Shown one piece after another: positions 1 through 64,000 of a stretch of 64,000 nucleotides of DNA (positions are counted from its first letter, which is position 1; each line of letters begins with the position of its first letter). The stretch covers positions 248,001 to 312,000 of the forward strand of contig JAUXZS010000056.1 in assembly GCA_030692515.1 (NCBI GenBank), given 5' to 3'. Made by a program: the position numbers and the translations under genes. The DNA comes from Bacteroidota bacterium. GTDB lineage: Bacteria; Bacteroidota; Bacteroidia; B-17B0; Aurantibacillaceae. The notes under the pieces were generated by a model. The model saw only the letters and a program-made list of their open reading frames with translations, was not told the origin of the DNA and did no database searches.

Positions 1-1857
1 TTCGAAAAATCTAAAGATTACAAATTAGTTGGAAAAGTAATTGAACCAAAACCAACAGAACATCCTGAGCCAGTTTTTGATAATCTTGTAGTTCGCTATT
101 TTGCTAATACCGCCACCTTTAAGCAAAAAATAAAAGCACTAAGCAACAAGCCTTTTGTTGTAAAAGGTTTTATTGATGGCATGGCCTGTAACGAAAGTAT
201 GTGCCAAAAATTTTCTCCGCCATTTGATTTTAGTTTTAAAATAGAAGGTGCTGAGGTTTCGGCTATTTCATCCGAATCAACAACAACATTATCAGAAATA
301 GTTGTGCCAGACACAACAGTGCAAATCGAAAACAATGAGGTTCAACCAATAGCGGTAAAACAACATTCTGATGATGTGGTAATTTCTGCTACTCCAGAAA
401 AAAAGGAAAGCGCAACGTATTGGGGCTTGTTTATTGCAGGATTTATTGGCGGCCTTGCGGCTTTACTTACTCCTTGTGTCTTTCCTATGATTCCTATGAC
501 GGTTAGTTTTTTTACAAAACAAAGTAAAACAAAAGCAGCCGGTATTAGAAACGCTATTATATATGGCATTTCTATTATTGCCATTTACATTGCTTTAGGT
601 TTAGGCGTTACAATAATATTTGGCGCCGATGCAATGAATAATCTGGCAACAAATGTTTGGTTTAATTTAGCTTTCTTTATTTTATTAGTTGTTTTTGCAA
701 TTTCTTTTTTAGGCGCATTCGAAATTACTTTGCCCTCTGGTTTTGTAAATAAAATGGATGCAAAATCCGATAAAGGCGGTTTAATAGGAATCTTTTTTAT
801 GGCTTTTACTTTAGGTTTAGTTTCTTTTTCATGCACAGGCCCAATTATAGGAACGCTTCTAGTACAAGCTGCATCAACAGGTGCCTTAGCAGGCCCGTTT
901 TTTGGAATGTTTGGTTTTTCTTTAGCCCTTGCCCTTCCGTTTGGTTTATTTGCGGCCTTCCCGGGTTGGTTAAATTCATTACCAAAATCTGGTGGCTGGT
1001 TAAATTCAGTAAAAGTTGTTTTAGGCTTTTTAGAATTAGCCCTTGCAATGAAGTTTTTATCAAACGCAGATTTAGTTGTGCAAGCAGGAATATTAACACG
1101 AGAAATTTTTATCGTTATTTGGATTGTAATTTTTGCCTTGTTAGGAGGCTACTTAATGGGTTGGTTTAAATTATCACACGATAGCGAAATGAAATATGTT
1201 TCTGTTCCGCGATTAATGATGGCCATTTTAGTTTTTTCTTTTACGGTTTATTTAATTCCTGGTTTATGGGGCGCACCATTAAAATTAATTAGCGGTTTTC
1301 CGCCACCAGATTTTTATAGCGAATCTCCCGAAGGTTTTGGCGGAAGAAAATCTATAAGCGTTTCAGAAACTTCAACACATGAAGACTTGCCAGAACATGC
1401 TCATAGAGGACCAAACGGTATTCCGGCTTTTGATGATTATTATCTTGGATTAGAATACGCTAAAAAAGTAAACAAACCAATTCTAATAGACTTTACTGGA
1501 TGGGCATGTGTAAACTGCCGTAAAATGGAAGGGCAAGTTTGGAGTGATTCTGATGTGAAAAGAAAACTTAGTAAAGATTTTGTTTTGATTTCTTTATACG
1601 TTGATGATAAAAAGAAACTTCCAGCAGAATTACAAGTTGAGGTAAAGTGGAGTGGCTCTGAAAGAAAATTGTCTTCGGTAGGAGATAGATGGAGTTATTT
1701 GCAAAACACAATGTATAAATCCAGCACGCAGCCACAGTATTGGATTATTGATGGAGACGAGAATCACTACAGCGATTCAACTAGTTACGATCCGGATATT
1801 AAAAAATACATTCAATGGCTTGATAAAGGTTTAGAAAAGTTTAATGCGAAGAAGTAG
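1..1857 (+). CDS. dsbD: Thiol:disulfide interchange protein DsbD, 5'-truncated by window edge
   Basis: This is an inner-membrane protein that carries electrons from cytoplasmic thioredoxin to periplasmic thiols. The frame is open from base 1, so the gene begins upstream of the window; the ATG at 181 is internal. The 618 visible residues show the family layout. The end of the N-terminal periplasmic domain has a CxxxxC pair (C63, C68 of the fragment). A multi-helix membrane domain carries the paired cysteines in TPCVFP (C159) and FSCTGP (C278). The C-terminal thioredoxin-like domain has the WACVNC active site (C503, C506). It is probably the main periplasmic reductant. The stop is followed by a degenerate repeat rather than a clear terminator. 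Confidence 0.93.
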   Translation, partial: FEKSKDYKLVGKVIEPKPTEHPEPVFDNLVVRYFANTATFKQKIKALSNKPFVVKGFIDGMACNESMCQKFSPPFDFSFKIEGAEVSAISSESTTTLSEIVVPDTTVQIENNEVQPIAVKQHSDDVVISATPEKKESATYWGLFIAGFIGGLAALLTPCVFPMIPMTVSFFTKQSKTKAAGIRNAIIYGISIIAIYIALGLGVTIIFGADAMNNLATNVWFNLAFFILLVVFAISFLGAFEITLPSGFVNKMDAKSDKGGLIGIFFMAFTLGLVSFSCTGPIIGTLLVQAASTGALAGPFFGMFGFSLALALPFGLFAAFPGWLNSLPKSGGWLNSVKVVLGFLELALAMKFLSNADLVVQAGILTREIFIVIWIVIFALLGGYLMGWFKLSHDSEMKYVSVPRLMMAILVFSFTVYLIPGLWGAPLKLISGFPPPDFYSESPEGFGGRKSISVSETSTHEDLPEHAHRGPNGIPAFDDYYLGLEYAKKVNKPILIDFTGWACVNCRKMEGQVWSDSDVKRKLSKDFVLISLYVDDKKKLPAELQVEVKWSGSERKLSSVGDRWSYLQNTMYKSSTQPQYWIIDGDENHYSDSTSYDPDIKKYIQWLDKGLEKFNAKK

Positions 1858-1870
1858 TTAAGTATTAAGA

Positions 1871-1931
1871 ATGTCACGCTGACAGAGGAAGCGTCTGCGA
1901 TGGAGATCCCTCAGTTGTCGGGCTGACGGCT
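1871..1931. repeat. Degenerate dispersed palindromic repeat remnant
   Basis: This short stretch lies between dsbD and the convergent minus-strand gene. It contains gtcacgctgac near the left end and gtcgggctgac near the right end, which form an imperfect inverted pair, with gagatccctcag between. It is more GC-rich than its surroundings and resembles the short intergenic repeats scattered through many Bacteroidota genomes. Copy number cannot be seen from one window. Confidence 0.4.
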
Positions 1932-1942
1932 TTGGCGTTATT

Positions 1943-2482
1943 TTACTTCCCAATCAATTTCGAAAGAACATAATTGCCATCAATTACTAATTGCTTAAAG
2001 TTTTTTCCTGATTTAATAATCAGTTGGTTGGTATTATATTTAGAAATTGCGTAATCATATTCAATAGCCTCTTTACCTTTTTTTTCGAGCGCTAAAAGCA
2101 CCTTTAAATCTTTTTCAGTTAAAGTAAAACGTTTTTCCTTTTTAAATTCCCAATAGGGCTTTTCTCTTATTTTTAAAGCCGAAAATTTTCTATTTGGAAA
2201 AACAGTTAAAGATGACGCGTAATAATTTACAGAATAATTATCTGCATTTTTTTTTAAAACATACTTTTCGGTAATGGTATATTTTTGTTGTTTACCAGTA
2301 AGTGTTTGTCCGGATACTGTTGAAAGTTGTTGCACGGCAGCTTCTACATGACATTGGTAATACGTTACAGAGTCGCCAATTTTTATAGTGTTTAAAATAC
2401 TGGAAGAAGGAATTACAATAGAATCTTGACAATGTAAATTCCCGAAAAACCAACAACAAATTATTAGAATGAAACTTCTCAT
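1943..2482 (-). CDS. Secreted protein of unknown function
   Basis: This 179-residue protein begins with a short signal peptide (hydrophobic residues 3-17, then HCQDS), so it is likely periplasmic or lipid-anchored near Cys18. I recognise no family. The rest is rich in Lys, Tyr and Val with no membrane helix, and it reads like a small beta-rich envelope protein. Its ATG overlaps the TGA of the upstream purT by 4 bases (ATGA arrangement), so it is probably translated by coupling from the purT message. It is the last gene of a three-gene minus-strand cluster. The purine gene next door does not by itself suggest a role in purine metabolism. Confidence 0.7.
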
Positions 2483-3654
2483 GTATATGTAACTTCAATT
2501 TGTTTGGCGAGTTTAATCGCTTTGTCTTTTATTTTATTCACATCCGAATCTAAACTGTCATTACACAAAACAACAGCCATTCTTCTGTATGGCCGAGTAG
2601 TTGGTTTATTAAATACTTTAACATCGGTGTTGGGATTATCTAAAACTTTTTCAATACCCAAATAACCGGGAGTACTACTTTCTTGGCTTGCTAATACAAC
2701 AGCCGAAGCCCCTTGTTTTATTAATTCAATATTTGGAATAGGTAAGCCAAGTATTGCGCGTGCATGAAGCTCGAATTCATTATAATTTTGTGTGTTTGCT
2801 AAAGTAACCATTCCCGTATCGTGAGGACGAGGAGAAAGTTCACTAAAGTAAACGCCCTTTGACGTTAAGAAAAACTCTATGCCCCAAACACCAAAACCGG
2901 TTAGCGCTTTTGTAACTTTTTCAGCCATTTGTTGCGCCTCTAATAAATCTTTATCGCTAATAGCACAAGGCTGCCAACTTTCTTGATAATCGCCACGTTC
3001 TTGTCTGTGTCCGATTGGCGGGCAAAATAAAGTTTTACCGTTTTTTTGAGTAACAGTCAACAACGTTATTTCCGAATCAAATTTTACAAACTCTTCAATA
3101 ATAGCCTCTTTGTAATCACCACGCGAACCATCCATCGCATAATCCCAGGCCTTATCAATATCAGCCTCTATTTTAATAACGCTTTGCCCTTTGCCGCTAC
3201 TGCTCATTAATGGTTTAACAACACAAGGAATTCCAATTTTTGAAACAGCAGATCTAAAATCCTCAAGGGTGGTTGCATATAAATAATTGGCGGTTCTTAA
3301 TCCCAATTCTTTTGCCGCTAAATCCCGAATAGCTTTTCTATTCATTGTAAAATTAGCCGCTTTAGCACTTGGCACAACAGTAATGTTTTGTTTTTCGTAA
3401 TCGTAAAAACGTTCGGTTCTAATTGCTTCAATTTCAGGAACGATTAAATCTGGTTTGTGTTTGGAAACTATTTTATCTAGCGCAACACCATCCAACATAT
3501 TTATAATTTCAAACTCATGAGCTACTTGCATTGCAGGAGCGTTTGCATAACTATCCACAGCAATAACATATTGGCCTAAACGTTGTAAGGCAATAACAAC
3601 TTCTTTTCCTAATTCGCCACTACCAAGTAGCATTACTTTTTTTTGATATGCCAT
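2479..3654 (-). CDS. purT: Formate-dependent phosphoribosylglycinamide formyltransferase (GAR transformylase 2)
   Basis: PurT makes formylglycinamide ribonucleotide from GAR, formate and ATP, an alternative to the folate-dependent PurN step of purine synthesis. At 391 residues it has the usual family length. The N-terminal nucleotide-fold motif [10 protein letters not shown], the ATP-grasp segment with [12 protein letters not shown], and the C-terminal metal-site sequence [13 protein letters not shown] are all typical. The start is the ATG at 3652-3654, 5 bases downstream of the preceding gene. The TGA overlaps the next gene. The enzyme is cytoplasmic. I see nothing unusual in the catalytic regions. 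Confidence 0.95.
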
Positions 3655-3659
3655 AAAAT

Positions 3660-4310
3660 TTATTTACTGAACCCAACATTAATTGTTTCCGGATAATAAG
3701 GGTGAAGCATGGCGTATAGTCCATAACCTATAACCAAACCAAACGTTCCGCCAATTACCGATTTTATTTTTCTCCTTTGTCGCGCAACTCGTTCATAACC
3801 TAAAATATACGCATCGCTTTCTACATAGGCCGGATTGCTAATTGTGTTGTGCCTAATTCTTACTCTTGGCAAACCACTTAAAGCCATAAACCCATATGGA
3901 GCAATTGGTCCCCAAAAGGTTCCTGTCATTCCACCAATTATCCCTGCAATCCCAGCGCCAACCATAGCGCCCTTTGCTTTAAATCCTTTTCGCGCATCGT
4001 TTTCACCCTTCATATACATCCACATTTCATCTCGCGAAAACCAATTACTTAAAGCGGAATCTTGACGGTAATAGTAGCGCTTGTTTCCATCCGCAAACCG
4101 AACCATAAAAAGTTGGTCCCACTCGTAATGAATTTTTTTACTTGGCTTTTTAGGATTTATAATTGTAACTGCGCCTAAAATAGTATCAATAATTTTTTCG
4201 CCAACAACCTGACCGTTCATTAAATAAATGGTATCCTGAACAGGATTTTGAGAAAAAGAAAACTTTGAACTCAATAGTATAAAAACAAACAGAATTAGCT
4301 TTTTGAGCAT
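3660..4310 (-). CDS. Secreted protein with glycine-zipper segments, unknown function
   Basis: I chose the ATG at 4308-4310 because it is followed at once by a classical signal peptide ([13 protein letters not shown] then SKFSFSQ). The longer frame from 4358 would bury that signal. The mature part has a short beta-rich domain, then a Gly/Ala-rich helical stretch ([18 protein letters not shown]) and a second one near the C-terminus ([12 protein letters not shown]). Such glycine-zipper segments are common in membrane-associated proteins. No family is recognised. It is the first gene of the cluster leading into purT, only 5 bases upstream of it. Confidence 0.65.
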
Positions 4311-4365
4311 AGGTAAATATACAGTTTTATGAATTAATTTATTATGAATAAATAACAATGTTTAA

Positions 4366-4373
4366 TATATTTG
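4366..4373 (+). promoter_or_regulatory. Candidate Bacteroidota -7 box (TAnnTTTG)
   Basis: TATATTTG matches the -7 consensus of the Bacteroidota primary sigma factor and would start transcription about 40 bases before the ATG of the propeller-PP2C gene. No convincing TTTG -33 element sits at the right distance, so the call rests on one box. Confidence 0.35.
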
Positions 4374-4418
4374 TTAAGAGGGTTAAAGTAAATAAAAATA
4401 CAAGGCCACGGTAGATTT

Positions 4419-7400
4419 ATGTTTGGAATTTCAAAAACACAACAACCCACAGATTATTTAAAAAAGAGATTTTGTTTTTTTTGTATCCTTCTGTTTTTTA
4501 ATATTGGAGGAGTTTTTTCACAACAATATAACTTTTTAAATTACGGCGTTGAAGATGGTTTGCCGCAATCTACCGTTTACGAAATATTTCAAGATAAGGA
4601 TGGTTATTTATGGCTTGGAACTGACGGTGGAGGCCTGTCACGGTATGATGGATATAGATTTAAAACCTTTAACAAAAGCGATGGATTAAATGCCAATGTC
4701 ATCCGAAAAATTGTTCAAGACAAGCAAAACAACATTTGGGTGGCAACAAATGCAGGACTTTACATTATTAAAAATGGAAAAATAGAATTGTTTAGTCAGG
4801 TTTCAGATAACAGGTCTATTTTCTTTTTCTCTGTTTTTATAGATAGTAAACAAAATATTTGGGCGGCATCAACAGGCCATGGTATTTTTAAAATTTGCCC
4901 AACAGCAAACAATGCATTTTCGGTAAAAAATTATTTAATGGCCGATGGCTTGAGTAATGATTACATTTTTGATGTTTGTGAAGATGATAGTGGAAAAATT
5001 TGGATGGCTGCTTTTGGGGAAGGACTTGATGTTTTAGATCCAAAAACTGAACGTATCAATAATTTCAAACAACAAAACAATCTTTATAATGAAGTTATTT
5101 GTATTAAAAAAGCAAAAAATAATCACTTATTGCTTGGAACAAAATCTGCTGGAGCTTTCGAAATAAATGCAAGCGAGGGTGGCAGCATTAGCTATTCATT
5201 AATTCCAGGCACAGAAGGGAATCAGGTGTGGAGCATTGAGTTTGATGAAAAAAATAATTATTTAATAGCTACCGATAAAGAAGGCGTGGTTAGTTCAAAT
5301 AGAGATTTTAAGTTGAATACAAAAAATGGATTATTAACCAATAAAATTTTTAAAGTTTTTGTTGATCGCGAAAAAAATATTTGGATTGGAACTTCTGATG
5401 CCGGCATGTCAAAATATCTTGGAAATAGATTCACTCATATTACGGCAAACGAACTACCCGACTTGCTTCAGGTTTCGGCAGTAGTTAAAGACAATAAAGA
5501 AACTTTTTGGCTAGGCTCGTCAACGTCGGGTTTATATCATCTATCATACGTTAATGGTCAAACCAAATTAATTGAACGCAAAACCTCAACTAATGGATTA
5601 TCAGATAATGATGTTACAGGTTTAAGTAATGGATTAGACAATACATTGTGGATATCTACAAGAAACGGAGTAAGTAATTACAACGGAAAAACATTTAAAA
5701 ACTATTCTGAATCTTCGGGCTTAATAAGTTCAAATGCCAATTGCGTGTTAGCTGATAGTAAAAGTAGAATTTGGATAGGCACCTCGGCAGGTTTAAGTTT
5801 AATTAATGAACAACAAAAAATCTCGAATATTTCCGAATCAAACGGACTACTAAACAACGAGGTTCAGTGTTTCCTTGAAGACAAAAACAAAAATATTTGG
5901 ATAGGAACTCTAGGCGGACTAATAAAATACGATGGAGAAAAAATGTTTTCCTTTTTTGAAGAAGATGGATTAGAAGCAAAAAAAATTCATTGTCTTACTG
6001 AAGACAAAAGTGGCAATATATATATTGGCACATTTGGCGGAGGAATTTATAAGCTGGATGTTAAATCAAAATCTAAAAAAAACATTTATCAATTATGTCC
6101 CGATGAACAACTTGTTTCAAATAATATATACTCTCTTACGTTTCAAAACGATAGTGTTTTGTTAGTGGGAACAAATCAAGGTTTAAACAAAATACTTTTC
6201 GATAAAAATCTTAAAATAAAAACCATTATTCATATTGGAACTTCGGCAGGATTTAAAAACTTAGAGAATAGCTCCAGCGCTACTTTAAATAATAACAATA
6301 CCGAAATTTGGTTTGGCACACAAAAAGGCGTTACAATTTATCACCCACTTAACGACAAAAAAAATCTTGTTAAGCCCGACATAAGAATAACCGAAGTTCT
6401 TGTAAACGGAACAAATTATTCTCAAATAAACGATTTTGCTTTTGCCCACAATCAAAATACAATTAAAGTAAATTTTGTTTCAATTAGCTTAACCAACCCC
6501 TCTGCAAATGTATTTTATGCTAAACTTATTGGACAAGATACTTCTTGGAACAAATTATTAATTGATAAGCAAAACTTAAACGAATTTGTTTCGGTTGAAT
6601 ATAAAAAACTTCAGCCGGGTAATTATCAGTTATTATTGAAATCAAAAAACAATGATGGAATAGAGTCCGAAACACTATCTTTTAGTTTTTCAATTGCTTT
6701 ACCATTTTATAAAACTAAGTGGTTTATTTTTGGCGCAATAATTTTTTCTTTTATCCTTGTTTATTTATTTTTTAAATATAGAGAGAGAAAACTTATTAAA
6801 GAGAAAGAAAAATTGGAAGAAATTGTAACAGAGAGAACAGCCGAAGTAGTTGCAAGTAAAAAAGAAATTGAAGAGCAAAAAGACCTTTTGCAGATACAAA
6901 AACATGAAATTACGGATTCTATAAATTATTCTAAACGAATTCAAAACGCTATTTTACCCGAAAAAAATGTACTCTTTAAAAATTTCCCGAAAAGTTTTAT
7001 TCTTTATCAACCAAAAGATATTGTTAGCGGTGATTTTTATTTTTTTACAGAAGGAGAGAATGGAACTTTTTATTTGGCCGTAGCTGATTGTACCGGACAC
7101 GGCGTTCCTGGCGCATTTATGAGCATGATAGGGAGTAAAGAGTTAAGTGAGGCAGTTAAAAAAAACAGAGAGCCCAGCGATATTTTAGCGGCCTTAAACA
7201 TTGGTGTAAGAGAAACTCTAAAACAAAACAATTTAGAAATTGGAATTAAAGATGGTATGGATATTGGTTTGGTAGCTATAACAACTAAACCAAACACTAG
7301 AGAATTTAAAGTTTCTTATGCTGGCGCAAACAGACCTCTTTGGATTACAAGGAAAAATGAAAAAGACATTGTTGAGATAAAAGCTACTAAAACTGCAATT

Positions 7401-7676
7401 GGCGGTTATACTTTAGACAGTCAAATTTTTGAGCAACACGAATTAGCGTTTAATGAAGGAGACACTTTATATCTTTTTTCAGATGGTTATGCCGATCAGT
7501 TTGGTGGCGACCATGGAAAAAAAATGATGACGAAACGATTTAAAGAATTAATTATTGACAACAGCAACCTTGATATAAGCCAACAAGAAAAATCCTTTGG
7601 AGAATATTTTAATACTTGGAAAGGCCCATCTATTGAACAAGTGGATGATGTTTTAATAATAGGGATTAAATTTTAA
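4419..7676 (+). CDS. Two-component-type beta-propeller sensor with Y_Y_Y domain and SpoIIE/PP2C phosphatase output
   Basis: This 1085-residue membrane sensor is of a type common in Bacteroidota. A signal peptide (FFCILLFFNIGGVFSQ) precedes about 14 propeller repeats with the regular DxxGxLWxGT pattern, for example DKDGYLWLGT and DRKEN-like variants. A Y_Y_Y-type beta domain follows (about 680-760), then one membrane helix (KWFIFGAIIFSFILVYLFF), a coiled coil, and a PP2C/SpoIIE serine phosphatase domain. Metal-binding aspartates are visible in DIVSGDF, VADCTGHGVPGAF, LFSDGYADQFGG and VDDVLI. It probably senses a periplasmic ligand and dephosphorylates a cytoplasmic anti-sigma antagonist or similar partner. 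No partner gene is adjacent. It converges on the caspase-like gene with a 2-base gap. Confidence 0.9.
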   Translation: MFGISKTQQPTDYLKKRFCFFCILLFFNIGGVFSQQYNFLNYGVEDGLPQSTVYEIFQDKDGYLWLGTDGGGLSRYDGYRFKTFNKSDGLNANVIRKIVQDKQNNIWVATNAGLYIIKNGKIELFSQVSDNRSIFFFSVFIDSKQNIWAASTGHGIFKICPTANNAFSVKNYLMADGLSNDYIFDVCEDDSGKIWMAAFGEGLDVLDPKTERINNFKQQNNLYNEVICIKKAKNNHLLLGTKSAGAFEINASEGGSISYSLIPGTEGNQVWSIEFDEKNNYLIATDKEGVVSSNRDFKLNTKNGLLTNKIFKVFVDREKNIWIGTSDAGMSKYLGNRFTHITANELPDLLQVSAVVKDNKETFWLGSSTSGLYHLSYVNGQTKLIERKTSTNGLSDNDVTGLSNGLDNTLWISTRNGVSNYNGKTFKNYSESSGLISSNANCVLADSKSRIWIGTSAGLSLINEQQKISNISESNGLLNNEVQCFLEDKNKNIWIGTLGGLIKYDGEKMFSFFEEDGLEAKKIHCLTEDKSGNIYIGTFGGGIYKLDVKSKSKKNIYQLCPDEQLVSNNIYSLTFQNDSVLLVGTNQGLNKILFDKNLKIKTIIHIGTSAGFKNLENSSSATLNNNNTEIWFGTQKGVTIYHPLNDKKNLVKPDIRITEVLVNGTNYSQINDFAFAHNQNTIKVNFVSISLTNPSANVFYAKLIGQDTSWNKLLIDKQNLNEFVSVEYKKLQPGNYQLLLKSKNNDGIESETLSFSFSIALPFYKTKWFIFGAIIFSFILVYLFFKYRERKLIKEKEKLEEIVTERTAEVVASKKEIEEQKDLLQIQKHEITDSINYSKRIQNAILPEKNVLFKNFPKSFILYQPKDIVSGDFYFFTEGENGTFYLAVADCTGHGVPGAFMSMIGSKELSEAVKKNREPSDILAALNIGVRETLKQNNLEIGIKDGMDIGLVAITTKPNTREFKVSYAGANRPLWITRKNEKDIVEIKATKTAIGGYTLDSQIFEQHELAFNEGDTLYLFSDGYADQFGGDHGKKMMTKRFKELIIDNSNLDISQQEKSFGEYFNTWKGPSIEQVDDVLIIGIKF

Positions 7677-7678
7677 AA

Positions 7679-9292
7679 TTATTTTTTAATAAAAATAAAA
7701 TTTCCACCCTCATCACCCGTTTTACCAATTGGGTTGAACTCTGGAGACTGATCTGAATTATTACCAACAGGAATTTTAATTTTATTATACAACTGCGAAG
7801 CGTCGTAATATTTACTCGTGTTGTTTTTAAGAGCTTGTATCATATAATAAGCAAAAATGGAGTGACCATCTTTTCCACCATCCATTACCGGCTCTAATCC
7901 CCCAGAAGAAATTGCTTGTCTGGATTTAAGATCATACGTTTTGATATAATATTTTTCGGAGTTTTCGAAAGGCAAACTAGTTACAGAACCTCTAAAAATA
8001 TCGCCACTAAAACAAGCGTCAGAAACTAATAATGTATGCTTTGAAGGAATCGCTGCCAGAAAAGTTTGAATATCTGAGTTAGAAATATAATTTGAAGTAG
8101 ATGTTGTTTTTGCATCCACCGGAACCCAAAAACCTTTATTTAATTCTTTTTTTAACTCACCGTGTCCCGAATAATAAATCATAACATTATCATTTTCTTT
8201 TACGTTGGCAACTAACCAGTCAAGCTCATCAATTATTTTTGACCGTGTTGCTTGAGAATTATAAAGTGTTTTAATAATATCAAATTTGTATTGAGATTTA
8301 ACAACAGCCTCCATTCCTTTCGCATCATTTACAGCATTTTTTAAGGGCTTCCATGTTCCAGAATAGGCATCAATACCAATAAATAACGCGTAATATTTGC
8401 CGACTTTAATTTCTTTCGCAGCATTGGCAACATTAGTTCCTTTAAAGGGGTCGCTTCCTCTATATGTAATCTCTTCTTTATTTTGATCTGTATTTGTTGC
8501 AACAGAAACATCGGAGATTTCTTTTATAATATTAAAAGTTTTTTCGGTTTCCTGTAATTTTTCATTTAAAACGGAAATTGTAATACGGTTTAAACCATCT
8601 TTTAAATTATAGTCAGTTGAAAAATTTCCCACTTCATCAGAAGAAAGGCTTTCCCCATTTAATTTAACGCTTTCAATATTTGATTTTGAAATAGTGTATC
8701 CGGCTAATTTTACACTGGAGGCAGAGGTTTTAAAATCTCCTTTACCTAATTTTGGACTCGAGATAACAATTTCTATTGGGGCATCTTGAACTTGTTTTTT
8801 TTCTGGAACAGTATTTTTGTTTTCGCTTTTTACTACAGGAATATTATCTGGGCGATTGTTTACAATTGCTACGCTTCCTCTAAATTCCAAATTAGTTTCA
8901 AACTCTCTTTTACCCTCTTCTTCATTAACAAGTATTAAAGTTTTTCCAACTCCTTTTAGGTAATAGTTTTTGCCTTTTTCTATTACAAGCTCAAAGGCGC
9001 TATTTTCGGTCATACCATATTCTGAAGAAACCTGATAGGTAATATTTGTTTTTCCGTGTTTATAGCATTTGTAATCCAATCTTCCCCCATTAGTAATTTG
9101 CCCCATTTCTAAATTATCCAAATAAACTTTAAAAGTTACTCCAGTAGAGATAATTTTTTTTGTACGATAAATGTAAATGCTTGCATAATCTTGAGAAAAG
9201 GTTATCCCAGAAAACAAAAAAAGAATAAAAAACGCAATCAGTCGCGCTTTCAAAAAATTAAAGTTTATAAATAAAAATAGACTTTTTTTCAT
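7679..9292 (-). CDS. Secreted caspase-like (peptidase C14) protein
   Basis: This is a 537-residue exported protein. After a signal peptide (residues 17-34) comes a small beta domain (about 36-140) that looks like the DUF2846-type domain of periplasmic proteins. Next are a linker and an Ig-like segment with the SVKLNGESL pattern (about 175-255). The C-terminal caspase fold (about 298-537) starts KYYALFIGIDAY. The catalytic dyad is intact: His377 in YYSGHGE and Cys427 in SDACFSG. It is therefore probably an active cysteine protease with Arg/Lys-type specificity, outside the cytoplasm. Its target is unknown. The gene is monocistronic and converges on the PP2C sensor. Confidence 0.87.
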   Translation of the reverse strand: MKKSLFLFINFNFLKARLIAFFILFLFSGITFSQDYASIYIYRTKKIISTGVTFKVYLDNLEMGQITNGGRLDYKCYKHGKTNITYQVSSEYGMTENSAFELVIEKGKNYYLKGVGKTLILVNEEEGKREFETNLEFRGSVAIVNNRPDNIPVVKSENKNTVPEKKQVQDAPIEIVISSPKLGKGDFKTSASSVKLAGYTISKSNIESVKLNGESLSSDEVGNFSTDYNLKDGLNRITISVLNEKLQETEKTFNIIKEISDVSVATNTDQNKEEITYRGSDPFKGTNVANAAKEIKVGKYYALFIGIDAYSGTWKPLKNAVNDAKGMEAVVKSQYKFDIIKTLYNSQATRSKIIDELDWLVANVKENDNVMIYYSGHGELKKELNKGFWVPVDAKTTSTSNYISNSDIQTFLAAIPSKHTLLVSDACFSGDIFRGSVTSLPFENSEKYYIKTYDLKSRQAISSGGLEPVMDGGKDGHSIFAYYMIQALKNNTSKYYDASQLYNKIKIPVGNNSDQSPEFNPIGKTGDEGGNFIFIKK

Positions 9293-9397
9293 GCAATAAT
9301 GTTTTAAAAAGAAAAAATTCGCTTTATTAATCTCATTACGAAATTAACAAAAAAGCTAAATAGTATCTGTTAAAGTTTAATAAAGCAAATAATTCAA

Positions 9398-10525
9398 CTA
9401 GTAATTAACAACTTGCTCCTCTATATCAATAGGAATTTCTCTGAATTCGTATTGTTGATTACGAAGCTGAGGTTCAAAGCCAGCCTCTTTTATAGCGTCT
9501 TGAATAGTTTTATAAGTAAATCTATGTGGCGCGCCAGCGGCACTTACAACATTTTCTTCAATCATAATACTTCCAAAATCATTTGCCCCAGCTTGTAAAC
9601 AAATTTGTGCCGTAGCCTTACCAACAGTTAACCAACTTGCTTGTATATTAATAATATTGGGTAACATAATACGACTTAATGACAGCATGCGAATATATTC
9701 ATCGGGTGTTACGGTGTTTTTAATTCCTTTTACACGATTTAATAAAGTTCCATCGTCCATAAATGGCCAAGGTATAAATGCCAAAAAGCCTTTTGAATCT
9801 TTAGGTTTTTGAGCCTGCACTTCACGTATCCAAACTAAATGTTCAAAGCGCTCATAAATAGTCTCAACGTGCCCAAACATCATAGTAGCACTTGTTGTAA
9901 TATTTAATTGATGGCAGGCTTTCATAACCTCTAACCATTCGCGCCCGGTACACTTACCCTTACTAATTAAGCGCCTAACCCTATCGTTTAAAATTTCGGC
10001 ACCTGCTCCAGGAAGGCTATCAAGTCCAGCCTCAACCAAAGCCTTTAAAACTTCGGTGTGTGTGCTTTTTTCTAATTTAGTAATATGTGCAATTTCTGGC
10101 GGACCAAGAGAATGTAATTTAATTTGAGGAAAATGCAGTTTAATTTCTTTAAATAAATTAACGTAAAACGATAATCCTAAATCTGGATGATGTCCTCCTT
10201 GAAGCAACAGTTGGTCGCCACCATACCGAATAGTTTCTTCTATTTTTTTCTTGTAAGTAGCAATATCTGTTATGTAGGACTCCTTATGGCCGGGAATTCT
10301 ATAAAAATTACAAAACTTACAATTTGCTATGCAAACATTGGTGGTGTTTAAGTTCCTATCAATTTGCCAGGTTACAACGTTGGAATTTTTTTTCTGATTT
10401 TTTTTTAATTCGTTCGCAACAAACATTAACTCTGCTGTTGGCGCATTTTCATATAAAAAAACTCCCTCTTCGATTGAAAGAAACTCAAACTTTAATGCTC
10501 TGGATAATATTTCGCTTACGTTCAT
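9398..10525 (-). CDS. mqnC: Cyclic dehypoxanthine futalosine synthase (radical SAM)
   Basis: MqnC is the radical SAM enzyme that closes the spiro ring of dehypoxanthine futalosine in the futalosine route to menaquinone. The 375-residue protein has the radical SAM cluster motif CxxxCxxC at Cys65, Cys69 and Cys72 (NVCIANCKFCNFYR). It also has LLQGGHHPDL, SLPGAGAEIL and TMMFGHVET, which fit MqnC better than MqnE. The start is the ATG at 10523-10525. Menaquinone is the usual respiratory quinone in Bacteroidota. The other mqn genes are not in this window. The enzyme is cytoplasmic. Confidence 0.92.
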   Translation of the reverse strand: MNVSEILSRALKFEFLSIEEGVFLYENAPTAELMFVANELKKNQKKNSNVVTWQIDRNLNTTNVCIANCKFCNFYRIPGHKESYITDIATYKKKIEETIRYGGDQLLLQGGHHPDLGLSFYVNLFKEIKLHFPQIKLHSLGPPEIAHITKLEKSTHTEVLKALVEAGLDSLPGAGAEILNDRVRRLISKGKCTGREWLEVMKACHQLNITTSATMMFGHVETIYERFEHLVWIREVQAQKPKDSKGFLAFIPWPFMDDGTLLNRVKGIKNTVTPDEYIRMLSLSRIMLPNIINIQASWLTVGKATAQICLQAGANDFGSIMIEENVVSAAGAPHRFTYKTIQDAIKEAGFEPQLRNQQYEFREIPIDIEEQVVNY

Positions 10526-10575
10526 TTTAAGAATGTAAAGTTAAGACAAATAAAATTAGTCTTTGTTTACATTTT

Positions 10576-10929
10576 TTACTTTAAAAGAACATCCCTTTGT
10601 TTTTTTGGTAACGATTGTATAATTAAACTATAGGAATCGTCTATCCAGTCGAAAACTAGTTTTTTAGTGGCTCTACCATCACAAACTATTGTGTTCCAAT
10701 GCGCTTTATTCATGTGGTATCCAGGCAAAACAAAACTATATTTTTCTCTTAAATCAATTGCTTTTTGAGGTTCGCATTTTACATTAAATTGTATTGGATT
10801 TGAGTGGATGCCCATTAAAAGAAAAATTTTACCACCAATTTTAAAAACAAGTGTTTCGCTATCAAAAGGAAAACTTTCTTCAACGCCATTTTTGCTAATG
10901 CAATAATTTCTTATTTCTTCAACATTCAT
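10576..10929 (-). CDS. MmcQ/YjbR family protein
   Basis: This small cytoplasmic protein (117 residues) belongs to the MmcQ/YjbR family, which has a CyaY-like fold and is often labelled DNA-binding without proof of function. Typical features are the N-terminal EEIRNYC start, the PFDSETLVFKIGGKIF segment, and the C-terminal pattern MNKAHWNTI followed by DDSYSLI. I start it at the ATG at 10927-10929. The frame can be extended three codons to a TTG, but family members normally begin MNxEEIR. It lies just upstream of mqnC with a 50-base gap and may share its transcript. Confidence 0.85.
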   Translation of the reverse strand: MNVEEIRNYCISKNGVEESFPFDSETLVFKIGGKIFLLMGIHSNPIQFNVKCEPQKAIDLREKYSFVLPGYHMNKAHWNTIVCDGRATKKLVFDWIDDSYSLIIQSLPKKQRDVLLK

Positions 10930-11089
10930 CCTTAACAATTTCTTAATATATTAACCAAATATCTTAAAAAATATGCCAGATGTAAAACAAGTTCTTTTTT
11001 ATTGCGAAAACATGCCAATATTTACAGCGAAAAGCCGTTAAAACAATAAAAATAGTAACGAATAGGTTTTTTCTTCAAAACTATTTTAC

Positions 11090-11097
11090 TAAGTTTG
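11090..11097 (+). promoter_or_regulatory. Candidate Bacteroidota promoter -7 box for the exbB-tonB operon
   Basis: TAAGTTTG matches TAnnTTTG. A T-rich stretch (TTTT at 11067-11070) sits at the -33 position. Transcription would begin near 11103, giving a leader of about 45 bases before exbB. Confidence 0.4.
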
Positions 11098-11148
11098 GCA
11101 TTCATAAAAATATAAAACTAATAAACTAACAAATAATAAAAAACAACT

Positions 11149-11952
11149 ATGAGCACAAAGAAAACATCGGGAGGATTCCCATTAGTGGTATCGGCATTAG
11201 CAATTGTAATTTGCCTTGTTATTGGAGTCTTTATTTTTAAATTCATTTTAGGGGCTGCATCAAATTTTGAAGGTGGAGATGCTGAAAAAGGCCACCCACA
11301 CAACATATTAGGAACTATGTACAAGGGAGGTTTTATTGTGCCAATATTAATTGGATTTTTATTAACCGTTATTACTTTTGCGCTTGAGCGTTTCTTTACA
11401 ATCATGAAGGCTGGCGGAAGCGGTGCTACAGATAAGTTTGTAGCAAAAATTAAAGAATTAATTTCGAATCATGATTTTGATGGAGCAATTGCTGAGTGCA
11501 ATCGCCAAAAAGGTTCTTTAGCAAACGTGGTTCACGAAGGAATTTTAAAATATCAGTTTGTTCAAAATGATACAACAATGGATAAAGAAGCAAAGGTTCA
11601 CGCTATTCAAAAAGCATTAGAAGAGGCTACTTCTTTAGAACTACCAATGTTATCAAAAAACATGGTTGTTATTTCAACGATGGCTTCTATTGGAACTTTA
11701 GCAGGATTAATTGGAACTGTTGTGGGTATGATTCGTGCATTTGCTGCTTTATCTGCTGCTGGCGCGCCTGATACCTCAGCGTTAGCAACGGGTATTTCTG
11801 AAGCTCTTGTAAACACATTAGTAGGTATCTTAACATCTGCTTGTGCAATCATTTTTTATAACTATTTCAGTAATAGAATTGATCAAATTACATATGCAAT
11901 GGACGAAGCAGGATACTCTATTATTGGAGAGTTTCAATCTTCAGGAAAATAA
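11149..11952 (+). CDS. exbB: MotA/TolQ/ExbB proton channel family protein
   Basis: This is the proton-channel subunit of an inner-membrane energiser for outer-membrane transport. The 267-residue protein has an N-terminal helix (about 11-34), a second helix (about 60-82), a cytoplasmic segment containing the family's signature region, and two closely spaced helices near the C-terminus. The sequence MVVISTMASIGTLAGLIGTVVGMI is the conserved channel helix and NTLVGILTSACAII is the last helix. It heads an operon with two ExbD proteins and TonB, so ExbB is a better fit than MotA or TolQ. The ATG at 11149 is the only reasonable start. Confidence 0.93.
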   Translation: MSTKKTSGGFPLVVSALAIVICLVIGVFIFKFILGAASNFEGGDAEKGHPHNILGTMYKGGFIVPILIGFLLTVITFALERFFTIMKAGGSGATDKFVAKIKELISNHDFDGAIAECNRQKGSLANVVHEGILKYQFVQNDTTMDKEAKVHAIQKALEEATSLELPMLSKNMVVISTMASIGTLAGLIGTVVGMIRAFAALSAAGAPDTSALATGISEALVNTLVGILTSACAIIFYNYFSNRIDQITYAMDEAGYSIIGEFQSSGK

Positions 11953-12011
11953 TTTCATAATTTTTTATGGAATTTAATCTAATTAATCATCTTAATTAAA
12001 ACGAAATAAAA

Positions 12012-12695
12012 ATGTCAAAAAAACCATCAAAAGGAGGGGCCCCGGCACTAGACATGACGCCAATGGTGGATTTAGCTTTCTTATTGGTAACATTTTTTAT
12101 GTTAACTGCCTCTTTTAGAATGGCAGAACCAGTAGTGGTTGATCCCCCATCTTCAATAGGTATGGTAGACTTACCTGATAATCATATTATGGTTACTATC
12201 GATGACAAAGGAAGAGCTTTTTTCGGGATTAGTAATTCTACCGCAAAAATGAACGCTTTACGTCAAATGTCAACAAAATATAATGTGCCTTTTACTGAAG
12301 AGCAAATAATTAAGTTTAGCGGATTACCTAGTTTTGGAGTAGATATTAAAGATTTACCGGCGTATATTGATGCAAAAGAAGATGCCAGAACAAATTTTAA
12401 AGGTCAAAGAGGCGTGCCATTAGATACCATTACTCCAAATAACCAATTAAAAGATTGGATATCTATTGGAGGTACCGAAGCGGTTAAAATGTACGAAGAG
12501 GCTAAAATAAAAGCTGCAGAAGCAGGCGGAGAATTTAAAGCTGAAAAACCCCGCTATGCCATAAAATGCGCAGCAACCACTAAATACATTAACGTTAAAG
12601 ACGTTATAAAAACATTTACAGATTTAAAGTTGTATCAATTTAACCTTATTACCTCTTTAGAAGGTGGAGGCACAGTCATTGATCCAACAAAATAA
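12012..12695 (+). CDS. exbD: Biopolymer transporter ExbD, first copy
   Basis: ExbD couples the proton flow through ExbB to TonB. The protein has a short cytoplasmic tail, one membrane helix starting DMTPMVDLAFLLVTFFML, and a long periplasmic domain. Asp23 in MVDLAF is the conserved protonatable residue of the family. At 227 residues it is clearly longer than the roughly 140-residue enterobacterial ExbD. An extra periplasmic insertion (about 90-165) is responsible. It lies 59 bases after exbB and 18 bases before a second exbD, so the complex may contain two different ExbD subunits. Confidence 0.92.
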   Translation: MSKKPSKGGAPALDMTPMVDLAFLLVTFFMLTASFRMAEPVVVDPPSSIGMVDLPDNHIMVTIDDKGRAFFGISNSTAKMNALRQMSTKYNVPFTEEQIIKFSGLPSFGVDIKDLPAYIDAKEDARTNFKGQRGVPLDTITPNNQLKDWISIGGTEAVKMYEEAKIKAAEAGGEFKAEKPRYAIKCAATTKYINVKDVIKTFTDLKLYQFNLITSLEGGGTVIDPTK

Positions 12696-12713
12696 AATTT
12701 AAAAAATTAAACA

Positions 12714-13358
12714 ATGGCAGAAATAGCAGAAGGTGGTGGCAGTCATAAAGGCGGTAAAAAACGCGCCAAAAAGCAATCCACCAGAATAGATATGACACCA
12801 ATGGTTGACTTAGCGTTCTTGTTATTAACGTTTTTCGTTTTAACAGCAACATTTAGTAAACCAAAATCAATGGAACTAACATTTCCGGCGCCTCCTCCAC
12901 CTGATCAAAAGGTTGATGAGGTTAAAAACGGAATTACATTTTTACTTTCTAAAGACGACCGTATTTTTTATTATGAAGGCCAATTTAGAGCTGCAGACGA
13001 CGAAAAAGGTACAAAAACAACTTTATCAGAACTAGATTTTTCTCAAGACGCAAAAGCAAGTTTGCACAAATATCTTCTTGAAAAAAATAAAGGCATGCAA
13101 GATAAAATTAGAGCTTTAGACATTAAACATAAAAACAAACAGCTTGAGGACACTACATTTAAGCGCATGGTTAAAGAAATAAAAGCAGATAAAGAGTCTT
13201 ATACTTTTTTAATTAAAACCGACGACCAAGCAACCTACAAAAATGTAATTGATGTAATTGATGAGTTAAACATAAACGTAGTTGGCAAGTATGTTATGGT
13301 TGATATATTAAAACCAGAAATGGATTTAGTAAACGAAAAAATTGGACCAACAAATTAA
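12714..13358 (+). CDS. exbD: Biopolymer transporter ExbD, second copy
   Basis: This second ExbD paralogue (214 residues) shares the RIDMTPMVDLAFLLLTFFVL membrane helix and the conserved channel aspartate with its neighbour. The periplasmic part diverges strongly. It starts with a proline-rich FPAPPPPDQK stretch and contains a Lys-rich, probably helical insertion (about 105-165). The N-terminus has a Gly/Lys-rich tail (GGSHKGGKKRAKKQ). Such ExbB-ExbD-ExbD-TonB sets are widespread in Bacteroidota. They likely energise TonB-dependent receptors and in some species gliding or secretion-related functions. The gene ends 14 bases before tonB. Confidence 0.92.
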   Translation: MAEIAEGGGSHKGGKKRAKKQSTRIDMTPMVDLAFLLLTFFVLTATFSKPKSMELTFPAPPPPDQKVDEVKNGITFLLSKDDRIFYYEGQFRAADDEKGTKTTLSELDFSQDAKASLHKYLLEKNKGMQDKIRALDIKHKNKQLEDTTFKRMVKEIKADKESYTFLIKTDDQATYKNVIDVIDELNINVVGKYVMVDILKPEMDLVNEKIGPTN

Positions 13359-13361
13359 AAA

Positions 13362-13368
13362 AGGAGGT
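13362..13368 (+). promoter_or_regulatory. Strong Shine-Dalgarno site before tonB
   Basis: AGGAGGT lies 4 bases before the tonB ATG. Most genes in this window have no such purine-rich site, as is usual in Bacteroidota, so this one stands out and supports the start at 13373. Confidence 0.6.
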
Positions 13369-13372
13369 AAAA

Positions 13373-14170
13373 ATGTTACAAAACTGGAATGATTTAACCT
13401 TAGACTCTCGCAACGATTTGGTTTTTGAAGGAAGAAACCAAAACTATGGAGCCTTTGAGTTAAGAAGAAATTATAATAAGCGCGTTTCCTATATTATTGG
13501 AGGCATGGTATTATTTTCTATAGCATTATTAGGATTTAAAAAATTAATGGATAGGCCTACTACCGAAGATGTTGTTGAAAAAATACAAAATGTTCAAATA
13601 GATTTAACACCCCCTCCACCAATTGAGGACGTTCCACCACCACCACCACCACCACCGCCGCCGCCAATGGTAGAAATGGTTAAATTTACACCACCAGTAA
13701 TTAAGGATGATGCCGTTGAAACCGAGCCCCAAAAACTGCAGGAAGATGTAAAGGATGTGAATGTAAGCACAAAAGACCAAGAAGGGGAAAAAGACATTGT
13801 TGCTCCACCAACTGAAATAAAAGGTCCGGCAGAAGTTGCTGCGCCTGAAATTTTTACGGTTGTGGAGGAAATGCCTGAGCCACCTGGAGGAATAGCGGCT
13901 TTTTATAAATATGTAGGGCAAACCGTTCAATATCCTTCTATGGCTCGTGAGGCAGGAATTTCGGGTAAAGCGCATTTAAAATTTGTTATCGAGATGGATG
14001 GTTCTATTAGCGATGTACAAATATTAAAAGGTGTTTCTGGTTGTTCTGATTGTGACAAAGAAGCTGTAAGAGTTATTAAATCGTACCCAACAAAATGGAA
14101 ACCAGGAAAACAAAATGGAAGAGCAGTAAGGGTTTTTTATAACTTGCCCGTATCATTTAAGATAAATTAA
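13373..14170 (+). CDS. tonB: Energy transducer TonB
   Basis: TonB spans the periplasm and transmits force from ExbB-ExbD to outer-membrane receptors. This 265-residue protein has a cytoplasmic N-terminus with the Bacteroidota-type motif FEGRNQNYGAFELRRNY and one membrane helix (about 40-58). A proline-rich periplasmic linker includes a run of 11 prolines at 88-98. The C-terminal TonB domain runs from about 180 to 265 (VQYPSMAREAGISG, then the conserved beta region ending in NLPVSFKIN). A CxxC pair in GCSDCDKEA is unusual for TonB C-terminal domains. The operon's terminator follows directly. Confidence 0.94.
   Translation: MLQNWNDLTLDSRNDLVFEGRNQNYGAFELRRNYNKRVSYIIGGMVLFSIALLGFKKLMDRPTTEDVVEKIQNVQIDLTPPPPIEDVPPPPPPPPPPPMVEMVKFTPPVIKDDAVETEPQKLQEDVKDVNVSTKDQEGEKDIVAPPTEIKGPAEVAAPEIFTVVEEMPEPPGGIAAFYKYVGQTVQYPSMAREAGISGKAHLKFVIEMDGSISDVQILKGVSGCSDCDKEAVRVIKSYPTKWKPGKQNGRAVRVFYNLPVSFKIN
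13634..13666 (+). repeat. In-frame CCA/CCG proline-codon tract in tonB
   Basis: Eleven consecutive proline codons (seven CCA, three CCG, one CCA) encode the stiff linker of TonB. Unit-length changes here would stay in frame and alter linker length. Confidence 0.8.
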
Positions 14171-14190
14171 CATCAAAATTTTAATATACT

Positions 14191-14223
14191 AGCCATAACG
14201 CTTGGTGCGTTATGGCTTTTTTT
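14191..14223 (+). terminator. Rho-independent terminator after tonB
   Basis: An 11-bp perfect stem (agccataacgc paired with gcgttatggct) with a 5-base loop is followed by seven T. It ends the exbB-tonB transcript and shows that the longer TTG-started reading of the next gene is wrong. Confidence 0.9.
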
Positions 14224-14252
14224 GTAATTATATAAGCGCAATTGTAGAAAAA

Positions 14253-14468
14253 ATGAAATTAGGTTTAAATGCTATTTCGGTTTGGTTTGGAATGATAACA
14301 ATTGTAATTGTTGTCACAGGAGCTTTTGCTTTTGCTTTTACAGACATTATGTGTGATAAGTTATTTGGTTCAAAGAGAACGGGGTTTATTATTATGCTTT
14401 TTGCCTACGCTATTTATCGCGGCTTTAGATTGTATCAAAACTTAAAACAAAAGAGAAATGAGGAATAA
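14253..14468 (+). CDS. Small two-helix membrane protein, unknown
   Basis: This 71-residue protein has two likely membrane helices (about 8-28 and 40-56) and a basic C-terminal tail (QNLKQKRNEE). No family is recognised. I start it at the ATG at 14253. An upstream TTG in frame lies inside the tonB terminator hairpin and is very unlikely to be used. The 3' end overlaps the start of the PstS-like lipoprotein gene by 11 bases, which suggests translational coupling and a shared role at the inner membrane. The gene has its own start downstream of a strong terminator, so it needs a promoter in the 30-base gap or read-through. Confidence 0.65.
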   Translation: MKLGLNAISVWFGMITIVIVVTGAFAFAFTDIMCDKLFGSKRTGFIIMLFAYAIYRGFRLYQNLKQKRNEE

Positions 14469-15411
14469 CAAGAAAACTAACATCGCTTTTTTAACTATCG
14501 CTTCGTTTGTTTTTTTATGCGGTTGCAACAATTATTTTAAAAATGATTACGAAGACAACTCTCCAACTTCCGGGAAATTAAAAATTTATTATGATGAGGG
14601 GCTGCATCTTCACGTAAAAAACCAAGTGGCTACATTTGAATCTCATTATCCAGGGGCAGACCTAGAAGCTATTTCTGTTTCAGAGAGCGAGGCAGTGCAA
14701 GCATTGTATAGCGATAGTTGTGAGGCAATAATGATTTCAAGAGGATTAAACGAACAAGAAACTAAAGCTTTTGCTTCTAAAGGCTATTCAATAAGACCAA
14801 CGCCAGCTGCAAAAAGCGGAATAGCGGTAATAACAAATAAAAACACTCATCTAAAACAACTATCTTTTGAGCAAATTTATGACCTGCTAACTAAACCTTT
14901 TGTTTGCATTGATTCAGTTAGTAACGAAACAAAGTTGTTTGTGATTTTTGATAAAAACAACTCATCTGTAATTCATTATTTGTTAGATTCTGTTTTAAAT
15001 GGTCAGCCGTTTTCGCCTAATTGCACTATATTAAATTCAACACAAGAAAGTATAAATTACGTAGCACAAAATAAAAACACAGTTGCATTTATTGATTTTG
15101 CTTGGTTAAGCGATGTTGATGATTCAATTTCAAAAGCTAACACGGACAAGATAAAGTTTATTCCTATAAGCAAAGAAAATAGCAGGGAATTTGAGCTTCC
15201 GAGCCAAAGTAGCTTTAAATTAAACACCTATCCATTTACAAGAACAATTTATGTTATTAAAAAAACGGGAGACTTTTCTCTTGCTAAAGGATTTGAAACA
15301 TTTGTGGCTGGACCGAAAGGACAAACTATTTTCTTAAAGCAAGGCCTACTTCCTGCAATTCAACAAGAACGAGCGATAGAAGTTAAAATGGAACCTTCAA
15401 AAACAAATTAG
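14458..15411 (+). CDS. PstS-like substrate-binding lipoprotein
   Basis: This 317-residue protein is a periplasmic-binding-protein-like lipoprotein, probably anchored through the cysteine in the lipobox FLCGC. The mature part has the two-lobe pattern of phosphate-type binding proteins (KLKIYYDEGLH, then VQALYSDSCEAIMISRGLN, then FEQIYDLLT and AFIDFAWLSD). The usual PstS phosphate-loop sequence is not obvious, so the ligand is uncertain. Bacteroidota often carry such a gene next to ExbB-ExbD-TonB, which hints at a role in the energiser rather than phosphate uptake. There are no Pst permease genes nearby. Confidence 0.82.
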   Translation: MRNNKKTNIAFLTIASFVFLCGCNNYFKNDYEDNSPTSGKLKIYYDEGLHLHVKNQVATFESHYPGADLEAISVSESEAVQALYSDSCEAIMISRGLNEQETKAFASKGYSIRPTPAAKSGIAVITNKNTHLKQLSFEQIYDLLTKPFVCIDSVSNETKLFVIFDKNNSSVIHYLLDSVLNGQPFSPNCTILNSTQESINYVAQNKNTVAFIDFAWLSDVDDSISKANTDKIKFIPISKENSREFELPSQSSFKLNTYPFTRTIYVIKKTGDFSLAKGFETFVAGPKGQTIFLKQGLLPAIQQERAIEVKMEPSKTN

Positions 15412-15520
15412 GAAAATGAAAAAAGTATTTTTTATACCATGTTTTTTTGAAGATAAACGTTGAGAAAATAAAAGGCAGTAATTCCCTTAAAAAATGCTAA
15501 AAAACAAAACGGGTAATTAA

Positions 15521-15537
15521 TTGGTACTTAACTTGCA
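15521..15537 (+). promoter_or_regulatory. Candidate sigma-54 (-24/-12) promoter
   Basis: TTGGTACT, four bases, then TTGCA keeps the exact GG-to-GC spacing of sigma-54 promoters. The -24 box differs from TTGGCACG at two positions and the -12 box is consensus. Transcription would start near 15549, about 30 bases before the TPR gene's ATG. rpoN itself is in the window at 45 kb. Confidence 0.55.
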
Positions 15538-15579
15538 ATATAAATTATTATATAATTTTTACGTAAATAAATAAATAAA

Positions 15580-17268
15580 ATGAAAAAAACCATTCTATAT
15601 AGTGCAATAACCTTCACGGGCTTTTTAAACGCACAAACTTTACAAGAAGCTATTGTAAAAACTGAAAATGAGCGTTTTGCTGATGCGGCCATAGCATTTA
15701 AGTCTCTAATCGCAAAAGATGCAACTAAGGGTGAAAATTACTTTTACTATGGCGAAAATTATTTTAAAAATGATGATGCAGATAGCGCTAATATTTTTTA
15801 CTCAAAAGGAGCCGAAGTAAATGCCACATACCCTTTAAATTATGTGGGTTTAGGAAAAGTGTTGTTAAGCAAGGGCAATGTTACAGAGGCAAAAACGCTA
15901 TTTTATAAAGCCACAGCTTTGGGAGCAAATAAAAACGCCGAGCTATTTCGTAAAATTGCGGAAGCTTGGTTGGCTACAAATACAAAAAATGCGGACGAAG
16001 CCATTCTTCAAATAAATGCAGCAATTAAACTTGAGCCGAAAAACGCAGAAAATTATATTATTTTAGGAGACGCTCAATTGGAAAAAAATCCAACAGACGG
16101 AAGTTTACCAATTAAAAGTTACAAAACCGCTACTACATTAAACCCAAAAAGCGCTAAAGGAATTTTACGTGAGGGTAAATTATACCAACGCGGCCGTAAT
16201 TACCAATTAGCTTTAGAAAAATATAAAGAAGCCATTGATATTGACCCAACTTTTGCGCCTGCATACCGAGAAATTGCTGAGGTTTATTCATTGTATTCAC
16301 AACCGGCAAAAGCAATCGAATATTGGAAAAAATATTTAGAGCTTAATAATAGCGATGAGGCGCGTTACCGTTTTATGAGCGCTTTATTTTCAAACAAACA
16401 ATATCTTGAGGCAATTACCGAATATGAAAATTTAAAAAAACAAGGCTTCACAAATTTATATTTAGAGCGCCTTGCAGGATATAGTTACACAGAAACTGGC
16501 AATAAAACAGACACCGCAGCCTATACAAAAGGATTAAAAGCAATAAATAAATTTTTTGAAATGGCAGGGCCAAAATTCAAATATTTATATAACGATTACA
16601 AATACAAAGGTCTTTTGTTAGCTCGCACAGGTAAAGACTCTTTAGCGATTATTGAAATGGAAAAAGCAATTGCCTTAGACCCCGCGGCTAGCGGCGAAAT
16701 ATCTTCTGATATTGCTAATATTTATATGAAAGCAAAAAAGTATGATATGGTTATTAAAACTTTCGAAAGAAAAATGAACGGCGACGTTAAAAACTTAACA
16801 AACAACGATTATTATACTTTAGGAAGAGCCAATTATTATTTAGCGGGAAGCATTCAAAGAGAGGCCGCTGCAATAAAAGATGCAAAAGCAAGAGAGAAAA
16901 AAGAAGCAGAAACAAAACCTTTATTTATTAGTGCAGATTCAGCGTTTTCCAAATTAACACAAATAAGCCCAACTTGGCCGGTTGGTTATTTTTGGAGAGC
17001 AAGAGCAAATGTGCAATTAGACCCAACAAATGAAAAAGGTTTAGCAAAACCTCATTTTGAAAAAGCGCTGGAGTTACTTAAGCCAGAAGAAAAAACATCG
17101 CCTACATACAAAAGCAATGTTATTGAGGCTTTAGAATATCTTGCAGGATACAATACTTCAATTACTAAAGACAAAACAAAAGCCGATGAGTATTGGAACG
17201 CTTTAAAAGAAATTGATCCAACCAACGCCAAGGCAAAAATTTATTTTAACCCAAAGGCTCCAAAATAG
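15580..17268 (+). CDS. Tetratricopeptide repeat protein, exported
   Basis: This 562-residue protein starts with a signal peptide (MKKTILYSAITFTGFLNAQ) and is made of about ten TPR units, for example YFYYGENYFKNDDADSAN, YIILGDAQLEK and ALEKYKEAIDIDPTFAPAYR. TPR proteins act as scaffolds, here in the periplasm. In many Bacteroidota a similar TPR gene follows ExbB-ExbD-TonB and a PstS-like gene. The arrangement here matches, suggesting an accessory of that complex. It is separated from the PstS-like gene by 168 bases holding a sigma-54-type promoter, so it may be expressed independently. A terminator follows. Confidence 0.87.
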   Translation: MKKTILYSAITFTGFLNAQTLQEAIVKTENERFADAAIAFKSLIAKDATKGENYFYYGENYFKNDDADSANIFYSKGAEVNATYPLNYVGLGKVLLSKGNVTEAKTLFYKATALGANKNAELFRKIAEAWLATNTKNADEAILQINAAIKLEPKNAENYIILGDAQLEKNPTDGSLPIKSYKTATTLNPKSAKGILREGKLYQRGRNYQLALEKYKEAIDIDPTFAPAYREIAEVYSLYSQPAKAIEYWKKYLELNNSDEARYRFMSALFSNKQYLEAITEYENLKKQGFTNLYLERLAGYSYTETGNKTDTAAYTKGLKAINKFFEMAGPKFKYLYNDYKYKGLLLARTGKDSLAIIEMEKAIALDPAASGEISSDIANIYMKAKKYDMVIKTFERKMNGDVKNLTNNDYYTLGRANYYLAGSIQREAAAIKDAKAREKKEAETKPLFISADSAFSKLTQISPTWPVGYFWRARANVQLDPTNEKGLAKPHFEKALELLKPEEKTSPTYKSNVIEALEYLAGYNTSITKDKTKADEYWNALKEIDPTNAKAKIYFNPKAPK

Positions 17269-17295
17269 AAACGAAATAAAAATATATTACCCAAT

Positions 17296-17337
17296 AAAAA
17301 AGTCCGTTTTTCGTTATTCACGAATACGGACTTTTTG
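17296..17337 (+). terminator. Rho-independent terminator after the TPR gene
   Basis: The arms aaaaagtccg and cggacttttt form the stem, with further pairing (ttcg/cgaa) inside the loop region and a T-run on the 3' side. Confidence 0.85.
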
Positions 17338-17402
17338 TTTATGCTTTCCTGTTAAATTAAGTAAAACAAGATAAATTAATTAACTCAATTTGACTATTTT
17401 AC

Positions 17403-17410
17403 TATCTTTG
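17403..17410 (+). promoter_or_regulatory. Candidate Bacteroidota -7 box before uppS
   Basis: TATCTTTG is an exact TAnnTTTG match 16 bases before the uppS ATG, giving a very short leader. The -33 region is A/T-rich without a clear TTTG. Confidence 0.42.
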
Positions 17411-17426
17411 TCTGCCTTGTTAAGTC

Positions 17427-18173
17427 ATGGATTTAAAGCAATCAATCAATAAAAATAACATTCCGCAACACGTAGCCATTATTATGGACGGGAATGGTCG
17501 TTGGGCAAAGCAGCATGGCGAAGACAGAATTTTTGGCCACCATGAAGGAGTTAATTCAGTTAGAGAAATAGTTGAGGCGTGTGGAGAAATAGGTGTAAAA
17601 TACCTCACTCTTTATGCCTTTAGCACTGAAAACTGGAACCGACCAAAAGAAGAAGTGGATGCTTTGATGGAGTTATTGGTGTCAACAATTAGTATGGAGA
17701 CCCCAAATCTTAATAAAAAGGGAGTTAAACTTCAGGCAATTGGAGATATAAAAAGTTTGCCAGAATCGTGTCAAAAAGAATTACAAGAATCAATTGATAT
17801 TACTTCGAAAAATGACACCGTAACCTTGATACTTGCCTTAAGCTACTCGAGTAAATGGGAAATTGTAAATGCGGTTAAAGAAATTGCGAAACAAGTAGAA
17901 GAAGGCAAACTAAAGACCACAGAAATAACCTCAAAACACATCGAAAAAAATTTAAACACTAATAAATTCCCTGACCCTGAATTAATGATTCGTACAAGCG
18001 GCGAACATCGCATTAGTAATTTTTTACTTTGGCAACTAGCTTATGCAGAATTTTATTTTACGGATATACTATGGCCGGATTTTAGAAAAGAAGAGTTTTT
18101 TAAAGCAATAATTTCATATCAAAATCGCGAACGCCGATTTGGTCAAACAAGCGAACAAATTTCAACAAATTAA
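17427..18173 (+). CDS. uppS: Isoprenyl (undecaprenyl) diphosphate synthase
   Basis: UppS condenses isopentenyl diphosphate units in cis onto farnesyl diphosphate to make the C55 carrier for peptidoglycan and O-antigen. The 248-residue protein has the family motifs in order: HVAIIMDGNGRWA with the catalytic Asp, the FGHHEG segment, LYAFSTENWNRP, and the C-terminal pair RTSGEHRISNFLLWQLAYAE and FRKEEF. It is cytoplasmic and membrane-associated. It is followed by bamA after a single base, so the two envelope genes form one operon. Confidence 0.95.
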   Translation: MDLKQSINKNNIPQHVAIIMDGNGRWAKQHGEDRIFGHHEGVNSVREIVEACGEIGVKYLTLYAFSTENWNRPKEEVDALMELLVSTISMETPNLNKKGVKLQAIGDIKSLPESCQKELQESIDITSKNDTVTLILALSYSSKWEIVNAVKEIAKQVEEGKLKTTEITSKHIEKNLNTNKFPDPELMIRTSGEHRISNFLLWQLAYAEFYFTDILWPDFRKEEFFKAIISYQNRERRFGQTSEQISTN

Positions 18174-18174
18174 A

Positions 18175-20757
18175 ATGGGAAAACAGACATTAAAATTAGT
18201 TTTTCTATTATTTATTTGTGTAAAAAGTTTTTCGCAGAGCGACTCTTTGTTTATAGAAACAGCAAAAAACCCAAAAAAATATACCATTGGAGGAATAACA
18301 ATTGAAGGAGCAGATAATACAGATAAAAATGTTCTTAGCTTATTATCGGGCTTAACTGTTGGAGATGAAATTACAATTCCCGGCGATAAAATAAGCGAAG
18401 CAATAAAAGCCTTATGGAAACAAAGTATTTTTGAGGACATTCAAATTCTTCAAGATAAAATTATTGGCAACAACATTTTTTTAATTATTAAAGTTTTAGA
18501 GCGGCCACGTTTATCAAAATTTTCCTTTAAGGGTGATGTAAAAAAAAGTGATGCAGATGATATAAGAACTAAAATTCGTTTGCTACAAGGCCGTGTTGTA
18601 ACTGATTATATGGTTGGTACAATTAAGAACACAGTAAGAGATCATTATCTCGATAAAGGATATTATTTTAATCAAGTAGAAATTATTCAAGTAAAGGATA
18701 CTACAAAAAAAGTCCCCCACACAATCGTAACTATAAAAGTTACGAAGGGTAGAAAAGTTCGGATTCAAGATGTAAACATATATGGCAATACAGTAATTAA
18801 AGACTGGAAATTACGTCGCAAATTGGAAGATAGTAAGCCGTTTAGATGGTATAATCCATTTAACTCAGGAAAATATTTAGAGGAAAATATAAAAAAGGAT
18901 ATCCCTGCAATTGCAACAAAATATAACGCTAAGGGATATCGTGATGCACGCGTTGTAAAAGACACGGTTTATTTTGTTAGCGATAATCGAGTAGCAATAG
19001 ACATTACTATTGATGAAGGACATAAATATTATTTTGGAAATTTTAACTGGTTTGGCAATAGCAAATATCGTAGCGGTCAACTGGATACAATTTTAAATAT
19101 TCCCGCAGGAACCGTATATGACCAAAGTAAGTTAGAACAAAAATTATTTATGAATCCAAATGGCTATGATATTTCTAGTCTTTATATGGACGATGGTTAT
19201 TTATTTTTTCAAGTTAATCCTCAAGAAAGTAATATTCATAATGACACCATTGATTTTGACATCTTGATGTATGAAGGAAAGCAAGCCACTATTAATAAAA
19301 TTACGATAAAAGGAAATGATAAAACAAACGACCACGTAATTTATCGTGAAATTTTTACTAAGCCAGGGCAACTTTTTAGACGCTCTGATATTATTCGTAC
19401 TCAACGTCAATTATCGCAGTTGGGCTATTTTGATCCCGAAAAATTAAATGTTGTTCCTACACCAAATCCGGCAGAAGGAACTGTTGACATCGAATATACC
19501 GTTGAAGAAAAGCCAAGCGATCAAATTGAACTAAGTGGTGGTTGGGGAGGCCGTAACTCGCTTAACAATCAAAGCGGGCAAGGAGGTATTGGTATTATTG
19601 GAACACTAGGGGTAACCTTTAATAACTTTTCTACAAAAAACATTTTCAAAAAAGACTCTTGGCGTCCTTTACCAAGTGGCGATGGGCAACGCTTAAGTAT
19701 TCGTGCACAAACAAACGGAGTGTTTTATCAATCTTATAATTTCTCGTTTACCGAGCCTTGGTTAGGGGGCAAAAAGCCAAACTCACTAACGGTTTCTGCA
19801 TTTCACTCATTATTTAGTAATGGACAAAAAAAATATGTAGACAGCGAAGTTGGAAAAATATTTAATCCTCGTCGCCAGAGCATGAGTATCATTGGGGGCT
19901 CTGTGGGATTGGGAAAACGTTTAAAATGGCCCGATAATTATTTTAATATGTTCGCTAATTTAAATTATAATTATTACGATTTAAAAAATTATGGCGCATT
20001 TATTTTTGCAAACGGTTACGCAAACGATTTAAATTTAGGCCTTACTATTTCACGAAACTCAATCGATCAACCTATTTATCCAAAAACCGGCTCTAATTTT
20101 GTTTTTCACGGCCAATTTACACCTCCATACTCACTTGTAAACAATAAAGATTATACTGGATTATCTGACGCGCAGAGATATAAGTTTATCGAATATCAAA
20201 AATATAAATTTACTGCCGAATGGTTTACTCAACTAACCAATAAAAAAGCAGCAGAGGGTAAAGAAGCGCGTAATTTAGTATTAAGAACTAAAGTTGGCTA
20301 TGGTTTTTTAGCGCGCTACAATAAAGCGGTTGGTTACTCACCGTTTGAGCGTTTTTATATGGGCGGTAGTGGTATTAGTGGTTTTCAAAATTTTGTGGCA
20401 CGCGAAATTATTGCGCTTAGAGGATATCCTGACAATAGTCTTTCTTCTAGTTTTGGAGATCCAATTTGTGCTCGATATACTATGGAGGTTCGTTATCCAA
20501 TTAGTTTAAATCCTCAAGCAACTATTTTTATTTTAGGTTTTGCCGAGGCAGGAAACTCATGGTCTGATTACAAAAAGTTTAACCCCTTTCAAGTAAAACG
20601 TAGCGCAGGCTTTGGTTTACGTGTGTTTTTACCAATGTTTGGTTTGTTGGGAATAGATTACGGATGGGGCTTTGATGACGTTCCTGGTCAGCCTGGAATT
20701 GGCAATGGTAAAGGACAGTTTCACTTCACTATTGGTGGCGCCCTTGGTGAATTGTAA
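18175..20757 (+). CDS. bamA: Outer membrane protein assembly factor BamA
   Basis: BamA inserts beta-barrel proteins into the outer membrane. The protein (860 residues from this start) has a signal peptide (LKLVFLLFICVKSFSQ), POTRA-type repeats over roughly residues 40-450, and a C-terminal 16-strand barrel. The conserved barrel-loop motif appears as LRGYPDN. I start at the ATG at 18175, one base after the uppS stop. A frame extension to a TTG at 18139 lies inside uppS and would disrupt the signal peptide. Two Skp-like chaperone genes follow, the usual partners in outer-membrane protein biogenesis. Confidence 0.94.
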   Translation: MGKQTLKLVFLLFICVKSFSQSDSLFIETAKNPKKYTIGGITIEGADNTDKNVLSLLSGLTVGDEITIPGDKISEAIKALWKQSIFEDIQILQDKIIGNNIFLIIKVLERPRLSKFSFKGDVKKSDADDIRTKIRLLQGRVVTDYMVGTIKNTVRDHYLDKGYYFNQVEIIQVKDTTKKVPHTIVTIKVTKGRKVRIQDVNIYGNTVIKDWKLRRKLEDSKPFRWYNPFNSGKYLEENIKKDIPAIATKYNAKGYRDARVVKDTVYFVSDNRVAIDITIDEGHKYYFGNFNWFGNSKYRSGQLDTILNIPAGTVYDQSKLEQKLFMNPNGYDISSLYMDDGYLFFQVNPQESNIHNDTIDFDILMYEGKQATINKITIKGNDKTNDHVIYREIFTKPGQLFRRSDIIRTQRQLSQLGYFDPEKLNVVPTPNPAEGTVDIEYTVEEKPSDQIELSGGWGGRNSLNNQSGQGGIGIIGTLGVTFNNFSTKNIFKKDSWRPLPSGDGQRLSIRAQTNGVFYQSYNFSFTEPWLGGKKPNSLTVSAFHSLFSNGQKKYVDSEVGKIFNPRRQSMSIIGGSVGLGKRLKWPDNYFNMFANLNYNYYDLKNYGAFIFANGYANDLNLGLTISRNSIDQPIYPKTGSNFVFHGQFTPPYSLVNNKDYTGLSDAQRYKFIEYQKYKFTAEWFTQLTNKKAAEGKEARNLVLRTKVGYGFLARYNKAVGYSPFERFYMGGSGISGFQNFVAREIIALRGYPDNSLSSSFGDPICARYTMEVRYPISLNPQATIFILGFAEAGNSWSDYKKFNPFQVKRSAGFGLRVFLPMFGLLGIDYGWGFDDVPGQPGIGNGKGQFHFTIGGALGEL

Positions 20758-20790
20758 CAAAAAAATGTTAATTGAACGATATTTTTTTGA

Positions 20791-20808
20791 TTGGCACGTT
20801 TTATGATT
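20791..20808 (+). promoter_or_regulatory. Weak sigma-54-like site before the first ompH gene
   Basis: TTGGCACG is a perfect -24 box, but the -12 position reads ATGAT instead of TTGCA, losing the critical C. The site lies directly upstream of the ATG at 20827. Confidence 0.25.
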
Positions 20809-20826
20809 AAATTTAAAAACTTAAAT

Positions 20827-21357
20827 ATGAAAATTAAAAGTAAAATAATTTGTTTCCTATTTGTAATTATTTCCTGTTTTGCTTTTGGCCAAGGAAGTAA
20901 TGCAAAGTTTGGATATGTTGATACTGATTATATTTTATCTCAAATTCCAGAATATAAAGCTGCTCAAAGCGAATTAGATAAAACCAGTGTTCAGTGGCAA
21001 AAAGAAATTGAAGGAAAATATTCTGAAGTTGATAAACTTTATAAGGCATATCAAGCAGATGCAATTTTATTGACAGATGAAATGAAGAAAAAAAGAGAGA
21101 ACGAAATAGTAAACAAAGAAAAAGAAGTTAAAGACCTTCAAAAGTCCCGCTTTGGAGTGGATGGGGAGTTGTTTAAAAAACGTCAGGAATTAGTTAAACC
21201 AATTCAGGATAAAGTATATAATGCTATTAAAACTGTTGCAGAAAAATCTGGATTAGGATTTATATTAGATAAAAGCGGACAAGTTTCTATTTTATATGCA
21301 AATAGTAAATATGATAAAAGCGATGATGTTTTAGTCTATTTAGGATATAAAAAGTAA
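20827..21357 (+). CDS. OmpH/Skp family periplasmic chaperone, first copy
   Basis: Skp-type chaperones hold unfolded outer-membrane proteins in the periplasm before BamA inserts them. This 176-residue protein has a signal peptide (IICFLFVIISCFAFGQ), the family start FGYVDTDYILSQIPEY, a long charged coiled coil (about 45-115), and the C-terminal pattern KSGLGFILDKSGQVSILYA. I chose the ATG at 20827. Earlier in-frame starts at 20791 and 20803 lengthen the N-terminus without improving the signal. The gene sits between bamA and a second member of the same family. Confidence 0.9.
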   Translation: MKIKSKIICFLFVIISCFAFGQGSNAKFGYVDTDYILSQIPEYKAAQSELDKTSVQWQKEIEGKYSEVDKLYKAYQADAILLTDEMKKKRENEIVNKEKEVKDLQKSRFGVDGELFKKRQELVKPIQDKVYNAIKTVAEKSGLGFILDKSGQVSILYANSKYDKSDDVLVYLGYKK

Positions 21358-21390
21358 TATTAATAATCGAAAAATAAAAATCACCCAACT

Positions 21391-21987
21391 ATGAAAATTA
21401 CAATTAAAAAAACCGCTTTAATAATTGCTCTTTGCGGAATGGTTTCTTTAGCTAGCGCACAAAAAATAGCACACCTTAGTTTAGACTCATTAATAAGTTT
21501 AATGCCAGAAACAAAAATCGCAAAAGAAGCAGCTCAAAATTACTTAAAAGGAATTGATGCTGAATCTATTGATATGCAAAATGAATTGGAAAGAAAGTAT
21601 AAAGATTATTTAGAAAAGGAAGCAACAATGAGCGATTTGCTTAAGAAAACAAAGCAAGATGATCTTAATCAATTACAAAGACGTATCGAAGACTTTAAGC
21701 AACAAGCACAAATGGATTATCAACGTAAAACAGCTGAGTTAACCGCTCCTATTATGGATAAAGCCAAAAAGGGAATTGAAGCGGTTGCTAAAGAAGGTGG
21801 ATATAAATATGTTTTAGATACGAGCGCAGGAAGTGTTTTGTATAGCGAACCATCAGACGATGTTTTAATGGCAGTAAAAAAGAAATTAGATTCTATGCCA
21901 GCGGCAATTATTCCGGGAGGAAACAATCCAACAGGAGGCGTTAAACCAGCTCCAGGCGGAGGCAAGACGGCGCCAAAAGCAAAATAA
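21391..21987 (+). CDS. OmpH/Skp family periplasmic chaperone, second copy
   Basis: This paralogue of the upstream gene (198 residues) has a signal peptide (LIIALCGMVSLASAQ), the opening IAHLSLDSLISLMPE, the long Glu/Lys-rich coiled coil, and GYKYVLDTSAGSVLYSEPSDD. It ends in a low-complexity Gly/Pro/Lys tail (GGVKPAPGGGKTAPKAK) that the first copy lacks. Tandem ompH genes after bamA are usual in Bacteroidota. The two presumably form separate trimers with different clients. A strong terminator closes the uppS-bamA-ompH-ompH unit. Confidence 0.91.
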   Translation: MKITIKKTALIIALCGMVSLASAQKIAHLSLDSLISLMPETKIAKEAAQNYLKGIDAESIDMQNELERKYKDYLEKEATMSDLLKKTKQDDLNQLQRRIEDFKQQAQMDYQRKTAELTAPIMDKAKKGIEAVAKEGGYKYVLDTSAGSVLYSEPSDDVLMAVKKKLDSMPAAIIPGGNNPTGGVKPAPGGGKTAPKAK

Positions 21988-21997
21988 CAATTTAAAT

Positions 21998-22028
21998 ACC
22001 CTCTTAAATTATTTAAGAGGGTTTTTTT
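21998..22028 (+). terminator. Rho-independent terminator after ompH
   Basis: An 11-bp perfect stem (accctcttaaa and tttaagagggt) with a 3-base loop is followed by a run of T. Confidence 0.92.
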
Positions 22029-22100
22029 ATGCTTTGACTTTTGTTGGAAAGATGTAAACAAAAAATATACTTTAATTGTTATAGTGTAAATTTCTTCATA

Positions 22101-22982
22101 ATGTCATCTAAGTATTCAATAAAAGATCTCGAACGTTTATCAGGAATAAAAGCGCATACTTTGCGGATCTGGGAACAACGTTACAACATATTGCACCCAG
22201 AAAGGACCGACACAAACATCCGCTTTTATAATGGGAATGATCTTAGAAAAATTTTAAATATTTCTTTATTAAATAACAACGGCTATAAAATATCAACTAT
22301 AGCAAAACTCAGTGGAGCAGCAATTTTAACTGAGGCAGAAAAATTTCTAAATAATTATAATAAAGAAAGCGATCAGATTGATAACCTTGTGATTTGTTTA
22401 ATTGACGTAAACGAAGAACTTTTCGAAAAAACCATAAATAACTCTATTCTTAAATTTGGTTTTGAAAACACTTTTGAGAAAATAATATTTCCTTTTTTAA
22501 AGCATTTAGGGAACATGTGGCAAGCGGGTATAATAAATCCAGCTCAAGAGCATTATATTTCCAATTTAATTCGTCAAAAGTTAATAGTTGGTATTGATAA
22601 TATTAAAGTGAAAATTAACGAAAAGGCGAAATCTTACGTTTTTTTTCTGCCAAATCAAGAGCTTCATGAAATGGGGCTACTTTACACTTATTATTTAACT
22701 AAAGCAAAAGGACACAAATGCTCTTATTTAGGACAAAGCCTTCCGCTTGAAGATCTTTCTTCAATTGTGAAAACTTTAAAACCAGATTTTCTCGTTACTA
22801 TTATCACCTCTAGTCTTCCCGAAAACGAAACCAGCGAGTTTTTAAGAAACTATTCCGAAAAAATAAAAGAACCTAAGTTTTTAATTAGTGGCAGACTAGT
22901 CTTATCCGAAAAAGAAAGTTTACAGTTGCCGCCAAAATTTAAAATTTTTGAAGACTTCGAAGATTTCAAAAAAATGATTTGA
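22101..22982 (+). CDS. CarH-type MerR transcriptional regulator with B12-binding photosensor domain
   Basis: This 293-residue protein has an N-terminal MerR winged helix (SIKDLERLSGIKAHTLRIWEQRY, about 6-30, plus RFYNGNDLRKI). A helical bundle and a C-terminal cobalamin-binding Rossmann domain follow. Two signatures of light-sensing adenosylcobalamin repressors are intact: Wx9EH at Trp140, Glu150 and His151, and ExHxxG at Glu187, His189 and Gly192, the histidine being the lower ligand of cobalt. Family members bind DNA in the dark and release it in light, commonly controlling carotenoid genes. The carotenoid cluster begins 4 kb downstream. I start at the ATG at 22101; the upstream extension begins in the leader. 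Confidence 0.88.
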   Translation: MSSKYSIKDLERLSGIKAHTLRIWEQRYNILHPERTDTNIRFYNGNDLRKILNISLLNNNGYKISTIAKLSGAAILTEAEKFLNNYNKESDQIDNLVICLIDVNEELFEKTINNSILKFGFENTFEKIIFPFLKHLGNMWQAGIINPAQEHYISNLIRQKLIVGIDNIKVKINEKAKSYVFFLPNQELHEMGLLYTYYLTKAKGHKCSYLGQSLPLEDLSSIVKTLKPDFLVTIITSSLPENETSEFLRNYSEKIKEPKFLISGRLVLSEKESLQLPPKFKIFEDFEDFKKMI

Positions 22983-23117
22983 TTTTTCGTCGACTTATTT
23001 ATTATATTGGTCTAAATCTCACTCAATATTAGTGCAATTGTTAATAATTATATGTTACGCATATGTTATGAAGACATCTTTATTGGTTAACTTCAATATA
23101 ACATAAATCAAATTAAT

Positions 23118-23999
23118 ATGAGATTTACACTTTTTTTAGCGCTGAGTTTAGGGTATTTAAATACCTACCTGTCGCAATCGTACGAAGTGCTGCCAAACTC
23201 AACGGATACGATAAACTACATTGACCAGTTAGGAAAAAAACAAGGTAAATGGGTTTTGTTTGGAAAACACAAGCCTAATACTTGCTACACGCCTAGTCAA
23301 AAGGCCGAAGAAGGTGCTTATGCAGAAAATCGTAAAACTGGCATTTGGATGGAATACTTTTGCAATGGCAATACAAAAAACAAAGTAACATTTGTTAATG
23401 GTCGTCCAAACGGCTACGCCGTTATATTTCACGAAAACGGTAAGATTGAAGAAGAAGGGCAATGGAAAAATAATCGTTGGGTAGGAAATTTTAAACAGTA
23501 TTATGATAATGGTCAGGTTCAACACGAATTTAAGTTTAATGCTGCCGGTAAGCGCGAAGGTGTTCAAACGTATAAATACGAGAATGGTGAAGTAGCCGTT
23601 CAAGGAAATTTTATTGATGGAAAAGAAGCGGGATTAATAAAAGAATTTCACGAAAACGGACAACTAAAGGCAGAAAAAAAATATAATAATGGTAGTGTTG
23701 ATGTTGCATCAATCAAAACATTCGAATCAACCGAAAAAATCGCGAAAAAAGTTGAAGCTGTTGACAATGCTCCAAAAATTGCAATAAAAGCGGATGAAAA
23801 ACCAGCAAAAGGACCATTAGTGTTAAATGGCAAACAAACGCTTTACAATAAAAACAAACAAGTAACAAAAGATGGCCTTTTTAAAGACAATCGTTTTATG
23901 GATGGCAAAGCCTATATCTATAATGAAAACGGTATTTTAACCCAAGTAGCTGTTTATAAAAACGGCATTTATGTTGGCGATTCTCCAATCGAAAATTAA
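23118..23999 (+). CDS. Secreted YwqK/MORN-like repeat protein, longer copy
   Basis: This exported protein (293 residues, signal peptide ending near YLSQS) is built of short repeats of the type NGKxxxxGxWKNNxxxGxxxxYxxNG, which resemble YwqK and MORN modules. YwqK homologues are sometimes labelled antitoxins, but no toxin is adjacent, so I make no such claim here. A middle low-complexity segment (about 195-230) separates the main array from a last repeat block (GKQTLYNKNKQVTKDG, FMDGKAYIYNENG). A shorter paralogue follows. It probably has an envelope role. Confidence 0.78.
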   Translation: MRFTLFLALSLGYLNTYLSQSYEVLPNSTDTINYIDQLGKKQGKWVLFGKHKPNTCYTPSQKAEEGAYAENRKTGIWMEYFCNGNTKNKVTFVNGRPNGYAVIFHENGKIEEEGQWKNNRWVGNFKQYYDNGQVQHEFKFNAAGKREGVQTYKYENGEVAVQGNFIDGKEAGLIKEFHENGQLKAEKKYNNGSVDVASIKTFESTEKIAKKVEAVDNAPKIAIKADEKPAKGPLVLNGKQTLYNKNKQVTKDGLFKDNRFMDGKAYIYNENGILTQVAVYKNGIYVGDSPIEN

Positions 24000-24018
24000 A
24001 AAAATATTTTTTTAATAT

Positions 24019-24046
24019 AAGGCGGAGTTTTTACTCCGCCTTTTTT
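24019..24046 (+). terminator. Rho-independent terminator between the MORN-like genes
   Basis: A GC-rich stem (ggcggagt and actccgcc, extended by AA/TT) with a TTTT loop is followed by six T. It ends 6 bases before the next ATG, so the second gene needs its own promoter or depends on read-through. Confidence 0.85.
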
Positions 24047-24052
24047 GTCTTC

Positions 24053-24751
24053 ATGAAAATTTACTCTCACATACTTTGTTTTGTAGCGATGACTTTTTCA
24101 GGCATTGCTCAAACTTTTGAAATATATAAGGGCGATACAATTAATAGAATAGATAATTATAATTGCAAACAAGGTTGGTGGCGAATAACCGGTAAAATAA
24201 AGCCGCCGGGAACTTGTTATATGAGCGATCAATTGGCGGAAGAAGGAATTTACTTGAACAACAGAAAAACAGGTCTTTGGATAGAATATTTTTGTAATGG
24301 TAACAAAAAAAGCGTTTTAGTGTTTAAGGATGGAAGACCTGGCGGTAGCGCAACAATTTATTTTGAAAACGGTGTTGTTTCTGAAACAGGTACTTGGAAA
24401 AATAATCGCTGGATAGGAAACCATAAAATGTATGATACTTTTGGGTTTTTAACACAAGAAATCGAATATGACACTCTTGGAAAAAGATCTGGAAATTTTT
24501 TAGTACCATTAGATGACGCGCGTGAGCCAATGACCCTAAAAGAAACAAACAAATCAAATAATGGCCCGGTTGTGTTGCAGGGTAAACAAACTCTTTACAA
24601 CAAGCACAAGCAAATTACTAAAGATGGTGTTTTTAAAGACAACAAATTCATGGACGGTAAAGCCTATATTTATGATGATAATGGCGATTTAATCCGCATT
24701 GCCATTTATAAAGATGGAGCTTATGTTGGCGATGCACCTATTAAAAAATAA
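24053..24751 (+). CDS. Secreted YwqK/MORN-like repeat protein, shorter copy
   Basis: At 232 residues this is a tandem duplicate of the upstream gene with a signal peptide (FVAMTFSGIAQ). The N-terminal block (GTCYMSDQLAEEGIYLNNRKTGLWIEYFCNGN) and the C-terminal block (GKQTLYNKHKQITKDG, FMDGKAYIYDDNG) align with the first copy. The middle repeats and the low-complexity linker are largely missing. Its ATG lies just after the terminator of the first copy. I find no catalytic motif. A structural or adhesive role in the envelope is possible but unsupported. Confidence 0.75.
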   Translation: MKIYSHILCFVAMTFSGIAQTFEIYKGDTINRIDNYNCKQGWWRITGKIKPPGTCYMSDQLAEEGIYLNNRKTGLWIEYFCNGNKKSVLVFKDGRPGGSATIYFENGVVSETGTWKNNRWIGNHKMYDTFGFLTQEIEYDTLGKRSGNFLVPLDDAREPMTLKETNKSNNGPVVLQGKQTLYNKHKQITKDGVFKDNKFMDGKAYIYDDNGDLIRIAIYKDGAYVGDAPIKK

Positions 24752-24816
24752 TCCTTAAAATAATTTAAGATTTAAACGTCTCGGCATCCTTTTAATTTTC
24801 TTATTTTTACTTTCCT

Positions 24817-26280
24817 ATGCAACCCTTGTTTTTATACAATACATTAACCCGTAAAAAAGAAGAATTTAAACCCATTAATCCACCATTAGTTGGATTGTAT
24901 GTTTGTGGACCAACGGTTTACAGTGATGTGCATTTGGGAAATTGCCGAACCTTTATTTCTTTCGATATGATTTATCGCTATTTGGTTCATCTTGGCTACA
25001 AAGTGCGTTATGTTCGCAACATAACCGATGCCGGGCATTTAGAAGGAGATAGAGATGAAGGAGACGATAAATTCGCCAAAAAAGCAAAGCTCGAGCAATT
25101 AGAGCCAATGGAAATTGTACAAAAATATACCGTTGGTTTTCATGATGTTATGCGCGCTTTTAATAATATTCCACCAAGTATTGAACCTACAGCAACCGGA
25201 CATATTTGCGAGCAAATTGAAATGATTAAGCAAATAATGGATAAAGGCTTTGCTTACGAAACAGAGGGAACAATTTATTTTGATGTAGAGAAATACAATA
25301 AAGATTTTTCTTACGGACAACTTACAAATAGAAAGCTAGATGAACTTTTAGAAGGTACTCGAGAGCTTAGTGGCCAAGATGAAAAACGTGGACGCTTAGA
25401 TTTTGCATTATGGATAAAAGCAAAACCTGAAACATTAATGCGCTGGCCATCGCCATGGGGATGGGGCTTTCCGGGATGGCACATAGAATGTTCAGCAATG
25501 AGCAGCAAATATTTAGGAGATGTTTTTGATATTCATGGAGGCGGAATGGATTTACAAGCAACACATCATACAAACGAAATAGCACAGTCACAAGCATGTA
25601 ACCATAAAGCGCCCGTTAATTATTGGATGCATACCAACATGCTAACTGTTAATGGCGTGCGCATGTCAAAATCTGCTGGCAACGGTTTTTTACCTGGAGA
25701 ATTATTTACCGGAGATCACCCTTTATTAGAAAAAGGCTATAGCCCAATGGCGGTAAGGTTTTTTATGATGCAAACGCACTACCATAGCACTTTAGATTTT
25801 TCTAACGAAGCATTACAAGCTAGCGAAAAAGGATTCGAGCGCTTAATGGATAGCTACAGCACATTACAAACATTAAAAGCAGGCTCTTCTTCAAGCGAAG
25901 ACATTAAAGCTTTGCAGACCAAGTGTTATGAAGCAATGAACGATGATTTTAACACGCCTATTTTAGTGGCGCATTTATTTGATGCCGCGCGAATAGTTAA
26001 TTCTGCTAATGATAATAAATTAAGTTTAACACAAAACGATATTGATTTACTAAAAACAATTTATCAAAATTTTGTTTTTGATGTTATGGGCTTACAAACA
26101 GAGCAAGAAAACTCTAAAGCAAATGCCGTTCTTGCAAAGGTAATGAGCATGGTTTTAGATATTCGTAATAAAGCAAAAGTTGATAAGAATTTTCCATTAA
26201 GCGATGAAATTCGCAATAAGTTAACGGATGCAGGTGTACAAATAAAAGATGGAAAAGAAGGAAGTTCTTGGAAAATATAA
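24817..26280 (+). CDS. cysS: Cysteinyl-tRNA synthetase
   Basis: This class I synthetase charges tRNA-Cys. The 487-residue protein has the family landmarks: [15 protein letters not shown], containing the first zinc cysteine and the HIGH-type motif HLGN, then WHIECSAMS with the second zinc cysteine. [14 protein letters not shown] has the remaining zinc ligands, RMSKSAGN is the KMSKS loop, and a C-terminal helical anticodon domain ends the protein. The ATG at 24817 matches the normal start. No leader regulatory structure is visible. The stop is 10 bases before the cyclase gene. Confidence 0.97.
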
Positions 26281-26290
26281 AAAGAAAAAC

Positions 26291-27130
26291 ATGAACAAAC
26301 AGTTTAAAAAAGCAGGAATTCTTTTTATTTTAATTCAAGTATTAATTTCTTGTGGCACAGATACACCAAAAGAGAAACCCAACGTTAAAACGGTTGAGGT
26401 AGAAAAACCAGCAATTCCAATATTAGAATATACAACTGTTGCAACATTGCCACACGACGAAACCGCCTTTACCGAAGGGTTTTTAATACACGATAATAAA
26501 TTGTTTGAAAGCACTGGCTCTCCAGATCATTTACCAAATTTAAAATCAGTATTCGGAATTGTAGATTGGAAAACCGGAAAGTTGGACGTTAAAGTTGAAT
26601 TAGATAGAAATATTTATTTTGGAGAAGGGATTGTTATTTTAAAAAATAAAATTTATCAAGTTACCTACGAAAACCAAGTTGGATTTATTTATGACGAAAA
26701 AACGTATAAAAAAATAGGGCAGTTTAATTATTCAAATAAAGAAGGGTGGGGACTTACCACTGATGGCACTTTTATTATTATGAGTGATGGGACGAATAAA
26801 CTAACTTATTTTGACCCTAAAGAAATGAATCCTGTTAAAACATTAAATGTAAACGAAAATGGTTATGCAACCGATGCCTTAAATGAATTGGAATACATCA
26901 ATGGGTTTATTTACGCCAATATCTGGATGACAGGCTATGTTGTAAAAATTGATCCAAAAACAGGAAATGTAGTTGCTAAAATTAATTTTACACCAATGAG
27001 TTATAACATAAAAAACTTGCACCCAAACGCCTTAGAAATGAATGGCATCGCATTTGATTCCATTGCTGATAAAATATATGTTACCGGAAAGTTGTGGCCA
27101 TATATTTATGAGGTAAAATTTCCTCATTAA
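26291..27130 (+). CDS. Glutaminyl-peptide cyclotransferase lipoprotein
   Basis: This 279-residue lipoprotein is a plant/bacterial-type glutamine cyclotransferase that turns N-terminal Gln into pyroglutamate. The N-terminus has a lipobox (LISCGTDT). The mature beta-propeller has the characteristic FTEGFLIHDNKLFESTG, NIYFGEGIVIL, ALNELEYINGFIYANIW and NGIAFDSIADKIYVTGKLWP segments. Type IX-secreted proteins often expose Gln after signal cleavage, so an envelope cyclase fits this organism. I start at the ATG at 26291; the frame extension begins inside cysS. It converges on crtY with 7 bases between. Confidence 0.88.
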   Translation: MNKQFKKAGILFILIQVLISCGTDTPKEKPNVKTVEVEKPAIPILEYTTVATLPHDETAFTEGFLIHDNKLFESTGSPDHLPNLKSVFGIVDWKTGKLDVKVELDRNIYFGEGIVILKNKIYQVTYENQVGFIYDEKTYKKIGQFNYSNKEGWGLTTDGTFIIMSDGTNKLTYFDPKEMNPVKTLNVNENGYATDALNELEYINGFIYANIWMTGYVVKIDPKTGNVVAKINFTPMSYNIKNLHPNALEMNGIAFDSIADKIYVTGKLWPYIYEVKFPH

Positions 27131-27137
27131 GAAAGGG

Positions 27138-28289
27138 TTATTTTGTAAGTTTTTTTATGGTTGCTTTAATGAAATGTTTTTTTGAAACCGAATTCATGAT
27201 AGCAACATCTTGAGCAAAGGATGACTCTTCATTTAAAAAAGCCAATAAATTTGTAACCTTGTTTTTTTGAAATAGTGTAGTAAAAACCTGTTTTGCTTCA
27301 ATTTCTTTTTTATCTAAAACATGCAGTAAAATTTTATCGTACAATAAAAATCGTTTAGCTCTTTTTGGAGTAATTATTTCTTTTGTGCCGTTTTCCAACT
27401 GTGCAACAATGTTTTTTGTATTTTTTTGAATAAAGTAAAACGTATATCCAGTGCTTGGTTTACTACTGCCACCTGCCGTTCCAATGTTTATGACTCTATT
27501 TCCAAAGGGGTTAGTAAAATCACTTTCAACCATTGGAATTTCTCCTTTTTCGGTTTCTTTAATTTTATAAGAAGCTATGTTAAGTTTTTTTTCAATATAA
27601 TTTTTTAGAGCGCCATCGTAAAACTCATCACTTAATTTTTCAGCAGAAAAGCCTGTATATTCGACTAGCGCTTTGGTTTTTGAAAAAGGTATAATATATA
27701 TAAACCGGCAATCATTATGTTGTTCAACTGTAAAATCCATAAAAACCGGGCAATCAACGTTAAACGAATCTATTTCAGTTTCTAATAACCAACCTTTAAA
27801 GTGTTGCACATAATTTATATGATTTGTTTTTTTATTGAGCGTTCTTACAGCGCTATTAAATAGATAATCACAAGATAAAAAATGATTTTTTGTTTTTAAA
27901 ACAGCTTGAGAATCTATTGTGTTTATTTCTTGAATCTCATCAGTAATTATTTCAAAACGACTATCAGTTTTTAATTCTTTCAAACAGAAATCATAAAAAT
28001 CTATTCCCTTTATCATTAAATAAGAATAGGGGTGTAACTCTATTTCTTTTTCGAAGCCACTACTTTTAAACAAAAACTTATCCCAACGGTTGTAAACTAT
28101 TTTATCAAACCAGTTGTTTTTTTCTTTTGTCCAAAAGCACCAAGTGCGATCGTTTTTGTTTTTAAGATCTTTATCGATTAACAATACTTTTGAGAATTTT
28201 AAAGAAGAACGTTTTAATTGTATTGCCAGAGATAAGCCTGCACAGCCCATTCCGGCAATAATATAATCGTATTTTTTATCGTTGTTCAA
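27138..28289 (-). CDS. crtY: Lycopene cyclase (CrtY family)
   Basis: CrtY cyclises the ends of lycopene to beta-ionone rings. The 383-residue flavoprotein has the dinucleotide motif IIAGMGCAGLSLA near the N-terminus, the conserved DRTWCFW box, the MDFTVEQ segment, and IGTAGGSSKPSTGYTF near the C-terminus. The only usable start is a TTG at 28289. The next ATG lies within the FAD motif and would delete it, and no in-frame ATG exists upstream before the crtZ stop. It is the last gene of the minus-strand crtD-cruF-crtZ-crtY unit, 8 bases after crtZ. Confidence 0.92.
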   Translation of the reverse strand: MNNDKKYDYIIAGMGCAGLSLAIQLKRSSLKFSKVLLIDKDLKNKNDRTWCFWTKEKNNWFDKIVYNRWDKFLFKSSGFEKEIELHPYSYLMIKGIDFYDFCLKELKTDSRFEIITDEIQEINTIDSQAVLKTKNHFLSCDYLFNSAVRTLNKKTNHINYVQHFKGWLLETEIDSFNVDCPVFMDFTVEQHNDCRFIYIIPFSKTKALVEYTGFSAEKLSDEFYDGALKNYIEKKLNIASYKIKETEKGEIPMVESDFTNPFGNRVINIGTAGGSSKPSTGYTFYFIQKNTKNIVAQLENGTKEIITPKRAKRFLLYDKILLHVLDKKEIEAKQVFTTLFQKNKVTNLLAFLNEESSFAQDVAIMNSVSKKHFIKATIKKLTK

Positions 28290-28297
28290 TAATGTAA

Positions 28298-28765
28298 TTA
28301 ATTTTGGGATGCTTTTAGTTTTTTTGCTTCTTTAAAATATTTTGGATTAATAAATAACATCCCAAAACTTTCTCCATCATATTTTCCAACATGTTTGTGG
28401 TGCATTTTATGAGCACGACGTAAAGCTAAAACATATAAGTTATTTGATTTAGTGAATAGTTTAAATCGCTGATGAATTATTATATCGTGTACAAAAAAAT
28501 ATGCTAAACCATATAGTGCTATGCCAAAACCAACCCAAGTATACCACGCATAACCATTCATCATGCCAAACATAATACACAGCCAGCTAGGTATAGCGTA
28601 TATTAAAAAGAAAATGTCGTTACGTTCAAAAGTACTTTTGTGATTTTTTTTATGATGATCGGCATGAAAATACCACATCAAACCGTGCATTATAAATTTA
28701 TGGTTAGCCCAGGCAGAAAATTCTGTAAGAATAAACGTTATTATAATTATTAAAAATGGTATCAT
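28298..28765 (-). CDS. crtZ: Beta-carotene hydroxylase (CrtZ)
   Basis: CrtZ is a membrane di-iron hydroxylase that adds 3-hydroxyl groups to ionone rings. The 155-residue protein has the full set of histidine boxes: HKFIMH, HADHHKKNH, HDIIIHQRF and HKMHHKH, set between three to four membrane helices. The start is the ATG at 28763-28765, which overlaps the stop of the upstream cruF-like gene by 4 bases. It is the only gene of this arm with an ATG start. Confidence 0.94.
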   Translation of the reverse strand: MIPFLIIIITFILTEFSAWANHKFIMHGLMWYFHADHHKKNHKSTFERNDIFFLIYAIPSWLCIMFGMMNGYAWYTWVGFGIALYGLAYFFVHDIIIHQRFKLFTKSNNLYVLALRRAHKMHHKHVGKYDGESFGMLFINPKYFKEAKKLKASQN

Positions 28766-29406
28766 GATAAAACAAAATTAAAAAGTTTATTCATATAAAT
28801 TAGTCCGAAAAAAAACACTTGAAGTAAAAGAATAATTAAGGCAATTTTTTTGTTGCCCATCACTAAGTTTTTCTGTAATAACAACGATGCCAAAAACGAA
28901 ATAATAAACCAACCAATATAATTGTGAATGCCAGGAAGTCCTATGGTAAAGTGCCAAAAATCCATTTGCGACGCCGACTGTTCCATTACCAAATCTACAC
29001 TTGTAATTATTGCAGAAGAAAGTATAGCAAGTAAAAATGGTTTTGTTGAAACATAAGACGCAACTAAAATGCTGATATTAATTAGCAAGGCCCAATTAAT
29101 AGAGATTAATAATGGGACACCTAATAATTTATAACCAAGGGTTTCGCCATAAAAATAATCACCAAAAACAAAACCCGTTTTTACACCAATTACTTCGGCA
29201 ACAAATCCTATTAAAGCAAGTGCAATAAAACTTAAACTATAATTTAGTTTGTTTATGGGTTGATGAATCAAAAACACAAGACCGGTAAGCAGCAGTGTAA
29301 ATGGAGTAAACGGACTAAAAAAATCTGGTTTTATTATAAAGCCAATAGCTCCGGAAACATATACCAGAATCAAAAAATAAAGTAAATATTTTTTAAATAA
29401 AGACAC
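28762..29406 (-). CDS. Carotenoid biosynthesis membrane protein (CruF-like hydratase)
   Basis: This is a protein of about 214 residues with six or seven membrane helices. It resembles the CruF/DUF422 family, whose members hydrate the open end of monocyclic carotenoids at C-1'. Family-like segments are EVIGVKTGFVFGDYFYGE and DLVMEQSASQMDFWHF. No ATG exists. The frame opens at a TTG (29424, right after a stop codon), and I chose the GTG at 29406; both overlap the end of crtD, by 32 and 14 bases. The 3' end overlaps crtZ by 4 bases. With crtD beside it, a hydration-then-desaturation module is likely. Confidence 0.83.
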   Translation of the reverse strand: MSLFKKYLLYFLILVYVSGAIGFIIKPDFFSPFTPFTLLLTGLVFLIHQPINKLNYSLSFIALALIGFVAEVIGVKTGFVFGDYFYGETLGYKLLGVPLLISINWALLINISILVASYVSTKPFLLAILSSAIITSVDLVMEQSASQMDFWHFTIGLPGIHNYIGWFIISFLASLLLQKNLVMGNKKIALIILLLQVFFFGLIYMNKLFNFVLS

Positions 29407-30874
29407 TTTGTTTTTTTTCTTCAATTAAGTTAGATACAATTTTAGCACTTAGCAAACATAAAGGAATACCACCACCTGGATGAACGCTTCCGCCAACAAA
29501 ATATAAACCGCCTATCTTATTGTTGTAGTTGGCATGACGTAAAAAGGCAGAAAATTTATTGTTGCTTGCATTACCGTATAGCGAACCTCCAAAAGAGGAA
29601 GTTTGTTGTTCTATATCAAATGGGTCTAAAATAGCTTCCTCTATAATAAGAGCTTCAATGTCTGTTTTGAGTATTCTGTTAATTTTAGCAACTACTTTTT
29701 TTCTTAGGTCAACTGCATAATCAATTGAATCTCCAGATTTATTATGCGGCACATTAACCATTACAAACCAATTTTCGCAGCCTATTGGCGCATCTGCCTG
29801 GCAAAATTTAGAGGTAATGTTTATGTAAATAGTTGGGTCAACATATGGCCTTTTCTCTTCAAACAAGTAATTAAACTCTGCTTTGTAGTTTTCTGAAAAT
29901 AAAATATTATGTAAATCTAACTCAGGAAACGTTTTTTTTATTCCCCAGTAAAACACATAGGCACTACTTGATTTTTCTTGTGATAATAATTTTGTTGGAT
30001 AATATTTTTTAGGCAACATTTTTTTGTAAACTAAGTGAATGTCCGAATCACTTACAACTAATGCACTCTTATATAAAACACCATTGCTAATTAAACCACT
30101 TACCTTTTTATTTTCAACCTCTATTTTTTCAACGTGTTCATTAAATTTAAATGTAACCCCACAAAACAAAGCCATGTTATAAAGGTGTTCAGTAATTTGG
30201 TGCATCCCTTTTTCTGGCAGATAAGCCCCTAAACCAAATTCTAAATGAGGAATAATATTTAAAAGAGCTGGTGCTTTATAGGGATTTGAACCATTATAGG
30301 TAGCATACCGATTAAAGATTTGGGTAGTTTTTTTACTTTTAAAAAGCTTACTGTTTTCAGCGTGCATAGTGCTAAATAAATTTAACTTATTTAGATTAAG
30401 CAGCGCCTTAAGCGTTTTTAAGTTTAGAAAGTTTTTAATTTTTCCGAGCGATTGATTTATAAAAAGATCGGCAACTGTTGAATAGTAAAATTTACTTTTT
30501 TTCAAGTGGTTAATTACGACTTGTTCATCTTCGTTTAGTTTATTTTTTAATTCTTTAGCCAGGGCTTCAGCCGAATCTTGAGCAACGATTTTTGTTCCGT
30601 CCTCAAAAAAATAATGTGTTATTGTTTTTAATTTGGAGTAGTTAAAATTTGTTTTATAACCACTCAAAACAGTTAGTTCATCTATTAATTCAGGCATAGT
30701 CAATAACGAAGGACCTTTGTCGAACCTAAATTTCCCAAGTGTAATTTCTGATAGCTTGCCTCCAGGATAAGTATTTTTTTCAAACACAGTTACAATAAAC
30801 CCTTGTTTGGCGAGCCTAATGGCGCTTGCTAAGCCGCCAATACCCGCCCCAATAATATTTGCCTTTGGTTTAAT
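29393..30874 (-). CDS. crtD: Carotenoid 3,4-desaturase (CrtD-like), probable ATT start
   Basis: This is a CrtI-family FAD oxidoreductase. The first GTG/ATG codon in frame (30787) would give a protein lacking the FAD-binding motif. Upstream, the frame stays open and encodes KPKANIIGAGIGGLASA, which contains the perfect GxGxxG at residues 9-14 when translation starts at the ATT at 30872-30874. That gives 493 residues, the normal family length. An in-frame TAA lies 6 bases further up, and no ATG, GTG or TTG is available in between. PGGKLSEITLG, FDKGPSLLTMPEL and the C-terminal SVHPGGGIPLCLLSAK are family-typical. The sequence fits the desaturases acting on 1'-hydroxylated carotenoids better than phytoene desaturase. 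Confidence 0.87.
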   Translation of the reverse strand: MKPKANIIGAGIGGLASAIRLAKQGFIVTVFEKNTYPGGKLSEITLGKFRFDKGPSLLTMPELIDELTVLSGYKTNFNYSKLKTITHYFFEDGTKIVAQDSAEALAKELKNKLNEDEQVVINHLKKSKFYYSTVADLFINQSLGKIKNFLNLKTLKALLNLNKLNLFSTMHAENSKLFKSKKTTQIFNRYATYNGSNPYKAPALLNIIPHLEFGLGAYLPEKGMHQITEHLYNMALFCGVTFKFNEHVEKIEVENKKVSGLISNGVLYKSALVVSDSDIHLVYKKMLPKKYYPTKLLSQEKSSSAYVFYWGIKKTFPELDLHNILFSENYKAEFNYLFEEKRPYVDPTIYINITSKFCQADAPIGCENWFVMVNVPHNKSGDSIDYAVDLRKKVVAKINRILKTDIEALIIEEAILDPFDIEQQTSSFGGSLYGNASNNKFSAFLRHANYNNKIGGLYFVGGSVHPGGGIPLCLLSAKIVSNLIEEKKQSVFI

Positions 30875-30883
30875 AGTAAATTA

Positions 30884-30910
30884 TGAACAATTTTAAGCAT
30901 TTATTGTTTA
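30884..30910. promoter_or_regulatory. Inverted repeat in the crtD-crtI divergent gap
   Basis: TGAACAAT, an 11-base spacer, then ATTGTTTA pair at seven of eight positions plus one G-T. The element occupies much of the 53-base gap between the two divergent starts, where promoters and any shared operator must lie. It is a possible regulator site, unproven. Confidence 0.3.
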
Positions 30911-30927
30911 ATTATGCAACACGAACT

Positions 30928-32397
30928 ATGTCAAAAAAGAAAATCGCAATAATCGGGGCTGGCTTTAGTGGTCTTTCATCGGCATGTTATTTAGCTAAAA
31001 GCGGATTTGATGTTACCGTTTATGAAAAGCATAATAGTATTGGCGGACGATCAAGAAGTTATTCCGAAAATGGTTTTGTGTTCGACATGGGCCCTAGTTG
31101 GTATTGGATGCCAGACATCTTTGAAAAGTTTTTTGCAGACTTTGGAAAAAACGTTTCTGATTATTATGATTTAGTGCGTCTTTCGCCAAGCTATAGAGTT
31201 TTTTTTAGCGATGATTATTTAGATGTACCAGCTTCTTTAGATGAATTATACGCTTTATTTGAGCGTTATGAACCAGGAAGCAGCAGCAATTTAAAACAGT
31301 TTTTAAAAGAAGCTGAGTATAAATATAATGTTGGCATGCACGACCTGGTTTATAAACCCGGCATAAATATTTCGGAGTTAATAGACATGCGATTAATTTC
31401 TGGCGTTTTTAAGCTCGATGTTTTTAAAAGCATGAGTTCGCATGTGCGAAAATTATTTAAAAACCAAAAGCTAATTAAACTGTTAGAGTTTCCGGTGTTG
31501 TTTCTTGGTGCATTGCCGGAGCAAACTCCCGCCCTTTATAGTTTAATGAATTATGCTGATTTAGTTCTTGGAACTTGGTATCCTATGGGTGGAATGCAAA
31601 AAATAGCACAAGGCATGTATGAACTCGCAACTGAATTAGGCGTTAAGTTTGAAACCGAAATAGATATTCAAAAAATTGTAGTTGACAAGAATATTGCAAC
31701 CTCAATATTGGCAAATAAAAAAATCGAAAATTTTGATGCTCTTGTTTCTTCGGCAGACTACCACTTTACCGAGCAAAAATTGTTGGATGAAAAGGATAGA
31801 AAGTATACTGCAAAATATTGGGAAAGTCGGAAGATGGCGCCTAGTTGTTTAATTTATTATGTTGGGGTTAAAGGGGCAATTAATAATTTATTGCATCATA
31901 ATTTATTTTTTGATGCAGATTTTCAAAAACATTCTAAGGAGATTTATACTAATCCCAAGTGGCCCGACAATCCTTTGTTTTATGTTTGTTGTCCGAGTAA
32001 AACCGATAACTCCGTTGCACCCGAAGGCCACGAAAATTTATTTATTTTAATACCGGTTGCACCTGGCATAACAGATACAGAAGAAATTCGCGAAAAATAT
32101 TTTAAAGTGGTTGTTGAAAGATTAAAAGCTAAAACGGGATTTGATGTTAAAAACAACCTAGTTTATTGTAAAAGCTACGCCCCTAGCAATTTTGTAAAAG
32201 ACTACAATGCCTTTAAAGGGAATGCATATGGTTTAGCTAATACTTTAATGCAAACAGCCCATTTAAAGCCAAGCTTGAGAAGTAAAAAGGTTAAAAACCT
32301 CTTTTATACCGGGCAGTTAACTGTTCCTGGCCCAGGGGTGCCCCCATCCTTAATTTCCGGAAAATTGGCCGCCGAACAAATTTTAAACTTTTTTTAG
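30928..32397 (+). CDS. crtI: Phytoene desaturase
   Basis: CrtI converts phytoene to lycopene. The 489-residue flavoprotein begins MSKKKIAIIGAGFSGLSSA (GxGxxG at about 9-14). It continues with VYEKHNSIGGRSR, FDMGPSWYWMPD and the C-terminal FYTGQLTVPGPGVPPSLISG, all typical of Bacteroidota CrtI. I start at the ATG at 30928. An in-frame ATG at 30883 would add 15 residues and lie only 8 bases from the divergent crtD start. The gene begins the plus arm of the carotenoid cluster, and crtB follows after 49 bases. Confidence 0.94.
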   Translation: MSKKKIAIIGAGFSGLSSACYLAKSGFDVTVYEKHNSIGGRSRSYSENGFVFDMGPSWYWMPDIFEKFFADFGKNVSDYYDLVRLSPSYRVFFSDDYLDVPASLDELYALFERYEPGSSSNLKQFLKEAEYKYNVGMHDLVYKPGINISELIDMRLISGVFKLDVFKSMSSHVRKLFKNQKLIKLLEFPVLFLGALPEQTPALYSLMNYADLVLGTWYPMGGMQKIAQGMYELATELGVKFETEIDIQKIVVDKNIATSILANKKIENFDALVSSADYHFTEQKLLDEKDRKYTAKYWESRKMAPSCLIYYVGVKGAINNLLHHNLFFDADFQKHSKEIYTNPKWPDNPLFYVCCPSKTDNSVAPEGHENLFILIPVAPGITDTEEIREKYFKVVVERLKAKTGFDVKNNLVYCKSYAPSNFVKDYNAFKGNAYGLANTLMQTAHLKPSLRSKKVKNLFYTGQLTVPGPGVPPSLISGKLAAEQILNFF

Positions 32398-32446
32398 TTT
32401 AATTTGTTTAGATTGCAATAACGCTTATAATATTCTACTTAATAAA

Positions 32447-33283
32447 ATGAAGGCACTATTTGATCAAGTTTCTTATAAAACAAGCAAAATGGTAACGCGC
32501 CAGTACAGCACGTCATTTAGTTTAGGTATTCGTTTTTTAAACAAAGATTTCCATAAATCAATTTACGCGATTTATGGATTTGTTAGGTTTGCAGATGAGA
32601 TTGTAGATAGTTTTCATGACTACGATAAAAAACAACTGTTAGATGAATTTAAAAGAGACACCTATTTAAGTATTGAGAGAGGTATTAGCCTTAACCCTAT
32701 TTTAAACAGTTTTCAGGAAGCAGTAAATAAATACAAAATAGATAATGTGCTTATAGAGTCTTTTTTAAAAAGCATGACTATGGACCTTGAAAAAAAGGTT
32801 TATACAGAAGAAGACTATAAAGAATATATTTTGGGTAGCGCAGAAGTTGTAGGCTTAATGTGCCTTTGTGTTTTTACCGAAGGAGATAAAAACGCCTACA
32901 AACAATTAAAGCCCTATGCTATGGCGCTAGGCTCAGCTTTCCAAAAAATTAATTTTCTAAGAGACCTAAACGCTGATTATGTTGGGCTTGGAAGAAATTA
33001 TTTTCCAAATTTATCTTTGAGCGAATTAAACGAAAAAAGTAAAGTTGAAATAGAAAAGGACATACAATTAGATTTTGATAAAGGCCTACAAGGAATTAAA
33101 ATGCTTCCAAAAAAATCAAGGCTAGGGGTTTATGTAGCCTATATTTATTACATTTCGCTATTTAATAAAATTAAAAAACTAAATCACAAAAACATTTTAG
33201 AATCTAGGGTTCGCATACCTAATTCACAAAAAATGGTGTTGTTTGCAGGTAGCTATGTTAGAAATGGCTTAAACATGTTATGA
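32447..33283 (+). CDS. crtB: Phytoene synthase
   Basis: CrtB joins two geranylgeranyl diphosphates head to head, the first committed step to carotenoids. The 278-residue protein has both aspartate-rich motifs that bind Mg-diphosphate: DEIVD at 50-54 and RDLNADYVGLGRNYFP with Asp173 and Asp177. The helical fold length matches the family. Its TGA overlaps the next ATG by 4 bases (ATGA), coupling it to a small gene of unknown function. It lies immediately downstream of crtI, its pathway successor. Confidence 0.95.
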   Translation: MKALFDQVSYKTSKMVTRQYSTSFSLGIRFLNKDFHKSIYAIYGFVRFADEIVDSFHDYDKKQLLDEFKRDTYLSIERGISLNPILNSFQEAVNKYKIDNVLIESFLKSMTMDLEKKVYTEEDYKEYILGSAEVVGLMCLCVFTEGDKNAYKQLKPYAMALGSAFQKINFLRDLNADYVGLGRNYFPNLSLSELNEKSKVEIEKDIQLDFDKGLQGIKMLPKKSRLGVYVAYIYYISLFNKIKKLNHKNILESRVRIPNSQKMVLFAGSYVRNGLNML

Positions 33284-33780
33284 TAAAAGCGTTTGTTTTT
33301 ACTTTTTTCATTTTTTCCGTTAGCGTTTCTTCTGATTTAAAAAAAGTAAGGCTGCATTTTACTCAAATGAGCAAGCAAGAAGCTTCTGTTACATCCATAA
33401 AAGAATTAACTCTTACAAGTAAGGAAATTCCCGCCACTTTAAAAAGAGCCTATTATGCGGCGGCTGAAATGGCCTCTGCTCAATATAAAATAAGCCCAGT
33501 TGCAAAGGTAAATGTTTTTAATTCCGGCAAAAAAATCTTGGAAGCAACCATTCTTAGCGACACCAGTAATTTGGAAATAAGATACATTCGTTATACAATA
33601 CAAGAAAACGCTCCAGCATTTTTAGGATATAAAAAAAACATTCAGGCAGATAAATTATTTTTAATTAAAAACTTAAACAATGTCAAATCTACCGACCCAG
33701 AATTGTTTTCATCTGTTTACGCTTATTTATTAACTTACGGCAAGCTTAGCCAGCAAGAAAAAGCCTTTATTGAGGATTAA
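33280..33780 (+). CDS. Small exported protein coupled to crtB, unknown
   Basis: This 166-residue protein has a short hydrophobic N-terminus (FVFTFFIFSVSVSS) that may be a signal peptide or membrane anchor. A charged alpha/beta region follows (LKRAYYAAAEMASAQY, then IRYIRYTIQENAPAFLGY). I recognise no family and see no metal- or flavin-binding motif. The ATGA overlap with crtB means it is probably made with phytoene synthase. Possible roles include pigment handling in the membrane, but that is inference from position only. Confidence 0.68.
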   Translation: MIKAFVFTFFIFSVSVSSDLKKVRLHFTQMSKQEASVTSIKELTLTSKEIPATLKRAYYAAAEMASAQYKISPVAKVNVFNSGKKILEATILSDTSNLEIRYIRYTIQENAPAFLGYKKNIQADKLFLIKNLNNVKSTDPELFSSVYAYLLTYGKLSQQEKAFIED

Positions 33781-33857
33781 TCTGTTTACTTATTCACACA
33801 CTTCCAACAACACTTTTTTAAGAACTAAAATTTAATTTTCTTTATAAAATGTATTTT

Positions 33858-34409
33858 ATGAAGAATTATCTATTTATTGTTTTTATCTGTTTGCATTCAT
33901 TTTCAAGCTTTTCGCAAATTGCCTTTTTAAAAGGCTATATTGTAAATGACAAAGGAGATACGATTAGAGGCGAGGTAAAAATAAACCCAAAAAAGGAGCA
34001 AGACAATTACTCCAAGGTTTTTTTTAAAGAGGAAAGCGGCACCCAAAAAAGCTACAAACCAAATAAGGTTAAAGCTTATGGTTTCGATAACCAACATTTT
34101 ACTGCCTTGGATTATGATGGAGAACTAAAGTTTTATAAAGTTTTAGTTATAGGCGAAATATCTCTTTATAAGATGATGTTTGAAGTTATAAATATGAATG
34201 CAGTAAGCTACGCGGCAGAATATTTTATCACAAGAAAAGAAGATAAAAAAATGACTTCGGTAAAAGAAAATAAATTTAAAAAACAATTGCAGGAGATGAT
34301 GAGCGGTGCTGCCGGATTTGCAAACGAATACGATGGCGATAAAAAAATTAATGAAGAAAGCGCTATTCAAGTTATTAAAAAATACAATAACAGAACCGGT
34401 AACGAATAA
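33858..34409 (+). CDS. Secreted protein of unknown function
   Basis: The 183-residue protein begins with a clean signal peptide (MKNYLFIVFICLHSFSSFSQ). I prefer this ATG over the one three codons upstream at 33849. The mature part opens with IAFLKGYIVNDKGDTIRGEVKINPK, a pattern seen in many small secreted Bacteroidota proteins that carry a short beta motif. It ends in a Lys/Glu-rich helical stretch. No catalytic motif or sorting tail is visible. It sits between the carotenoid cluster and polA with no sign of belonging to either operon. Confidence 0.7.
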   Translation: MKNYLFIVFICLHSFSSFSQIAFLKGYIVNDKGDTIRGEVKINPKKEQDNYSKVFFKEESGTQKSYKPNKVKAYGFDNQHFTALDYDGELKFYKVLVIGEISLYKMMFEVINMNAVSYAAEYFITRKEDKKMTSVKENKFKKQLQEMMSGAAGFANEYDGDKKINEESAIQVIKKYNNRTGNE

Positions 34410-34468
34410 TAAATTTTTTAAAGAGAGTTTGTGAGTTACCTAAATCAATCTTATTTTACCCTAAATCA

Positions 34469-37297
34469 ATGATTACAAAAGACACCGAAAAAAAATTATT
34501 TTTACTAGACGCTTACGCATTAATATACAGAGCTTTTTTTGCGTTTAGCAAAAGTCCGCGTATTAATTCAAAAGGCTTCAATACCTCGGCAATTTTTGGT
34601 TTTACAAACACACTGCTCGAAATTTTAAATAAAGAAAAACCAACGCATATAGCCGTTGTGTTTGACATGGAAGGGCCAACACAACGACATGTTGAATTTG
34701 AGGCGTACAAAGCTCACCGCGAAGAAATGCCTGAAGATCTCCAGAAGTCTATCCCCTTAATTATGGATTTGATTAAGGGTTTTAATATTGAAACAATGGG
34801 AATTTCCGGCTTTGAAGCCGATGATTTAATTGGAACGCTCGCGATAAAGGCCGAGAAAGCGGGGTTTACCACTTATATGATGACGCCGGATAAAGACTAC
34901 GGTCAGCTGGTTGACGCAAATACATTTATTTATAAACCTGCTAGTTTTGGCAATGGCGCATCAATTTTAGGACCAGATGAGATTTGTAAAAAATGGGAAA
35001 TAAATAATGTTTCGCAGTTAATAGATATTTTAGGCTTGATGGGAGATAAGGCGGATAACATTCCGGGAATTCCAGGCGTTGGAGAAAAAACAGCCATTCA
35101 ACTCGTTAAAGATTTTGGAACCATTGAAAACCTTTTAGAAAATACAGATAAACTAAAAGGAAAATTAAAAGAAAAAGTTGAGAACAATAAAGAAATGGCC
35201 ATTCAGTCTAAATGGTTAGCCACAATTATTTTAGATTGCCCGGTTGAATTAGAAGAAGAAAAATTACTGGTTAAGCCAGTAAACAAAGAGGCTTTATCTG
35301 AATTATTTAAAGAGCTCGAGTTCCGAGCTATTGCAAAAAAAGTTCTAGGAGAAGATATTGGTGGGAACGAAAAATTACCAGGAGAAAAACCGAAAGCATT
35401 AGCGAAACAAGATTTGTTTAGCGAACCAGATTTGTTTTCAACGCAAAGCGAAACCTCAGAATCTCAAGAGCCAATTATTAATTTTAAAACAATTAACGAT
35501 GTTGAGCATGTTTATGAGTTAGTTGATTCAGCAGAAAAAATAAATTCATTAGTTTCAATCTTAAAACAAAATACTGAATATTGTTTTGATAGTGAAACTA
35601 CATCGCTTAATACAATTGAAGCAGAACTCGTAGGACTTTCTTTCTCTGTTAAAGAACATCACGCTTATTATGTTCCTATTTCTGAAAACAAAAACGAAGC
35701 GTTAGAACAATTAAAACCATTTTTACAAATTTTCGAAGACCCAACAAAAATAATGATTGGGCAAAATATAAAATACGATTATCAAATATTGCTTAATTAC
35801 AATATTGAAATAAAAAACAAATTGTTTGATACCATGGTGGCACATTTTTTAATAATGCCCGATATGCGACACGGTATGGACATATTGGCTCAAACCTATT
35901 TAAATTATTCACCGGTTAGTATTTCAACCTTAATTGGAAAAAAAGGGAAAGACCAGTTAAGTATGCGGGATGTTGATTTAAACTTAATCAAAGATTATGC
36001 GGCAGAAGATGCGGATGTAACCATTCAATTAAAAAATCATTTTGCGCCTTTGTTAAAAGACAATGAAGTAGAAAAATTATTTAATGAAGTTGAGGTGCCA
36101 CTTATTAAAGTTTTAGCCAACATTGAGCGCGAGGGAATTAATTTAGATGTAAATGTATTAAGAAATTTTTCGACAGAATTACAAACAGATATTGCCATCG
36201 TAGAAAAAGAAATACAGGATTTTGCAGGAACAAAATTTAATGTTTCGTCACCCAAACAAGTTGGCGAAATATTGTTTGAATATTTAAAAATTGTTGAAAA
36301 GCCTAAGAAAACAAAAACAGGACAATATGCAACTGGCGAGGAAGTTTTAAGCAAACTTGAAGGCGTTCACCCAATTGTGTCTAAAATTTTGGATTATAGA
36401 GAATTGGTAAAATTAAAATCTACATACGTGGATACATTGCCCGAATTAGTAAACAAAAAAACCAATCGCATTCACACGTCATTTAACCAAGTGGTGGCGG
36501 TTACTGGCCGTTTAAGTAGCGATAACCCCAACTTACAAAACATTCCAATTAGAACTGAGCGCGGCAGACAAATACGCAAAGCATTTATCCCTCGCGATAA
36601 AGACCATGTTTTATTGAGTGCCGATTACTCGCAAATTGAACTACGAATTGTTGCTAGTATTAGTGGTGATAAAAATATGTGTGAAGCTTTTCAATTAGGA
36701 AAAGACATTCACACCGCCACGGCTGCAAAAGTTTTTGGTGTTGCCGAAAGCGATGTAACAAAAGAAATGCGGTATAAAGCAAAGAGTGTAAATTTTGGCA
36801 TTATATACGGACAAGGAGCTTTTGGTTTATCTGAAAATTTAAAAATATCGCGAGGAGAAGCCAAAGAATTAATAGATAATTATTTTAAAGAATACCCCGC
36901 CATTAAAGAATATATGGATGGCGAAATTAATTTTGCGCGAGAAAACGGATACGTAAAAACTTTGTTGGGAAGAAAACGTTGGTTGAGAGACATTACATCT
37001 AATAATGCAACGGTTCGCAGTTTTGCAGAGCGTAATGCCATTAACGCACCAATACAAGGTAGTGCCGCCGACATGATTAAGGTGGCTATGATAAACATCT
37101 ATAACGATTTGGAAAAACAAAACTTTAAAACAAAAATGTTATTGCAGGTTCATGATGAATTAGTGTTTGATGTATACAAACCCGAATTAGAAATTGTAAA
37201 ACCAATTATTGAAAAACACATGCGCAATGCATTGCCTCTGAGTGTTCCGGTAGAGGTAGGAATGGGCGTTGGCGATAATTGGTTGGAGGCGCACTAG
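34469..37297 (+). CDS. polA: DNA polymerase I
   Basis: The 942-residue protein has all three modules of Pol I. The N-terminal 5'-3' flap nuclease runs from about 1 to 300 (LLDAYALIYRAFFAF, GISGFEADDLIGTLA). The 3'-5' proofreading domain runs from about 335 to 530 and starts with the catalytic pair in FDSETTSLN. The polymerase domain has motif A SADYSQIELRI, the O-helix RYKAKSVNFGIIYG and motif C QVHDELVFD. Exonuclease residues look intact, unlike some bacterial Pol I enzymes that have lost proofreading. It has its own transcript with a terminator right after the stop. Confidence 0.97.
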   Translation: MITKDTEKKLFLLDAYALIYRAFFAFSKSPRINSKGFNTSAIFGFTNTLLEILNKEKPTHIAVVFDMEGPTQRHVEFEAYKAHREEMPEDLQKSIPLIMDLIKGFNIETMGISGFEADDLIGTLAIKAEKAGFTTYMMTPDKDYGQLVDANTFIYKPASFGNGASILGPDEICKKWEINNVSQLIDILGLMGDKADNIPGIPGVGEKTAIQLVKDFGTIENLLENTDKLKGKLKEKVENNKEMAIQSKWLATIILDCPVELEEEKLLVKPVNKEALSELFKELEFRAIAKKVLGEDIGGNEKLPGEKPKALAKQDLFSEPDLFSTQSETSESQEPIINFKTINDVEHVYELVDSAEKINSLVSILKQNTEYCFDSETTSLNTIEAELVGLSFSVKEHHAYYVPISENKNEALEQLKPFLQIFEDPTKIMIGQNIKYDYQILLNYNIEIKNKLFDTMVAHFLIMPDMRHGMDILAQTYLNYSPVSISTLIGKKGKDQLSMRDVDLNLIKDYAAEDADVTIQLKNHFAPLLKDNEVEKLFNEVEVPLIKVLANIEREGINLDVNVLRNFSTELQTDIAIVEKEIQDFAGTKFNVSSPKQVGEILFEYLKIVEKPKKTKTGQYATGEEVLSKLEGVHPIVSKILDYRELVKLKSTYVDTLPELVNKKTNRIHTSFNQVVAVTGRLSSDNPNLQNIPIRTERGRQIRKAFIPRDKDHVLLSADYSQIELRIVASISGDKNMCEAFQLGKDIHTATAAKVFGVAESDVTKEMRYKAKSVNFGIIYGQGAFGLSENLKISRGEAKELIDNYFKEYPAIKEYMDGEINFARENGYVKTLLGRKRWLRDITSNNATVRSFAERNAINAPIQGSAADMIKVAMINIYNDLEKQNFKTKMLLQVHDELVFDVYKPELEIVKPIIEKHMRNALPLSVPVEVGMGVGDNWLEAH

Positions 37298-37332
37298 TTT
37301 TTGAGTAATTTTTTTAATTTATTACTCAAAAA
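37298..37332. terminator. Bidirectional terminator between polA and the convergent T9SS gene
   Basis: A 12-bp perfect stem (tttttgagtaat and attactcaaaaa) with an A/T loop gives T-runs on both strands, serving the two convergent genes. Confidence 0.85.
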
Positions 37333-37348
37333 CACATTGCCCAAACCT

Positions 37349-38317
37349 TTATTTAATTAGAACTTTTTTATAAACGTGATTTTTAAGAGCATTACTCGAA
37401 ATTTCTATAATGTATAACCCAGGGTTAGTTGCGAAGCTAGCCGAAAGTAATCCATCAACTGCTATATTTATGTTTAATGGAATCAATTGCCCACTTGTAT
37501 TTAACATTTTAACACTGTCAATTGTAATATCAGATTTAATAAAAAAACTGGTTTCTGCAATTGTAGGATAAATTACATAATCATTTAGGGAATAATTTTC
37601 CACTAAAGAAGTAACAATAGAATTTGCATAGTTTACTTTTACACTACCGTTGTTATCATATTCTAATAAACGTTCGCCAGAGGGTATTTTTAAGAACGAG
37701 TAGGATGTTGTTGTTGGTCCAATGGAGTTGGTTCTTATTCTTTTTAGCATTGCTACATTGCTATATGTTGCAGATGGAAGAATCAAAGTTCCATAGCCTT
37801 CATAAGAAAGAGTTATTGATCCTGTTTGAGAACTTGTTGGGTTGCCATTTGAAGCGTAACTTGTTTTAGAATAATTATCTATAGTCGAATTTCCAAAGCT
37901 AAAGGGAAACTTTAATACTAGTTGCGGATTAAAATAAACTTCGTATGGTTGCCCAACTACTCGCCCACCAAGTAAAACCAAGCTGTCAGTATTACTAATA
38001 AAAAAATCATTTACCAAAGTGTTTGATGATGCACTTGCTGTTAAGTTGTAATTTGAACTAGGATAGTCATTAAAAAAGGATTGAGCACTTGGAGAGTTTA
38101 TTGATAGAGTAAAAATTTGCCCTGCATTTTGAAGTGCAGAGCAATTCCAAGTTACGTTTGCGCCAGTTGTGTTTATAGGAACCATGCTTGCTGTTGCAGC
38201 TGTAGCTGCAGCATATTGTACCGTATATCCAATTTGACTTGTGCCAGTTATAGTTTGTTGAGCATTATTGGTTAATGATATTAACACACAACCACAAAAA
38301 GAAATTAAAGATTTCAT
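37349..38317 (-). CDS. Secreted protein with type IX secretion sorting tail
   Basis: This 322-residue protein has an N-terminal signal (LISFCGCVLISLTNNAQQ) and a C-terminal sorting domain (about 250-322) with DYVIYPTIAETSFFIKSDITIDSVKMLNTSG and the final NHVYKKVLIK, the hallmark of Por/T9SS substrates. The middle is Ser/Thr/Asn-rich beta sequence without a recognisable enzyme fold. It is probably exported to the cell surface. It is adjacent to a second T9SS protein on the same strand with a 20-base gap, so the two likely form one transcript. Confidence 0.84.
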   Translation of the reverse strand: MKSLISFCGCVLISLTNNAQQTITGTSQIGYTVQYAAATAATASMVPINTTGANVTWNCSALQNAGQIFTLSINSPSAQSFFNDYPSSNYNLTASASSNTLVNDFFISNTDSLVLLGGRVVGQPYEVYFNPQLVLKFPFSFGNSTIDNYSKTSYASNGNPTSSQTGSITLSYEGYGTLILPSATYSNVAMLKRIRTNSIGPTTTSYSFLKIPSGERLLEYDNNGSVKVNYANSIVTSLVENYSLNDYVIYPTIAETSFFIKSDITIDSVKMLNTSGQLIPLNINIAVDGLLSASFATNPGLYIIEISSNALKNHVYKKVLIK

Positions 38318-38337
38318 AAATTATACATTTTAATTTT

Positions 38338-39666
38338 CTATTCTATTATTAATTTTTTAGTATTAAACAACTTCCCGTTTTCTTTTATAGAAATAAAATA
38401 AATTCCAGAATTTAAATCAAGTTGAATTGATTTCGTTCCAGGCTCTATTTCTTTAACCGTTTTTCCAAGCAAGTTAGTTATAATCAATTCAAAATTTTGT
38501 TCAACGCTATAAGTTAATTCAACTTTTGATTTTGCTGGGTTTGGATATATATTAAAATTTGGAACTCCAAGTTTGGTTTCTTTTATGGATGATGTTGCAC
38601 TGCTTGGTAAATAAGCTAAGGAGCTAATTGTTTGGCCATTAATTTTTGAAAAATTTCCACCAACAATAATGTTATTTTGATATTCAAAGATTTTTGAAAA
38701 ATTATAGTTTTCGTTTCCCGGCGAAAATGTAAAATCACCATAGTCAGCCAGTTTTATAACTTCATTAAAACTTGTTCCGTCGTAGCTAACTAAGTAAGTA
38801 TTATCGTCGACTGTTTTTTTAGCTACAAATAGCAACTTATTTCCAACTACTCCCATTTTTCCAACTGCTGTATATGTTCCGGGTGCAAGTATTGATGTAA
38901 CGCTTGTGCCATTGTATTTTAATAAGAGTGATTGAGTTGTGCTATTCGTCATTAAGAGCCCAGAAATGTAAAGACTATTATTATATACCTGTAAGTCTCT
39001 TACGCTTCCAATTGGATATACGTTGTTTGTATTATAGGGAGACACTATGCTGTCCCATATTGAACCATTATTTGAATAAACCGCATTACCCTCAGTTAAA
39101 AATATTTTATTTTGATATGTCAACATATCAAAAACTTCACTTGTCGCCGGAAATTGGCCAAAATTTCTACCAACATTTACCCAATCTGTTCCATCCCATT
39201 TTGCAACATTGTAAAAGTTAGTGCTACCCGGACAAGTAAATAAGCCACAAGTATATAATTGGGAATTTATTTCAGCAAAACCTCTAATTTTATTACTTCC
39301 GTTATATTGAAAATTTGTGGTTTGTTGTAAACTCCAAGTATTTGCACTTAAGAAGTGGATGGTACCTTGCCCCGAAGAATTGAAATCTTTTGCGCCCGCA
39401 TATAGTTTTCCTGATATGTTTCTAACACAGCTTTTTGTTTTATTTGGTGTATTTGAACTATTATTATAATTAGACGTAACACTGTATGAAGCGCCGTTAT
39501 ATTCTTGTATTAGGCCAGTTGATATATATAACTTTCCATTTAGAGTATCCATATCCCAAAAACCATTTAAAGGTGCGCTTGGTGGATATGCCGCCCAATT
39601 GGTTTGAGCGTAGGCAAATGAAAGGGCAAAAATGCTTAGGACAAATAATGCAAATGTTTTCTTCAT
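38338..39666 (-). CDS. Secreted beta-propeller-like protein with type IX sorting tail
   Basis: This is a 442-residue exported protein starting at the ATG at 39664-39666 (signal MKKTFALFVLSIFALSFAYAQ). The 15-codon upstream extension is not needed. Repeats of the type LYISTGLI, LYAGAKDF, LYTCGLFTC, LYISGLL with spaced glycines suggest a beta-propeller. The last 80 residues form a T9SS sorting domain (NFNIYPNPAKSKVELTYS, then GIYFISIKENGK, ending TKKLIIE). No catalytic site is evident. It shares a strand and short gap with the next T9SS gene. Confidence 0.85.
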   Translation of the reverse strand: MKKTFALFVLSIFALSFAYAQTNWAAYPPSAPLNGFWDMDTLNGKLYISTGLIQEYNGASYSVTSNYNNSSNTPNKTKSCVRNISGKLYAGAKDFNSSGQGTIHFLSANTWSLQQTTNFQYNGSNKIRGFAEINSQLYTCGLFTCPGSTNFYNVAKWDGTDWVNVGRNFGQFPATSEVFDMLTYQNKIFLTEGNAVYSNNGSIWDSIVSPYNTNNVYPIGSVRDLQVYNNSLYISGLLMTNSTTQSLLLKYNGTSVTSILAPGTYTAVGKMGVVGNKLLFVAKKTVDDNTYLVSYDGTSFNEVIKLADYGDFTFSPGNENYNFSKIFEYQNNIIVGGNFSKINGQTISSLAYLPSSATSSIKETKLGVPNFNIYPNPAKSKVELTYSVEQNFELIITNLLGKTVKEIEPGTKSIQLDLNSGIYFISIKENGKLFNTKKLIIE

Positions 39667-39793
39667 AATTAATTTTTTTCCAAAGCTCTTAAAGATTAAG
39701 CAAAACATCAATCACCAAAAAGTAGTAATTTGTTGTTTGAAATACATTTTTCTAAAATAAAACAATTTATTATTTTGGTTCTTAAATAATTCC

Positions 39794-41770
39794 ATGTTAA
39801 TTAAAATAAAACATATTGCATTTGGTTTTTCATTACTGCTTTTATTTAAAATTAATTTAACACAGGCAACCACTAAAGATTATCTTGACAGTGTAAATAA
39901 ACACCTATTGGTTACAAAAAACATAAAGGAAAAACTAAACTGCCTTTACACTTTAAGTTACGAATATGGTACACTGGAACCTAGACGAGGAATAGCATTT
40001 GCGCAAGAATGCTTAGCACTTGCTAAAAAACACAATGTAGTATTATCAGAATTAAACAGTTATAATGGGCTGGGAAATGCCTATGAGGCATTACAAAATT
40101 ATGATTCTGCTAAATATTTTCACCAAAAATCTTACAAGGTGTCCTTAACACTCAACGACAAAAAACTAGTCGCAGTTACCCTAAGTAATATTGCAGTTTG
40201 TTGTAAGTCGCAAGGAGAATATAAAAATGCGCTTAAACTATATTTACAGGCCTTTGATATTTTTAAAAACCTTAAAGAGTATAATCCGCGAATACATTTT
40301 TTTATAGGCGAAATGTGTATATTATTAAATGATTTTAATGAGGCAGAGAAACATTCGCATATAGGGATTGAATTGTGTAAGAAATTTGACGGCGACTACA
40401 TTGCACAAAACATGTATGTTAACCTCGCTAAATGCTATTTTAAAAGAAACAAAAAAGATTCTGCATTTATTATCCTTCAAAACTCTTACAACGCCTTAAA
40501 AAATTACACTGACAAAGCAAGTTTTGCGTTTTGCTTAAACACAATTGGCGACCTAAAAATGGATGTTGGTGCATTTGCGGAAGCTAAAAAATATTATCTT
40601 GAAGATTTAAGTGTACAACAAAAAATAACAAACGAAACGGGTATTTGTTTAGCCAATGTTAACCTTGCTTGTGTTGGAGCAAAATTAGGAGCCTATAAAG
40701 ACGAAGTTCGTTTTTATTTAACCGAGGCAGAAAAAAGACTGAATAGCATTAGTAAAAACAAAGAAACATTAAAACTTGTTTATTTTAAGATTGCAACTGC
40801 CAACGAACAAATTAAAGATTTAAAGCAAGCGTTTATCTACTATAAAAAATACTCGGCCTTAAACGATTTGCTATTAAACGAAGAAAAGATATTGCAACTA
40901 AAAGAGTTGCGGGCTAATTTTGAAATTCTTGATAAGGAAAGAAAAATAAAACTACAAGAAACGGAATTAGGTTTTCAGGCCACAACAATTAAAGAAAAAA
41001 AGCTTCAAATTGTAATATTGATTTTTGTTTTTGTATTTGTGTTTTTAATTTTTGTAACGCTTAGTTATCGTAGAAATGTAAAAAGAAAAATCGAAGATAT
41101 AATTGAAAAACAAAACCAAGACCGACTGTTGAATTTGGCACTTTTAAAAAAGGAAGAAGAGGAGCGGGCAAGAATTGCAAAAGATATTCATGATGAGTTG
41201 GGTTCTGATATTTCAAAAATTTCTCTTATTTCCGAGTACTCATTACAAAATAAAAACAACATTGGCACATTAACAGATAGTATGCAAAACATTTCAAAAA
41301 TTTCAAAAAATGTTATCGAAAACATGCGAGATTTGGTTTGGACTCTTAATAGCGATAATAATACGCTCGATTTTCTGTCTGCAAGAATTTATGAATACGG
41401 CAGCGAATACTTAGACGATCTGCCGATTACAAAAAAGTTTGATTTTGACGACGAAATCTCTTCCACAAAACTAAATAAGGAGGCTTGTAGAAATATTTTC
41501 TTAGTGTTTAAAGAGGCGTTAAACAATTGCATTAAACACGCCGGCTGCAGCAAAGTTGAAGTAGAGTTTAAAATAAAAAACAACCATCTTTATTTAAAAA
41601 TTTCAGATAATGGAACGGGATTTGATGTAAACAATTCAAAAAAAAATGGAGTTGGATTAAGCAGCATGCGACAGCGTATAGAAAAGATAAAAGGAATTTT
41701 TAATTTAAAGTCTACAATAAACGGAAGCTCTGTTGAAGTTAAAATTAACCTTCATGAAATTACTGAGTAA
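39794..41770 (+). CDS. TPR-containing sensor histidine kinase (HisKA_3 type)
   Basis: This 658-residue kinase has an N-terminal signal-like helix (IAFGFSLLLLFKINLTQA), a periplasmic TPR array (about 35-385) and one strong membrane helix (about 415-433). The cytoplasmic kinase core follows. The phosphoacceptor box reads ARIAKDIHDELGSDISKIS and the ATP-binding region has EALNNCIKHAG and DNGTGFDVNNS with VGLSSMRQRI. This is the NarX/DesK-like HisKA_3 class. The response regulator gene starts 64 bases downstream. TPR sensors of this type are frequent in Bacteroidota; their ligands are mostly unknown. Confidence 0.92.
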   Translation: MLIKIKHIAFGFSLLLLFKINLTQATTKDYLDSVNKHLLVTKNIKEKLNCLYTLSYEYGTLEPRRGIAFAQECLALAKKHNVVLSELNSYNGLGNAYEALQNYDSAKYFHQKSYKVSLTLNDKKLVAVTLSNIAVCCKSQGEYKNALKLYLQAFDIFKNLKEYNPRIHFFIGEMCILLNDFNEAEKHSHIGIELCKKFDGDYIAQNMYVNLAKCYFKRNKKDSAFIILQNSYNALKNYTDKASFAFCLNTIGDLKMDVGAFAEAKKYYLEDLSVQQKITNETGICLANVNLACVGAKLGAYKDEVRFYLTEAEKRLNSISKNKETLKLVYFKIATANEQIKDLKQAFIYYKKYSALNDLLLNEEKILQLKELRANFEILDKERKIKLQETELGFQATTIKEKKLQIVILIFVFVFVFLIFVTLSYRRNVKRKIEDIIEKQNQDRLLNLALLKKEEEERARIAKDIHDELGSDISKISLISEYSLQNKNNIGTLTDSMQNISKISKNVIENMRDLVWTLNSDNNTLDFLSARIYEYGSEYLDDLPITKKFDFDDEISSTKLNKEACRNIFLVFKEALNNCIKHAGCSKVEVEFKIKNNHLYLKISDNGTGFDVNNSKKNGVGLSSMRQRIEKIKGIFNLKSTINGSSVEVKINLHEITE

Positions 41771-41833
41771 GTTTTACTACTATAGTAGTATTAAATAAAC
41801 GTAAGATAAATACTAATTTTAAGTTTTAGAATT

Positions 41834-42466
41834 ATGAAAATACGAGTAGTTATTGTCGAAGATCAAAAGAACATTCGCGAAATGATGTCGGTTCTTGTTA
41901 ATGGCACTAATGGACTTGAAGTTGTTGGAGCCTATGGCAGCGGCGAAGAAGCTCTAACTGAAATACCTAAAATCGAAGCTAATGTTGCTTTGTTGGATAT
42001 TAATTTAGTTAAATTGAATGGCGTAGAATTATTAAAATTATTAAAGCCAAAATGCCCCAATTTAGAATTTATAATGTGCACGGCTATTGATGACGCCGAA
42101 ACAATATTTAGTTCATTAAAAGCTGGTGCCGTTGGTTATCTTACAAAAGCGACAACACCAACAAAAATTATAGAAGCAATTGTAGATGTTTACAATGGCG
42201 GTTCGCCAATGAGTAACCAAATAGCAAGAAAAGTGGTTCGTTCTTTTGGAGAACAAATAACTAATAATGTAGAGATGCCAGAAATGCTTTCTCAACGTGA
42301 AAAAGAAATATTGCTTTTGCTTACCAAGGGATTACGATATAAAGAAATTGCCAATAAATTATTTGTTAGCATAGAGACTGTACGAACACATGTACGAAAT
42401 ATTTATTTGAAACTTCAAGTTAATTCAAGAACCGAAGCAATCAACAAAGTTTATAATAGACTGTAA
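41834..42466 (+). CDS. NarL/LuxR-family response regulator
   Basis: This 210-residue DNA-binding regulator is the likely partner of the upstream TPR kinase. The receiver domain has the acidic pocket VIVEDQKN, the phosphoacceptor aspartate in ALLDINL, the MCTAIDD segment and the conserved LTKA lysine. The C-terminal LuxR-type helix-turn-helix is complete ([22 protein letters not shown] to [11 protein letters not shown]). A T9SS protein gene follows after 132 bases on the same strand and could be a target. Confidence 0.94.
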
Positions 42467-42598
42467 GAAAATCGGATAGAAGCATATTAACAGCTCCCTC
42501 AGCCAGTAAGCAGATTGGCAGACCCTAAATCAATTTAAGCAGATTAAAATTTGTGTATTAAGCATTGGTTGTTATATTTATCTTTCAAAAATATAACC

Positions 42599-44815
42599 AT
42601 GAATAAAAATTTATTTTTAGCTATTTCTTTTTTATTTCTTTTCAATGTAAACGCTCAAACCCCAACACCAAAAGATTGTTCTGTTGAGTTATGGGCAAAG
42701 GTTCAAGTTGCTCCTCCAACCATAACTCTTAATTGGGTTGGCAATGCGAATTCTACAAGTTATTCTGTAGATAGAAAACCAAAAAATAGTTCTACATGGA
42801 CAAGTTTAGCAACAAATATTCCAACAACACAAACGCAATATATTGACAACACAGTTTCTTTGGCTACTCATTACGAATATAGAGTAACAAGAGCAGCAAT
42901 AACTGGCACATTAAGCTATCCTGGTTATGGATATATCAACTCAGGAATTCAAGTGCCCGCTGTAGAAAGCAGAGGAAAATTAATTTTGTTGGTTGCAAAT
43001 ACTTTTAGCACAACATTAGCTCCAGAGTTAGACCGTTTAGTAGATGATTTAGAAGGAGATGGCTGGGTAGTATTAAAAAGTTACATAAGCACAACGTTAG
43101 CGGTTACATCCGTTAAAGCACAAATCCTAAGCACCTATAATTTAGACCCAATTAACACGAAAGCTTTATTTTTATTTGGACACATACCGGTTCCATATAG
43201 TGGAGATCTTGGTCCAGACGGACACGCAGATCATCAAGGCGCATGGCCTGCTGACGTTTATTATGGAGAATTGAATGGAACATGGACAGACGTTTCTGTT
43301 ACCTCAACAACGGTGTCGCCTGCTCGTACACAAAACATACCTAACGACGGTAAATTTGATCAGTGGCTAATTCCAACCGCGGTTGAGTTACAAGTTGGCC
43401 GTGTTGATTTATATGGCATGACCTCGTTTACTGCAACAGAAACACAACTATTAAAAAATTATTTAGATAAAGATCACGATTATCGTAAGAAAATTTTCTC
43501 TCCAGTAAAACGCGCAGTGATTGATGATAATTTTGGATATTTTTCTCCCGGAGAATCTTTTGCTTCTAGCGGGTTTAAAAACTTTGGCCCTTTAGTTACA
43601 CCATCCAACGTTGCAACAACTGATTATTTTACAACAATGACGGGTAACAGTTATCAATGGTCTTACGGTTGTGGTGGTGGAAGTTTTACTAGCGCAAGTG
43701 GAATAGGAACAACTGCCAATTTTGCTTCATCAAACTTAGAAGGCGTTTTTACAATGTTATTTGGAAGTTATTTTGGAGATTGGGACATTAACAATAATTT
43801 TTTACGCGCTCCATTATGTCAAGGTAAAACATTAACTAATGCTTGGGCAGGTCGTCCAAACTGGATGTTTCATCACATGGCAATGGGCGAAACAATTGGT
43901 TATAGCACACAGCTTACACAAAATAATACTACAACTTATTTTCCATCACCTTACCCAATAAATTATGGTTTATATAATGTGGTAACAATTGCATTAATGG
44001 GCGACCCTACATTACGTAACGATATTGTTGCTCCTGTTTCAAATGTTGTTGCCACTAAAGTTGGAAACAACTGTAATATTTCTTGGTCTGCCTCTACAGA
44101 AACAGCAATTGTAGGCTATAATATTTATATGAAAAATGCTACTAACACAAGCTATATAAAAATTAATCCTACACCAATTGCAGGAACAACTTATACTGAC
44201 AACTGTTTGATTTACCCGGGCATTTATAAATACATGGTAAGAACATTAAAATTAGAAACCACACCAAGCGGAACATATTATAATATGAGCGAGGGAATCG
44301 CCGATACAGCAAACAACACCAGTAATTTTACCATTGCAGCAGCGTTTACAAATACACTAACGGCAAACGTTGTTAACGTAACTAACACAACCACAAACGC
44401 TACAACTTATTCTTGGAACTTTGGAAATTCAGTTACTAGCACATTAACAAATCCAACTTCTGTTACTTATACATCTGCTGGACAATACACAATCACCTTA
44501 GTAGCTTCAAATGCTTGTAATAGCGCAACAACAACAAGTGTTGTAAATATAATTTTTGCAGGCTTAGAAAATAATAATTTAAATAATTCTGTTTTAGTTT
44601 GGCCAAACCCTTCTAGCGGAAAAATAATAATAGACAATAACACAAACGAATTGATGGATGTAAGTATTTATAGTTTAGAAGGAAGACGTGTTTATTATAA
44701 AAACAAAGTTGCGAAAGGCGAAGAACTAAACATTAATAAATTAGTTTCTGGTTTATATACCATTGAAATTAAAGTTGGCGATAAAACCACCAATACAAAA
44801 TTGGTGATAGAGTAG
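42599..44815 (+). CDS. T9SS-exported protein with gingipain-like (C25) fold, possibly non-catalytic, plus FN3 and PKD domains
   Basis: This 738-residue protein has a signal peptide (LFLAISFLFLFNVNAQ), an FN3-like domain (about 30-115) and a region of about 350 residues resembling peptidase C25. Supporting patterns are KLILLVANTF, ALFLFGHIPVPYS, VELQVGRVDL and the closing IALMGDPTLRND. The positions normally holding the catalytic His (GHG) and Cys read YGCGGGSF and MLFGSYFGDWD, so activity is doubtful. A second FN3, a PKD-like domain (YSWNFGNSVTSTLTNPTS) and a sorting tail (VLVWPNPSSGKIIIDN to TKLVIE) follow. The start is the ATG at 42599. Confidence 0.8.
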   Translation: MNKNLFLAISFLFLFNVNAQTPTPKDCSVELWAKVQVAPPTITLNWVGNANSTSYSVDRKPKNSSTWTSLATNIPTTQTQYIDNTVSLATHYEYRVTRAAITGTLSYPGYGYINSGIQVPAVESRGKLILLVANTFSTTLAPELDRLVDDLEGDGWVVLKSYISTTLAVTSVKAQILSTYNLDPINTKALFLFGHIPVPYSGDLGPDGHADHQGAWPADVYYGELNGTWTDVSVTSTTVSPARTQNIPNDGKFDQWLIPTAVELQVGRVDLYGMTSFTATETQLLKNYLDKDHDYRKKIFSPVKRAVIDDNFGYFSPGESFASSGFKNFGPLVTPSNVATTDYFTTMTGNSYQWSYGCGGGSFTSASGIGTTANFASSNLEGVFTMLFGSYFGDWDINNNFLRAPLCQGKTLTNAWAGRPNWMFHHMAMGETIGYSTQLTQNNTTTYFPSPYPINYGLYNVVTIALMGDPTLRNDIVAPVSNVVATKVGNNCNISWSASTETAIVGYNIYMKNATNTSYIKINPTPIAGTTYTDNCLIYPGIYKYMVRTLKLETTPSGTYYNMSEGIADTANNTSNFTIAAAFTNTLTANVVNVTNTTTNATTYSWNFGNSVTSTLTNPTSVTYTSAGQYTITLVASNACNSATTTSVVNIIFAGLENNNLNNSVLVWPNPSSGKIIIDNNTNELMDVSIYSLEGRRVYYKNKVAKGEELNINKLVSGLYTIEIKVGDKTTNTKLVIE

Positions 44816-44822
44816 CAATATT

Positions 44823-44903
44823 ATTGCGACCAAGGAAGCAATCTCATGCTTAGTTTTATTTTTTCTGTGTTTGAGATTACTTCGTCATTCTTCCTCGTAA
44901 TGA
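44823..44903. repeat. Dispersed palindromic repeat (imperfect long hairpin)
   Basis: The left arm attgcgaccaaggaagcaat and the right arm (ending cttcctcgtaatga) are imperfect inverted repeats, with gaagcaatctca mirrored by tgagattacttc. This matches the widespread intergenic attgcga...gaagcaatctc element of many bacterial genomes. It could form an RNA hairpin downstream of the T9SS gene. Confidence 0.6.
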
Positions 44904-44937
44904 TGGAGAGCGGAAAAGTCTAAGGTATAGATAGAAC

Positions 44938-44967
44938 GCTCTGTAGTCAATGGTTACAGAGCTTTTT
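44938..44967 (+). terminator. Rho-independent terminator after the T9SS gene
   Basis: An 8-bp stem (gctctgta and tacagagc) with a 9-base loop is followed by six T. It lies about 120 bases past the stop, beyond the palindromic repeat. Confidence 0.78.
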
Positions 44968-45072
44968 TATTTTGCAACTTCGAACAGAAAAAGCTACCCG
45001 AAGTGACATTCAGCTAGTAGTGAAAGAAATTCAGTTTTGTGAAATTAGTGTAATTCGTGGCTAGTCCCTGCC

Positions 45073-46563
45073 CTAAAGTTCTTTTCGCATTCTCCCAACA
45101 GGAATCTCTAACTGTTCGCGGTATTTAGCAACAGTTCTGCGGGCAATATTGTAGCCCTTTTCTTTTAGAATATTACAAAGCGCGTCATCCGTGTAAGGGT
45201 GTTGTTTATCTTCTGCTAAAATACAATCTTGTAGTATTTTTTTAATCTCTCTGCTACTAACTTCTTCACCGCTATCGGTGCTCATGCTTTCGCTAAAAAA
45301 TGTTTTTAATAAAAAGGTACCATAAGGAGTTTGCACATATTTACTGTTAGCAACGCGTGAAACTGTTGACAAATCAAGGTTTACGCGAGAAGCAATGTCT
45401 TTTAAAATCATCGGCTTTAATTTGCTTTCATCGCCGGTAACAAAATAATCGTGTTGGTAATCTAAAATACTATGCATGCAAAGCGCAAGTGTGGCGTGGC
45501 GTTGTTGTAGTGCTTCAATAAACCATTCTGCACTTTCAATTTTACTTTTAATAAAACCAGTTGCTTCTTTTGCAGATTTATCTTTATTTTTCGAATACTC
45601 TTTTAGCATTTCAAAATAATCTCTACTAATTTTAAGGTCAGGCAAATTTCTGCCGTTAATGCTTAATTCAGGAATACCATCATTCACCGTAATAATAAAA
45701 TCAGGAATAACAGCAGTAAAATTACTTTCTTTGCTTTCGCTATTACCAGGACGAGGATTTAAGTGAGTAATAACATCAACAATATCTTTTAGTTCATCAC
45801 TCTCAATATGAAATCGTTTTAGGATTTTATCATAATGTTTTTTTGAGAACTCCTCCATTTGATATTTAATAATGTCTTTTGCTAAAAGAACCTCTTTTGT
45901 TTTTTCAGCTTTTCTATCTAATTGAATCAGCAAACACTCTTGTAAATTTCTTGCGCCTACGCCAGCTGGGTCAAAACTTTGTATTAATAGTAATGCTTTT
46001 TCTAATTCAGGAATAGTTGTAGTAATATTATAATTAAAAGCTAAGTCATCAACAATTAATTCAAGCTCTCTTCTTAAATAACCATCTTCATCCAAACAAC
46101 CAATTAAATAAGCGCCAATGGTATATTCTGTTTCTGTAATGTCTTTTAATCCCAATTGTTGTTCTAATTGTTCTTGAAAGCCAATACCTTCAACAACCAC
46201 AAACTCCCTTGTTTCATCATCTGCTCCTTTGTTGGAGATTTCGTACTTATAAGAATCTAATTCTTCGGCATCCATATAATCTTCCATCACCACATCATTC
46301 TCAATAATTTTACTTTCGTCTTCCTTAGCTTCTCCTTGTTCATCAAACTCTACCTCTTCTGTTGTATCAACTTCTTCGTTACTGTATAATTCTTCTTCTG
46401 GAGAGTCGTTTAAATCTTCTTCTAATGCAGGATTAGCTTCAAGCTCTTCTTTAATTCTGTCTTCTAAGGCAAGGGTAGGCAACTGCAACAATTTCATTAA
46501 AAGAATTTGTTGCGGCAATAACTTTTGTGAAAGTTTAAGTTGTTGCGAATGTTTAAGTGCCAT
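45073..46563 (-). CDS. rpoN: RNA polymerase sigma-54 factor
   Basis: RpoN directs polymerase to -24/-12 promoters and needs an activator ATPase. The 496-residue protein has a Gln/Leu-rich region I (LKHSQQLKLSQKLLPQQILLMKLLQLP), an acidic region II (about 45-115), the core-binding domain, an HTH segment (LKDIASRVNLDLSTVSRVAN), and the RpoN box ARRTVAKYRE at 474-483. All are intact. The start is the ATG at 46561-46563, three bases after the tyrS stop, so it is cotranscribed with tyrS. No activator gene is in the window. Its candidate promoter sites are at 15521 and 20791. Confidence 0.96.
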   Translation of the reverse strand: MALKHSQQLKLSQKLLPQQILLMKLLQLPTLALEDRIKEELEANPALEEDLNDSPEEELYSNEEVDTTEEVEFDEQGEAKEDESKIIENDVVMEDYMDAEELDSYKYEISNKGADDETREFVVVEGIGFQEQLEQQLGLKDITETEYTIGAYLIGCLDEDGYLRRELELIVDDLAFNYNITTTIPELEKALLLIQSFDPAGVGARNLQECLLIQLDRKAEKTKEVLLAKDIIKYQMEEFSKKHYDKILKRFHIESDELKDIVDVITHLNPRPGNSESKESNFTAVIPDFIITVNDGIPELSINGRNLPDLKISRDYFEMLKEYSKNKDKSAKEATGFIKSKIESAEWFIEALQQRHATLALCMHSILDYQHDYFVTGDESKLKPMILKDIASRVNLDLSTVSRVANSKYVQTPYGTFLLKTFFSESMSTDSGEEVSSREIKKILQDCILAEDKQHPYTDDALCNILKEKGYNIARRTVAKYREQLEIPVGRMRKEL

Positions 46564-46566
46564 AAT

Positions 46567-47850
46567 TTAGTTTACCGTGCAGAGAAAATAATTTTTTTTA
46601 CCTTTTTGTATTAAAATATATTTGTTGTTTATTAAAAATGATGGGTTTAAAATTAGTTCGTGAGTTTCAACTTTTTCTTTATTAATACTTATTCCACCAC
46701 CTTGAATTAATTTTCTTGCTTCGCTTTTACTTGGGAGTACTTGTGTTTTTTCTGATAGAAATTCTAAAACATTTATCGAACTTTCAAGTTCACTTTTACT
46801 GATATTAAACTGAGGCACACCATCAAATACGTCTAAAAAAGTTGCTTCATCTAAAGCAGATAAATCTTTTAATTCGCCGTTAAATAAAACGGTGCTTGTT
46901 TCAATTGCGGCATTATAATCTGCTTCGCTGTGTACATGACAAGTTAACTCTTTAGCCAACGCCTTTTGTAACACACGTTTCCCCGGGTCTTTATCATGTT
47001 CTGAAATCAAATTTTCTACTTCTTCTTTTGGTAAAAATGTAAATACTTTAATAAAGTTTTTGGCATCAACATCAGAAGTGTTAATCCAAAATTGATAAAA
47101 TTTATAAGGAGAAGTTTTTGTTTTGTCTAGCCAAATGTTTCCGCCTTCCGTTTTTCCAAACTTTGTTCCATCTGCCTTTTTAATTAATTGTGTGGTTAAT
47201 CCAAAGGCTTCGCTACTTGCTTTTCTACGAATTAACTCTGTGCCACTGGTAATGTTTCCCCATTGGTCTGAACCACCCATTTGTAACTTACAGTTATTGT
47301 TTTTGTGTAAATAATAAAAGTCGTAAGCCTGTAATAACTGATAACTAAATTCTGTAAAGCTCATCCCGCTTTCCAACCTGTTTTTTACAGAGTCTTTGGC
47401 CATCATATAACTAACGGTTAAGTGTTTGCCAATGTCTCTAATAAAATTGATGAATGAATAATTTTTCATCCAATCGTAGTTATTTACGAGCTCAGCGTTG
47501 TTTTCACTTGAATCGAAGTCTAAAAATTTTTCTAGTTGTTTTTTTATTCCGGCAACATTTTTATTTAAATCCTCTTCATTCAATAAGTTTCTTTCGGCAG
47601 ATTTTCCGCTTGGGTCACCCACCATTCCCGTTGCGCCACCAATTAAAGCAATAGGTTTGTGTCCCGCTTTTTGAAAACGTATCAAGGTAAATATTTGTGT
47701 TAAGCTGCCTATGTGTAAAGAGTCTGCTGTTGGGTCGAAACCAATATATGCACTTACAGTTTCCTTATTAAGAAGTTCTTCTGTTCCCGGCATCATGTCT
47801 TGTAGTAGTCCGCGCCACCTAAGCTCATCTACAAAGTTTGTTGTTTTCAT
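46567..47850 (-). CDS. tyrS: Tyrosyl-tRNA synthetase
   Basis: This class I synthetase charges tRNA-Tyr. The protein (427 residues from the ATG at 47848-47850) has the HIGH-type motif in SLHIGSLTQ, the tyrosine-binding segment with [11 protein letters not shown] and GGSDQWGNI, the KMSKS-type loop KFGKT, and a C-terminal S4 RNA-binding domain ([15 protein letters not shown]). One codon upstream is a TTG that extends the frame but is less likely. rpoN follows after 3 bases, an arrangement that ties sigma-54 level to a housekeeping gene. Confidence 0.96.
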
Positions 47851-47937
47851 CAAAGTAAAAATACAAATATTATACCAAGGTTTCGTTGGCTTTATGTTAT
47901 GATATTTTATAAATTTATTTTTATATTAGAGCTAATT

Positions 47938-48240
47938 ATGTTCATATATAACGTTACAGTAAATCTTAATGATGAAATTCACGCCGAGTGGTTAAAGTGG
48001 ATGAAAGAAACCCATATACCCGATGTTATGAAGACAGGGTGTTTTATTGACAACCAAATGGTGAAGGTTTTGTATGTTGATGATGAAGGACACACATACT
48101 CCATTCAATACAAGTTTTTAGAAATGGTTGATATTGAAAAATATCAGAAAGAATTTTCTCAAAAATTGCAAGCTGAACATACAACAAAATTTAAAGATAA
48201 ATACACTGCTTTTAGAACTTTATTGCAGGTAATAGATTAA
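47938..48240 (+). CDS. DUF4286 family protein
   Basis: This 100-residue protein starts at the ATG at 47938 (MFIYNVTVNLNDEIHAEWLKWMKETHIPDVMKTG, split here by pattern only). It belongs to a small cytoplasmic family common in Bacteroidota with a ferredoxin-like, antibiotic-monooxygenase-like fold. The HIPDVM and YSIQYKF patterns support this. Function is unknown. The upstream 13-codon extension starts in the leader and is not needed. It is divergent from tyrS with an 87-base gap and ends before a strong terminator. Confidence 0.8.
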   Translation: MFIYNVTVNLNDEIHAEWLKWMKETHIPDVMKTGCFIDNQMVKVLYVDDEGHTYSIQYKFLEMVDIEKYQKEFSQKLQAEHTTKFKDKYTAFRTLLQVID

Positions 48241-48250
48241 TATAAAAACA

Positions 48251-48278
48251 AAAAAGTCGGTAACCAACCGACTTTTTT
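48251..48278 (+). terminator. Rho-independent terminator after the DUF4286 gene
   Basis: The stem aaaaagtcggt/accgacttttt with a 5-base loop gives T-runs on the plus strand and A-runs that would act on the minus strand as well. Confidence 0.88.
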
Positions 48279-48352
48279 GAACCAAAGTAACTAATTGTTT
48301 AACCCTTAATTATGACAACTTTGCTACTTATCTCTTAAACAAGAAAACAACA

Positions 48353-48790
48353 CTAATTAAGTTTAAACGGAGGTATTTTTCCTTCCGCCATCAATTGTAA
48401 GCTTTTCTTTTTGTGCGCTTCAAAATTACCAAACGCTAAAGCATCAAGCATTTCTCCACGACTCATATCAGGGTTGCCAAATTGTTTGCGAATTTCTTCA
48501 GAACAACGGTCAACGTATTTTTCAAATTTTATTGGAGCCCAAACGTACTCCTTTGTTAAAGCGTCTTTATTAAATTCAAACTCTTTAGGTAAACCACCTT
48601 CAATTTTGGATTTAATATCTAAGCCCTCGTAAGTTTTTGGTAGCTGACGATTATCAAACATAAACGGTTTGCTAATCATAATAACATGTTTTTTACGCTT
48701 TGGATCTATCATAGATAAACCCTCAATGCGCAAGCCTTTTTTCTTAAGGGTGCCGTACTTAGTTTCAAAGTGTTTTAGTATTTCGAACAT
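48353..48790 (-). CDS. Conserved-looking cytoplasmic protein, unknown
   Basis: The 145-residue product has no signal peptide or membrane helix. It is basic at the N-terminus (FETKYGTLKKKGLRIEG) and has a beta-rich middle (HVIMISKPFMFDNRQLPKTYEG). A helical C-terminal half follows (KFEKYVDRCSEEIRKQFG, then MSRGEMLDALAFGNFEAHKKK). I cannot assign a family. The compact, ordered composition and lack of low-complexity sequence suggest a real gene. It has its own transcript, converging on the DUF4286 gene. Confidence 0.7.
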   Translation of the reverse strand: MFEILKHFETKYGTLKKKGLRIEGLSMIDPKRKKHVIMISKPFMFDNRQLPKTYEGLDIKSKIEGGLPKEFEFNKDALTKEYVWAPIKFEKYVDRCSEEIRKQFGNPDMSRGEMLDALAFGNFEAHKKKSLQLMAEGKIPPFKLN

Positions 48791-49049
48791 GATTATTGTG
48801 TGTTGGACTACAAAGTTAACTATATAATTGTTAATAACTTTATTTATTAGACGAAAATATTTTGTTAAATCGCAATTGGTGTTAATATTTTGTGATTTTG
48901 GGGTTAATAAGCTGTTTATTCAATTTTAAGAATTACATAAACAACTGATTTATATGGTGTTAGGTGTTGGATAGAAATTAACAATAATTCGAGCTCGTTT
49001 TCAAGGAAAAAACTAAAAAATCGCTGAATTTTTTTTGAACTAAATTAAC

Positions 49050-50150
49050 CTAGTCTATTTTATATACTAAAACATTAAAAACGTATGGATTTATGCGTTT
49101 AATTTGTTCTGTTCTCTTTAAGGTTTTTAGAGTTTGTTTTTTTGGTAAATTAAGTAATTCGGCTTTCACGCTATCATTGGCTAACCCAGAAATTATTCCA
49201 AATATTTCATTTGATTTAATAGCAAATCCAGTAGCTTCAGCCCCAGTAATTTTTCCTCTAATTACACCAATTACATTTCCTTGATCGTTTAATAAAGGAC
49301 CACCGCTGTTTCCTGGATTAACAGGGATTGATATTTGATACATAGTTGTATCGTTCGAATAACCAGACAAAGAACTTAAAGAACCCTCGCCATAAACCAT
49401 ATCTTTTCTTGGATAACCTAAAGTATAAACTTTTTCACCAACATCAGTTGCCTTGTCGTTAAAAGAAAAAGGAACATCCCATGCCTTAGTTGCATTTGAA
49501 TTTACAATTTTTAAAATGGCAATATCTAACTTAGTATTAATAAAAACCACTTCAGTTAAAGTTCTTTCTAACGATTTGTTTTGTACAAAAACACTATCAG
49601 CTCCTTTTATCATGTGTGAACTAGTAATAATATAGCCTTTGTTGTTTAAGGCAAACGCACTACCTTCTAAATTTGCCGGCGCATAAACAGCTTTTTGATT
49701 TCCTTTAGTAATCCCTTCAACAATTGCAACACTCACCGCTTCGCTAGAGGCTTTTAAGTCGATCATTTCACGCATTAAATCAGTAATTTGATTGCTTTGT
49801 TGTTTTAATAAATAACCACCAGTACTTAATACGGCAACAGTGCTTAATACAGCAATAACTGCAACTGAAGCCGCATATGCAAAACCTTTTACATAACGCT
49901 TAGCAGTTGTTTCTTCTTTGATTGAAATAATTTTAGCGTCGTTACCAAAAGCTTGAGAATGAATTGCTTTTAATTTATTTTTAAAAGAGTTTCTTTTTTC
50001 ATTATCATTTAAAGCTTCAACAAGGGTTTTGTGTTGCTCAAAAGCTTTTGCGAAGTTAGCATCAGAACGTAATTGATTTTCGAAATCTATTACCTCGTTA
50101 ACGTTTAATTTTTTGTTTAAATAATTATCAAATAAATCTATCGGTCTCAT
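49050..50150 (-). CDS. Membrane protein joining an anti-sigma-like N-terminus to a periplasmic trypsin-like protease
   Basis: The 366-residue protein has three parts. The cytoplasmic segment (1-85) begins LFDNYLNKKLNVNEVIDFENQL, like the N-termini of Bacteroidota anti-sigma factors. One membrane helix follows (about 91-113). The periplasmic chymotrypsin-fold protease (about 135-340) has an intact triad: His179 in TSSHMI, Asp209 in KLDIAIL, and Ser282 in NPGNSGGPL. No PDZ domain is present. Its ATG overlaps the stop of the upstream ECF sigma gene by 4 bases. The likely model is that the N-terminus holds the sigma factor and the protease senses or executes signalling. Direct proof is lacking. 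Confidence 0.86.
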   Translation of the reverse strand: MRPIDLFDNYLNKKLNVNEVIDFENQLRSDANFAKAFEQHKTLVEALNDNEKRNSFKNKLKAIHSQAFGNDAKIISIKEETTAKRYVKGFAYAASVAVIAVLSTVAVLSTGGYLLKQQSNQITDLMREMIDLKASSEAVSVAIVEGITKGNQKAVYAPANLEGSAFALNNKGYIITSSHMIKGADSVFVQNKSLERTLTEVVFINTKLDIAILKIVNSNATKAWDVPFSFNDKATDVGEKVYTLGYPRKDMVYGEGSLSSLSGYSNDTTMYQISIPVNPGNSGGPLLNDQGNVIGVIRGKITGAEATGFAIKSNEIFGIISGLANDSVKAELLNLPKKQTLKTLKRTEQIKRINPYVFNVLVYKID

Positions 50151-50737
50151 TTTCTTTCTATTTGTTCAACGGGTAATATTTCAAAAAAATATTTCTTTAA
50201 TCTTTGTAAACATTTATATTTCTGGTTCTTTGCATTATCTGCATTTGTATAACCAAATTTTTCAGCAATTTCATCCATACTTAATTTTTGTACGTAAAAA
50301 TCTTTTATTAATGTGGCGCAAGGTTCGCCAAGCTCAATAAGACTTTTATTCATTTTTTCTAAATCGGCTTCTTTATCAATGTGCTCACTTATTTCACTGC
50401 CAACATCTACTAAATCGTTTTCTCCATCCTCTTTAAACAAAAAAGTTTTACTGTTCTTTTTCAATTGTTTTAGCCATAAACGCTTGGCAATTGAGTAAAT
50501 ATAAGTTTGCAATTGACAATTTAATTCAAAGTTTGGCTTTTGAACATTTTCATATAAAACAATTATTGTTTCTTGATAAATATCCTGAGCCGCCTCTTGA
50601 GTGCCGCTATTGTTTACAATAAATTTAAGAACGATGTTATAATACTTTTTATACAAAACACTTAATACCTCACTATTTCCGGTGCGCAAACCATCAATAA
50701 ATTGACTTTCGGTAAACTGCACTTTTGTTTTGGACAT
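50147..50737 (-). CDS. ECF-type RNA polymerase sigma factor
   Basis: This 196-residue protein has the two sigma-70 regions of ECF factors. Region 2 (about 20-85) reads LSVLYKKYYNIVLKFI, then AAQDIYQETIIVLYENV and YIYSIAKRLWLKQLKK. Region 4 (about 125-185) has FYVQKLSMDEIAEKFGYTNADNAKNQKYKCLQRLK. An acidic linker (LVDVGSEISEHIDKEAD) joins them. It is the first gene of a two-gene operon with the anti-sigma-like protease. The upstream region carries a palindrome and a direct repeat that could serve autoregulation. Confidence 0.92.
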   Translation of the reverse strand: MSKTKVQFTESQFIDGLRTGNSEVLSVLYKKYYNIVLKFIVNNSGTQEAAQDIYQETIIVLYENVQKPNFELNCQLQTYIYSIAKRLWLKQLKKNSKTFLFKEDGENDLVDVGSEISEHIDKEADLEKMNKSLIELGEPCATLIKDFYVQKLSMDEIAEKFGYTNADNAKNQKYKCLQRLKKYFFEILPVEQIERK

Positions 50738-50771
50738 AAACGCCTTGTTAAGATTAATACATTATTTTGTC

Positions 50772-50829
50772 AAAGGTAACCTTTACCGAAATAAGATTTA
50801 TGAAATAAGATTTAAAATTTGGGTAACCC
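50772..50829. promoter_or_regulatory. Patterned region: two GGTAACC palindromes flanking a 13-bp tandem repeat
   Basis: AAAGGTAACCTTT (50772-50784) and GGGTAACCC (50821-50829) are both palindromes around GGTAACC. Between them GAAATAAGATTTA occurs twice (50788-50800 and 50802-50814). The block lies in the divergent gap between the ECF sigma operon and the small lipoprotein gene, and could bind a regulator or hold ECF -35 elements. Confidence 0.45.
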
Positions 50830-50962
50830 ACTCAAATCTTAAATTTATTTAATTGATAATCAGCCGATTATAAATTATTTCTAAAATTTTCAATTTAATT
50901 GGGTTACTATTTTTAAAAAAGGGGATAAATAGGAAATTAACCAACAATAAAAAAAAACTAAA

Positions 50963-51184
50963 ATGAAAAAAGTATTTACAATTATCGCAGTAGCATTATT
51001 TGCTACAACTTTCGTAGCATGTGGACCTTCTGCTGAAGAAAAAGCTAAAATGGAAGAAAGAGCAAAACAAGTTGCTGATTCAATCGCAGCTGCTATTAGC
51101 GCTTCAATGAACGAAGTTACTACTGAAGAAGTTGCTCCAGTTGATTCAGTTGCTGCGGCACCTGCTGCTGAAGCACAACACTAA
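50963..51184 (+). CDS. Small lipoprotein, first of a related pair
   Basis: This 73-residue lipoprotein has a signal peptide with the lipobox FVACG, so Cys20 would carry the lipid. The mature part is a charged amphipathic helix (AEEKAKMEERAKQVADSIAAAIS) ending in an Ala/Glu/Pro tail. The pattern CGPxAExxxxMxxRAKxVxDSIA is shared with the gene at 51425. It is divergent from the ECF sigma operon. Function is unknown; a Braun-type spacer or a stress-regulated envelope protein are possibilities. A terminator follows. Confidence 0.78.
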   Translation: MKKVFTIIAVALFATTFVACGPSAEEKAKMEERAKQVADSIAAAISASMNEVTTEEVAPVDSVAAAPAAEAQH

Positions 51185-51211
51185 TATTTGTGTTTAGTTA
51201 GTTAGCTGATT

Positions 51212-51247
51212 GGCCTCAAAGCATTGCTTTGAGGCCTTTCTGTTTTT
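51212..51247 (+). terminator. Rho-independent terminator after the first small lipoprotein
   Basis: An 11-bp perfect stem (ggcctcaaagc and gctttgaggcc) with an ATT loop is followed by a T-rich tail. Confidence 0.92.
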
Positions 51248-51398
51248 GATAGTTGTTTAATATTAACAACAGGTCGCACAGATTTATTATTTTAAATAAA
51301 TTTTAAGGCCTTAAGGAATAACATTAAAAAAGAAAGAATCTGATTAGACTGCGAAATCCGCGGCTTTATTTTACAGTGCTTGCAGAGCTATTATTTCT

Positions 51399-51406
51399 TA
51401 TCTTTG
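51399..51406 (+). promoter_or_regulatory. Candidate Bacteroidota -7 box before the second small lipoprotein
   Basis: TATCTTTG, followed by GCC, matches TAnnTTTG and lies 18 bases before the ATG at 51425. A TTG in the -33 area (51380-51382) is at a slightly short distance. Confidence 0.45.
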
Positions 51407-51424
51407 CCAACAAATTATTTAGTT

Positions 51425-51634
51425 ATGAAAAAAATATTTTTATTTATTAGTTTGGTTTTTATTTTAGCGCAAACATCTTGTGGGCCAGCAGCTGAAAGTC
51501 GCGAATCTATGCATAAGCGGGCCAAAGAAGTTCAAGATTCAATTGCTAACTCAATAAAATCTGCAATAGCCGAAGTAGAAGGTATTACGGCCCCAGCACC
51601 TGTTGTTGATACAACACAAAAAGCACCTCAATAA
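51425..51634 (+). CDS. Small lipoprotein, second of a related pair
   Basis: The ATG at 51425 starts a 69-residue lipoprotein (MKKIFLFISLVFILAQTSCG, Cys19 in the lipobox). An upstream extension of 15 codons crosses the likely promoter and is rejected. The mature part, CGPAAESRESMHKRAKEVQDSIA, aligns with the first copy through the helix. The tail is a different Pro/Ala/Thr-rich stretch. The pair probably arose by duplication. It is followed by mrp after 36 bases and may share that transcript. Confidence 0.75.
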   Translation: MKKIFLFISLVFILAQTSCGPAAESRESMHKRAKEVQDSIANSIKSAIAEVEGITAPAPVVDTTQKAPQ

Positions 51635-51670
51635 ATTTATTATTGAATAAAGGTGTTTAAAAAATAAATT

Positions 51671-52756
51671 ATGGAAATTACAATTCAAAAAGTAATAGAT
51701 GCATTAAAATATGTTGATGACCCAGATCTTAAAAAAGATTTGGTAACCCTTAATATGATAAAAGATGTTGTGGTAGATGGAAAAAACATTGGTTTTACCG
51801 TTGTCCTTACAACTCCCGCTTGTCCAATGAAGGATATGATACATAACGCATGTATGAATGCTATTTTACATTATGTGGATAAAGAAGCAAAAGTAAAAAT
51901 AAACATGACCGCAACCGTTACTTCAAAAAAAGAAAAAGATGATACAACTTTGCGGGATGTAAAAAATATTATTGCAGTTGCCAGTGGAAAAGGAGGGGTT
52001 GGAAAAAGTACTGTTGCTGCTAATTTAGCGCTTGGTCTTGCTCGTCAAGGAGCAAAAGTAGGATTAGTTGACGCAGATATTTATGGTCCATCGCAACACA
52101 TCATGTTTGGCGTTGAACGCGATGCTCCTGGTCCGGGAGAGTTTAACGGACAAAAAAAAATGGCGCCAGTAGAAAGTTATGGTGTAAAAATAAATTCAGT
52201 TGGTTTTTTGGCGGGTCCAGGGCAAGTAGTTGCTTTGCGTGGACCAATGGCTAGCAAAGCGTTATCACAATTATTTTACGATACAGTTTGGGGAGAATTA
52301 GATTATTTAATTGTTGATTTACCTCCAGGTACTGGTGACATACAAATAAGTTTATGTAGCCAAGTTCCTTTAACAGGAGCAGTAATTGTTTGCACACCTC
52401 AATCGGTTGCAATTTCTGATGCGCGCAAAGGAATAGCTTTATTTCAATTGCCTGCCCTAAATGTGCCAATATTAGGTTTGGTAGAAAATATGGCTTGGTT
52501 TACACCAGAAGAATTACCAAATAATAAATATTATATTTTTGGAAAAGACGGCGTTAAAGATTTGGCCGAAGAATTACAAATGCCTTTATTAGCGCAATTA
52601 CCATTAATACAAAGTGTTCGCGAAGCCGCAGATGCCGGGCGCCCAGCGGTGATGCAAGAAAATACGCCACAAGCTTTAGCTTTTATAGAATTAGCACAAA
52701 ACGTTGCCCAACAAGTAGCGATTCTTAATGCTAATATTGTAACAGAAAAAGTTTAA
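51671..52756 (+). CDS. Mrp/ApbC family Fe-S cluster carrier ATPase
   Basis: The 361-residue protein has an N-terminal MIP18-type domain (about 1-90, with TTPACPMKDM) and a P-loop ATPase domain with the deviant Walker A GKGGVGKSTVAANLA. It also has DADIYGPSQH and DYLIVDLPPGTGD. Family members hold and transfer iron-sulfur clusters in the cytoplasm. The C-terminal CxxC seen in many Mrp proteins after VENM is absent; here the sequence is VENMAWFTPEELP. Clusters might instead be bound at the MIP18 cysteine. The stop overlaps the convergent neighbour by 4 bases. Confidence 0.93.
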   Translation: MEITIQKVIDALKYVDDPDLKKDLVTLNMIKDVVVDGKNIGFTVVLTTPACPMKDMIHNACMNAILHYVDKEAKVKINMTATVTSKKEKDDTTLRDVKNIIAVASGKGGVGKSTVAANLALGLARQGAKVGLVDADIYGPSQHIMFGVERDAPGPGEFNGQKKMAPVESYGVKINSVGFLAGPGQVVALRGPMASKALSQLFYDTVWGELDYLIVDLPPGTGDIQISLCSQVPLTGAVIVCTPQSVAISDARKGIALFQLPALNVPILGLVENMAWFTPEELPNNKYYIFGKDGVKDLAEELQMPLLAQLPLIQSVREAADAGRPAVMQENTPQALAFIELAQNVAQQVAILNANIVTEKV

Positions 52757-53481
52757 TTTTTATTTTCCTTTTCGCGATTAGCTTTTTTTGTATTGAATTT
52801 TACAACCAAGCCTGCTTGAACGATAGCTCCTTTTTCGTAACCAAGCTCAAAATTTAATCCAAAGTAAGGATTGAAATAGCGCCTATAACCAATACTCGGT
52901 GCAAAATAAAAACCTCCTGGTAGGGAAAGATCATATTCTAGGTCCCTCTTAAATTGTTTTGCAAATCTACCAGCATCTGTGCTGCTAAAAGCTATGTTTA
53001 ATTTGTTTTTTGTTAAACCAAGTCCTAATCCAAGATAAAAATCATTTTTTGCATTCTCAAGCGGAAAATGAAATACCGGACGGATTCCAAAAGATTTACT
53101 TGTTATTTTTATTTTGTAAATATCTACGCTATCCCTTACTATTACAGATTGGTTTTGAAGATTATAATAATCTTTTACATCAAATTTTATAGACCAAAAC
53201 GAATAATTAATGCCCAATCCAAAAACCTCGTTAATCCCATATTCAGTTTTTACAGAGGTAGGATTAAACCCTCTAATAGAAGATATTTCAAGCACATCGC
53301 CAAAGTTTTCCTTAAAAGCATTACTGTTTGCAGCTATTTTTACAATTCCTCTAAACAAATGGGGAGTCCCAATGTTACCGTTTACTATTATATCACCCTG
53401 ATTAAAGGATTGCGCCTCGTTTTTTAAGGCGCAACCAAATATAAAACCAATTAAAAAAAGTTTTTTTATAGTCATTTTCAT
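52753..53481 (-). CDS. Outer-membrane beta-barrel-like protein, unknown
   Basis: This 242-residue protein has a signal peptide (KKLFLIGFIFGCALKNEAQ). Alternating hydrophobic strands typical of small outer-membrane barrels follow, with aromatic strand ends such as LGINYSFWSIKFDV, LGLGLGLTKNKLNIAF, YFAPSIGYRRYFNPYFGLNFELGYEKG and a final AGLVVKFNTKK. The C-terminus ends in a short charged tail rather than a terminal Phe. No family is named. It is transcribed after a lipoprotein gene (13-base gap) and converges on mrp. Confidence 0.75.
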   Translation of the reverse strand: MKMTIKKLFLIGFIFGCALKNEAQSFNQGDIIVNGNIGTPHLFRGIVKIAANSNAFKENFGDVLEISSIRGFNPTSVKTEYGINEVFGLGINYSFWSIKFDVKDYYNLQNQSVIVRDSVDIYKIKITSKSFGIRPVFHFPLENAKNDFYLGLGLGLTKNKLNIAFSSTDAGRFAKQFKRDLEYDLSLPGGFYFAPSIGYRRYFNPYFGLNFELGYEKGAIVQAGLVVKFNTKKANREKENKN

Positions 53482-53494
53482 GGGTTAAAAAGTA

Positions 53495-54091
53495 TTATTG
53501 TTCTAAGGTGTATTCTTCTTTAGTGGTATTAGTTGTTCCTGAACCAACAGATGTGTCTTCACTATAGATGACCATTTTTTTATTTCTTAATTCACGAACA
53601 TTAAAAGTCATAAAAATTTTATTTCCAGTATACGATGTTTTGAAGATTGAGCTATTAACCACAGTTGAAAAATTCAAAATTAGTTGTTCTTTATTTTTTA
53701 ATTTACCAATACCAGAGGTAAAATTCCACTGGCCAGTTGTTGTAGATAAATCTCCATCAATTGATTGAGTTAGCTTAAAACTTCCATCCTTATCAAACTT
53801 AAATTTATATGAAAAGGAACCTGAAAAGGAATTAATATTTGAAGTGTTGTTATAAGTAGATGTACCGACATAAGAATAAGAGTTACCGGTAATTGTAACA
53901 TTCTCTATGTCTGAAGAATTTCCAGATATATTACTGAAAACCAGCAGGCCACTTTTTACTGCCCAATCGCCAACTACCCTCGCTTTTCTTGTTCTAAAGG
54001 ATATTAAGGGGTCATCCTCTCCTTTTTTTAGGCAACTACTAAAATTAGTAAGAATTGCAACTAACAAAATTAATTTTACGATGAGGTTCAT
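53495..54091 (-). CDS. Lipoprotein of unknown function
   Basis: This 198-residue product has a signal with the lipobox FSSCL, so Cys20 is the likely lipid anchor. The mature domain contains a conserved-looking VVGDWAVKSG near the start. Many beta strands follow (NSYSYVGTSTYN, FSYKFKFDKDGSFKL, TGQWNFTSGIG), a composition seen in lipocalin-like Bacteroidota lipoproteins, though I cannot confirm that. It is followed by the barrel-like gene on the same strand, so the two may make one envelope unit. Confidence 0.74.
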   Translation of the reverse strand: MNLIVKLILLVAILTNFSSCLKKGEDDPLISFRTRKARVVGDWAVKSGLLVFSNISGNSSDIENVTITGNSYSYVGTSTYNNTSNINSFSGSFSYKFKFDKDGSFKLTQSIDGDLSTTTGQWNFTSGIGKLKNKEQLILNFSTVVNSSIFKTSYTGNKIFMTFNVRELRNKKMVIYSEDTSVGSGTTNTTKEEYTLEQ

Positions 54092-54120
54092 AGATGGTTT
54101 TTTATTTAAAAAGTATGCGT

Positions 54121-55065
54121 TTATTTTTTTAAATTCACCAACATATTTTCTACAAGCTTTGGTAAATCATAATGTATGTTCCAGCCCCAGTCTTTTTTGG
54201 CCTCAGCATCGTTAATGCTTTTTGGCCAACTATCGGCAATGGCTTGTCTAAAATCAGGTTTATAGGTAATTGTAAAATCAGGAATGTGTTTTTTTATTTC
54301 TTCTGCAATTTGTTTCGGACTAAAACTAATGCCCGCTAAATTATAAGCGCCACGAATTTTTATCTTTTCGGCAGGCGCATGCATAATTTCTAAAGTAGCA
54401 CGTATAGCGTCTTCCATGTGCATCATTGGTAAGGCAGTATTTTCACTTAAAAAACTTTCATATGTGCCAGTTTTTAAAGCTTCATGAAAAATATGTACAG
54501 CGTAATCTGTAGTTCCACCGCCCGGCGCGCTTTTCCAACCAATTAAACCTGGGTAACGAATACTTCTTGTATCAACCCCATGCTTTTTAAAGTACCATTC
54601 GCACCAACGCTCTCCGGCTTGTTTACTAATGCCGTAAATTGTTGAAGGCTCCATAACCGTGTACTGTGGCGTGTTTTCTTGTGGTGTAGTTGGTCCAAAT
54701 ACGGCGATAGAACTTGGCCAGTAAATTTGTTTAATGTGTTTTTCTTTTCCTAAATCTAAAACATGAAATAAACTTTCCATGTTTAATTTCCACGCAAACA
54801 TCGGATGTTGTTCGCCTGTTGCAGAAAGCATTGCCGCTAAATGATAAACGTGTGTAATGCCATGTTTTTTTACAATTTCAAAAAGCGCTTTACCATCTAA
54901 GGCATCTAATTTTTCGAAAGTATTTTCTGTTGTAACTGCTGGTTCTTTTAAATCAGAAGGAATAACATTTTTATGTCCGTAAATTTTAGATAATTCGGCT
55001 GTTAATTCAAGCCCAATTTGCCCGCCGGCACCAATGATTAATACTTTTTCGTTCTTAGTTGACAT
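54121..55065 (-). CDS. SDR-type L-threonine 3-dehydrogenase
   Basis: The 314-residue protein is an extended short-chain dehydrogenase that resembles the epimerase-like threonine dehydrogenases described in Bacteroidota such as Flavobacterium. These oxidise L-threonine to 2-amino-3-ketobutyrate with NAD. Visible motifs are the Rossmann GAGGQIG, the YxxxK catalytic pair in YGISKQAGE, WPSSIAVFG, and the RYPGLIGW segment. A nucleotide-sugar epimerase is the main alternative, but the conserved substrate-region sequence TTDYAVHIF fits the threonine enzyme. The next enzyme, Kbl, is not in this window. Confidence 0.88.
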   Translation of the reverse strand: MSTKNEKVLIIGAGGQIGLELTAELSKIYGHKNVIPSDLKEPAVTTENTFEKLDALDGKALFEIVKKHGITHVYHLAAMLSATGEQHPMFAWKLNMESLFHVLDLGKEKHIKQIYWPSSIAVFGPTTPQENTPQYTVMEPSTIYGISKQAGERWCEWYFKKHGVDTRSIRYPGLIGWKSAPGGGTTDYAVHIFHEALKTGTYESFLSENTALPMMHMEDAIRATLEIMHAPAEKIKIRGAYNLAGISFSPKQIAEEIKKHIPDFTITYKPDFRQAIADSWPKSINDAEAKKDWGWNIHYDLPKLVENMLVNLKK

Positions 55066-55217
55066 GATTAGAATCAGTTATTTGTTAGCAAACAATTTTG
55101 TACCTTTACAAACGTAATTATAATTTTTGAAATTCGACACAATGTACGCTGTACAAAGTGTAAACACAAAATTTATACTACAAAATGATAATATAAACTG
55201 CAATTATTTTTATCGTT

Positions 55218-56282
55218 ATGGCAATATTAGCGAATCGTGAAAACAAAGACGTTTTAAAACAGCGTTTAAAAGAAGAAAACATCGAGCGAAAAACAATATC
55301 GTTTTACCGATATGTTAATATTTCTAATCCACAAGAATTAAGAGACCAACTTTTTAAAACCTGGAGCGAATGGGGCTGCTTTGGCAGAATCTATATTGCT
55401 AAGGAAGGGATTAACGCGCAAATGAGTGTACCCGAGAAAAACTGGGATAGCTTCGTGGAAAATCTAAACAGCATAATTTATTTTAAAGAGGTGCCTATTA
55501 AACACGCTGTGGATGGTAACGGAAAATCTTTTTACAAATTAGTAATTAAAGTAAAAGAAAAGGTTGTTGCAGATGGCATAGAAGACCCTGACTTTGACCC
55601 TTCAAAAACTGGAAAATATTTAGACGCGATTGAATTTAATAAGGCCTTAGAAGATCCCAACACCATTGTAATTGATATGCGCAATCATTATGAAAGCGAA
55701 GTGGGAAGATTTGAAGGCGCTTTTTGTCCGGATGCTGATACGTTTAGAGAGGAATTACCATTAGTGATTGAGCATTTACATGGACAAGAAGATAAAAAAG
55801 TGCTAATGTATTGTACAGGCGGCATTCGCTGCGAAAAAGCCAGCGCCTATTTTAAACATAAAGGATTTAAAGATGTAAATCATTTACATGGCGGTATTAT
55901 AAAATATGCCGAAGAGATAAAAGAAAAGGGTTTAGAAAGCAAATTTAAAGGAATAAATTTTGTTTTTGACGAGCGAATTGGAGAACGCATAACCACGGAT
56001 GTTTTAAGCACTTGTCATCAGTGTGATGAGCCTTGTGACACTCACGTTAATTGTAAAAATGACGACTGTCATTTATTATTTATTCAATGCAAAAGTTGTG
56101 CTGAAAAAATGAGTGGTTGTTGTACGCCCGAGTGTATTACTATTGCCGCTTTACCAATTGAAGAACAAAGGGCACTGAGAAAAGGCAGAATTAAAAACGG
56201 GCCCGAATGCTTGGCTGTTTATAAGAGTAGACTAAGACCAAACCTTAAGGAAATTCTAAAAAATAATTTATCTTTAGAATAA
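55218..56282 (+). CDS. trhO: tRNA uridine(34) hydroxylase TrhO (rhodanese family)
   Basis: TrhO hydroxylates U34 of certain tRNAs. The 354-residue protein has an N-terminal TrhO-type domain (FYRYVNISNPQELRDQL, KEGINAQMS). A rhodanese domain follows with the catalytic cysteine in MYCTGGIRCEKA and the GGIIKYAEE segment. The C-terminal extension is rich in CxxC-type cysteines (STCHQCDEPCDTHVNC, CKSCAEKMSGCC), which probably bind zinc. The start is the ATG at 55218. A lipoprotein gene begins 9 bases downstream and may be cotranscribed. Confidence 0.92.
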   Translation: MAILANRENKDVLKQRLKEENIERKTISFYRYVNISNPQELRDQLFKTWSEWGCFGRIYIAKEGINAQMSVPEKNWDSFVENLNSIIYFKEVPIKHAVDGNGKSFYKLVIKVKEKVVADGIEDPDFDPSKTGKYLDAIEFNKALEDPNTIVIDMRNHYESEVGRFEGAFCPDADTFREELPLVIEHLHGQEDKKVLMYCTGGIRCEKASAYFKHKGFKDVNHLHGGIIKYAEEIKEKGLESKFKGINFVFDERIGERITTDVLSTCHQCDEPCDTHVNCKNDDCHLLFIQCKSCAEKMSGCCTPECITIAALPIEEQRALRKGRIKNGPECLAVYKSRLRPNLKEILKNNLSLE

Positions 56283-56290
56283 ATATTGAT

Positions 56291-56845
56291 ATGAAAAGAT
56301 TAGTTGGAATAGGCGTTTTTATTTTGCTGTTAAGCATTATAGGTTCATGCAAAAAAATCAGAAAACTAAAAGAGTTTGATTTGATGTATACTGAAGACAT
56401 TATAATTCCGGCCAATAATACTGTGTTAACGGTTCCTTTTGACATTTTTACTCCAGAACAAACAACAAATACTGAGGCAGAATATGATAACCAAGGCACC
56501 AGTTCTAAGTTGGTTGAAGAGGTAAAACTTACTAAATTATTGTTTTCAATAAAATCTCCTACATCTAGTAATTTTGATTTTTTAAACTCTGTAGAAATCT
56601 TTTTATCAAGCCCAAATAACACTGAAATACTTGTTGCTTCAAAATATAATATCCCAGAAACAGGATTAAAGCAGCTTGAAATGGAAGTGTCTTCGGAGAA
56701 TCTTAAAAACATTTTACAAGACGAATCTTATAATTTAAGAGTAAAAGCAGTAACCGATAAAACTATTTTTTCTGATATTACGGTTACAACAAACGCAACC
56801 TTTCATGTAAAAGCTAGGGTTAAAAATGTATTTAAAAGAAAATAA
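56291..56845 (+). CDS. Lipoprotein of unknown function
   Basis: This 184-residue protein has a signal peptide ending in the lipobox IIGSCKK, so Cys20 is the likely lipid anchor. The mature part is mainly beta sequence (TVPFDIFTPEQ, LFSIKSPTSSNFDFLNSVEIFLS, FHVKARVKNVFKRK) with no clear motif. It could be an adhesin-like or structural lipoprotein. It follows trhO closely and precedes hmgA by 35 bases on the same strand. Neither neighbour gives a functional clue. Confidence 0.72.
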   Translation: MKRLVGIGVFILLLSIIGSCKKIRKLKEFDLMYTEDIIIPANNTVLTVPFDIFTPEQTTNTEAEYDNQGTSSKLVEEVKLTKLLFSIKSPTSSNFDFLNSVEIFLSSPNNTEILVASKYNIPETGLKQLEMEVSSENLKNILQDESYNLRVKAVTDKTIFSDITVTTNATFHVKARVKNVFKRK

Positions 56846-56880
56846 TCGCATTAAGCAACAGGATATTAAATTAAATAAAA

Positions 56881-58038
56881 ATGCCTATCTATCATAAACT
56901 TGGAAAAATTCCAGCAAAAAGACATACCGTTTTTAAAAGCGAAAAAGGAAATTATTATTACGAACAACTTTTTGGAACAGAAGGTTTTTCAGGCATGGAC
57001 TCCTTGCTATACCATACGCACAGACCAACTCAAGTAAAAGAAATTTTACGAAGTTATTCCGTTGCCCCAAAAATTGCTATCCAAAAAAACATTAAATCAC
57101 TTTTATTAAAAGGTTTTGAAATAAAACCAACGCCAGATTTTTTAGAAAGCAGAAAAACATTATTAATTAATGGTGATTGCGCAATTGGTTTAGCGGCCCC
57201 AACAAAAAGTCAAACAGATTATTTTTATAAAAATGCAGATGCCGATGAATTGCTTTTTATTCATAAAGGAAAAGGAACGTTAAAAACCTTTATGGGTAAC
57301 ATTCAATTTGAATATGGCGATTATTTAATTATTCCACGTGGAATGATTTACCAAATGCATTTTGATACAACTGATAATAGAATTTTATATTGCGAAAGTT
57401 TTGCGCCCTATTACACACCAAAGCGTTATAAAAACTCTCAAGGACAACTATTAGAGCACTCACCGTTTTGTGAGCGCGATTATAAATTACCAACCGATTT
57501 AGAAACGCATGATGAAAAAGGTGATTTTATTGTGAAGATAAAAAAAGAAGGTATGATGCACGAGTTTGTTTATGCAACACATCCTTTTGATGTTGTGGGT
57601 TGGGATGGCTATAATTTTCCTTGGGGATTTTCTATTCATAATTTTGAACCAATTACAGGGCGCTTGCACCAACCACCACCGGTTCACCAAACTTTTGAAA
57701 CTTCTACATTTGTAGTGTGTAGTTTTGTTCCGCGTTTATATGATTATCATCCGCTTTCTATTCCCGCACCATACAACCATAGTAACATTGATAGTGATGA
57801 GGTATTGTATTATGTAGATGGTGATTTTATGAGTCGGAACAATATTGAACAAGGACACATTACTCTACACCCAAAAGGCATTCCTCACGGGCCGGCGCCA
57901 GGAGCCATGGAGCGCAGTATTGGTCATAAAGAAACTCAAGAGTTAGCGGTAATGATAGATACATTTAGACCCTTAATGGTTACCGAAGAAGCAATGGGAA
58001 TTGATGACGGGAAGTATTATAAAAGTTGGGTGGAGTAG
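56881..58038 (+). CDS. hmgA: Homogentisate 1,2-dioxygenase
   Basis: HmgA opens the ring of homogentisate to maleylacetoacetate in tyrosine and phenylalanine breakdown. At 385 residues it is of normal length for the bacterial enzyme. The cupin core (about 115-180: ELLFIHKGKGTLKTF, GDYLIIPRG) and the active-site region match the family. In that region PWGFSIHNFEP, ITGRLHQPPPVHQTF and PHGPAPGAMERSIG carry candidate iron-binding His and Glu residues. The other pathway genes (hpd, fah) are not in this window. It ends in a strong terminator shared with the convergent gene. Confidence 0.92.
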   Translation: MPIYHKLGKIPAKRHTVFKSEKGNYYYEQLFGTEGFSGMDSLLYHTHRPTQVKEILRSYSVAPKIAIQKNIKSLLLKGFEIKPTPDFLESRKTLLINGDCAIGLAAPTKSQTDYFYKNADADELLFIHKGKGTLKTFMGNIQFEYGDYLIIPRGMIYQMHFDTTDNRILYCESFAPYYTPKRYKNSQGQLLEHSPFCERDYKLPTDLETHDEKGDFIVKIKKEGMMHEFVYATHPFDVVGWDGYNFPWGFSIHNFEPITGRLHQPPPVHQTFETSTFVVCSFVPRLYDYHPLSIPAPYNHSNIDSDEVLYYVDGDFMSRNNIEQGHITLHPKGIPHGPAPGAMERSIGHKETQELAVMIDTFRPLMVTEEAMGIDDGKYYKSWVE

Positions 58039-58051
58039 TAATACCCATAAT

Positions 58052-58096
58052 AAAAAATCCGAAAATTGATTGTTTATATCAATTTTCGGATTTTTT
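58052..58096. terminator. Long bidirectional terminator after hmgA
   Basis: A 19-bp perfect stem (58052-58070 and 58078-58096, containing aatccgaaaattgat) encloses a 7-base loop, with T-runs on both strands. It separates hmgA from the convergent secreted gene. Confidence 0.92.
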
Positions 58097-58110
58097 GTAA
58101 AAGAAGTTTT

Positions 58111-59073
58111 TTATTTTATTTGTGATGCATTTACGATTCTTCCGCATCCTGTCCCATCAAGCTTCAACAACACTTCTCCAGTTGAATCAAATTGAGTAGT
58201 GTTATTTGGGCGCAGTTTTGCTCTATAAACATCACCATGTTTACAAGCGAATTTAGTTTTTTCACCTGGCTTAAGTCTTTGAGATACACCGCTACCATAA
58301 TGCATTAACAAATCAACTTTCATGTCATTTACTAAAGTAACTTGTGCCTGAGCCATTTCTGCTTGTTTCTTTTTGCCTTCTTCTGAATTCCAATATTTTC
58401 CGTTAATAGAATCGCGAACTAAATCCCATCTTTTTTCTCCTTTAGTTAATTCATTTTGGTAATCATCACTTTTCTTTTTTCCTTCAGCAGTTGCAAGAAC
58501 TTCAGCTTGTTTTTTGAAGGCATCGTTTAAATAATTTTGAAGTGTTTCAACGTGTTTAGCCTTTTCTCCGTCTTTTTTTGAGCTCATTACAGCCTTCATC
58601 ACTTTTAATCCCTTAACCTCTCCCTTTTTTAAACACTTATCAATTACATAATTATCTTTATCTTTCCACTTATTTAAAACATAAACCCACTCATCAATAA
58701 AAACGATACGATCTTCGTTATTAAAACTAATACCCTTATAGCCTGCCATTGCTTTATGACTTTGTAAGCGACCACTAACATAGGTACATGGAAATGCAGC
58801 GTTGTCTGGATAGTAAGTACTCATATCTGTTGCTTCCTCATACTTTTTCACGCTCAATTGTTTTAAATCACTCTCGTATGGTTTGATTTCTACCGTCCAG
58901 ATTCCCTTATCAAGACCTTCAAAATTGTATGCGCCATTTGACGGATTAGTAAGGTAAGGTGTATACTTTCCTTCACCCATTTTTTCGGCTTTAACTGTTT
59001 GGTTATCCTGTGCATTTAAAGAAATGCTTGCGCTTAATATTAATAGTGCGAAATAATTTTTTTTAAGTTTCAT
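58111..59073 (-). CDS. Secreted protein of unknown function with a Lys-rich coiled coil
   Basis: I start at the ATG at 59071-59073, which gives a signal peptide (NYFALLILSASISLNAQ); the frame extends 24 codons further but loses it. The 320-residue protein has an N-terminal beta part (ESDLKQLSVKKYEEATDMSTYYPDN). A charged helical middle follows (KHVETLQNYLNDAFKKQAE, KKKSDDYQNEL). The C-terminal part contains FACKHGDVYRAKL, and its cysteines may form a disulfide. No family is recognised. It lies downstream of a LytTR two-component pair and could be one of its targets, an inference from position only. Confidence 0.74.
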   Translation of the reverse strand: MKLKKNYFALLILSASISLNAQDNQTVKAEKMGEGKYTPYLTNPSNGAYNFEGLDKGIWTVEIKPYESDLKQLSVKKYEEATDMSTYYPDNAAFPCTYVSGRLQSHKAMAGYKGISFNNEDRIVFIDEWVYVLNKWKDKDNYVIDKCLKKGEVKGLKVMKAVMSSKKDGEKAKHVETLQNYLNDAFKKQAEVLATAEGKKKSDDYQNELTKGEKRWDLVRDSINGKYWNSEEGKKKQAEMAQAQVTLVNDMKVDLLMHYGSGVSQRLKPGEKTKFACKHGDVYRAKLRPNNTTQFDSTGEVLLKLDGTGCGRIVNASQIK

Positions 59074-59180
59074 TTTTTTGTAAAATTTATTTTGTTTGGG
59101 CAAAAATAACAGTTTAACCAACGAAGAACTGTTTTGCTTTAGCAATGGACAATTTGATTTATTAATGGAAAGTACAGTTT

Positions 59181-59927
59181 TTAGGAAGCAAGAGCTTTTT
59201 CGAAATCTTCTTTACGATATTTCGAAAGTTTGGCTTTAATAGAATGCTTTAAACCAATTTCGCCCGTAGAGCGGTTATAATTATCAACCGCTTTTATATC
59301 AATAAGCCATGATTTATGAGCTCTAAAAAAATTCTTATTATCAATCAGAAGTTTTTCAAAATGCTTTAAGTTTTTGCTCACAGTATATTTTTTAAAATTT
59401 GTATGAATTATACTATAAGCTTCTTGAGCTTCTATTGCAATAATTTCTGATGTAGGCACAATACATTGATTTCCTTTATCTGTAACCACAATGTTGTTTA
59501 TGTTTTTTGATTTAAGGGAATCTAACAAAACGGAATAGTTTGCAATTTGTTTTTTATCTAACAACCTTTCACCCACTTTATCAATAGCAGACTTAAGACG
59601 AGGAATTTCTACTGGTTTTAATAAATAATCAACAGCAGAGCACTCAAAGGCCTTAATGGCATATTGATCGTAGGCTGTAACAAAAATGATTTCGAAATTA
59701 ATTTTATCAAAAAAGTTGACGATTTCATAACCAGAATAATTAGGCATTTCTATATCTAAAAACACTAAGTCGGGCTTTTTGCTTTTTATCACCTCTACGG
59801 CATCTTTCAAGTTATTAAATTTGGAAATTATTTCAACATTAGGACAAAACGAATGCAATAAATTTGAAAGAACATCTAAGGCTCTTTCTTCATCGTCAAC
59901 AATTATTGCAGTTATTTTTGAAGTCAT
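59181..59927 (-). CDS. LytTR-family response regulator
   Basis: This 248-residue regulator has a receiver domain with IIVDDEERA, the phosphoacceptor Asp in LVFLDIEMPN, the FVTAYDQYAI segment and LLKPVEIPRL. A C-terminal LytTR DNA-binding domain (about 145-248) follows with EIIAIEAQEAYSIIH and FFRAHKSWLIDIK. It pairs with the histidine kinase encoded immediately upstream on the same strand (73-base gap). Such AlgR/AgrA-type regulators bind direct repeats. No such repeat is confidently seen near its neighbours. Confidence 0.94.
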   Translation of the reverse strand: MTSKITAIIVDDEERALDVLSNLLHSFCPNVEIISKFNNLKDAVEVIKSKKPDLVFLDIEMPNYSGYEIVNFFDKINFEIIFVTAYDQYAIKAFECSAVDYLLKPVEIPRLKSAIDKVGERLLDKKQIANYSVLLDSLKSKNINNIVVTDKGNQCIVPTSEIIAIEAQEAYSIIHTNFKKYTVSKNLKHFEKLLIDNKNFFRAHKSWLIDIKAVDNYNRSTGEIGLKHSIKAKLSKYRKEDFEKALAS

Positions 59928-60000
59928 TTAAACAAATGTATTAAAGTAATTAGTGTAGTAAATTTATAATTTATGAATAGCACATTTAATTTAGCAATAG

Positions 60001-62853
60001 CTAAAAGCGGCGTTTAAACGGCAAATTAATTGTTACCCGGGTACCCACAACTAAACCATTTTCTTTTAAATCATCATAGTAATAATTTAAATTCCCGCCA
60101 AAGCTATGTTTCAAAATTTCAAAACGATTTTTAATTGCCTCACTTGAAAAAGATTCATGACTCCGTTTTTGCCTTGCTTTAATTTCCTTAGCTTTTTCTC
60201 TACCGATTCCGTTATCTTCTATAACGCATTTTAATTCTGAATCTAAAGTAAACGTTATAGATATTTTTTTTGAGCCTTTTCTGTGAAGAAGTCCATGAAC
60301 AAATGCATTTTCAATAAAAGGCTGAATAAGCATTGGTGGAACAAGGATGCCTTCAACATCATTAATGTTTACATAAGTTTCTAAATCTGTTTTAAAGCGC
60401 ATTTTTTCTATAGATAAGTACAGGTTTATTAGTTTTACTTCATTTTCAAAGTCAATAAACTCTTTGTCAGAATTGGATAGGGTTGATCGAATTAAATTTG
60501 CAAACTTGGTAATATAATCATACGATTGTTCAACATCCTTTTTTAAAACTAAATCTTGAATAGAGTTTAGGGCATTAAAAATAAAATGCGGGTTCATTTG
60601 TGATTGAATGGCGGTGAGTTTAGAACTATTTAATTCGTTTCGTTTTCTGTCTTCTTCTCTTTGCCTTTTTAGCCAAGCAATAAACAATAGACTAATCACC
60701 CCAAGCACCAGAATAAAAACAACAATAATAAACCAGAATGATTGCCAAAATGGTTTATGAATCACAAAAGAATATGCTAGCGTTGGGCTAAATTTATTTC
60801 TAAACTTTAATCTGGTTTTAAATGTATAGTCGCCAGGCGCTAGGGATTTGTAATCTATAATATGATCTAAATAATTGCTTTCACGCCAAAAAGATTCCGC
60901 ACCAATTAATTGATATTGATAAACAATTTCATTCTGGTGCTTTAATGAAATTGCTTTTAAGTGAAAAGAAAATTTCTTTTGTTTATAATTAAAATCATAA
61001 ATAGTATCGGCTAAAGTAGAATCATTAACAACAACTTTATCAATTGTAAGAACCGGTAGTTCAGGTGATAAATCTAATTTCGAAAAAGTTAATTGCTGCA
61101 CCGTTCTATTATTAATTAGCCAGATGGTATCGTTAATAATTTCAAAATCTATAATGGTATTTGAACTAAGACCTGAAGATTTGTTTATTAATTGTATTTG
61201 TTTCCCACTCCTATCAAAAACATTTAAGCCCTCTTTTGAAGTGATATAAAAATTATTTTTATAGCTTTTAATTTTTGAACTTGTAATGTCCGAAAACGGA
61301 CGATTGATTTCCCAATGATTAATAAGTGAATCGCCTTTAAAAATAAACACGCCGGAATTAGCGGTTGCTACATATGCCAAATTATCTTTTAAAATAATGT
61401 TTTGTGCAATAACGTTTTGATTTTTGTATTTAAAATACTTTATTCTTTCATTATTAATTATAAACGCTAAACCCCTTGATGTACCAGCGTACAGTACCGC
61501 ATTATTTTTATTATAAGCTATACAATAAAGCCTGAATTCTAATTGCGGAATGGTTTGTATCGATGAGCGCTTCGAATTTAATATATATCCATTATAATTG
61601 CTGGCAATATAACAAATCGAATCATTTAGAATAAATACATCTTTGATTGAACCAAGCTCTAATATTTTTTCGGTTTTGTTTTTTAAATCCACTAATTTAG
61701 AGTTGCCATCATTATACAATAGCTTGTCGTTTCCTAGATACTTTAAAAATTCGACGCCATTTCTACCAGAATTTCTGAACACACTCAAATCTCCATTTGT
61801 ACTTTGGTTATATATAACTCCCCCTTCAGTGCCATAAAAAAAACCAAATTCCTCAGCATTGGTAATTGTAATGGCGTTGGTTTGAGCGGGTAAACTTATA
61901 TTAAAAGCGTTCTGGTTTGGGATTACAAGAATTCCTTTTCCAAAGGTGCCTAGTAAAATATTTGACTCTCTATCTTCGTAAACAGTGGAAATAAAAGTAT
62001 TCTCAAAAATTAAATTCGAATTGTTTTTAATTTTGAGTTGCTTATCGAACTGGAATAAACCTTTAGAATTTTTTACCAACCATAAAACATCGGAACTTGT
62101 ATAATATCGAGCATATGAGTTGTTCTTTACCAACTCTTTTGCATCAATTACTTTGTGCAATTTACCTTGCGACTGTGAGTATAATTCTTTGGTTTTTGTG
62201 AGGTAAAGATAAAGTTTGTGATTAAATATTAATCCTGAAACTCCAGCAAGCGTATCAACGCCATCAAATATAAATTTTTGATACTTAAAACGGTTGTTCT
62301 TTAATTTTACGGCAAGGTAATTTGGGATACCGAAAATTGATATTGAGCTATCTTTTTCTTTAATTAAAAAATGAACATCACCCATTTGATTAACAAATTT
62401 ATTCTTGAATACAAAAGGCTTTTTATTTAATTCGACAACAATTATTTTTTTCGATGAAATAATTAAACGATTTAAATTATCTATTTCTATATCAAAATCA
62501 GACTGCATCAAAGAATCTGGTATTGTATAATATAAGTTGCACGCGCCATCTTTATACTTAAAAATCTGGCCACTTAGATTAAAAAAGAAGATGTTTCCAG
62601 AATAATCCTCAGTTAAATCAAAAATGCCGTTTGAAAGGGCGTTCTCAAGTTTAACGGATTCAAAAGTATAACCATTATAAACAATTAAGCCTTGGTCACT
62701 TGCTATGTAAAGGATTTTATCCTTTGATTGATGAAAACAATAAATTTTTGTACCCTCTAATTCATCCCCTCCTAAAGTAAAAAAAGATGGTTGTTGACTT
62801 TTAGAAATAAAAAAAGCGAAAACAAAAACGAATATAATTTTTAGTTTTATCAA
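60001..62853 (-). CDS. Propeller/Y_Y_Y sensor histidine kinase (LytS-like)
   Basis: The 950-residue kinase has an N-terminal signal peptide (KIIFVFVFAFFISKSQQ) and a periplasmic beta-propeller (about 25-585, repeats like YIASDQGLIVYNGYTF and NILLGTFGKGIL). A Y_Y_Y-type domain, one membrane helix (about 705-727) and a His_kinase core follow. The phosphoacceptor is in QMNPHFIFNALNSIQDL and the ATP site in QPFIENAFVHGLLHRKG and EDNGIGREKA. The only usable start in frame is a TTG at 62853. Its sensor resembles the PP2C receptor at 4.4 kb, so two related periplasmic sensors with different outputs occur here. Confidence 0.91.
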   Translation of the reverse strand: MIKLKIIFVFVFAFFISKSQQPSFFTLGGDELEGTKIYCFHQSKDKILYIASDQGLIVYNGYTFESVKLENALSNGIFDLTEDYSGNIFFFNLSGQIFKYKDGACNLYYTIPDSLMQSDFDIEIDNLNRLIISSKKIIVVELNKKPFVFKNKFVNQMGDVHFLIKEKDSSISIFGIPNYLAVKLKNNRFKYQKFIFDGVDTLAGVSGLIFNHKLYLYLTKTKELYSQSQGKLHKVIDAKELVKNNSYARYYTSSDVLWLVKNSKGLFQFDKQLKIKNNSNLIFENTFISTVYEDRESNILLGTFGKGILVIPNQNAFNISLPAQTNAITITNAEEFGFFYGTEGGVIYNQSTNGDLSVFRNSGRNGVEFLKYLGNDKLLYNDGNSKLVDLKNKTEKILELGSIKDVFILNDSICYIASNYNGYILNSKRSSIQTIPQLEFRLYCIAYNKNNAVLYAGTSRGLAFIINNERIKYFKYKNQNVIAQNIILKDNLAYVATANSGVFIFKGDSLINHWEINRPFSDITSSKIKSYKNNFYITSKEGLNVFDRSGKQIQLINKSSGLSSNTIIDFEIINDTIWLINNRTVQQLTFSKLDLSPELPVLTIDKVVVNDSTLADTIYDFNYKQKKFSFHLKAISLKHQNEIVYQYQLIGAESFWRESNYLDHIIDYKSLAPGDYTFKTRLKFRNKFSPTLAYSFVIHKPFWQSFWFIIVVFILVLGVISLLFIAWLKRQREEDRKRNELNSSKLTAIQSQMNPHFIFNALNSIQDLVLKKDVEQSYDYITKFANLIRSTLSNSDKEFIDFENEVKLINLYLSIEKMRFKTDLETYVNINDVEGILVPPMLIQPFIENAFVHGLLHRKGSKKISITFTLDSELKCVIEDNGIGREKAKEIKARQKRSHESFSSEAIKNRFEILKHSFGGNLNYYYDDLKENGLVVGTRVTINLPFKRRF

Positions 62854-63068
62854 AGCATAAAGCTATAAATGTTTTTTATCATGTCAAGAAAACATCATAA
62901 AATATAAATAGGGAAAAGATAAGTTTTAAAAGGATAAGCGTTTTCTGGCAAGAAAAAGTATGAGAGACAGGTTTTATAAGGGACCCCACTTTAGACAATC
63001 AAAAAGATTAAATTAAGCGACAAACATCTGTTTGACTTATCGCGACTTAAGAATAACTTGTCCTCAGA
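62854..63068. other. Gene-free gap between the kinase and trpS
   Basis: In these 215 bases I see no ORF with support. One short perfect hairpin, CAAACA-TC-TGTTTG (63021-63034), lies about 35 bases past the trpS stop. On the minus strand it is followed by a T-rich stretch, so it might be a weak trpS terminator. Confidence 0.35.
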
Positions 63069-64000
63069 TTAACTATACCCAACAACCTCTCTTACTTGTT
63101 TTAATTTTTCGTTAGCCATTTTAGAAGCTTTTGCTTCGCCTATTGCTAATTCTTTTTCAAGAACTGAAGTGTTGGCCATTAGTTTATCGTAGGCAAGGCG
63201 CTGCTCTTTATAAGTGTCTAAAATTAATTCTAACAGCGCGGTTTTTGCATGACCATAACCAAAGCCGCCTTTAATATAATTTTGGCGCATCTCTTCGGTT
63301 TGTTTTTCGCTGCCTAATAATTTATAAAGTTTAAAAACATTATCTGTTGCGGGGTCTTTTGGCTCTTCTAAACCCTTGCTATCGGTAACAATGCTCATTA
63401 TTACTTTTTTTAATTCTTTTTCGGGTAAAAATAAATTAATAAAGTTGTTATAGGATTTGCTCATTTTTTGTCCGTCTATTCCCGGAACTATCATCACTTT
63501 ATCATCGGTTAAGGCTTCTGGAATAACAAAAATGTCTTTGCCAACTTTATGATTAAACGAACGGGCAATATCTGCAGTAATTTCTAAATGTTGCACCTGG
63601 TCTTTTCCAACCGGTACTTTATGCGCATCGTATAATAAAATATCTGCCGCCATTAAAACGGGGTAAATAAATAAGCCCGCGTTAACATCGCTTAAACGAT
63701 CGCTTTTATCTTTAAACGAATGGGCGTTGGCGAGCATTGGAAAGGGCGTAAAACAATTTAAATACCAGGTAAGCTCGGTTACTTGGGGCACGCGACTTTG
63801 GCGATAAAAAACAGTTTTATTAGTATCAACTCCAAACGCTAACCAGGTTGCCGCAACAGCATTGGTGCTTTGTTTAATGAATGCAGCGTCTTTTACACTG
63901 GTTAAAGTGTGTAAGTCTGCAATAAACAATAAACTTTCGCTATTGGGTTGTTTACTTAATTCAATTGCTGGTAAAATTGCACCTAAAATATTTCCCAAAT
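63069..64000 (-). CDS. trpS: Tryptophanyl-tRNA synthetase, N-terminus beyond the window edge
   Basis: The frame runs off the right end of the window, so the gene's start is not visible. The last visible codons spell LGN, and the two bases before them are compatible with the H of the HLGN motif. About 310 residues are present. The KMSKS loop appears as QKMSKSYNN. The catalytic-core patterns SVKDAAFIKQS, YPVLMAADILLYDAHKVPVGKDQVQHLEITADIARSFN and VPGIDGQ are those of TrpRS. The C-terminal helical domain is complete. The enzyme charges tRNA-Trp. No leader regulation can be judged from this window. Confidence 0.94.
   Translation of the reverse strand, partial: LGNILGAILPAIELSKQPNSESLLFIADLHTLTSVKDAAFIKQSTNAVAATWLAFGVDTNKTVFYRQSRVPQVTELTWYLNCFTPFPMLANAHSFKDKSDRLSDVNAGLFIYPVLMAADILLYDAHKVPVGKDQVQHLEITADIARSFNHKVGKDIFVIPEALTDDKVMIVPGIDGQKMSKSYNNFINLFLPEKELKKVIMSIVTDSKGLEEPKDPATDNVFKLYKLLGSEKQTEEMRQNYIKGGFGYGHAKTALLELILDTYKEQRLAYDKLMANTSVLEKELAIGEAKASKMANEKLKQVREVVGYS

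Follow-up and report, generated by a model that had tools for sequence, protein, structure and literature searches.

An operon of two genes, in which an ECF sigma factor is followed by a membrane protein that very probably joins an anti-sigma domain to a periplasmic serine protease, was recognized in the window, meaning here the whole 64,000-nucleotide stretch of Bacteroidota DNA that was analyzed (Table 1). The second protein runs from N-terminal helices through one transmembrane (TM) helix and a linker to an HtrA/DegS-like trypsin domain without PDZ. The best single mechanism for this pair is a dedicated envelope-stress switch with built-in site-1 proteolysis, to which we assign a probability of about 0.5; release of the sigma factor by occupancy of the protease is its main rival. 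Slightly more tentatively, we propose a one-chain switch of at least 10 Bacteroidia families that would unite anti-sigma factor, site-1 protease and stress sensor, have a C-terminal tail in place of the PDZ gate and its own promoter code and lipoprotein regulon, and have arisen as a functional RpoE counterpart through the swapping of domains on a shared anti-sigma module. At the level of sequence comparison, the pairing, the modular tail domain, the conserved catalysis, the conserved promoter and the recurrent candidate targets are established. The whole is a variant of the sigma/anti-sigma systems of regulated proteolysis. To our knowledge, envelope-stress sigma pathways of Bacteroidota are poorly mapped, and this one is a widely conserved, testable circuit whose components, promoter and candidate targets can be named. 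It may also represent a minimal natural design, where one protein senses, cuts itself and releases the sigma factor.

Table 1. Positions of the operon, its protein regions and its predicted targets in the window
Feature	Position	Strand	Basis
ECF sigma factor (sigma2 + sigma4), 196 aa	50147..50737	-	Pfam, NCBIfam matches
Probable anti-sigma/trypsin fusion, 366 aa, ATGA overlap with sigma gene	49050..50150	-	ORF, domain matches
Cytoplasmic anti-sigma-type domain, residues 1-70	49941..50150	-	AlphaFold2 model, profile tests, neighbors of related sigma factors
TM helix, residues 88-110, Ala93-Ala94 invariant	49821..49889	-	Hydrophobicity, alignment
Periplasmic linker, residues 111-155, heptad-like hydrophobics, predicted self-cleavage zone	49686..49820	-	Alignment, model
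HtrA/DegS-like serine protease domain, residues 156-325, triad H179-D209-S282	49176..49685	-	Pfam, structure, alignment
Conserved C-terminal tail, residues 344-366	49053..49121	-	AlphaFold2 model, conservation
Predicted sigma-operon promoter, autoregulatory, GGTTACCTTT-N11-GTATTAA	50754..50781	-	Motif conservation, shuffles
Predicted divergent promoter, GGTTACTATT-N11-GGATAAA, 4 mismatches to consensus	50902..50929	+	Sequence; equivalent sites in relatives
73-aa lipoprotein (lipobox by eye), predicted regulon member	50963..51184	+	Sites of relatives; no Pfam match
69-aa lipoprotein, like the 73-aa one by eye; regulon membership uncertain	51425..51634	+	Pfam lipid-attachment E 0.037, weak

In the proposed mechanism, the N-terminal helices of the membrane protein would hold the co-expressed sigma factor at the inner membrane, and the HtrA/DegS-type protease, located in the periplasm as part of this chain, would be both the stress sensor and a built-in site-1 protease. 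A misfolding or envelope signal would cause the protease to cut the linker between the TM helix and the protease domain, either in its own chain or in a neighbor within a coiled-coil oligomer (in cis or in a partner subunit). With the bulky periplasmic domain removed, the M50 site-2 protease of the genome would cut the TM helix, and cytoplasmic proteases would then free the sigma factor. At GGTTACCTTT-N11-GTATTAA promoters, the freed sigma factor would start transcription of the operon that encodes it and of a few genes for envelope lipoproteins, and the additional protease/anti-sigma protein made from the operon would reset the switch. Sigma binding, self-cleavage, the site-2 step, reading of the motif by this sigma factor and the nature of the signal are the parts that we infer.

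The overlap of four bases (ATGA) between the sigma and protease frames agrees with the original prediction. The sigma protein matched Sigma70_r2 (E 1.2e-9) and, in NCBIfam, TIGR02937 (67.5 bits against a cut-off of 42.9), and it has sigma2 and sigma4 only, as is characteristic of ECF factors. In a read-through fold of sigma plus tail modeled for locus L068, sigma2 resembled 4lup_C (Z 8.7, rmsd 2.9 over 91) and sigma4 resembled 3hug_K (Z 6.9, rmsd 2.3 over 68), both Z values being modest for helical folds. Rfam at the gathering threshold gave no RNA elements near the locus in positions 40000-60000 of the window.

A search for more such pairs, which had been recommended together with the original prediction, revealed the fusion in 59 of 395 genomes of the class, belonging to 10 families (profile search, own count, taking matches down to E 6.2e-58 with at most five candidates scored per genome). 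The sigma gene lies directly upstream of the fusion in 58 of the 59, the exception (L183) being situated at the edge of a contig of 3.4 kb. A scan of 77 loci, which represent 55 distinct proteins with many contigs counted twice, found a sigma frame in every one, and on one contig (L023/L053) this frame is broken and shortened to 103 aa. Of the 47 named loci from L036 to L082, all but L049 (at +97) and the broken L053 have the protease start at -23 to +36 bp from the sigma stop (45 loci); the -4 overlap is exact in 11 of the 47, and L075 has a further upstream ATG. For comparison, 16 trypsin relatives without the fusion were taken, namely 12 of the 81 weaker rows of the class search and four further places, with flanks of up to ~3 kb that are shorter at contig ends (0.3 kb upstream in L170). 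Such a sigma factor or N-terminal domain was present in none of the 16 fetched flanks, where the sigma profile found no frame better than E 0.017; the same profile finds 15 of the 18 other sigma loci of the genome under study. Chance neighborhood of sigma factor and protease is rejected by the 77 sigma frames, the class pairing and these 16 controls. Among 22 matches at E<=1e-45 in 296 genomes of the phylum, 21 fell in this class, and the one outside it (G559) matches in the protease part only.

Conservation was evaluated in a set of 107 sequences composed of 55 distinct close homologues and 52 class loci in which the sigma factor had already been found; 102 of the 107 are distinct in their last 200 residues. 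Three of the 59 fusions, all from family f68 (L139, L140, L143), have the tail cut to about its last helix and retain sigma factor, TM helix and protease. In L143 the match begins at profile position 43. The reduced tail of this family is perhaps a natural minimal anti-sigma.

The protease domain matched Trypsin_2 with E 1.4e-21 over residues 163-296, and its closest solved relatives by sequence were MucD, DegP and other HtrA proteases including DegS. Its fold is that of DegS 3lgv_I (Z 19.0, rmsd 2.2 over 162 residues) and of HtrA1 8se7_F (Z ~19, rmsd 3.0 over 165), thus an HtrA trypsin fold with His-Asp-Ser. The catalytic triad, whose positions had been predicted exactly, is kept in all 55 distinct close homologues and in 107/107 class-wide, as is G280 of the GNSGG motif (107/107). 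A dead protease that serves only as a binding domain is unlikely in view of this invariant triad. The absence of PDZ was also foreseen correctly: neither Pfam nor NCBIfam gave a PDZ match, and only ~41 residues follow the protease domain. The fusion is therefore not a strict member of the HtrA family, which has PDZ at its C-terminal end, and it has the same chemistry. Both the protease and the C-terminal tail were modeled confidently by AlphaFold2, the tail as a helix (346-356) and a strand (357-363) with pLDDT ~80-92. Class-wide, residues 344-364 are the best conserved of seven regions (mean 0.69 versus 0.63 for the protease). Situated where HtrA proteases have their PDZ, this tail is a candidate gate.

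The single membrane helix of the original prediction corresponds to a hydrophobic stretch of TM strength in 105 of the 107 sequences, with A93 and A94 present in all. The distance from position 94 to position 163 is 52-73 residues in all 107. The linker shows heptad-like hydrophobic positions (I122, L125, V129 in most relatives, L132), L125 being kept in 100/107, and may form a coiled coil in which cleavage would take place. TM helix and linker were of low confidence in the AlphaFold2 model, where the linker helix 119-138 had pLDDT <50.

No conserved cleavage site or motif was seen in the linker in the class alignment, and this is one of the points in favor of the main rival. According to this rival there is no self-cleavage: substrate occupancy or a change of oligomer shape of a quality-control protease would make the tail let go of the sigma factor, so that more protease and lipoproteins are produced. 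The protease does sit in an operon whose promoter the sigma factor probably reads, conserved catalysis would be expected of a working enzyme, and the conserved tail at the C-terminus is a possible sensor. On the other hand, release of RpoE needs proteolysis of its anti-sigma factor, as a section of PMC8103513 describes, and a Trypsin_2 protein of HtrA size (488 aa) is already encoded elsewhere in the genome. We regard such feedback by sequestration as rather unlikely. Built-in proteolysis has points against it as well: the cut-down tail of f68, the lack of a match to the DUF4349 target in the genome under study, the weak divergent promoter with its 4 mismatches, the same missing motif in the linker, and the possibility that the protease acts on other proteins. 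According to part of PMC8144685, substrates with a large periplasmic domain are kept out of RseP-type proteases until they have been cut at site 1. A folded periplasmic domain of this size would be expected to keep a site-2 protease of RseP type from acting, and an M50 protein is present in the genome; self-removal of the domain would thus be the favored model. This M50 protein (PF02163, E 7.4e-51) belongs to a family also found in 14/14 control genomes and so is non-specific. The original prediction supposed that two proteins suffice for sensing, proteolysis and sigma control; this part gained no support, as the site-2 protease is probably still needed, while the anti-sigma reading of the tail gained good support by comparison.

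This comparison starts from related sigma factors. A search of 295 class genomes with the sigma profile gave 61 at E<=1e-40, 42 of which are fusion genomes, and the other 19 loci were fetched. In 15 of these 19, the gene next to the sigma factor has the N-terminal domain of the fusion and no match to the protease profile; the four remaining loci are L363, L367, L369 and L373, the last of which ends ~290 bp after the sigma gene. The 15 next genes start at -4 to +30 bp, and their first ~75 residues match with E 8e-16 to 7e-9 (a small set). A TM helix is clear in 14 of the 15 and weak in L368. Thus, these non-fused proteins from other Bacteroidia families have the same N-terminal domain, TM position and gene order as the fusion but differ in their periplasmic parts, which lack trypsin and, in the ten proteins scanned, contain no known domain of Pfam or NCBIfam. 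A reciprocal profile built from the 15 non-fused proteins only recovered 103 of the 107 fusions at E<=1e-3; it recovered 0/107 reversed sequences and, among 92 frames of the window, only the fusion protein at the same threshold. Since the same N-terminal domain stands behind related sigma factors without trypsin, we take the N-terminus as most likely an anti-sigma domain of modular nature, with the protease as a swapped-in periplasmic half. Judging from these sequences, evolution seems to have joined several different periplasmic parts to a common anti-sigma module, the protease among them.

The same observation gives some ground to a second alternative, in which the protease domain is cut off by a separate site-1 protease or itself processes a diffusible signal, being attached to the anti-sigma protein for localization only. 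Fused and non-fused proteins have a common tail with different periplasmic parts, and therefore the non-fused ones, if proteolytically released, use another site-1 protease. Against this stand the triad and G280, invariant across 10 families, and the nearly constant company of fusion and sigma factor; we consider this alternative improbable.

In the preferred reading, with the site-1 protease built in, the tail would bind the partner sigma factor. AlphaFold2 (44 rows) placed three helices in the tail (3-11, 17-29, 31-68), with pLDDT 84-90 over residues 1-50 and 66-75 over 51-70. As outlined in part of PMC7406223, the class I anti-sigma domain (ASDI) is a three-helix bundle with a fourth helix that binds sigma2. 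Adjacency to an ECF sigma gene, which is expected of ASDI, is present for 58/59 fusions and for 15/19 non-fused loci. Of 21 tails, 10 gave weak matches to the NCBIfam antisigma model (best 7.8e-4), and no other model matched as many; PRK13920 anti-sigmaE and an unrelated NCBIfam model matched four tails each, and zf-HC2 three. Weak anti-sigma matches were present in four of the ten non-fused proteins scanned. The tail of the window itself had no NCBIfam match at E<=1 and no anti-sigma match above the Pfam cut-off, and its sequence gave no meaningful match to solved structures and none to a solved anti-sigma chain. The read-through fold of L068 had pTM 0.72 with tail helices at pLDDT 86-89 over residues 201-260. 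No solved sigma chain agrees well with its placement of sigma2 and sigma4 (best two-domain alignments to sigma/anti-sigma entries: rmsd 8.6 over 136 for 6dxo; 12 to 14 for RpoE, AlgU and SigK, at worst 14.2 over 147 residues), and for this reason the fold is counted as weak support. Taken jointly, these results strongly support both the pairing and an anti-sigma nature of the tail. That the tail is not anti-sigma, and the two genes are merely co-transcribed while it does something else, for example anchoring, is most improbable: the missing Pfam and PDB anti-sigma matches favor this, and the NCBIfam matches, the 15 non-fused neighbors, the reciprocal profile and the co-occurrence across 10 families oppose it.

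Two proteins with a similar tail deserve mention. At L380:864-2969(-), a 702-aa protein with the same tail type lies behind a related sigma factor; neither Pfam nor NCBIfam matches it at E<=0.01. In the genome under study (L099, C66:104779), the gene after another ECF sigma factor encodes a protein of 418 aa; the start of this protein is similar to the same tail (E 5.5e-8) and, by eye, contains two such tail modules.

Among known systems, RpoE-RseA-DegS-RseP of E. coli (and likewise AlgU-MucA-AlgW) has in common with this one an ECF sigma factor, a single-TM anti-sigma factor, a periplasmic protease of HtrA type and an M50 protease. Here, in contrast, anti-sigma and protease form one polypeptide, and a conserved C-terminal tail of ~20 residues is found instead of PDZ. 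The promoter motif and the targets also differ from those of the E. coli RpoE system. Proteases of the MarP (Rv3671c) type are membrane-anchored and HtrA-like, are not known to have PDZ, and have several TM helices against one in the fusion. In NCBIfam, MarP gave the best E-value for the fusion with 87.5 bits, yet this is far below the NF033740 cut-off of 250 bits, and the fusion differs from MarP by its N-terminal sigma-linked domain. In anti-sigma factors of RsgI/FecR type, as portrayed in portions of PMC12203970 and PMC8144685, the protein's own periplasmic part aids cleavage and RseP follows, as proposed here; this likeness is functional and drawn from those descriptions, not from sequence. 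FecR and FoxR cleave themselves by peptide-bond rearrangement and not by an attached serine protease, according to the relevant portion of PMC8144685. Neither PMC7406223 (ASDI) nor PMC8103513 (RseA-DegS-RseP) mentions trypsin. No such sigma-paired anti-sigma/protease fusion was found in the literature at the level of titles and the openings of abstracts, and the 2021 ECF re-classification may already list the group.

The putative promoter of the operon, GGTTACCTTT-N11-GTATTAA, was found upstream of the sigma gene and in 0 of 100 shuffled windows. The surroundings of the motif diverge within the genus, but of 52 distinct sites 41 are identical to it and 50 differ at no more than one position. 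A matrix trained on the genus was applied to 43 loci of other families: 42 scored higher than each of the 20 shuffles made from them, and 41 exceeded the 99th percentile of the pooled shuffles, with L154 and L160 as the exceptions. The pattern search of 40 genus genomes yielded 38 matches in 32 genomes and none for the reversed control. With up to 2 mismatches there were 156 sites in the 40 genomes versus 112 for the reversed pattern (summed by hand), and 2 versus 7 in the genome under study. A single site with 2 mismatches therefore means little, and recurrent sites and those upstream of orthologues were used. The relaxed pattern found the sigma promoter and one other site (C19:198037) in this genome, against 1 for the control. 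The motif is probably read by the partner sigma factor, other ECF factors of these genomes being candidate readers as well. It is unlike the CGT box that is assigned to ECF factors in a flavobacterium promoter map, to go by part of PMC9723704. A second GGTTACC lies ~45 bases upstream of the sigma promoter (window 50822-50828, minus strand) with no clear -10 box; it is also present, by eye, in the near relatives L009-L012 and L014, and a lone GGTTACC is expected by chance ~4 times per window.

Promoter sites recur upstream of three genes. One codes for the divergent lipoprotein of ~75 aa, another for a DUF4349 protein whose start is lipobox-like, and the third for a coiled-coil lipoprotein; lipoboxes of candidate targets were judged by eye. 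For DUF4349 orthologues identified by protein search, 15 of 19 loci pass the 99th percentile of shuffles (8.8) and 14 pass the highest shuffle (14.0); the 19 were taken from 27 loci, the eight left out being C-terminal pieces, broken or weak. The misses are L278, with a 2-mismatch site 20 bases before the match, L286, L287 and the weak homologue L289. In L286 and L287 (G033:C89, G008:C101), the DUF4349 gene lies directly downstream of the protease gene, which is an independent link from the candidate regulon to the operon. A protein search of the genome under study gave no match to the DUF4349 target. Of the 30 best loci for the coiled-coil lipoprotein, 22 score above the 99th percentile (7.0), among them this genome with its site at C58:193542, and 21 score above the highest shuffle (10.0). 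The search seeds L271 and L298 were picked by motif and are yet counted in the 15/19 and 22/30. The divergent lipoprotein has a homologue in 29 of 46 named loci, with an automatic promoter call in 19 of the 46, and the named loci without it look related to each other. Most candidate targets look like envelope lipoproteins, and this composition of the putative regulon points to an envelope-stress response. The literature search found nothing joining DUF4349 and a sigma factor. In one genome, a promoter site with 2 mismatches lies 15 bases ahead of the start of a DUF2459 protein (L244:500-1180(+), E 4.4e-57).
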